IMG/VR virus record: IMGVR_UViG_3300032053_000396
Location: 1-28,311 of that record
From: a virus
Length of the DNA: 28,311 bases
Reading direction: 5' to 3' (one strand)
Below are positions 1 to 28,311 of this stretch, piece by piece (the first letter of the stretch is position 1; the number at the start of each line of letters is the position of its first letter). Both the position numbers and the translations under genes were made by a program. The notes beneath the pieces were generated by a model. That model worked only from the letters and a program-made list of their open reading frames with translations, was not told the DNA's origin and made no database searches.

Positions 1-2884
1 AGATGTTTAGGAAATCCGAAGCAAAAGGATCCTCGAACTCTTCCCATCTCGGATAGGTAAAAACATTACCTCGTTTGATGGCATTGAATAGATCGGACAT
101 AACTTCGGTTCTATGACACAGGAATCGGGGCACACCTAGACGCGGCTCAAAGGAAAGCTTCTTTTTGACGTTACCTACCCATTGGTATTTCTTGACTCTC
201 TCTGCCCCAAATTCCCGGACCAGCTCGTCATTAGGCCAATGACCTCCGCCGTAGTCAGTCCCTATTGTCCGTACGTTGAAATCCTTAACGAGCTGTTTGA
301 TAATGTCCAACTGGTACTTAGGTTCGGATTCTGACCCCTCAAACCTATGGAAATAGATATAGGTGAACTTCTCCATATTGAACGGGAGGTACCCTCCAAT
401 GGACACAACAGTATATGCGGCCTCTCCGGTACCCCAGTCCACACCCATGAACAACGGGTAGTGGTTGGCATATTGCGTGGCCTCCCGGTAGTACTGCATA
501 GAGAGGTCATCCCAACAATTCTTCCGTACGTCTTGTCGGGTGAGCGGCCGAGTTCCGGAATCGAAACTACGCCCTAACACCTCATTATGGAACTTGGCCC
601 GGCTGTACTTCCGCTGCTTATCCTTGATGTCGGAGAATTCAATCCAGGGGACCATCAACTGTGGTAGTCGATAACCCTCAAATGGTTTTTCAACCCGGGG
701 GTTCGGGTTCATAGCTACCCAACGGCAGTCGGGGTCATTGGCGTATAGCTGTTTCCCACATTTGTCACAGATTAGACTGGTGTTACCAATATTGTCCTCA
801 TCCAAGATATTCCAATGCCATGAGCCAGGATTGGTAGGAGTACCGTGGTGCTTGCACGGTACAGTCCATTCACTCTGCGTAGAGAACCTAGACCAGTAGT
901 GCTCCAAGGAATTGTCTAGAGACTTAGGAGTACCACTGTACGTAAAGAGTTTGAACGAGGAGTGAGAGGCGCACTCTTCTATGACAGGAATGTTCTCCAA
1001 TGAAATATCCTGGAACTCGTCAATCATAACCTTGTCTGCGGGAATTCCACGTACGCGGTCTGCGTTCAAGAAGGCAAAACGCAGTGTTATCTGAGATTGA
1101 TTGACAAACTTTTTCTCGAGAACGTTGGAGAGCAACTTGCTGTTGGAGTAGTTCTTTAGGATCGGAGAGATCTCCATAGGTTCTTTGAGGCGGTCCCGGC
1201 TGAAAACTTTGGTCTGCTGGTTGGAAGGAGAAACATACAGCACCCGGAAGAACGGGTTCATGGCGCAATAAGCCAAACAAGTGTTACCGAGTAATGTGGA
1301 ATTGTGAGTGACAAGACCTTCAGCAACAAAATTGTGGGTACCCTCAACTTCAAAATCGACACACTCTTGTTTTCCAATTGGGGCGATCTCTACAATTTCG
1401 TCCCAGTAAAGATCTGTATCTAGATGAATCTCTAGCTGAGTCACTAAAGTTTGATCAAAACGTTTATCGGAACGGAAGAACCTAACAAACTCAGTGATCT
1501 TTTCTTTGGTCGGTGGGTATTTCAAGGACTTTCGCAGCTCACCTTGAGTGCCCCAGGCGTAGAGACTAGATTTATTTTCACTGCGCCCTTCATGCCAAGC
1601 TTGTGAAGAGGACAATTTCCTTGATTCATAAATCTGTAGAATGAGTGCATTAATTTCTTTGGGATACGTATCTCGATTATTGTTCTTGCCACTTTTTGGA
1701 GGACAAACCTTTTCAGATTTTCCGAAAGCCCCGACGTCGGCCAGAAACCGACGAATACCTTCTTGAGTTTCAATACGGAGGATGTACGCTAGCTTCTTCT
1801 CTCCACGCCTTTTGTAGATGCTAGGCCAATTCTCTCGGATCTTAGAAGGTATTCCAAACTTCCAAAGTAGCGCTTGCACTTGTTTAATAAGAGTCTTGGA
1901 AATCGAGCAGTATTCAATCGAGTATTTGGAAGGTCCATTTTGTTTTACGTGCCCGTCTGTAGACCAAAGACGATTCAAGAAAAGAGCAGTTTGGCGACGG
2001 TCAAGATCAAATACCCAATGAGGAATAAATTTTGTTCCGGACTTATGGCCAAGAAGCCCGTCTTCTTGAAGCCATCTATGAACCGTTCCTTGATGTACAC
2101 GAATTTGTTTTGCTCTAACCTCTTGTTTGGAAATTATCTTATAGGTGTTTCTAATCAGCCACAAATCTTCAAGAAACTCGTCTAGTTTTACTCCTGGTAA
2201 CGAAGTAAACCCTATATGATAGGGAGTACCCATTCCCCCATCACCAATTAAATACGCAGTGAGTCTAACTCTCTCATCGGGCATCTCGCATTCGCCGGTA
2301 AAAACTCCACACCGTCGAACTGCTGCTACCCTATCACCAATCTTTAAGTTGCCCCCCACCGCCCAATGGTCCCATTTTCGCATAGGGTGAGTAAGAGCTA
2401 TTTCTACTGAATGCCCCTGCCGAGTTTTTACCCTGATGCACTGTTTAGAATATCGTCGTGAAACCCAAGTCACAGTTCCAACCCCCGTATGGATACCGTC
2501 TGTGAGCATGGTTGATAACTCATCGCCAACTTTTACATCTCCAGCTCTAATAAGATTGCCGTTTGCTAAACTTACAAGAGTATTAACCTCTTCGCATTTC
2601 TCGACCTGCCTCCCGGCGCATAACAATTTTCTCTTGGCGGGAGAATCATAGATAGCTCTAAGGTAGTCTCGACCTTTGAAGCTGAATTTATCGAGGCCTC
2701 CCTTGGCGGGCATGTAAACGGCAAACTCGATGAACTCTGATGGGTGGGAATAAATCTTGTCTTGAGCAGCAATCTGCCGCAGTTCCTCATCTTCGTCGAG
2801 GTAAGGGTTATCTGGTTGAGAGTCCTTATCCTCTTCAAAGTAGTCGTAGGGGGTCCGAGGATGATTATTGATCTCGACAAGCAT
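1..2884 (-). CDS. terL: Terminase large subunit, 3' end outside window, interrupted by an intein
   Basis: This is the ATPase/nuclease motor that pumps DNA through the portal into the capsid. The frame is open from the ATG at 2884 to the window edge (about 961 codons), so the C-terminus is missing. Residues 1-96 end in GRQVEK, the first half of a Walker A loop. A 432-aa intein follows (residues 97-528), and the extein resumes with STLLGN, so spliced protein would read GRQVEKSTLLGN. Later landmarks are Walker B MIDEFQD (D622, E623), a coupling-type SGTPKS, a putative Zn knuckle (C677, C706, C709), and nuclease motifs GVDWG (D816) and GTDYGGG (D877). The spacing suits a TerL with a Zn-containing insert. 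An AGGAA lies about 10 nt upstream of the ATG, a weak SD. The gene is divergent from the RNase HII cassette. Family assignment is secure; the packaging type cannot be told. Confidence 0.93.
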   Translation of the reverse strand, partial: MLVEINNHPRTPYDYFEEDKDSQPDNPYLDEDEELRQIAAQDKIYSHPSEFIEFAVYMPAKGGLDKFSFKGRDYLRAIYDSPAKRKLLCAGRQVEKCEEVNTLVSLANGNLIRAGDVKVGDELSTMLTDGIHTGVGTVTWVSRRYSKQCIRVKTRQGHSVEIALTHPMRKWDHWAVGGNLKIGDRVAAVRRCGVFTGECEMPDERVRLTAYLIGDGGMGTPYHIGFTSLPGVKLDEFLEDLWLIRNTYKIISKQEVRAKQIRVHQGTVHRWLQEDGLLGHKSGTKFIPHWVFDLDRRQTALFLNRLWSTDGHVKQNGPSKYSIEYCSISKTLIKQVQALLWKFGIPSKIRENWPSIYKRRGEKKLAYILRIETQEGIRRFLADVGAFGKSEKVCPPKSGKNNNRDTYPKEINALILQIYESRKLSSSQAWHEGRSENKSSLYAWGTQGELRKSLKYPPTKEKITEFVRFFRSDKRFDQTLVTQLEIHLDTDLYWDEIVEIAPIGKQECVDFEVEGTHNFVAEGLVTHNSTLLGNTCLAYCAMNPFFRVLYVSPSNQQTKVFSRDRLKEPMEISPILKNYSNSKLLSNVLEKKFVNQSQITLRFAFLNADRVRGIPADKVMIDEFQDISLENIPVIEECASHSSFKLFTYSGTPKSLDNSLEHYWSRFSTQSEWTVPCKHHGTPTNPGSWHWNILDEDNIGNTSLICDKCGKQLYANDPDCRWVAMNPNPRVEKPFEGYRLPQLMVPWIEFSDIKDKQRKYSRAKFHNEVLGRSFDSGTRPLTRQDVRKNCWDDLSMQYYREATQYANHYPLFMGVDWGTGEAAYTVVSIGGYLPFNMEKFTYIYFHRFEGSESEPKYQLDIIKQLVKDFNVRTIGTDYGGGHWPNDELVREFGAERVKKYQWVGNVKKKLSFEPRLGVPRFLCHRTEVMSDLFNAIKRGNVFTYPRWEEFEDPFASDFLNI
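1301..2596 (-). other. Intein in terminase Walker A loop (LAGLIDADG type, 432 aa)
   Basis: The coding frame continues through a 432-aa insert that starts with Cys (CEEVNTLVS) and ends GLVTHN, followed by extein Ser. Block B is seen as ALTHP. Two LAGLIDADG-like motifs are present (AYLIGDGGMG and LWSTDGHV). The C-terminal splicing blocks are FEVEGTHNFVAEGLVTHN. These are the parts of a canonical class 1 intein with a homing endonuclease, and no stop or frameshift is seen. The insertion lies between Lys and Ser of the P-loop, so the unspliced protein should not bind ATP productively. Boundaries follow from the Cys1 and Asn/Ser junctions and keep the extein in frame. Confidence 0.95.
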
Positions 2885-2896
2885 TCTAACTAAATT
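2868..2896 (+). promoter_or_regulatory. Candidate sigma70-like promoter for the plus-strand cassette
   Basis: A TTGATC (2868-2873) is followed after 17 nt by TAAATT (2891-2896), 18 nt before the ATG at 2915. It overlaps the first codons of the divergent terminase gene. A second AT-rich box, TATAAG, lies at 2902-2907. If real, the cassette would be read by host polymerase rather than only by the phage enzyme. The match is by eye only. Confidence 0.28.
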
Positions 2897-2914
2897 CCTG
2901 GTATAAGATTTTCA

Positions 2915-3280
2915 ATGTCTACAGCTAGCCAAAAAACGTTGCGTGATCGTCTGTTATGGGTTGAGAACGCCCGACAGGGTATTTTGAGTGCCATAGGAGA
3001 CGATGTAGTCGGTACGAGGTTCACTGTCCATCCCACTGTAGACCCTCTCAAGCTAATTCTCAAGGTAACATTACGGCGACCTTTGACCAAGAACACAAAA
3101 GGCCATTTGAGAACATATCTTCGCTGCCATGCTGAGAGCAGCGGATGCGAACTACCAACCATCAAAATCAAAGACTCTTGGATACAGGCAGAAGTCCTTA
3201 TTCAGAGCAGACACAGGAGTCGTGATGCAAAAGGACATTTTCAGAGAGGGGGTAGGAAGTTTACTGGCCGGACTGGATGA
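2915..3280 (+). CDS. Hypothetical protein, 121 aa, overlapping the RNase HII start
   Basis: This open frame begins 30 nt from the divergent terminase start and ends 56 nt inside the RNase HII gene, in another frame. The product is basic and has no motif that I recognise. Its middle part (about residues 30-100) alternates hydrophobic and polar residues, as in beta strands, and does not look like random translation. No good SD precedes the ATG, so it may be leaderless or a weak start. It fills a gap that would otherwise be empty between two divergent genes, which supports it. It could also be a remnant, or the long overlap could mean that the true stop region is not conserved. Function unknown. 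Confidence 0.5.
   Translation: MSTASQKTLRDRLLWVENARQGILSAIGDDVVGTRFTVHPTVDPLKLILKVTLRRPLTKNTKGHLRTYLRCHAESSGCELPTIKIKDSWIQAEVLIQSRHRSRDAKGHFQRGGRKFTGRTG
3215..3219 (+). promoter_or_regulatory. RBS that sets the RNase HII start
   Basis: AGGAG lies 5 nt before the ATG at 3225. This favours 3225 over an in-frame ATG at 3129, which would add 32 residues ahead of the conserved N-terminus of the family. Confidence 0.7.
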
Positions 3281-3842
3281 AGTCGGTCTGGGTTCTTTCG
3301 CTGGGCCGATTTGTGTCGTTGTTGTTGCCTTCCCCAAAGATTTCCCACCGATACCCGGGGTCAAAGACTCCAAAAAACTAAGCCGAAAGAATAGGGAGAA
3401 ACTCGCTCCCCAGATCTTGAAGGCCGCGTCCTTCTTCGGGATTGGTTGGGCTCACCCACAACTCATAGACAGTGCTGGTATAACCAAAGCATGGCAGCAT
3501 GCGGCGGACCAAGCACTTCAAGGTGCTCCCAGATTTGACTGTCTTTACGTGGATGGAATGCGGCGGGTAAAGTCGTATCGGGGACCCGAAGTCGTTGAGC
3601 CCCACGGGGAAGACAAATGGTGGCAAGTAGCCGCAGCTAGTATCGTAGCTAAAGTGAGCCGGGACCACGACATGAGAGAAATGTCCAACATCCACCAGGG
3701 CTACGGATTCGAGAAACACGTCGGGTACGGTACCAAGGCCCACATCAACAAGATATTGGAGCTTGGACCTTGCTCTTACCATCGAATGACCTTTCTGAAG
3801 AAGCTCTACATGCAATCCTACGAAGCCCTTGGGTATAAGTAA
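3225..3842 (+). CDS. rnhB: Ribonuclease HII
   Basis: The 205-aa product is a full-length RNase HII, the metal-dependent endonuclease that cuts the RNA strand of RNA-DNA hybrids and starts removal of single ribonucleotides from DNA. The signature GLDEVGLGSFAGP gives acidic residues D18 and E19. DSKKLS follows at 48-53, then VDGM with D110, and ASIVAKVSRD with D147, which together make up the DEDD active site. The start at 3225 is chosen from the AGGAG just upstream and because it puts the first motif at the usual distance from the N-terminus. The gene sits between an unknown ORF and the amidase gene on the plus strand, amid minus-strand late genes. Primer or R-loop removal during phage replication is the likely role (inference). 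Confidence 0.95.
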   Translation: MQKDIFREGVGSLLAGLDEVGLGSFAGPICVVVVAFPKDFPPIPGVKDSKKLSRKNREKLAPQILKAASFFGIGWAHPQLIDSAGITKAWQHAADQALQGAPRFDCLYVDGMRRVKSYRGPEVVEPHGEDKWWQVAAASIVAKVSRDHDMREMSNIHQGYGFEKHVGYGTKAHINKILELGPCSYHRMTFLKKLYMQSYEALGYK

Positions 3843-3845
3843 GAT

Positions 3846-3864
3846 GGAGGGAATAATTCCCTCC
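3846..3864. repeat. Perfect inverted repeat between rnhB and the amidase gene
   Basis: GGAGGGAATAATTCCCTCC is a 9+1+9 perfect palindrome starting 4 nt after the rnhB stop and ending 17 nt before the next ATG. RNA could fold as a 6-bp GC-rich stem with an AATAATT loop. No T-run follows, so it is not a standard terminator. It could protect the 3' end of the upstream message, set relative expression, or bind a protein. The 5' arm contains GGAGG, so the hairpin also hides an SD-like sequence. Confidence 0.6.
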
Positions 3865-3881
3865 ACAACCGGAGGAAAACC

Positions 3882-4889
3882 ATGTACACCGAAGACCTGC
3901 CACTGCGGGTCATTGATCTGGGGTCTAAGGAAAAGGACAGGTGGAAACACGTTGTCGAGCAAGACTACAAATCAATGCGCGCACTGGCCAAGCAAGCAAT
4001 GCAGGAGTTGAAGTCGGTATCACCACTGCTACTCTCACCCACCTTGCATCTAATATTTCGGACAGCGTACGAGCTCTGTGGAGGAATGTTCTTGGGGGAG
4101 CTGAAGTCTCTGGCCCGCGGAATGAACATCTCCGCATCTCTGGCAACCGTACTCAACTGCACCTACGAACTAAGCCACGTCGGAGGGGCAATGAGATCAT
4201 TCGGTTGCACGGCCGCAATCAAGAAAACAAAGGACTGCGGGCTTGTACTGGTGAGAAATTTGGACTGGCCATTGTCCAAGATTGGGAAGGCTACGAGAAT
4301 ATTCAAGTTCGTCGACCGGAGTAGGCATTTTCTCTCTGTGGGTGTGGCCGGGTACGTTGGGGTGCTTTCTGGGATGTTGCCTGGCAAATATGCTGTCACC
4401 ATCAACTGGGCACCACCCTACCGGTTACCCTCTATGAAGAAACCGGGAGCATCATTCCTACTGAGAAAGGTTCTTGAAGAATGCAACTCCTACAAAGAGG
4501 CGGTTCGGGTCTTGTCCACATGCCCGATGTCTACCTCGGCGTTCTTCACAGTCTGCGGTGTGAAGAGTGGTGAAGCGTGCGTGATAGAGAGAACTCAGAC
4601 GGATGCAGCCGTACGGAAAATACATCACGGTCAGTTGGTTCAGGCAAACCATTTTGTGTCCAGCAAATACCAACACCTCAATGCAGCTTTGGATGACGAT
4701 GGAGACTCCGGAGTTTTGGAGTTCTCTCAAGAGAGGGCCGGGCTGCTTGAAAAAAGACTGACCGGAGAGAAGACTTTCCGGCAGACCTTCAATGCTTTGG
4801 ATGAAGACTGGGTGTTGAATGGAGACACTACTCAGCAGATGGCATTCTGCCCGAAGACAGGAGAGATGAAAGTTGGACGGTGGACTTAG
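3882..4889 (+). CDS. Acid ceramidase/NAAA-like Ntn-hydrolase (amidase)
   Basis: The 335-aa product matches the N-acylethanolamine acid amidase/acid ceramidase group of cysteine Ntn-hydrolases, which cut the amide bond of N-acyl lipids or related amides after self-cleavage. The N-terminal part carries an LPLRVIDLGS...DRW pattern like the NAAA-beta segment of those enzymes. The predicted nucleophile is C109 in SFGCTAAI, at which self-cleavage would free the catalytic Cys. RNLDWP follows, with R125 and D128. The offsets of 16 and 19 from Cys agree with those I recall for human NAAA (C126/R142/D145) and acid ceramidase. N256 in QANHF is a candidate for the conserved Asn. No signal peptide is obvious. 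GGAGG sits 6 nt upstream of the ATG. Its stop overlaps by 4 nt the stop of the convergent 522-aa gene. Substrate unknown; a penicillin-acylase or bile-salt-hydrolase-like activity is an alternative. Confidence 0.82.
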   Translation: MYTEDLPLRVIDLGSKEKDRWKHVVEQDYKSMRALAKQAMQELKSVSPLLLSPTLHLIFRTAYELCGGMFLGELKSLARGMNISASLATVLNCTYELSHVGGAMRSFGCTAAIKKTKDCGLVLVRNLDWPLSKIGKATRIFKFVDRSRHFLSVGVAGYVGVLSGMLPGKYAVTINWAPPYRLPSMKKPGASFLLRKVLEECNSYKEAVRVLSTCPMSTSAFFTVCGVKSGEACVIERTQTDAAVRKIHHGQLVQANHFVSSKYQHLNAALDDDGDSGVLEFSQERAGLLEKRLTGEKTFRQTFNALDEDWVLNGDTTQQMAFCPKTGEMKVGRWT

Positions 4890-6454
4890 TCTTTGTCCTT
4901 CTGACCCATCAGGGCCTTGGCTCCGCGGTACGCCCCGTAGCCAAGGCCCAATCCTGCTGCTCCTCTTATAGCCCAAGGTAGCACAGACAGTGCCTTCTCA
5001 TATAGCAACTGTGGACCAGTCCGTTTGGCGTGATAGATGCCTGCCGTCTCCAGTGCCGCAGACCTTCGGATATGGTGGGGTAGAATGTTAGCACCCTCTA
5101 CACCCTTGGCCAGGCAAACGGGGGAGGCCATACCCGGTAGACTGGAGCATACCGATGCTCCCGGTGACGGTGCTTCTTTACCCCCAAGTGCTCGAGCTAC
5201 AGACTCCGGAAGGAATGATCGGCCGGCGCTACGAACCCCACGCGGGGTGTCGTACATGCTACCCCGGGCTGCTCCTCCAAATCTTTCCTCAAGTCCCTCT
5301 TCAGCTATTTGTCGTGTCTCGAGGTTCTCCAAGAACTTCTCCCTGTGAGCTGGGTCTTTGAACCTCTTGATGATGACGTCGTCTCCTTTGTCAGGGTGAG
5401 CTGAGTACCCGTAGGCACCACCCTCCTGCGGAGAAGCGTGAACGTACCCGAACGCACCCCTCTTTCGATTCTTAGGTACGCTGGTTACTGTGGTGACGTG
5501 ATACCCGTGAGGATCTGCCCCCAGGCCCGATATCATAGACTTGAAGTACCCAGATTTTCCGGGAGATGACGTGAGCACAATGTCACCAGGCTGTAGAGCC
5601 TTACTTACGTCTCTCACACTCTTCAGCTTCTTTCCCTTTTCTGGGGCATTGGAGGAAAGTGACAAGGCCTTCGACTTCAGACCCTGGAGTATGGGGGCAG
5701 ACCCAAAGAAGGCTCCTGCTGCAGCAGGTGTGTAGTCGGAGACATTCTTGTTGTCAGAGCTCATTTTATTGAGTCCGTAAGCGATAGGTGCCGCAACTGC
5801 AGTTCCAGTCAGGAGCCGTGTGAGGTTTTCCTGACTTCGGGCGCGGGACACTGCATCACGGTGAGCCCACATCCTATTCTCCAGGTCCAGGCTACCCTTA
5901 TCGCCCCATTCCATAGAGACAGGCTTCTTCCCACCAATCACGTCTCGGATGTACCCATGGGTGACGTCCCGATTCATCCCCTTGAGCTGACGAACCCCTC
6001 GGTGGGAATCTAGTACGTTGCTCATCCCCTTGTTCAAGGCGGATTCTGATTTCCTGCCTGCCAAAAGCCCCATGTAGTCTTTACCAATCGTGGCAAGCCT
6101 CTTACCCTTTGGTATCTTGTCTATGTAGTCCAGGCCCCGGAATGTCGCCCCCGCTTCCTTTTCCTCTGCTGACTCTTCTTTGGCTGGAGCGTCCTCTTCG
6201 AGAGGGCCACCCGGTATAGCCCCAGATCCCTTCTCTACATCAGGACCAATATCACCCCCGTGGGGCGCTTCAACCTCTTCGGCTTCTTTCATGATGATGG
6301 ATAGCTCGTCCAAGAATGCAGCTTGTTTCACATGCTCTGGAAGCTTGCCTTTAGGCGTTGCATCTTCCCAGTGTTTCACAGTTGCGGCCGAGATCTCACC
6401 ACGACTCTTCATGGCGTAGAACTTACGGCGCTGTGCTTGAGATTTGAACGGCAT
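4886..6454 (-). CDS. Virion-type protein with permuted papain-like (NlpC/P60, YiiX-like) domain
   Basis: This 522-aa protein is the last gene of the RNA polymerase/virion string. Residues 1-40 (PFKSQAQRRKFYAMKSRG...WEDATPKGK) form a short module that recurs at the N-terminus of phage proteins. Residues 60-100 are acidic and Pro/Gly-rich. Hydrophobic stretches occur near 214-226, 242-254 and 494-510. Residues 288-450 resemble the circularly permuted papain fold: QPGDIVL at 288-294, a His in GYHVTTVT (H319, or H316), and a downstream Cys in SVCSSLPG (C436). That His-before-Cys order is typical of YiiX/LRAT-like enzymes. The protein may cut or modify peptidoglycan or an acyl/peptide bond during entry (inference). 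AGGAGGT precedes the ATG and lies inside the last codons of the upstream gene. The stop overlaps the convergent amidase stop. Confidence 0.68.
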   Translation of the reverse strand: MPFKSQAQRRKFYAMKSRGEISAATVKHWEDATPKGKLPEHVKQAAFLDELSIIMKEAEEVEAPHGGDIGPDVEKGSGAIPGGPLEEDAPAKEESAEEKEAGATFRGLDYIDKIPKGKRLATIGKDYMGLLAGRKSESALNKGMSNVLDSHRGVRQLKGMNRDVTHGYIRDVIGGKKPVSMEWGDKGSLDLENRMWAHRDAVSRARSQENLTRLLTGTAVAAPIAYGLNKMSSDNKNVSDYTPAAAGAFFGSAPILQGLKSKALSLSSNAPEKGKKLKSVRDVSKALQPGDIVLTSSPGKSGYFKSMISGLGADPHGYHVTTVTSVPKNRKRGAFGYVHASPQEGGAYGYSAHPDKGDDVIIKRFKDPAHREKFLENLETRQIAEEGLEERFGGAARGSMYDTPRGVRSAGRSFLPESVARALGGKEAPSPGASVCSSLPGMASPVCLAKGVEGANILPHHIRRSAALETAGIYHAKRTGPQLLYEKALSVLPWAIRGAAGLGLGYGAYRGAKALMGQKDKD

Positions 6455-6457
6455 GAC

Positions 6458-6655
6458 TTACCTCCTAATACGTCCTTTGAAAAGCAAGGCAGAGGCGATA
6501 AAGGGAGCTGACAAGGCAGCAGGGGCAACTGCATATGACCCGTAGGCCTTCCAAAGGTTATGCCTCATCTTCCCTAATTCTTCTGGGGTATAGCTACCAG
6601 TTTCTTTCACTGTTCGGTACCCTTTTAGAGATGCCTGAGCCTCATCAATCATCAT
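6458..6655 (-). CDS. Small membrane protein, 65 aa
   Basis: The start ATG overlaps the ligase stop as ATGA, and the stop is 3 nt from the next ATG, so the gene is embedded in the operon and probably translationally coupled. Residues 1-38 are polar and charged. Residues 40-59 (SYAVAPAALSAPFIASALLF) form one likely transmembrane helix, followed by a basic tail KGRIRR, which suggests that the C-terminus stays inside. It has the size of a small holin-like or spanin-like protein, but a single helix and position are not enough to claim that. Family not recognised. Confidence 0.75.
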   Translation of the reverse strand: MMIDEAQASLKGYRTVKETGSYTPEELGKMRHNLWKAYGSYAVAPAALSAPFIASALLFKGRIRR

Positions 6656-8181
6656 TGGAAGCGTTCCAGCTGCATGACTGAAATTTTTTCTAGTTCGTCT
6701 ACGAAGCCGTAGAGCATAGCAGCTTTTTCAATTTCGCCTTTGTCTAAATGCCATCCGTTGAATCTCGGCTGGAACAAGGCACCCGCCTCATCACCATCCT
6801 TGAAGACCTTGGTGGCTTTCACTCTCGCCACCCTACCAACATACTTGTCCGGGTTCTTTAGCATGTCCGTGGCTTCGTCATGCTTGAATCCACCTACTTG
6901 GCCCACTATAGGTCCACCGGGAGTCCAAGAGTAGCTAATTGCCCCAGCTCTCTCATAAGGCTTCCCCGTCTTACCGCTTACGGCCGGGTGAACCCCGCGT
7001 ACATACACGTCGAAATCGGGTGCAAACTTGGCCTTGATTGGAATGACTGGGTCATTAGGAGATACCAACACCACTCCCTCATCAGTCAGAGGATGCTGCT
7101 TTGACCTAATACGGTTGAGCAAGTCGATCTTTTCTTCTGGGGTCGTAGCTAGTTCTGGCAGCCATGCTGGCCCAAAAGACTTCTCCACCTTCTTCAAGAC
7201 GTCGAGCTGCTGAGAGTATGGGGCACCTTCCATAGACTTTCCGTGGTACTGCACCAAGCCGTGTGGATAGACCTGCAGTTTGACACCGAGCTCCGCTTGC
7301 TTCTTCCGGCTATCCCACACCTTGGAATTGAGAAGGCCCCCGAGAGTCTCTAGAGGTATGGCCTTACCATCTTTGTCTATGCCCAGGATCTCTACACGGG
7401 CAATAGTACGGTCTAACTCTTTAGGCACCTTGGTCTTCAGCAATTCTGGAATCTTGTGAGTGTGCTCGATAAGGCCAGTCTTTGCAATTTTGGCTACTCG
7501 GTAAGAGAACAACCTCGGTGCTCTACCTGCCTGTAAATCTAAGATACCATGAGCTCCATTGAGCTTAGGCATCATGGCCTGAGTGGAATCAGTAGGGTCT
7601 ACCTCGTCAGGGTCAATTTCTTCGAACGTGAGTTTTTCCGCTGGTAGCTCCGGACGGTTCTCGCGCGTTTGGGTTTTGTTATGGATGAACCATTTACCTT
7701 CTTGGTCTTTGCGGATCGAGTATTCTTCCGGCTGTGTGCCCTCGTAAAGATTGAAGCGAACTTTCGTCCCAGCCTGGTCAGTAGAGTCAGCATGATAAAC
7801 CTCCGCAGTTGTTCGACGACCTTTAACAACCTTGCCCTTACCATACTGAGTAGAAATATCTCCCCAGTAGTTCATGTACGGGATAGTGTGGTCAAAAGTC
7901 GGAATGACCCTCGCCATTTCCCCTGGACCCGGTAACTCCGTTCTCTTTGGAAGAACAAATGAGTGAGCAACACCTGTAGCTGGATTTCCTAGTCGGATGT
8001 CAACGTGAGTTCCAGACCTCACAGCTAGATGAGGGTGAGCTGAAAACTCCCAATGCTTCGGTTCCTTGACCGTTGGCAAGGGCGTGATCTTCTTCTTAGA
8101 CACCCCTGGTCCAAGATCACCTTCCCGATAGTGCTCCCGTTCTTTGGCAGCCGCCATCTTGCTGAAGTCCAGGAGTCTCAC
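6652..8181 (-). CDS. ATP-dependent DNA ligase fused to a LigD-type 3'-phosphoesterase domain
   Basis: The 509-aa protein has two enzymatic parts. Residues 42-150 resemble the LigD 3'-phosphoesterase: HVDIRLG (H59, D61, R63), SFVLPK, and DHTIPY with H98 and Y102, the same HxD and H-x3-Y spacings as bacterial LigD. The first active-site His is less clear, perhaps H51, since the loop is two residues longer. Residues 200-400 carry nucleotidyltransferase motifs: PKLNGAHG (candidate adenylated K206), ARVEIL (E264), TDEGVV (E368) and IKAKF (K383, K385). The C-terminal part up to about 490 fits an OB fold. The enzyme should heal 3' ends and seal nicks. No polymerase domain or Ku gene is in view. The start is GTG with a poor SD; ATG at codon 9 is an alternative. 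The last residues hold an FVDELEKIS motif discussed in the findings. Confidence 0.85.
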   Translation of the reverse strand: MRLLDFSKMAAAKEREHYREGDLGPGVSKKKITPLPTVKEPKHWEFSAHPHLAVRSGTHVDIRLGNPATGVAHSFVLPKRTELPGPGEMARVIPTFDHTIPYMNYWGDISTQYGKGKVVKGRRTTAEVYHADSTDQAGTKVRFNLYEGTQPEEYSIRKDQEGKWFIHNKTQTRENRPELPAEKLTFEEIDPDEVDPTDSTQAMMPKLNGAHGILDLQAGRAPRLFSYRVAKIAKTGLIEHTHKIPELLKTKVPKELDRTIARVEILGIDKDGKAIPLETLGGLLNSKVWDSRKKQAELGVKLQVYPHGLVQYHGKSMEGAPYSQQLDVLKKVEKSFGPAWLPELATTPEEKIDLLNRIRSKQHPLTDEGVVLVSPNDPVIPIKAKFAPDFDVYVRGVHPAVSGKTGKPYERAGAISYSWTPGGPIVGQVGGFKHDEATDMLKNPDKYVGRVARVKATKVFKDGDEAGALFQPRFNGWHLDKGEIEKAAMLYGFVDELEKISVMQLERFQ

Positions 8182-8195
8182 GTTTCACCCGGGTT

Positions 8196-8681
8196 TTATT
8201 TCTGTTCTAAATAGGAATCCAGCGCTGCACAAAAGCTATCCACAAATCGTTCTTTCCCCACAACACCGATAGTGTTCTTGGCATCCTGGAATTGGGCTAC
8301 GTATGCACCCAGCTCGGGAACTTCCTCAATGGCTACCGAACCCTGCCACACATTGTCCGCGGCCTTCTTGATCTTGTCAGTCATGTCCATAGGAAAAGCA
8401 CAGTCTTTAGACTTCACTTCTCGTCGGCCGGGTACATATGTACCACTATCGTTGTATGATTCTGGGTACCACCGGTCTTTCCTTCCATTACGAGGGAACA
8501 GATGCACCAAGAGGTCATTCTTTTTTACCTCATACTCAGCAAAGTGCGTGCTGAAAGTATCCACCGGGGATAGGTCACGAACGATAGTCTTGGATTTAGA
8601 ATGATCCACGCCCTCGTAGGCTTTCGACAACTGACTAGAGGCATCTTTGGCCCACTCGGGCACCGGCATACTGTTACTCAT
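8196..8681 (-). CDS. Hypothetical protein, 161 aa, in the virion operon
   Basis: I do not recognise this family. The product is soluble, without signal peptide or membrane helix, and of mixed charge. A Cys in DCAFPMDMTDK and one in FCAALDSY are the only cysteines. The start is taken at the ATG at 8681 (MSNSMPVPEW) because AAAGGAGA lies just upstream. An in-frame ATG further up at 8750 would lie deep inside the preceding gene. ATG at 8681 overlaps the upstream stop by 8 nt, so translation is likely coupled to the 299-aa gene. Position suggests a virion or assembly role; this is inference only. Confidence 0.8.
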   Translation of the reverse strand: MSNSMPVPEWAKDASSQLSKAYEGVDHSKSKTIVRDLSPVDTFSTHFAEYEVKKNDLLVHLFPRNGRKDRWYPESYNDSGTYVPGRREVKSKDCAFPMDMTDKIKKAADNVWQGSVAIEEVPELGAYVAQFQDAKNTIGVVGKERFVDSFCAALDSYLEQK

Positions 8682-9573
8682 CTTGGTCTCCTTTTTCCTC
8701 ATCTTTTTTGGCGTTGCCATTATCCTCGCCGTCTCCGCTGTAACTTCCACCGGCCACCTTATCGATAATGGTATCGATAGCTTTGATGTCCGGATCCTTG
8801 TGCTTCATCATGATTTGACGGAACATCTTCAACTGCTCATGCAACCCGCCGCCCTCGGAATAGAGCAGTTCATAAAGCCCCAACAGTCTGGATGTAATGG
8901 TAGAGAAAGTCGTCATCACATCTTTACCGTCGGGAAGAAATCGCAGGTATTCCAACCTGAAGTATGACTGTCGGAAAGCTTCCTTGAGCGCCCGTCCACC
9001 ATCAACTGAGGGACTAAACCCTGCCCGGTAAAGAGCTTGCTGCTCTCCACAGTACAGCGATGCCAAAAGAGCATCTTTAGCAGGGTTTCCCTGCATCAGG
9101 TCATTCCAGTATGCGTGTGGGGTGTTCGTCACATTCCAGAAGTAGTGATGGTAGGTATCTACCATCCTAGAGGTCAACTCTGGGGTCAACCGATACTTCA
9201 AGTTGAGCTTTTGCGCGATAATCTCATGTGGGAGCCTTCCCATCAAAAGGATGTGGAGGTCATGCTTGATGAGCATATTACCGGACACAAGATCAGAAAT
9301 CACCCGTTGGTCATCCTCAGTGGGATTCCAAAGAGTAAAGATCTTTTCCTGCTTCATGAACTCCACAGTCTCCCTGTGGTTAGGAGTATGAAACCGGAAA
9401 CCAGCAGGAGGAGAGAACGCGCTACGAATTCGGCCGTACTCTGTATCCGAAAGGTATGGTAACCCAAAAGACTTCAATGAGTCATTGAGGCTAGACGCAG
9501 TGACAGAGGACTCATCATCACTCCAGGCCTGCGCTAGACTGTACTTCAAGAAATATTCGCTAGGATGTCCCAA
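8674..9573 (-). CDS. Hypothetical protein, 299 aa, with a helix-turn-helix-like segment and acidic tail
   Basis: The start is a TTG at 9573, supported by AGGAGAG a few nt upstream; no ATG lies nearby in frame. Residues about 100-150 (LLMGRLPHEIIAQKL...LTPELTSRMVDTYHHYFW) resemble a helix-turn-helix followed by a Y..YFW helix, a pattern found in some phage DNA-binding or small-terminase-like proteins. The resemblance is weak. The rest is mainly helical, and the last 25 residues are acidic and Gly-rich (GDGEDNGNAKKDEEKGDQDE). The gene follows the 674-aa gene by 13 nt and overlaps the next gene. It may be a DNA-binding assembly factor, but function is not established. Confidence 0.8.
   Translation of the reverse strand: MGHPSEYFLKYSLAQAWSDDESSVTASSLNDSLKSFGLPYLSDTEYGRIRSAFSPPAGFRFHTPNHRETVEFMKQEKIFTLWNPTEDDQRVISDLVSGNMLIKHDLHILLMGRLPHEIIAQKLNLKYRLTPELTSRMVDTYHHYFWNVTNTPHAYWNDLMQGNPAKDALLASLYCGEQQALYRAGFSPSVDGGRALKEAFRQSYFRLEYLRFLPDGKDVMTTFSTITSRLLGLYELLYSEGGGLHEQLKMFRQIMMKHKDPDIKAIDTIIDKVAGGSYSGDGEDNGNAKKDEEKGDQDE
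8687..8693 (-). promoter_or_regulatory. RBS that sets the start of the 161-aa gene
   Basis: AAGGAGA on the minus strand lies 5 nt before the ATG at 8681, inside the last codons of the upstream gene. It decides for 8681 rather than the upstream in-frame ATG at 8750. Confidence 0.7.
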
Positions 9574-9586
9574 GGCTACTCTCCTG

Positions 9587-11611
9587 TTACGACATTGACG
9601 AGAAACTTACTTCCTTCTCCTGAAGGCAGCGAAGACCACGAATGACATCCTCTAGGGCAACAAGCATACGCTCAAGAGCCGCTTCCGGAATGTCTTTCAG
9701 TCCCAGCCGTACCGCCACAAGCATTTCAGAAATCTTGCTGGCTGCAGCCTCAAACGCGGGCATCATCTCTACAAATGTAGAAATATTTTCCGCATTCAGG
9801 AACCCCAATCCCAAAATCTTGTCAGCTGTGAGGGAGTCGTCCAGCAACGAGGCTTCCTTAGCTAAAAAGTAGTTATGGATAGGAGGGTCTAGCTCATCCA
9901 AACTCTTTCGTATACTGGCGTAGGCCGATGCCATCTTCTCGCTGAATGGTGTAATGACCCTCACCCCGTCAAACGACATGAGCTTACCTTTAGCCGCCTG
10001 ATTCAGTGCCTCTTTGCACATCTCAGGAGAAATACCCAAGGTAACCCCCAAGAACTCAGCATCAGCCCGATTCAAGAACTTGGTGTTGTCCGTTGCCAAT
10101 TTGGCCACGGCAGGGCCTCTCCATGAAAACACATCCCGGTCGCCAACTAGCTCAGCTACTCCGCTTTCCTTACGAGAAGAAATCTTAGAGAAGCCCATTG
10201 GATCACTGACTAGCTCAGTTCGACCGCGGAGGGGCATCCAGTTGATTGATGTTGGGATACAATAATCCGCGTCTCCCACCCGAATCACTTTCTGCATGGA
10301 GTCGGAGTAGAAGAACGTAAGTCGATTCCCGAAGTCATCAGATGCGTTGTAGCGAACCATGCCGTCTGGTCCACGAGTCGTACCATTCACTGTCATGGGT
10401 ACAAATGCTCTGGCCGTACCATGATCCAGGTAGTAAAGAGCACCGTAACCCGCAGGTGTACCCTTCGGTAGATCGGTGGACTTGCCTGCCATCTCACCGG
10501 CAATCCCTTCTTGAGTAGCCGATTGAGAGCCATTATTGAACAAGGCCAGAGGAAGCGGTTGAAGGTCCATGGACAGCAATTGAGGGAATACCCACCCAAT
10601 CATGCTGTTGCCATTGATGTCCTGTACCTTCCATAGCCCGAAAGCATCGACGACCTTGACCTCTTCGGCTTCCATAGTCTGCTTCACTGGGGAGTCGGGG
10701 CTAGCTGTCAAGGTACCATCGCCTTCAAGCCGACCCGCCAGATCTTGATCACCAGCTAAGTCTTGAGCCACATCCATGGACACATTTTCCTCTTGAGGAG
10801 CAAACATGTCTGGGTTAGCCCATTTCACCTTCACGTTCCCATCAGCCAGCTTTGTAAGCTGAACTACGGTAGGACGAAGACTGGACCTGACGACCTCTGC
10901 ACTCTTCTCCAGATTCACAATAGTCAATCCAAGAGCAGAACTAAATGCACACTGAACCCCTTCAGATGCTCTATGGATAGAGGCTCTCAATGAAGGGTCA
11001 GTACATGCGGTCTTCAGCCTCTCCACATGTTCCGGAAGCACTCTTCCGTGAAGCTGAGGGAGGAGGGGAAGGGCGCTGAGCTCGGTGTGTGCTTGGGCGC
11101 TACCAAACTTTACACCACCCGAACCAAAGCCACCATAACCAGCGCGGACTGGGGGCTGCATATCCTGGACTAACGACGGGTCGTATGGGCGAGTACGCGC
11201 AGCATCCATTGTCTCTGGACGAAACAACGCCGCCCGGAGTCGGCTTTCAGTGAGATGCTGGTACGCCCGACCGTGCATGAACACGTCGAATGGTGCCAAC
11301 ATTTGCTCCCGAACGATGATGGGAATGTGGACCTTTTCCACTCCGGACATCTGCATTTCATCTGATGTCATGGAACTCTTTGGCCGCACTTCGATGGAGC
11401 CAAATGCAAACCCTTTTTGCTCATCCAGCTTGTCGAGGATGACGTTAGGGTCGAAGTCAGCCATGTACGGGAGTTGTTTATACGCTTCCTGCATGACTTC
11501 CTGCGGCCACATATCTACGTTGTCACTCAGTCGAGTGAGCATACCTGCAAGTTTCTCCTCACCTTCAAAGTGAAGAGCTTGATCCAAAAAGAGTGATTGT
11601 GAGCTTGCCAT
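9587..11611 (-). CDS. Putative virion structural protein, 674 aa
   Basis: This large protein has no enzymatic motif. The first 130 residues are mixed helical (LPYMADFDPNVILDKLDEQKG), then comes a Gly-rich linker near residues 155-170 (RAGYGGFGSGGVKFG). A beta-rich centre follows at about 320-480 (for example YLDHGTARAFVPMTVNG), and an all-helical C-terminus from about 560 (LLDDSLTADKILGLGFLN). Such a multi-part layout and the place directly after the spike gene suggest a baseplate, tail or head-vertex component, as in other large-genome phages. A TAGGAGAT sits before the ATG and overlaps the upstream stop region (10-nt gap). No membrane segment or signal peptide is seen. The call is by context and overall resemblance, not by a named domain. 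Confidence 0.7.
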   Translation of the reverse strand: MASSQSLFLDQALHFEGEEKLAGMLTRLSDNVDMWPQEVMQEAYKQLPYMADFDPNVILDKLDEQKGFAFGSIEVRPKSSMTSDEMQMSGVEKVHIPIIVREQMLAPFDVFMHGRAYQHLTESRLRAALFRPETMDAARTRPYDPSLVQDMQPPVRAGYGGFGSGGVKFGSAQAHTELSALPLLPQLHGRVLPEHVERLKTACTDPSLRASIHRASEGVQCAFSSALGLTIVNLEKSAEVVRSSLRPTVVQLTKLADGNVKVKWANPDMFAPQEENVSMDVAQDLAGDQDLAGRLEGDGTLTASPDSPVKQTMEAEEVKVVDAFGLWKVQDINGNSMIGWVFPQLLSMDLQPLPLALFNNGSQSATQEGIAGEMAGKSTDLPKGTPAGYGALYYLDHGTARAFVPMTVNGTTRGPDGMVRYNASDDFGNRLTFFYSDSMQKVIRVGDADYCIPTSINWMPLRGRTELVSDPMGFSKISSRKESGVAELVGDRDVFSWRGPAVAKLATDNTKFLNRADAEFLGVTLGISPEMCKEALNQAAKGKLMSFDGVRVITPFSEKMASAYASIRKSLDELDPPIHNYFLAKEASLLDDSLTADKILGLGFLNAENISTFVEMMPAFEAAASKISEMLVAVRLGLKDIPEAALERMLVALEDVIRGLRCLQEKEVSFSSMS

Positions 11612-11621
11612 GTGAAATCTC

Positions 11622-12794
11622 CTACGCTGTAAATACCTTAGATGACACTAAAGAAGCGAGCTGGGCAGGAAATGGTGCCATCTCTGCCATAGCGGTTGTT
11701 GGTCCCACAGGAGCTGTGCTTGCAATCCTACTGATGGCCATAATGAGATTGGACATAAAAGTTATCCATTGCTGGCCCTTGATTATAGGCTCTATGGCAC
11801 TCGCCCCACCTAGACAGGTTTGCGGGGCATCAATAACAACTTGAGAGGCACTCTTCACCGTAGCCTTGTTGGCCCCGTCAAAAGTCGCCTCACCCCCGCT
11901 GGACTTTATCGACACGTCCTTCTTAGCCGTTGCGGTAAACAGACCCCCGTAGTTCATAGCCACATCCTTGCCGACCGTTATGCTGAAATTCTGGTTCACC
12001 GTCAACGTCAAATCTTTCTGAGTGCCCCAAATTACGTTCCCCTCTTTTGTAATCTGTAGGGTGCACACATCCTTTGCATCCTCGAGACCAGACTCCCTAA
12101 CAATGAGCTCCAGTGTAACCTTACTGTCAGCCCCATGGGAACCAATACTCAACTCAGCAATATGTCCTGGGTCATTTGCCTTTTCTTTGGCTCGGAGCTT
12201 AAACAGAGCAGGTTCATCCCCTGTTGGGGTCTTGTCGGGGCGGTCGATAGACCAAATAAGGTCACCACCAAAAGCGTTGAGTTCAAAATTCTCACAGAAA
12301 TTACGGATGATATTTCGGATTGGCACATACATAGTCTGACAAGTAGGTGTAGCCCCTATCTGCAGTACTCCACCCCTTCGCAACACTACGAAATTCTCAT
12401 CCCTAGTACGCAACATGATATCGCCAGGATTGAGGTTTTGACGGTGGCACCGATAGTTGATGTTGCCGTTATCAAAGGGGGCTTGGAACCCCAAGATGAA
12501 CGGGGTAGCCATCCTTCCAGTGCTAGGGAAACATACCCAGGCGTAGGCCCCCACTTCAGGCACCACGTAGATACCCTCCCCGTTAGCGTAGTGGAAGTAC
12601 GGGCTCATCACTTGAATGTCGAAGAACCTCTTATTGGCAATGGATCCTACCGCATCCACAGACCAGCTCTCTATATTGACGTTAACGATACGAACTGGCT
12701 CGATGTAGGAAGGAAGGTAACTGCCCTCCGCCATCCCCATAGACTGACGGATAGCTTTGTCTTGAGCCAATTGAGCGTCAATTGAAATCGGCAT
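11622..12794 (-). CDS. Baseplate spike / gp5-like OB-fold protein
   Basis: The 390-aa product has an N-terminal OB-fold region (about residues 30-115: VRIVNVN..., then GAYAWVCFPSTGRMATPFIL) like gp5/VgrG hub-spike proteins. After a linker (LNPGDIMLRTRDENFVVLRR, GGVLQIGATPTCQ) comes a long repetitive beta part at about 240-335 with short alternating strands (LTLTVNQNFSITVGKDVAM, DVSIKSSGGEATFDGANKAT). This is typical of a trimeric beta-helix needle. The C-terminal 55 residues are hydrophobic and Ala/Met-rich (FMSNLIMAISRIAS). It would form the tip that pierces the host envelope. The gene lies 14 nt after the RNA polymerase stop and 10 nt before the 674-aa gene, so it is in one string with both. 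No lysozyme domain is present. Confidence 0.82.
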   Translation of the reverse strand: MPISIDAQLAQDKAIRQSMGMAEGSYLPSYIEPVRIVNVNIESWSVDAVGSIANKRFFDIQVMSPYFHYANGEGIYVVPEVGAYAWVCFPSTGRMATPFILGFQAPFDNGNINYRCHRQNLNPGDIMLRTRDENFVVLRRGGVLQIGATPTCQTMYVPIRNIIRNFCENFELNAFGGDLIWSIDRPDKTPTGDEPALFKLRAKEKANDPGHIAELSIGSHGADSKVTLELIVRESGLEDAKDVCTLQITKEGNVIWGTQKDLTLTVNQNFSITVGKDVAMNYGGLFTATAKKDVSIKSSGGEATFDGANKATVKSASQVVIDAPQTCLGGASAIEPIIKGQQWITFMSNLIMAISRIASTAPVGPTTAMAEMAPFPAQLASLVSSKVFTA

Positions 12795-12808
12795 TGTTCA
12801 GCCCGTCT

Positions 12809-15800
12809 TTAGTACAACCAGGGTTCTTTCTCTGTACCTTTACCAAACTCTGAACCCCTAGCCATGCCCGGAATTGGGTGTGTGGAATGAACTAGAGACC
12901 TCCACCCCTCTGATGCAGCGTTGATAATCGTTTGTTTCAAACCTCGACTCTGAAGCAGTGCAATCCAGTCCTCCTGCAAGTCCAGGGGCAGCATTGCCGC
13001 GCCCTTGAGAACCGGGCTGTGAATTATCGCTTTCTTGTCCTTTGGTAGCTTCCTATTGAAGTCCTCAATCTCTGAGGTGGGTGACATATCCCCACGAAGC
13101 AACTCGGGGTGACTTCCTGGATCTTTAACCTCGCTCAAGTTCGTCAGGGCCCGAACAAAGGTCTCTGTATTTCTCCGGCTCAAAGGAGAGGTGTTCTTGT
13201 AGACTCCCTGAATCTCGTTGACCAAATAGCTTTGCACCGAATTGAGGCCTGTCAGTTTCAGCATCTCACGAGGGTTCTTCGGTCCAAGAGTAATGGCATC
13301 TCCCTTTTTGACTGCGTCACCTCTCTTAACCACTAGCTCGCGGCTCCCTGGAACGTAGTGTCGTTGACCCTTAATAAAGACGTCCCAACCACCCGCTGGG
13401 TCCTTATCGATCTTTTCTATGTGACCATCAGCTTGGGAGAGCACCGCAGACCCAGGCAGGCGTTCCGGTAGACCGAGGAGCTGGTTGAGGCGAGTGAAGG
13501 TGCTTGCCGCCTGAGTTCCCCTAGCCCCTACGATCCCCCCGGTATGAAAAGAATTATGGGTACGGATACCATTAGCTGTAAACGCCTTACTCTCAGTGGC
13601 CAGGTCATAGGTCCATCCTTCATAAGATACCGGCTTCACTGATACTACTTTTCGATAAGATCCTTTGTATGCTGGGCCATCCACCGGTTTGTTTCGTTTT
13701 ACTCCGGTCAACCTAACTGGAAGAGTGAATGAAACTCGGTACCCTTGATGCTTAGAATACCGTCTCCAAGGAGTGGAATACACAGCGGGAATTCCCCCTA
13801 GAGATAAAACAAGCGCAGTAACTTGGGACACTAACGCCACGCTTGTCGTATCGAAGCAGATCTTATTTTTGGTAATTGTTCCATCCCCGTCAATTAAACC
13901 AGACAACAGGTCAAGCCGTCCTATTGAAGACAAAACTGCCCAACCGGGAGGAAGAGTTTTCCTATACGAATGAATTCCACACTGCTGCCATAAGTTTCTG
14001 CTCAGTTCAGTGTCATTCAACTGAAGGATCTTAGGAGAAGGTTCCGTAAAGATCAGTTTTGCCTTCTTCAATTCTGCTTTTATACGAGTTCGCACGGCCC
14101 CAAACTTTTGAGATATGTCGGCCGACAATATTTTCCAGTGCAGACCATAAGAAGCGGTGTTCCTATGTTTTCTACCTTCCTTCATACGAGGCATAGTTTT
14201 TAGTCTTCTTACGTTACCTTCTGTGACAAAAATACCTAAGAGATATGGGGGCAGCGGTAATCTAGTTTTTTGACTGTCTTTTCCAGGTACCCATACTGAA
14301 GAGGTTCCCATCTCCATATTCTCTAGATTTTTAGCATCAACTACGATTTCCTGCTGATCTTCATACAGGCTGCGAAAAATGCTGAATGTTCCTTTACAAC
14401 TGGGGCAGCGAACAGATGTTTTTGGATTTGTCCTGGAAGATAATTTCCAGTGTCCAACAAACTTTACGGGGTCATCACCCCCACAGTGTGGACAAATCAC
14501 AATACATCGACGAGCCCAATTAGGGTGGTTCCCTTGGACTACAACAGCGTGACCATCCTCTAACCGTACTAAGTTCATAACATCGTCCGGAAGATGTCTT
14601 TGGATAGTGTAAACTCGTGTAAACCGGTCATAGTCCCAGACTTTCCAGCCAGAAGATATTTTGGTCTCTAACCCGTTATCGTTATCTACGGTGGAATCTA
14701 TTTTGTTCCAAAGCTGATCCAGCGTAAGAATTTCCATAAGGTCTTTTGGGTTGAGAACTGACACCAAAGTTCCAGAAGCTACGCAGTTCATTGAAAGCTG
14801 GGTTGCAGGTTCTCCTAATGCTTGCGCTGCAATGACACCTACATTAGTGCCCACTTCATGCAATTTTCCTTCTTCGTTGATACCGTAGCATTTGGCGCAG
14901 AGGCCTTTGCCGTGTGCACATTTCAGGGGCGTTCGGATTCGTATATCGGCAATCTTGTTGTTCTTGAACCGGTTGAGTAGGTCTGGGGTAACAAGAGTAC
15001 CGTTAGGAATTACCCCTTTATCTTTTCCTATTCTTGAGCCTAAATCAATGTCCCCTACAGTGTACCTGCCAATAATACCGCGGTCGTCAATACCCATTCG
15101 TATTCCAGTTCCCGTGCCGCAGTCCTCACTGACTATCATTTGGTCCATAGTAGTTTGCATGATCTGCTTGCTAGCAAGACCAGGTTGCCAGGTTCCTTCA
15201 ACCCTATTGATCGTTCCCATACGGGCACCGTGCATAGCTGTCCAGTAGGAACCAATGTCTAGACCCTCTGAATAGGATTTTGTGATAGGAACCGGAACTA
15301 TAACCCCCTTGGCGTCAGATACGAGCATAGGGGCAACAGTCATTTGCTTAAACTGGTCCCAGTTACCCTTCGCACCGGACTTCACCCAGTCGTACATACG
15401 GTTTTGTGAACCCTCTAACTTTTTCTTCACGGCAGAATCTATCTTCTTGCCTGCGTCTGAATAGATCCGAACTACCTCTTCATCCTTCTTCTTCTGAGAG
15501 AATTTCGAATTTGTACGAACGTGAGATTCCTCTTTTTTGGCATGATCCAAAACAGAATCTCGTTCATTTGCATAGGACATAAAATCTTTGAGGCTTACGG
15601 ACAGACCGGTGGAGGCCTCATTACCCAAGTCCTTCAATTTGTCGGCCACACGAGCGAAACTTCCCCGCTCTTTTTGTGCAACCTCAGTTAGAAGATCTGT
15701 GAGGTTATCCTTACCAAGGGTGAATTTGGGGTCGTGCAGAACCTTTTCGTGTCTATCGGACGGGGGCAGCGCGTTATAGACCATAAGTCGCCCGACAGAC

Positions 15801-18800
15801 GTAACCTTCGATGCACTCAACTTGTCCAATCCTGCCTTGATTTCTTTAAGGTCCCGGATAATGACCGGGTCATTCATCCCCAACCTTCCATCCTTCACGG
15901 CCCTGGCAGCATCAGCAACATCATTGAAATGCCGAACACCAATCCCTGGTTTGAATTGGGTGAGTTTGAACAGTCCCATCATTGACTCCTGTGTTGGTTT
16001 GAACATCAGGTAGCCATTCGACGGGCTAAAAAGATTGTTGGAGGGGACCATCTTGAAGGCTTCTTTCACAGCCTTTGAACTGACCGGAACGAAAGCACTC
16101 ATCTTATCACCGTCAAAATCAGCATTGTACCCCGAGGTTGCCAATGGATGAATCTTGACAGCTTTTCCTTCTACGATCCTAGGTATGAAGGCCTGTACGC
16201 CGAACTTGTGAAGGACTGGGTCTCGCTTCAAGAGCAAAGGCCTTTCCGACATTACAGTTTCCAAAGCTCGAGAAACTTCCTCTGTGTTCTCCTTGATGAG
16301 CTTTTGAGCTTGTAGAGGCGTTCTCCCTTGCTGAACAAGACGTTGGACAATAAAAGGTTTGTAGATTTCTTGAGCTGCCTTCCGTGGAATACCTACTTCG
16401 TCCAGAGACAAAGAGGGCTCAGGAACGATAGTACCACGCATAGACAAATCCTGGCGCTTACCAATGACCTTATCTTGGAAGAACCCTTCTTTGGGTTGGC
16501 CCTCTCCAGAGATGACTGTTGCAATACTATTAAGATGCCGACCCTTATTAACCGCACCTGTCAGGGTCAATGACTTGACACCGTCATAGAGTTCAGACCT
16601 CAGAGGATGAGCTTCGGATTCCGGCATTACCTTTGGGTCAAACTCTTTGAGCTTGTCATTACTATTCGCCAGCATAGTATAGAGCTTGTTCAGCCCGTCA
16701 AAGTTCATCTTACCGCTGTCAAGCACTGTAACTGGGCGCATGATAGGGGGTAGGACCGGAATATGCTTGATAGTATAGGCCTCCTTGGGGCTCATACTCA
16801 GTCTCTCTAGGGTACGAAGATACTTCAACTTTCGTGTAGCCTTATTGAGGTTACCTTCTCTGGATGTTGGGATTGCCGTTTCCAAGTCTTTCTTCTCTTT
16901 TGAGACATCGATTTTCTTTAGAGCGTCCACAATAGCCGCCGGACCAGTTTTACCGTCTAGGTCCTTCTTGCTCTCAATGATGTCTTTGTACTGTGGAGAA
17001 GTTAACCCCAACAGTGAGATTATGGAGGATTCAAACACCGGGTTGGGCATACGCTCTGCGAGAGTGATATGAGACCACTTATCCCCCAGAAATCCAAGAC
17101 CCTTGGTACCTGTGATCGCAGAATCAAAAATGCCCCCTGGTTCGGGTTTCAAGTTTCTACCAACTAACGTAGCCCCCGCGTCCTTCAATTCTCCATTGCT
17201 CATTTCAAGGGTCTTCTTATCGGTCAACGGTTGGAGAATGAGGTCATTACCCTGCTTGTCGATATCCAGGCCCATACCGCGTAGGTACCCTTCAAACTTC
17301 TTGAACACGAATGGTATCTTAGGAGTAGGGACAGACTCTCCGGCTTGTAGCAATGTCCAAAAGTCGTCGTTTTTATCAGACTTAAACGTCTGCATCTCCC
17401 GGATGTTCTCCCGGGCGTTATGGGCTAGCATTGCGTAGAGTCCCATAGCATCCATTGTCTGACCACCGTGAGGACCGCCCTTCCTAGGGGTCATATTGGA
17501 GTCATACGCGTCTCGGAACCTCGCCTTGAGGCCTTTGGTGGCAGTATGGTGCAGCTTTAGGATGTACTGCTTACCCGTCAACACCTGACCGTAAGAACGG
17601 CCTGTAACTGGATCCACCATTTCTTCGGTATCCGACAGCCCGAGCTTATCTAGTTCCTTCTTCAAGTGCCTGGTGTAGTCCGGAATGCTAGAGTCGAAAT
17701 TGTTGATGATCAGAGTCTTTCCTGTCTTATCTGCTATCTTCGACGCAGCAGTTTCCAAGATTTGACCGACGTTGATACGAGAAGGAACTCCCGTAGGGTT
17801 CAACAGGACCTCTGCGTGAACTCCGTCCTTAGACTTAGGCATTTCATGATCGGGAAAGACACCGGTTATTATGCCCTTGTTTCCGTGACGGCCAACAATC
17901 TTGTCCCCGACGTCAGCAGGAGTCTCAGCACTAACGTAGACAGTGATGCTCTTCCCATGTTTCACAACCTGGGTGACCACACCAGGAACATCCTTTTCCC
18001 AGATCAGAGGTCTAGGCTTAATCGGCTTCACCAATTTTTTACTGATAAGAGCTACCTTCTGCTCATCCGGAGTTATCTCCTCTAAACGCATAGATCCTAT
18101 CAGTACATCCCCAGTCTCAACTCGCTCTCCGGGCTTGATGACCGCGTCGTCATCCAGCTTATCCATAACAGCCTTAGAGGTTACTGCACCCACTTGTGCC
18201 CGAAACTTCTTTTTGTCGAGAATGATGTTCCTCTCGGCATAAACACTATTACGAAAGAGATGCTCTGAGGTGAGCTTATTCGCCGCGGACCTTGATATGA
18301 CGATACCATCGTCGTAGTTGTATCCTTTGAATGGCATATAGGCGACACGAAGGTTCGTACCAAGAGCTAGTGTCCCGTCTTTGGTAAAGTTTGTATCAGC
18401 AACAACCTGGCCCTTTTTAACGTCATCTCCTTCTTGTACCAACGAGTGAGAATGGAGCTCGCTTGTATCGTCGTTCATCGGGAAATGGTGATAAATCTGA
18501 ACCTCATGTCGTACACCGTCTTTACCCCGAATGAGGATGGCATCATCTTTGACTTTCATCACCTTTCCAGCTTCAGGAGACTGATGAGAAGTAAACCCTC
18601 CTACAATTTCCTCGAAAGTTTGATTGCCCTCGGACTTCACTTGAACCATAGGCTTTTCCCGATACTTGAGAGAGACGGCCTGTTCCAGTTGTTTGGACGC
18701 CATCATAGCCCGGTTTCCTTGGTTGCTCTGCAGGTAAGGAATCAGGTTAGCACTCAGATCGAACATGGCCTTAGTGGAGTTGAGAACGTAGTCAACCTGG

Positions 18801-21283
18801 TTAGGCCTCATCATACTTATTTGACCCTTTGAGTCCGTAGCCTTCACCATCGTACCAACAGGAGTTAGTTGGCCATCACCTTTCTTGTATTGGTCTGGAA
18901 AGGCTAAGTTGGACCGAAGAGCTGTTGTAGGGCTAATCCACACCCTTTCCCCCGTCTTAGCTTTGATTACAGGAATTTCGATGTCAGTACCCCGCTTACG
19001 AACTCCTAACGCAAGTTGCAAAGTTGTACCTATTTTTTCGCTGTTGCCCGACCAAAAACCTACGCTGCCATGACGACGTACATAGAGCAGACTCCCTGGT
19101 ACAGTGGCACAGTAAACTATTCCATCATAATCCACCGTGTAGTAATTGGCGGGGTAGTAAGGATGTGCAGGACGTGCTGTTCTAACCGGATGCTCCAACA
19201 GTCTAACCTCATGCACGTCCAAATAACGATCTTCTCGCTTGTCTTCGTAGACTTTACGGCTGACAGGTAGGCCTAACCCAATTGCCAGCCTTTCAAAATC
19301 ATCGGCCAGTCTTTGACTAGTTGTCGTGAGTACCCTTTGGTGGTATGAACGACCATCTTTTCTATTACCGGAAAGGCACCCATCCCCAAGAAGTAACGAC
19401 TCCAGCAACGCGGTTCTGGCCTCGATGCTGGTAGTAGCCCGAAAGAAAACTTCAGGGATATATTTGTCGTTACAGAAGCCAAATTCCTTCAGATAGTGTG
19501 CAAGTTGTTTAGACCCAGTAGCCCAAGATGTCCTTTCTCCGTCGTGTGACCAAGTCCAAGGTAATCTGGAAAATAGACTCCTCAGCCTCCCCCAGTTTTC
19601 TTGGTTGACCTTGAAACTTTGAGATATTCGAACCAGATATGCAGAAGTTTCTTCTTTGTAGGTTACACACCCCTCCGATAAATACCAACCCATAAACTCA
19701 GCCCAATCTCTCATGGGGATCAGGCTGTGAAGTTTTAAGGCATTTCCACCCTCAACTTCTGGAAGAGAAAACATCTCTTCTACAGGAATCGGATCTTCCA
19801 AAACAAAGGGCGCATGGGATGTTATGAACCGGCGCTCTTTACCGTGAATCCTATCCGCGGTATCAGTCTTCCATACGTCGGGCTGCCACGGAGTTGAGTG
19901 ATAAACGCGATGATTAGGGGTAACAAGATAATCAATTTTGCTGGCTAGAAGACCGTACATTGGGCCTTTATATGGCAGTCTGATCAACTTCTCTGGTTTG
20001 TGAAATTCTAACGCCCCATCAATTCTACAGGCTAAGAGATCCTGGTCGGTTACGTCTTTCCAATATTTCCAGCCCTTGAAAGTGAAAACTTCTGTTTCGG
20101 CATCAAAACATTCGGGACTCTGGATCGGATCTAGGAATCCTGTATGGCTAGGGTTGATGATTTTTGCGCTAAGAACAACCTGGTGCTCCTTTTGAATGCC
20201 ACCCTCTCCACGAATAGTAGTACGCCGATTTCCCCCAATGTAGCTCATAGGGTTCATCTGGTCGGGTCGCTCGGTTGATGTACCTTGGGTAAAAAACGCC
20301 TTGATCGGCTTCCCAAAGATATCAGGCCCCATGATCTGTTTGACTTCAGTGTGTTTGTCTATTCCGTTGAGAAGCTTCCGTTTGATGTCCCATTTATGCT
20401 TCCTGACCAGTCGGTCAGATAGAAGATCCTCAGCGGAGTAAAGATCTTTGAACTCCAGAGAATCCCGGTCGTCGGGCTGCTCTTCTCCACGGGATACTTG
20501 TAGTATTCTTTCAGAACCTGCCAACAGGGCAGCACCGTCCACTTTATCAAAGGGCTTGCCCAGCGTAAGTTTGGTGGCCTCCGGTCGCATTTGGGTGCGG
20601 CCAAACTCTTCGATAACTAACTTCTCGGCCTGGTCGTTGGAAGTTGGGGGCTCATCCTTAAAAGCTTTGTAGAACTTCCGTAAGGCGATGTCGCTCTTTT
20701 CTTTCTTGTTGGCCGACAAGATCTCCTTACCCCATTTTCTCTCTATCGTGTCATCGTCTACTCCCATCGCTTTGAGAATAGGGTAGAGGGGGATGTGAGA
20801 CCCAGTTCCAGAGAAATTGATGGTCATACTTTTGGACTTCGGGTCAAAGTCCATGTTGAAGTTCAAACCCTTAGCTAAGTTCCACTGAGAGGCCAACTCA
20901 CCATTCTCTTTGACATGCGTATAAACACCAGACTTCAGGCGAAACAGGTTGTTCACCTGGTATTCAGTGCCACCCACAATGTAAGTGTACCGGTTCGTGA
21001 TTTTGGGAAGTTGAGCTACAGTGGCAACCTGACGGTCCTTGACCTTGCCAGTTTCTTTGTCTCGAAGCTCAAACTCTGCCCGAACAGGAACAGCCCACGT
21101 ACGGTCGTTAAGACGGGCTTCTTTTTGCCCGCGGAGGTCATCTATGTCCCGGTTGTCATCTACCCAGACTTTGGTAGCAACAAGAAGGTTCTTTCGCCCC
21201 TCTAGGGGAAATTGACCCTTGATTGTTGAGGATACCCTACTTTTGAGAACTTCGAACGCTTCTTGAGGATCATAATGTGCCAT
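12809..21283 (-). CDS. Single-chain RNA polymerase, beta and beta' fused, with two inteins
   Basis: The 2,824-aa precursor holds both large catalytic subunits of a multisubunit RNA polymerase. After removal of two inteins (356 and 411 aa) it would be about 2,057 aa, well short of the 2,749 of E. coli beta plus beta'. Beta landmarks: IVGGTEYQVNNLFRL near the N-terminus, SPE/SEKIGTT at intein 1, GYNYDDGIVIS, and GRHGNKG at 1131-1137. Beta' begins near 1384 (GGIFDSAITG) and shows VLDSGKMNFDGLNKLY, the active-site NADFDGD at 1720-1726 and SYWTAMHGARMGT. The C-terminal Zn site is C2055, C2122, C2129 and C2132. Then come ALGEPATQLSMN and the trigger loop with intein 2. The N-terminal beta' Zn finger is missing. 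ATG at 21283 is chosen for the GGGAG upstream; a GTG at 21298 is less likely. No alpha, omega or sigma gene is in view. Confidence 0.95.
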   Translation of the reverse strand: MAHYDPQEAFEVLKSRVSSTIKGQFPLEGRKNLLVATKVWVDDNRDIDDLRGQKEARLNDRTWAVPVRAEFELRDKETGKVKDRQVATVAQLPKITNRYTYIVGGTEYQVNNLFRLKSGVYTHVKENGELASQWNLAKGLNFNMDFDPKSKSMTINFSGTGSHIPLYPILKAMGVDDDTIERKWGKEILSANKKEKSDIALRKFYKAFKDEPPTSNDQAEKLVIEEFGRTQMRPEATKLTLGKPFDKVDGAALLAGSERILQVSRGEEQPDDRDSLEFKDLYSAEDLLSDRLVRKHKWDIKRKLLNGIDKHTEVKQIMGPDIFGKPIKAFFTQGTSTERPDQMNPMSYIGGNRRTTIRGEGGIQKEHQVVLSAKIINPSHTGFLDPIQSPECFDAETEVFTFKGWKYWKDVTDQDLLACRIDGALEFHKPEKLIRLPYKGPMYGLLASKIDYLVTPNHRVYHSTPWQPDVWKTDTADRIHGKERRFITSHAPFVLEDPIPVEEMFSLPEVEGGNALKLHSLIPMRDWAEFMGWYLSEGCVTYKEETSAYLVRISQSFKVNQENWGRLRSLFSRLPWTWSHDGERTSWATGSKQLAHYLKEFGFCNDKYIPEVFFRATTSIEARTALLESLLLGDGCLSGNRKDGRSYHQRVLTTTSQRLADDFERLAIGLGLPVSRKVYEDKREDRYLDVHEVRLLEHPVRTARPAHPYYPANYYTVDYDGIVYCATVPGSLLYVRRHGSVGFWSGNSEKIGTTLQLALGVRKRGTDIEIPVIKAKTGERVWISPTTALRSNLAFPDQYKKGDGQLTPVGTMVKATDSKGQISMMRPNQVDYVLNSTKAMFDLSANLIPYLQSNQGNRAMMASKQLEQAVSLKYREKPMVQVKSEGNQTFEEIVGGFTSHQSPEAGKVMKVKDDAILIRGKDGVRHEVQIYHHFPMNDDTSELHSHSLVQEGDDVKKGQVVADTNFTKDGTLALGTNLRVAYMPFKGYNYDDGIVISRSAANKLTSEHLFRNSVYAERNIILDKKKFRAQVGAVTSKAVMDKLDDDAVIKPGERVETGDVLIGSMRLEEITPDEQKVALISKKLVKPIKPRPLIWEKDVPGVVTQVVKHGKSITVYVSAETPADVGDKIVGRHGNKGIITGVFPDHEMPKSKDGVHAEVLLNPTGVPSRINVGQILETAASKIADKTGKTLIINNFDSSIPDYTRHLKKELDKLGLSDTEEMVDPVTGRSYGQVLTGKQYILKLHHTATKGLKARFRDAYDSNMTPRKGGPHGGQTMDAMGLYAMLAHNARENIREMQTFKSDKNDDFWTLLQAGESVPTPKIPFVFKKFEGYLRGMGLDIDKQGNDLILQPLTDKKTLEMSNGELKDAGATLVGRNLKPEPGGIFDSAITGTKGLGFLGDKWSHITLAERMPNPVFESSIISLLGLTSPQYKDIIESKKDLDGKTGPAAIVDALKKIDVSKEKKDLETAIPTSREGNLNKATRKLKYLRTLERLSMSPKEAYTIKHIPVLPPIMRPVTVLDSGKMNFDGLNKLYTMLANSNDKLKEFDPKVMPESEAHPLRSELYDGVKSLTLTGAVNKGRHLNSIATVISGEGQPKEGFFQDKVIGKRQDLSMRGTIVPEPSLSLDEVGIPRKAAQEIYKPFIVQRLVQQGRTPLQAQKLIKENTEEVSRALETVMSERPLLLKRDPVLHKFGVQAFIPRIVEGKAVKIHPLATSGYNADFDGDKMSAFVPVSSKAVKEAFKMVPSNNLFSPSNGYLMFKPTQESMMGLFKLTQFKPGIGVRHFNDVADAARAVKDGRLGMNDPVIIRDLKEIKAGLDKLSASKVTSVGRLMVYNALPPSDRHEKVLHDPKFTLGKDNLTDLLTEVAQKERGSFARVADKLKDLGNEASTGLSVSLKDFMSYANERDSVLDHAKKEESHVRTNSKFSQKKKDEEVVRIYSDAGKKIDSAVKKKLEGSQNRMYDWVKSGAKGNWDQFKQMTVAPMLVSDAKGVIVPVPITKSYSEGLDIGSYWTAMHGARMGTINRVEGTWQPGLASKQIMQTTMDQMIVSEDCGTGTGIRMGIDDRGIIGRYTVGDIDLGSRIGKDKGVIPNGTLVTPDLLNRFKNNKIADIRIRTPLKCAHGKGLCAKCYGINEEGKLHEVGTNVGVIAAQALGEPATQLSMNCVASGTLVSVLNPKDLMEILTLDQLWNKIDSTVDNDNGLETKISSGWKVWDYDRFTRVYTIQRHLPDDVMNLVRLEDGHAVVVQGNHPNWARRCIVICPHCGGDDPVKFVGHWKLSSRTNPKTSVRCPSCKGTFSIFRSLYEDQQEIVVDAKNLENMEMGTSSVWVPGKDSQKTRLPLPPYLLGIFVTEGNVRRLKTMPRMKEGRKHRNTASYGLHWKILSADISQKFGAVRTRIKAELKKAKLIFTEPSPKILQLNDTELSRNLWQQCGIHSYRKTLPPGWAVLSSIGRLDLLSGLIDGDGTITKNKICFDTTSVALVSQVTALVLSLGGIPAVYSTPWRRYSKHQGYRVSFTLPVRLTGVKRNKPVDGPAYKGSYRKVVSVKPVSYEGWTYDLATESKAFTANGIRTHNSFHTGGIVGARGTQAASTFTRLNQLLGLPERLPGSAVLSQADGHIEKIDKDPAGGWDVFIKGQRHYVPGSRELVVKRGDAVKKGDAITLGPKNPREMLKLTGLNSVQSYLVNEIQGVYKNTSPLSRRNTETFVRALTNLSEVKDPGSHPELLRGDMSPTSEIEDFNRKLPKDKKAIIHSPVLKGAAMLPLDLQEDWIALLQSRGLKQTIINAASEGWRSLVHSTHPIPGMARGSEFGKGTEKEPWLY
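13553..14785 (-). other. Intein 2 of RNA polymerase (trigger loop site, 411 aa, with Zn ribbon)
   Basis: The insert runs from Cys (CVASGTLVSVL) to ANGIRTHN, followed by SFHTGG. Spliced extein reads GEPATQLSMNSFHTGG, equivalent to GEPGTQLTMRTFHxGG of the bacterial beta' trigger loop. Block B is GNHPNW. Between it and the endonuclease lies a CPHC...CPSC zinc ribbon. LAGLIDADG motifs are LLGIFVTEGN and LSGLIDGDGT. C-terminal splicing blocks are YEGWTYDLATESK and ANGIRTHN. All expected residues for canonical splicing are present. Confidence 0.95.
19043..20110 (-). other. Intein 1 of RNA polymerase (beta part, 356 aa, ends Gly-Asn)
   Basis: The insert starts CFDAETEVFTFKG and ends SVGFWSGN, then extein SEKIGTT. 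Spliced extein reads PIQSPESEKIGTTLQ, the place of the TPEGxNIGL motif in bacterial beta. Block B is TPNHRVY. LAGLIDADG motifs are WYLSEGC and LLLGDGCLS. The C-terminal block contains YDGIVYCATVPG. The residue before the final Asn is Gly, not the usual His, and block F has Cys where Asp is common. Boundaries keep the frame and give the full conserved extein. Confidence 0.93.
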
Positions 21284-21289
21284 TAACGA

Positions 21290-21294
21290 CTCCC
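21290..21294 (-). promoter_or_regulatory. RBS that sets the RNA polymerase start
   Basis: GGGAG on the minus strand lies 6 nt before the ATG at 21283. An in-frame GTG at 21298 would overlap this site and has no SD of its own. Confidence 0.6.
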
Positions 21295-21357
21295 ACACCT
21301 ACGTCTTTTTCAACGGCGCATACCGTCTAACGTAGTGAGAGGCTCTTAGAGCCCGAC

Positions 21358-21387
21358 ATCCTACGAGTTTACGACGGTAAAGGTCAA
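21358..21387 (-). promoter_or_regulatory. Candidate promoter of the RNA polymerase operon
   Basis: On the minus strand TTGACC (21387-21382) is followed after 18 nt by TAGGAT (21363-21358), about 75 nt before the ATG. The -35 is good and the -10 is moderate. If used, host sigma70 polymerase would start the phage polymerase operon. Seen by eye only. Confidence 0.3.
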
Positions 21388-21406
21388 CGGCAAAACGATT
21401 TCTTTT

Positions 21407-21449
21407 TTGGTACAAGGAACATAGAAGTCCAAAGATTAGGCTGTACCAA
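21407..21449. repeat. 8-bp inverted repeat in the divergent region
   Basis: TTGGTACA (21407-21414) and TGTACCAA (21442-21449) are perfect inverted arms separated by 27 nt. They could be paired operator half-sites or a stem-loop in the plus-strand leader. The repeat starts about 20 bp beyond the candidate -35 of the polymerase promoter, so an effect on that promoter is possible. Confidence 0.4.
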
Positions 21450-21470
21450 TCCTTTAACCCGGAGGAATCC

Positions 21471-21494
21471 TTTGATGGACAATTTGATGGACAA
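21471..21494 (+). repeat. Tandem 12-bp duplication over the start codon
   Basis: TTTGATGGACAA occurs twice head to tail (21471-21482 and 21483-21494), so the 59-aa gene has two in-frame ATGs in identical context. The SD spacing (9 nt against 21 nt) favours the first. Confidence 0.8.
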
Positions 21495-21654
21495 TATGGA
21501 TGCAGTAAAAGAATATCAACCCCCATCTTCACCCTCATTGTTTGCAGCCGCTTTGAACCTGGGAATCGGGATAATTACTACTGCGTGCGATTGCGCCAGT
21601 ATAATCCCGAAAAGTCCGAAATCCAAAACCCTTCGACCAAGGAGAATAAACTGA
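21475..21654 (+). CDS. Small membrane peptide, 59 aa
   Basis: A strong GGAGG (21461-21465) precedes the ATG by 9 nt. The peptide starts MDNLMDNMDA, with the start region duplicated at DNA level. It has one hydrophobic segment at about residues 21-42 (SLFAAALNLGIGIITTACDC) and a basic tail (KSPKSKTLRPRR). That predicts a single membrane pass with the tail inside. It opens the plus-strand cluster with two Cys-rich proteins. Family unknown; such peptides in phages often act on host membranes or are accessory, which is inference. Confidence 0.65.
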   Translation: MDNLMDNMDAVKEYQPPSSPSLFAAALNLGIGIITTACDCASIIPKSPKSKTLRPRRIN

Positions 21655-21767
21655 ACATATTTTTTCTGGGCGTTCTAGTTGGCTGTCTCCGAGAGATAGT
21701 AATGAGCGCCTACCATGAGAAATGGAAGCGTGAATATGAACAACAGGGTATGTCTCAAGTGCGATAG
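21651..21767 (+). CDS. Possible 38-aa membrane peptide with CTG start
   Basis: AAGGAG (21639-21644) ends 6 nt before a CTG whose last two bases form the upstream TGA stop. From there the frame encodes LNIFFLGVLVGC followed by a charged tail (HEKWKREYEQQG), a plausible short membrane anchor with a cytosolic end. A CTG start is rare. The only ATG start near (21702) would give 21 residues without the hydrophobic part. The last 32 nt overlap the next gene in another frame. Not certain to be a gene. Confidence 0.33.
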   Translation: MNIFFLGVLVGCLREIVMSAYHEKWKREYEQQGMSQVR

Positions 21768-22176
21768 GCCCATTCTTACCGCGTGGGCTTTCCGAATCCG
21801 CATTGGCGGGGTCACATACGATGAATACCACGGGGCACTGTTCCAACAAGACGAGAACGACTACTTTCGAGACCACTCTAAAACAAAGTGGTTGTGCCGA
21901 CAATGCGCGGAGGAATCAGGCGTCTATGTTGCTCAGCTTGACACTGATACTTGCAGGGCACCTGAAGATACCGAACAGTGTGGTTGCACGTTTGAGCCTC
22001 TTGAAAGCGACCAAGCAGAATCGGTCCTACTCGTTGAATGGGGTCAGTTCTGCCCTAGTCAGAAAGGACCAGGTGAAATGTTCATGTCCAGTCAGTCTGG
22101 CCATGTCCATTTCAACTGCGCATGTGACGGGTGGGGCCTACCGCTATGGTCCATTGAACCGAGTGATACCCCATGA
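21736..22176 (+). CDS. Cys-rich, putative zinc-ribbon protein, 146 aa
   Basis: Two CxxC pairs (C6/C9 in VCLKCDRP and C54/C57 in WLCRQCAEE) have the spacing of a zinc ribbon or treble-clef. Further Cys pairs (QCGCTF, FNCACDGWG) occur in the C-terminal half, so a second metal site is possible. The remainder is acidic and has no catalytic motif that I know. The start is uncertain: ATG at 21736 has a weak GGAA upstream, and ATG at 21715 would add seven residues and has no SD. The stop overlaps the next start as ATGA, which indicates translational coupling with the 93-aa zinc-finger protein. It may bind nucleic acid or a host protein; unknown. Confidence 0.78.
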   Translation: MNNRVCLKCDRPILTAWAFRIRIGGVTYDEYHGALFQQDENDYFRDHSKTKWLCRQCAEESGVYVAQLDTDTCRAPEDTEQCGCTFEPLESDQAESVLLVEWGQFCPSQKGPGEMFMSSQSGHVHFNCACDGWGLPLWSIEPSDTP

Positions 22177-22454
22177 CAACCAGAACCGCTGGAAAGATTG
22201 AAGCGGACTTCTGCGATCAATGCGGAGTTCACTGTGAGACAAGTGTCATTACGGTCAAACTCGGAGGGAGAAAAGAGCACTACTGCTCTCTAACGTGTTT
22301 CGACGAGTACCGAGGGATACCCGACAGGGTAGCTCTAGAAATCGAGAAACAGGCAAGGAAAGAATGCGGGAAAATGCACAAGATTGTTTGCCCAAAGTGC
22401 ACATCTCGCTTGAACAAGTTTTTCGAAGAAACAGAATGTGCGGAGGATTCATGA
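22173..22454 (+). CDS. Putative zinc-finger protein, 93 aa
   Basis: The start is coupled to the upstream gene through ATGA. C14 and C17 (FCDQC), with C38 and C42 (YCSLTC), resemble an FCS/TRASH-type treble-clef finger. C73 and C76 (VCPKCTSRL) would be half of another site. The protein is small and charged with no membrane segment, so a DNA-, RNA- or protein-binding adaptor is likely. Together with the preceding Cys-rich gene it forms a pair close to the phage polymerase gene. A terminator follows 35 nt after the stop. Confidence 0.8.
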   Translation: MTTRTAGKIEADFCDQCGVHCETSVITVKLGGRKEHYCSLTCFDEYRGIPDRVALEIEKQARKECGKMHKIVCPKCTSRLNKFFEETECAEDS

Positions 22455-22488
22455 ATCATTGAACGATAGAACTGCGACCTAAATCTCA

Positions 22489-22511
22489 AGAGCCGTTAAC
22501 CGGCTCTTTTT
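22489..22511 (+). terminator. Intrinsic terminator of the plus-strand zinc-finger cluster
   Basis: AGAGCCG-TTAAC-CGGCTCT forms a 7-bp perfect stem with a 5-nt loop and is followed directly by TTTTT. It separates the plus-strand cluster from the convergent portal gene, whose stop codon is at 22516-22518. In the other direction no T-run follows, so it should work one way only. Confidence 0.88.
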
Positions 22512-22515
22512 AGCT

Positions 22516-25500
22516 CTAAGAAGACTGAGCTTCAGGACCTCGACGAGGAACCCTTTGCGGGGGAGCCGGTGTAGCTGCTGAGCTTCTTTCTGCTCCAGTT
22601 GCCTGCTGTAGGAGTACCAGAACAAGGCTGTAGAGCTGCGGGTTATTGACCTGCATTTTCACCAGCTCGTGGTTCTTTTCATGATCAGGAAGCTTGTTCA
22701 GCCACTTGACCACTTGGGAAGCCACAGACTGAAGGTCTAATCCAAAGCTCGGGTTCTCTGGCAGTTGCGACTGCACCTCACCCATTGCTGGAGGTGATCC
22801 GCCCGCTCCCTGATTTACTCCAGCCTGTTCAACCGGACCTTCTTCCATCGGTTGGATTGGAGGAATCTCCATACCGGGAATTTGGCCGCTGCGATTCATC
22901 ATCTCACTCTGCGTGTTCATCATCTGGCCTTCAGCAGCAGGGCTGGCTAATCCTGGTTGGCCCATTCCAGGCATCGGCTCCGCAGCGGGCATACCCTGAC
23001 CTGCGGCTTCAGGAGTCATTTCCGTCATCAACTTTTGACCGCGCATCTGGTACTTGGCCATGATGAGCTGGGCTTCACCTTGAATAGAAGCCTGACTGAG
23101 AGCCTGATTCCTCTGACCCTCCAAAACCATCTTCCTCTCGCGCTCGATACCCTCGGCCTCTTTTCGGGAATCCCAGTCTGTATCTTCGAGCAGGGACTTA
23201 TCGCTAATCTTTCCGGCCTGGTTGAGTTGCATGTAGAAGGCGCTGCGCTGCAGGTCGTCTGCCATCTTGAACCGTTTGTAATGGCATGGAACCGAGTCCC
23301 AGCCCATGAACGCTGAAACGTTGGGCATGATGAAGTCTGTCACCAGTTGCTTGCGCTGAGTCTTGACGTCGAGAAAATGATTCTCTAGAATACGCATTGA
23401 AACGTTAGAGCCAGAATTGTGCGTAACTAAGCCATCCGCAACGTATGAGTGATCAGTATCAATCGTTAAATCACCCATTGGAACTTCGAAATCAAACAAC
23501 TCAACCTCTTGAACCTCATCCCATATGTAATGGGCTTCAGCCAAAAGCTCAATCCTCTTGGCTAACTCAGGTTCTTTTTCACGTAGAAAAGATAGGTCGG
23601 TGTCAGAGAGCCTGGAATAAGTCATCCCGTCAGCGCTACGTCCTGGAATCACCTTGTGAACCCCACGCCCATAATGCTGCAAGAAAGCTTGCAAGTCCTC
23701 ACGAAGGATTAGATCTGTACCAAATCTCCCAGAAACTCCGGGCAGGGTACGACCTACTTTAAGGCGACCTTGCTTAATGTGGTAGTGAACTGTGGTGAAG
23801 TCACGTTCAAGAATATCAGCGACCTCCTGAACCGTGTACTCCTCTTTGTCCAACTGAACATTGATAGGTTCGAAACTCCAGCTTTGTTTGCCTGTAAAAT
23901 ACTTTTGACGAACCTGGTCCAAAGCTTCCTTGAGATAGGGGATACGTTCTCCTACATGAGTCTTTCCAACGGGGGTACGATTTTTCAGATATTCTTGTTT
24001 AATTGTGGAAACAAATCCAATTTCTTTGGCAAAGACGTCTATATATTCAGAGCGAATTTGCAGCTGCCACATTTCAGACGTTGGGTTGAAATACCGAGAG
24101 GAGACTATTCCCATATTCAGAAGAAGCAATTGAATCTGTTTAAGCAGCTCTTCAGATTTGGAGCCGCAAGATACCATCTGCTTGCCAGTGTTACTCGTTG
24201 AGACTGAGCCGTCGCCCTCAAAGTACGCTCGAAGAAACTCAGCAACCAGATGCTTGGGCGCTTGTCTTACGCACCACGGCACAACTTTATTATACGAGTC
24301 ACCTATCGCCCCCATTGCTTGAAGAAGTAAAACTGCAGGACGCCGTCCTATTTCCGTTGTAGTGCAGCCAAACCCGCTATCCCATTTAGTGGGCCTGTAC
24401 CCAAAAACATTTTCCACGGTATTAAGGAAGTCGTCCATAACCTCCTGGCATTTTTGTGTAAAAGCCAGACTGGTCTCTCCACAAGTGCCTTCAGAAATCA
24501 AATAGCCCAAGAGTCGAGCAATACCTAAAGTAAGCTCTTTAGAGAGTTGTGGAACCGGGAACCGTTCTGCCGTTCTAACCAGCTTCTGTGACTGTCTCCA
24601 CTCCTCAATCTGTTCAAAGGCTTTTTGTGGAACTGAGGGCGTCTCAGAGGGCCACAAATTCATTCCGGCCCTTACCGCAATGAAATCTCCAGCGATAATC
24701 TCCGAAGTCTTTTTCCACACCATCGAAATATCTTTGCTCAGCACGAGAAAACGATGATCATAAGATGACTCGGAGTCCAAGCCTAATTTGGTACGAATGA
24801 GAGAATTCTTTTTTGTCCCCGTATTATGAGCAGCTTCTATTCTTTGTGTGCCGATTCTTGTGGCCACAGAAACTTCTGAACTACCCGCAGTAGTGCCATG
24901 GGCAGTTGGAATTAAATCCTTTAGCTGAACTAGACCTTTTGAAGAGAAAAGATAGCTGTCAATTTTTTTGCAGTATTGCATCCCACCAAAAACGAACTCA
25001 ATCGGAACGCCCATACCAGCGATGATGTGCTCCGCCCACTGACGATACTCTTGAGCAAGCATAAGAGCTTTACCATCACCACCAAGAGTCTCTGACCCAA
25101 TAGGGACGGGGAGAATAGGAATGTAATTGTTGTCGAGTCTCCACCGTATGAGCTCGTTCTCAATCTTGTCTCTCCACTGGGTCAAATTGACCGTCGAATT
25201 ATGTGTAGCTACACCAACAACGCAGAAAGACTTGTCTCCCTCAATTTGAAGACCCCGTACGGTCTCTACGTTAGTTACAGTCTCTATACTGTTTACCCGT
25301 AGATACACGTAGTCCCCGCGGAAAAATCCACATTGGCTGTGTGTATCAATTCGCCTTTCAACCTTTGCAGGGTCCCACCCCAGAAGTACTGCCAGGTCTT
25401 CTGCCTGTTTTCCATTTACATTTACGTGGTAAATGGGGAGTTTAGAAATTTCATCCTCACGAGGAATCCGCTGTTGAACCCCTGCAATAAAACCGAATGA

Positions 25501-27432
25501 CAAAAGCAGTTGGCGCACTTCAACAGCAAGCTCGGGACTTACTGTCATTAAGTTTACCCGACGGGTCTCAGTGGCGATGTTACACCCATCCCCGTCGTAC
25601 ACTCCTTGTAGCGCCGCGAGCGCAATATTGTCGGGAGCCTCCAACAGAAATCTTGGCAGCCTCTTACTATGAGCCCCACGCCCGCACACAGTGGTTAAAA
25701 ACTGACCTAAAAAGATGTCATTGATTTCATACCGGGCGCTATTGCCGTTGAAACCCCGAGTAGAATCTCTAAAGCCCAGACGTTTTATAGCCGCGTCTAG
25801 GCGGTCCATTAAATGGGCTTCTTTGACATGTAATGCTATTGCGGCGCAGTCACCCTTCGGAGTTCCCTCGGCAATATATAGGCCAATTACATACGCCAGA
25901 TCCTCATCCACCTTCAGATATCTAGGAATCCGGTCAATGGTATCCTGCTGCGTAAAAGCAGCCCGGGCATTCTTGTAGTCATCAAGGTCCCAGCCCTGCT
26001 GCTTAATGAAGTTCTCCCGACCCCCTCGTTCAAAAGCCTGCAGACCGTTGACCTCCAAGTACTCATAAATATTGGCCGCAGATTGATTCAACCTGCGATA
26101 TATGAAATTTTCCGTTACGGCCCGTTCTGGGATGTACTCGGCCAAATCTAGCTCAAGGCTGCCCCAGGTAATTCTCTTACGGGGATATAGAACGTAGTCA
26201 CCCTTCTGCAAATCACCTGCGTTAATCCACTCAGGCTCCCCTACGTTCTCATATCTAGGGCCGAGTTTTCTGGCGGCATAAAGGGGATGTTCCCCTGTTA
26301 CTGTAAATGGGAAAGCAGATAAAGAAGCAGCCGTTATTTTGTGTACGGAGCTTTTATCTACTGGTCGGTCTCTTACGTCCTCTACTCGTTTCCACAAACC
26401 GGTATGTGTCTTTACCCAATCGCCCGCATGAACCTCACCTGCTGGCCGGATGCCTTCTCTAGTTTCAACCAGCGTATCTAAAGAGACGCAATAAACATCC
26501 GCACTAGATGAGGCAGACTGTGGAAACAGGATGCGGAGGGGCACAATGTGCTCAATCGCAATGGCTTCTTGAGCCTTGCGGAGTACCTGAAGGTAGAATG
26601 TGTCCTTCAAGACCGGAAGAATCATCGGCATCCCCCAACCACGGTCCTTCTGGGCGATGGTGGGTCGCTGCATATGGTAGATGTTCTGACGGCTGAATAG
26701 CAAAGCCTTGTTCTTCCTCAGAGCTTCAATGAACACTTGAGGGATCTGCTCAATAATATGCCGCTTGGCCATACGAACATCATTGGCCAGGGATGGCGGA
26801 ATAACATAGTAGTAACGATTGTCCCCCGTAGCTTCGTTGTGCTGAATAGTGATGTACTCCGGGTTCCACCGGATGAGCCGAATGTCCCGCGCTGACCGAA
26901 GGTAATGATCCTTGACTGAAAACTCCCCGTAGTACCGACAGTAGGGGCATTCACCCACAAAAGCGTACTCCCGGAAGATGTACTTCTGCTGGTCTACTTT
27001 CACCATCCGGCTACACTGTTTGCATTTCAGCATCTTCTGAAATGGGAAGTACAAGCTGACAAACGCGTTACCGTATGTGTTGTAGTCAAGGCCAGATTCC
27101 ACTTCGAATTTCTTGAAGTGGAGAATGTCACTGAAGAACTTACTCCACCGATCGTTGAGATGGTCGCTATCCCCATCAAATACCAAGTCAGTAACCGGGT
27201 ACTCTGACATCTTGTAGCAAACGGCATTGATGAGCGGATTGGTCAGGAAATAATACCTGCACCAACGAAGCATCGTCTTGAAGGACGTCGGCAGATATGT
27301 ATGGGCAATATCGAAAAAGGGTGAAGGGTACCGGATAGCTCCAAGGGCCTCTCCAGTTATAGAGCGACCACTGTTTCTCGCAAAACGCATAGCCCCCGAT
27401 GGGCCAAAACTCAGGGCATCAAGAGTTGGCAT
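22516..27432 (-). CDS. Portal protein with two inteins
   Basis: The 1,638-aa precursor would be 688 aa after removal of inteins of 431 and 519 aa. The portal ring sits at the capsid vertex and is the channel for DNA packaging and exit. Extein landmarks are NPLINAVCYKMSEYPV (65-80), YGNAFVSLYFPF, HIVPLRILFPQ before intein A, then WRDKIENELI, GVPIEFVFGGMQY before intein B, and SGSNVSMRILEN after it. These are typical portal core segments. A four-Cys cluster (C137, C140, C162, C165) forms an apparent zinc ribbon in the N-terminal part, an uncommon addition. The C-terminal 200 residues are Gln/Met/Pro/Gly-rich with repeats such as GMPAAEPMPGMGQP, a low-complexity tail. The start overlaps the upstream stop as TAATG. 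Confidence 0.9.
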   Translation of the reverse strand: MPTLDALSFGPSGAMRFARNSGRSITGEALGAIRYPSPFFDIAHTYLPTSFKTMLRWCRYYFLTNPLINAVCYKMSEYPVTDLVFDGDSDHLNDRWSKFFSDILHFKKFEVESGLDYNTYGNAFVSLYFPFQKMLKCKQCSRMVKVDQQKYIFREYAFVGECPYCRYYGEFSVKDHYLRSARDIRLIRWNPEYITIQHNEATGDNRYYYVIPPSLANDVRMAKRHIIEQIPQVFIEALRKNKALLFSRQNIYHMQRPTIAQKDRGWGMPMILPVLKDTFYLQVLRKAQEAIAIEHIVPLRILFPQSASSSADVYCVSLDTLVETREGIRPAGEVHAGDWVKTHTGLWKRVEDVRDRPVDKSSVHKITAASLSAFPFTVTGEHPLYAARKLGPRYENVGEPEWINAGDLQKGDYVLYPRKRITWGSLELDLAEYIPERAVTENFIYRRLNQSAANIYEYLEVNGLQAFERGGRENFIKQQGWDLDDYKNARAAFTQQDTIDRIPRYLKVDEDLAYVIGLYIAEGTPKGDCAAIALHVKEAHLMDRLDAAIKRLGFRDSTRGFNGNSARYEINDIFLGQFLTTVCGRGAHSKRLPRFLLEAPDNIALAALQGVYDGDGCNIATETRRVNLMTVSPELAVEVRQLLLSFGFIAGVQQRIPREDEISKLPIYHVNVNGKQAEDLAVLLGWDPAKVERRIDTHSQCGFFRGDYVYLRVNSIETVTNVETVRGLQIEGDKSFCVVGVATHNSTVNLTQWRDKIENELIRWRLDNNYIPILPVPIGSETLGGDGKALMLAQEYRQWAEHIIAGMGVPIEFVFGGMQYCKKIDSYLFSSKGLVQLKDLIPTAHGTTAGSSEVSVATRIGTQRIEAAHNTGTKKNSLIRTKLGLDSESSYDHRFLVLSKDISMVWKKTSEIIAGDFIAVRAGMNLWPSETPSVPQKAFEQIEEWRQSQKLVRTAERFPVPQLSKELTLGIARLLGYLISEGTCGETSLAFTQKCQEVMDDFLNTVENVFGYRPTKWDSGFGCTTTEIGRRPAVLLLQAMGAIGDSYNKVVPWCVRQAPKHLVAEFLRAYFEGDGSVSTSNTGKQMVSCGSKSEELLKQIQLLLLNMGIVSSRYFNPTSEMWQLQIRSEYIDVFAKEIGFVSTIKQEYLKNRTPVGKTHVGERIPYLKEALDQVRQKYFTGKQSWSFEPINVQLDKEEYTVQEVADILERDFTTVHYHIKQGRLKVGRTLPGVSGRFGTDLILREDLQAFLQHYGRGVHKVIPGRSADGMTYSRLSDTDLSFLREKEPELAKRIELLAEAHYIWDEVQEVELFDFEVPMGDLTIDTDHSYVADGLVTHNSGSNVSMRILENHFLDVKTQRKQLVTDFIMPNVSAFMGWDSVPCHYKRFKMADDLQRSAFYMQLNQAGKISDKSLLEDTDWDSRKEAEGIERERKMVLEGQRNQALSQASIQGEAQLIMAKYQMRGQKLMTEMTPEAAGQGMPAAEPMPGMGQPGLASPAAEGQMMNTQSEMMNRSGQIPGMEIPPIQPMEEGPVEQAGVNQGAGGSPPAMGEVQSQLPENPSFGLDLQSVASQVVKWLNKLPDHEKNHELVKMQVNNPQLYSLVLVLLQQATGAERSSAATPAPPQRVPRRGPEAQSS
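23416..24972 (-). other. Intein B of portal (519 aa, with extra helix-turn-helix)
   Basis: The insert starts CKKIDSYLFSSKG and ends ADGLVTHN, then SGSNVSMR. Spliced extein reads FGGMQYSGSNVSMR, a conserved portal segment. Block B is SYDHRF. LAGLIDADG motifs are LLGYLISEGT and RAYFEGDGSV. Between the endonuclease and the C-terminal blocks lies a 57-residue excisionase/MerR-like HTH unit (23670-23843, YTVQEVADILERDFTTVHYH). It is the longest of the five inteins. C-terminal block: FDFEVPMGDL...DHSYVADGL. Confidence 0.94.
25198..26490 (-). other. Intein A of portal (431 aa)
   Basis: The insert starts CVSLDTLVETREG and ends VVGVATHN, followed by STVNLTQW. Spliced extein reads SSSADVYSTVNLTQW. Block B is VTGEHPLY. 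LAGLIDADG motifs are IGLYIAEGT and LQGVYDGDGC. C-terminal blocks are VRGLQIEGDKSFCVVGVATHN. Boundaries keep the reading frame, and all canonical splice residues are present. Confidence 0.94.
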
Positions 27433-28082
27433 TATCCATAGTACCTTTGAATGTTCTCGAGCTGTTCTTCAGCCTCAGTTGGTCCAGGGGCATTTACAGC
27501 TGTGCCCAAAGTTGATCCACCACGAAGACGGTCAATGATTCGACCCATCTTTCCACCAGCATACTGACCCGCCATCATCAGCGCCATACCTGGGAGAAAT
27601 TTTTTGCTCGCCATTCCAGTCAGAAATCCCCCGGTACCCCCTACTTCGCCAAGTAATTTTTCAGCCGCTCCACCTTCACCAGTGGGGGTCGCGGGTTCCT
27701 TAGTTGCCTGATACGCTTCATGTAGTCCTGGAGCTGCAAATCCTACAGTCATGGATTTCATACCTACAGGCAGGTACTTGGTGATCTTACCCTCACCCAT
27801 CCATTTGGAGTCTTTCCAACCCTTCTTCATAGATTTAAGGGGATGGGCCATCATTTGCAACGTCTCTCGGCCAGCCTCTGGAATTCCCGTGATGGATTTC
27901 CCTATATCCCCGAGACCGCCAGATATAGTACGCCCAAGACCACCCAATCCTTGCACTGAGAGACGCCCAAGCCTACCCAGATTTGGTATGGCCGCTTCTT
28001 TACGAAGCTCGGAAAGCCTCTCTAGAAATTCTACCTCATCCTGGAATGAGTAGAGTGCCTGGTCGCTCAGGAGGTTACCCAT
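27432..28082 (-). CDS. Hypothetical Gly-rich protein, 216 aa, upstream of portal
   Basis: The N-terminus (SFQDEVEFLERLSELRKEAA, residues 12-31) is an amphipathic helix related to a motif in two other proteins of the window. Residues 35-65 are Gly/Leu/Ile-rich (LGRLGRLSVQGLGGLGRTIS), and a hydrophobic patch lies at about 155-180 (FLTGMASKKFLPGMALMMAG). The C-terminus is acidic. No known domain is seen. AGGAA precedes the ATG. It overlaps the upstream gene by 16 nt and touches the portal start (TAATG), so it belongs to the portal transcript. An assembly or internal head protein is possible by context. Confidence 0.75.
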   Translation of the reverse strand: MGNLLSDQALYSFQDEVEFLERLSELRKEAAIPNLGRLGRLSVQGLGGLGRTISGGLGDIGKSITGIPEAGRETLQMMAHPLKSMKKGWKDSKWMGEGKITKYLPVGMKSMTVGFAAPGLHEAYQATKEPATPTGEGGAAEKLLGEVGGTGGFLTGMASKKFLPGMALMMAGQYAGGKMGRIIDRLRGGSTLGTAVNAPGPTEAEEQLENIQRYYG

Positions 28083-28311
28083 GACTTCAATTCCTCCAAT
28101 TGGTCAACCAACTGACGCCGCCGAAGGTCCATGTACTCCGAAGCTACTACGAGCTTCACTGTTTGGATATCTGCATTCGACGTATCACTGAAGGTCACTT
28201 TTTGATGACCCTTTTCCATAACTTCCTTGAATCTCTTCTCTACTTCCGCAGGGTCACGCTCCAGGTATTTCTCCACCTGGCTGCCAGCACTCTCCGGTAA
28301 TCGAGGATTAG
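28067..28311 (-). CDS. Hypothetical protein, 5' end outside window
   Basis: The frame is open to the right edge. A GTG at 28276 would give 69 residues, but coding-like sequence (PRLPESAGSQVEKY) continues upstream, so the gene probably starts outside. The visible part is charged and helical (PAEVEKRFKEVMEKG and RRRQLVDQLEELKSW), likely a coiled coil, with a short beta-like piece (HQKVTFSD) between. No family recognised. It overlaps the next gene by 16 nt and is thus in the portal operon. Confidence 0.65.
   Translation of the reverse strand, partial: NPRLPESAGSQVEKYLERDPAEVEKRFKEVMEKGHQKVTFSDTSNADIQTVKLVVASEYMDLRRRQLVDQLEELKSWVTS

Follow-up and report, generated by a model that had tools for sequence, protein, structure and literature searches.

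A probable acid ceramidase/NAAA-like amidase encoded near terL in a phage

Does a phage encode, close to its terL gene, an amidase of the acid ceramidase/NAAA type, and to what use might such an enzyme be put in an infected cell? The question arises from an open reading frame at positions 3882–4889 (+ strand) of a 28,311-base fragment of an IMG/VR virus record, which we call the window. A preliminary description had proposed this family for the gene product and a phage as its bearer, and had suggested host N-acyl lipids, signalling amides or a defence metabolite as conceivable targets. In animals, enzymes of this family degrade ceramides and other amides of fatty acids. In the literature that we searched we found no report of an acid-ceramidase-like protein in a phage and, as far as our searches show, the family has not previously been described in tailed bacterial viruses. 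However, giant viruses of protists (Fadolivirus, Edafosvirus, Yasminevirus and Sylvanvirus) encode acid-ceramidase-like proteins of the same fold family, with 13–21% identity to the phage protein; virus-borne members as such are therefore not unknown.

The gene product and its family

The amidase gene has an intact frame of 335 codons with an ATG start, located 6 bases after a Shine–Dalgarno motif (GGAGG, 3871–3875, +), and it codes for a 37.2-kDa precursor. The protein scores above the curated cut-offs of NCBIfam C45_proenzyme (NF040521; E 7e-32, 111 bits against 85) and of Pfam AAT (PF03417; E 2.8e-13, 50.5 bits against 23.2). Taken singly, it stays under the Pfam cut-offs both for PF15508 (NAAA-beta; E 0.0018, 19.1 bits against 27) and for PF02275 (CBAH; E 0.0076, 16.4 bits against 20.4). 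A single-sequence phmmer search of the PDB returned acid ceramidase (8.6e-12), followed by NAAA, and matched no other family. We also ran a family profile, composed of the phage amidase and its relatives (25 sequences), against solved structures. Acid ceramidase (8e-36) and NAAA (2e-28) were matched across both of their subunits, separate alpha-subunit chains among them. The match to isopenicillin acyltransferase was weak (4.5e-6), and none was obtained to a bile-salt hydrolase or a penicillin V acylase. PF15508 matches 18 of the 25 family members at E ≤0.01, with a best value of 5e-8. The proposed fit of the N-terminal segment to the family is thus weak for the phage protein alone, given its score in PF15508, and becomes firm only when the relatives are included, given these matches and those of the profile to alpha subunits.

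An AlphaFold model computed from 28 sequences (pLDDT 85.6, pTM 0.87) was compared with known structures using Foldseek. Its nearest neighbours are acid ceramidase (5u84, 5u81 and 6mhm) and human NAAA (6dxw and 6dy3), with TM scores of 0.79–0.80. Isopenicillin acyltransferase (2x1c) follows at TM 0.72 and an rmsd of 5.5 Å, and bile-salt and penicillin V enzymes at TM 0.42–0.48. The model thus predicts the same fold as acid ceramidase and NAAA over both subunits. No other Ntn family gives a better match by profile or by fold, and the family assignment of the preliminary description is borne out by both. Hence, the product of 3882–4889 is very probably a phage-encoded acid ceramidase/NAAA-like Cys Ntn-hydrolase.

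In the profile alignments, C109 falls on the position at which the mature NAAA and acid ceramidase beta chains begin (residue 1 of 6dy3_B and 6mhm_B). By analogy, the phage precursor is predicted to be cleaved into an alpha chain of residues 1–108 (3882–4205, +; 12.1 kDa) and a beta chain of residues 109–335 (4206–4886, +; 25.2 kDa), with C109 as its N-terminal nucleophile. C109, R125 and N256 (codons at 4206–4208, 4254–4256 and 4647–4649, all +) are invariant in both of our alignments, of 25 and of 28 sequences. D128 (4263–4265, +) is invariant among the 28 sequences and replaced by Asn in one of the 25. Among 23 bacterial relatives, C109 and R125 are invariant and D128 is present in >90%. 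All four residues are kept in a phage homologue with 46% identity (see below), so a loss of catalytic residues in close homologues, which would have spoken against the assignment, is not seen. N256 aligns with the oxyanion/active-site residue Asn320 of acid ceramidase, the side chain of which serves the oxyanion hole and the mutation of which impairs autocleavage (PMC5915598).

The assignment had been proposed in part because C109, R125 and D128 are spaced as in the human enzymes. The residues and their spacing (0/+16/+19) are correct. However, bile-salt hydrolases fit it as well: among their PDB entries are ones named C2A and R18L, i.e. a spacing of 16. It is therefore a mark of the Cys-Ntn superfamily rather than of acid ceramidase and NAAA, and as weak evidence it does not discriminate between families.

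The animal enzymes resemble the phage protein to different extents. Acid ceramidase (ASAH1, MEROPS C89) has about 21% identity with it and shares the alpha-subunit motif NLDLP..RW of the family, the Cys nucleophile at the chain junction, the R and D residues at +16 and +19 and the catalytic Asn, but its long loop after RNxD is absent from the phage protein alignments. NAAA, with about 20–24% identity, shares the catalytic residues and has a short loop after RNxD, as in the phage amidase. Both animal enzymes are lysosomal and acid-active, and acid ceramidase depends on saposin D. In contrast, inspection of the N-terminus of the phage amidase revealed no apparent signal peptide. As its bacterial relatives are also devoid of one, we infer a cytosolic location.

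Phage setting and distribution

The terL gene lies at 2–2911 (−) and its frame is interrupted by an intein; the intein-free allele matches phrog_675 (E 4.5e-67). Among the named phages closest to it by TerL are large ones such as Salmonella phage Arash and Vibrio phages D69, D181 and D148. The intein, of 432 residues and LAGLIDADG type (1301–2596, −), sits in the motif GRQVEK|intein|ST in the Walker A region. The same terL without intein is found in a virus about 99% identical to that of the window (L002), which makes a presence/absence pair in one virus population. Directly upstream of the amidase gene is rnhB, coding for RNase HII (3129–3842, +), which is core to this phage lineage, including members without the amidase. 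An inverted repeat, GGAGGGAA-TAA-TTCCCTCC, lacking a T-run, separates the two genes (3846–3864).

On the other side, a gene coding for a 522-residue protein (4886–6454, −) converges on the amidase gene and overlaps its stop codon by 4 bases, both here and in a second phage, G017. The protein has no match in Pfam or NCBIfam, and its PGDI..H..CSS pattern is suggestive of a permuted papain-like/NlpC-P60 domain. A strict pairing of this gene with the amidase was rejected, since two other contigs carry the domain without the amidase (L009, where it is fused, and L105).

Further along, a 509-residue protein (6652–8181, −) is 57–66% conserved in many relatives, is missing at that place in G017 and has weak matches to a LigD phosphoesterase domain (1.4e-5) and to a phage DNA ligase. 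A single ORF at 12809–21298 (−) codes for a 2,829-residue protein with Rpb2 then Rpb1 domains, that is, a fused beta-beta' RNA polymerase; the protein carries the motif NADFDG (residue 1725) and, close to its C-terminus, an intein. Its best named matches are to the same Salmonella and Vibrio phages as those of terL. The polymerase appears fused in G017 too, whereas in Vibrio phage D69 the matching region is annotated as several genes. A clade of Caudovirales has been reported to have multi-subunit RNA polymerases (PMC7481178). Finally, a 1,638-residue protein (22516–27432, −) contains two LAGLIDADG intein regions, and its G017 homologue has just 688 residues.

We found the amidase gene in two further contigs. 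The 5.7-kb L002 contig is about 99% identical to the window in DNA, and its amidase gene is identical. G017, a 138.6-kb phage contig, codes for the homologue with 46% protein identity. Its gene order is that of the window: terL, then rnhB and the amidase gene on the opposite strand, the converging gene and the same structural genes. The amidases of the window and G017 form one clade, with support of 100/98 (100/100 in a second tree). The phage origin of the gene, as first proposed, is thus supported by terL, rnhB, the fused RNA polymerase and the occurrence of the amidase gene in the terL region of G017 as well.

That few viral contigs carry the gene and that most of its kin are bacterial might point to bacterial contamination or misassembly in the virus record. 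This explanation has a negligible probability: it is effectively refuted by the synteny in the independent G017 contig, and the second contig of the same virus has identical amidase DNA. In addition, a single-sequence scan of genome contigs with the phage amidase gave no match, and no close bacterial match to it was found in our genome contig searches.

Among 46 virus records related by terL, retrieved in terL scans and searched for the enzyme family, the amidase occurs in two virus lineages and in no further virus. Nineteen relatives have rnhB at the corresponding position, directly followed by a different gene, and lack the amidase. The amidase is therefore an accessory gene, rarely carried and placed at a site that varies between phages, and its rarity indicates that it is dispensable; it has either been lost repeatedly or been exchanged between related phages. 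Its position beside terL thus holds for the window and for G017, whereas most relatives lack the amidase at this site. Neither phage amidase was matched in INPHARED, in which matches to the bacterial-type relatives fall on short unannotated contigs that are probably bacterial DNA. When amidase queries were scanned against 2.9 million viral contigs, only the window virus, L002 and G017 came back, although scans of this kind, which rely on short conserved patterns, can miss distant members. We rejected the proximity of rnhB as evidence for a role in RNA repair, because rnhB also adjoins terL in members of the lineage that lack the amidase.

Bacterial relatives

The closest cellular relatives that we found are short C45 proteins of about 310–330 residues, scattered in Bacteroidota, Myxococcota, Planctomycetota and Acidobacteriota; in one Bacteroidota family, only five of the 301 genomes sampled have the short form. 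They share with the phage amidase their size, the lack of a signal peptide, the invariant residues and a C-terminal QQM motif, at 25–29% identity. They differ from the phage pair, which forms a deep branch of its own and has additional segments ahead of C109 and behind N256.

In eight genomes (L133, L134, L046, L047, L049, L050, L053 and L055), the short C45 gene lies within an rtcB-prfH RNA-repair cluster, an arrangement of which we found no report in the literature searched. Most of these clusters also contain a gene for a nucleotidyltransferase-like protein of 182 residues. In Kordia, Aquimarina, Dokdonia and two further genomes (G1000 and G1130), the C45 gene occurs with rtcB and a prfH-like gene whose product bears a GGQ motif. 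In the latter two it is located between rtcB and prfH, with a 4-base gap to prfH in one and a 4-base overlap in the other. The proteins linked to rtcB-prfH fall in at least two places of the tree, in a poorly resolved region. The majority of the bacterial kin do not adjoin rtcB; other neighbours code for SIR2 together with DUF4291 proteins, an R2K ATP-grasp protein, Fic proteins and an exoribonuclease. Together with rtcB and prfH, these neighbours hint that the bacterial family may act in conflict or stress.

Possible roles in the infected cell

The mechanism that we consider most likely, with a probability of roughly 0.6, is the hydrolysis of an N-acyl amide in the host cytoplasm. The precursor would cut itself between G108 and C109 into chains of 12 and 25 kDa. 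C109 would then act on the amide carbonyl of an N-acyl substrate while R125, D128 and N256 hold nucleophile and oxyanion in place, and an amine and a fatty (or other) acid would be set free. The most likely target during infection would be a host lipid or metabolite bearing an N-acyl group, and its hydrolysis would benefit the phage. Here we infer self-cleavage, hydrolysis over acyl transfer, a lipid-like substrate and the benefit to the phage.

C45 enzymes include acyltransferases, and the phage protein might instead act like acyl-CoA:isopenicillin N acyltransferase, acylating an amine, with CoA or ACP as the acyl donor, and so forming an N-acylated compound during infection. The two proteins have Pfam AAT in common, which is the best Pfam family for the phage protein, the NCBIfam family is named acyltransferase/hydrolase, and the folds are related, as seen in the Foldseek match to 2x1c. 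However, the sequence match is weak (14–16% identity), the structures superpose less closely (2x1c/2x1d; TM about 0.7, rmsd 5.5–6 Å), and both profile and fold are clearly nearer to the hydrolases acid ceramidase and NAAA. Acyl transfer is thus an unlikely alternative. Less probable still is an acylase of the penicillin V, bile-salt or AHL type, acting for instance in the quenching of quorum signals. The superfamily is shared, and there is the CBAH match, weak and under its cut-off, but the absence of solved members among the matches of the family profile and the low TM scores do not favour a quorum-quenching or bile-salt acylase.

The neighbours of the bacterial genes point in another direction. 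Colicin E3 damages ribosomes, and the repair pair RtcB2-PrfH gives protection against it (PMC9223846). The nearest bacterial kin of the phage protein lie in rtcB-prfH clusters, with tight junctions in two genomes, and other kin adjoin the SIR2–DUF4291, R2K ATP-grasp or Fic genes. The phage protein could accordingly be no lipid enzyme at all but a conflict enzyme tied to translation or RNA repair, which would remove an amide-linked toxic or defensive modification and serve the phage in counter-defence. We regard this as doubtful, to about the same degree as acyl transfer. Most bacterial kin are away from rtcB, we found no rtcB and no prfH/RF-1 domain gene in the phages, and the phage proteins are on a long branch outside the bacterial ones; because of the last two points, the bacterial role is not simply transferable to the phage. 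A broader form of the idea seems slightly less probable again: the short cytosolic family as a whole would be a component of bacterial conflict systems, in some cases with RtcB-PrfH, and phages bearing an RNA polymerase would carry a diverged copy for counter-defence, removing an undescribed amide-linked modification or defensive molecule.

Amide hydrolysis thus being the preferred mechanism, the phage amidase is best read as a rare accessory gene whose self-activating, cytosolic product is used in the infected cell. In animals, amidases of the acid ceramidase/NAAA family control bioactive lipids, and since inhibitors and fluorogenic substrates are known for them, the phage version is directly testable. 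With this enzyme, the actions of phages on their hosts would come to include a reaction on lipid amides (or amide tags), and the link of its bacterial kin to RtcB-PrfH offers a concrete place to seek the function of the family.
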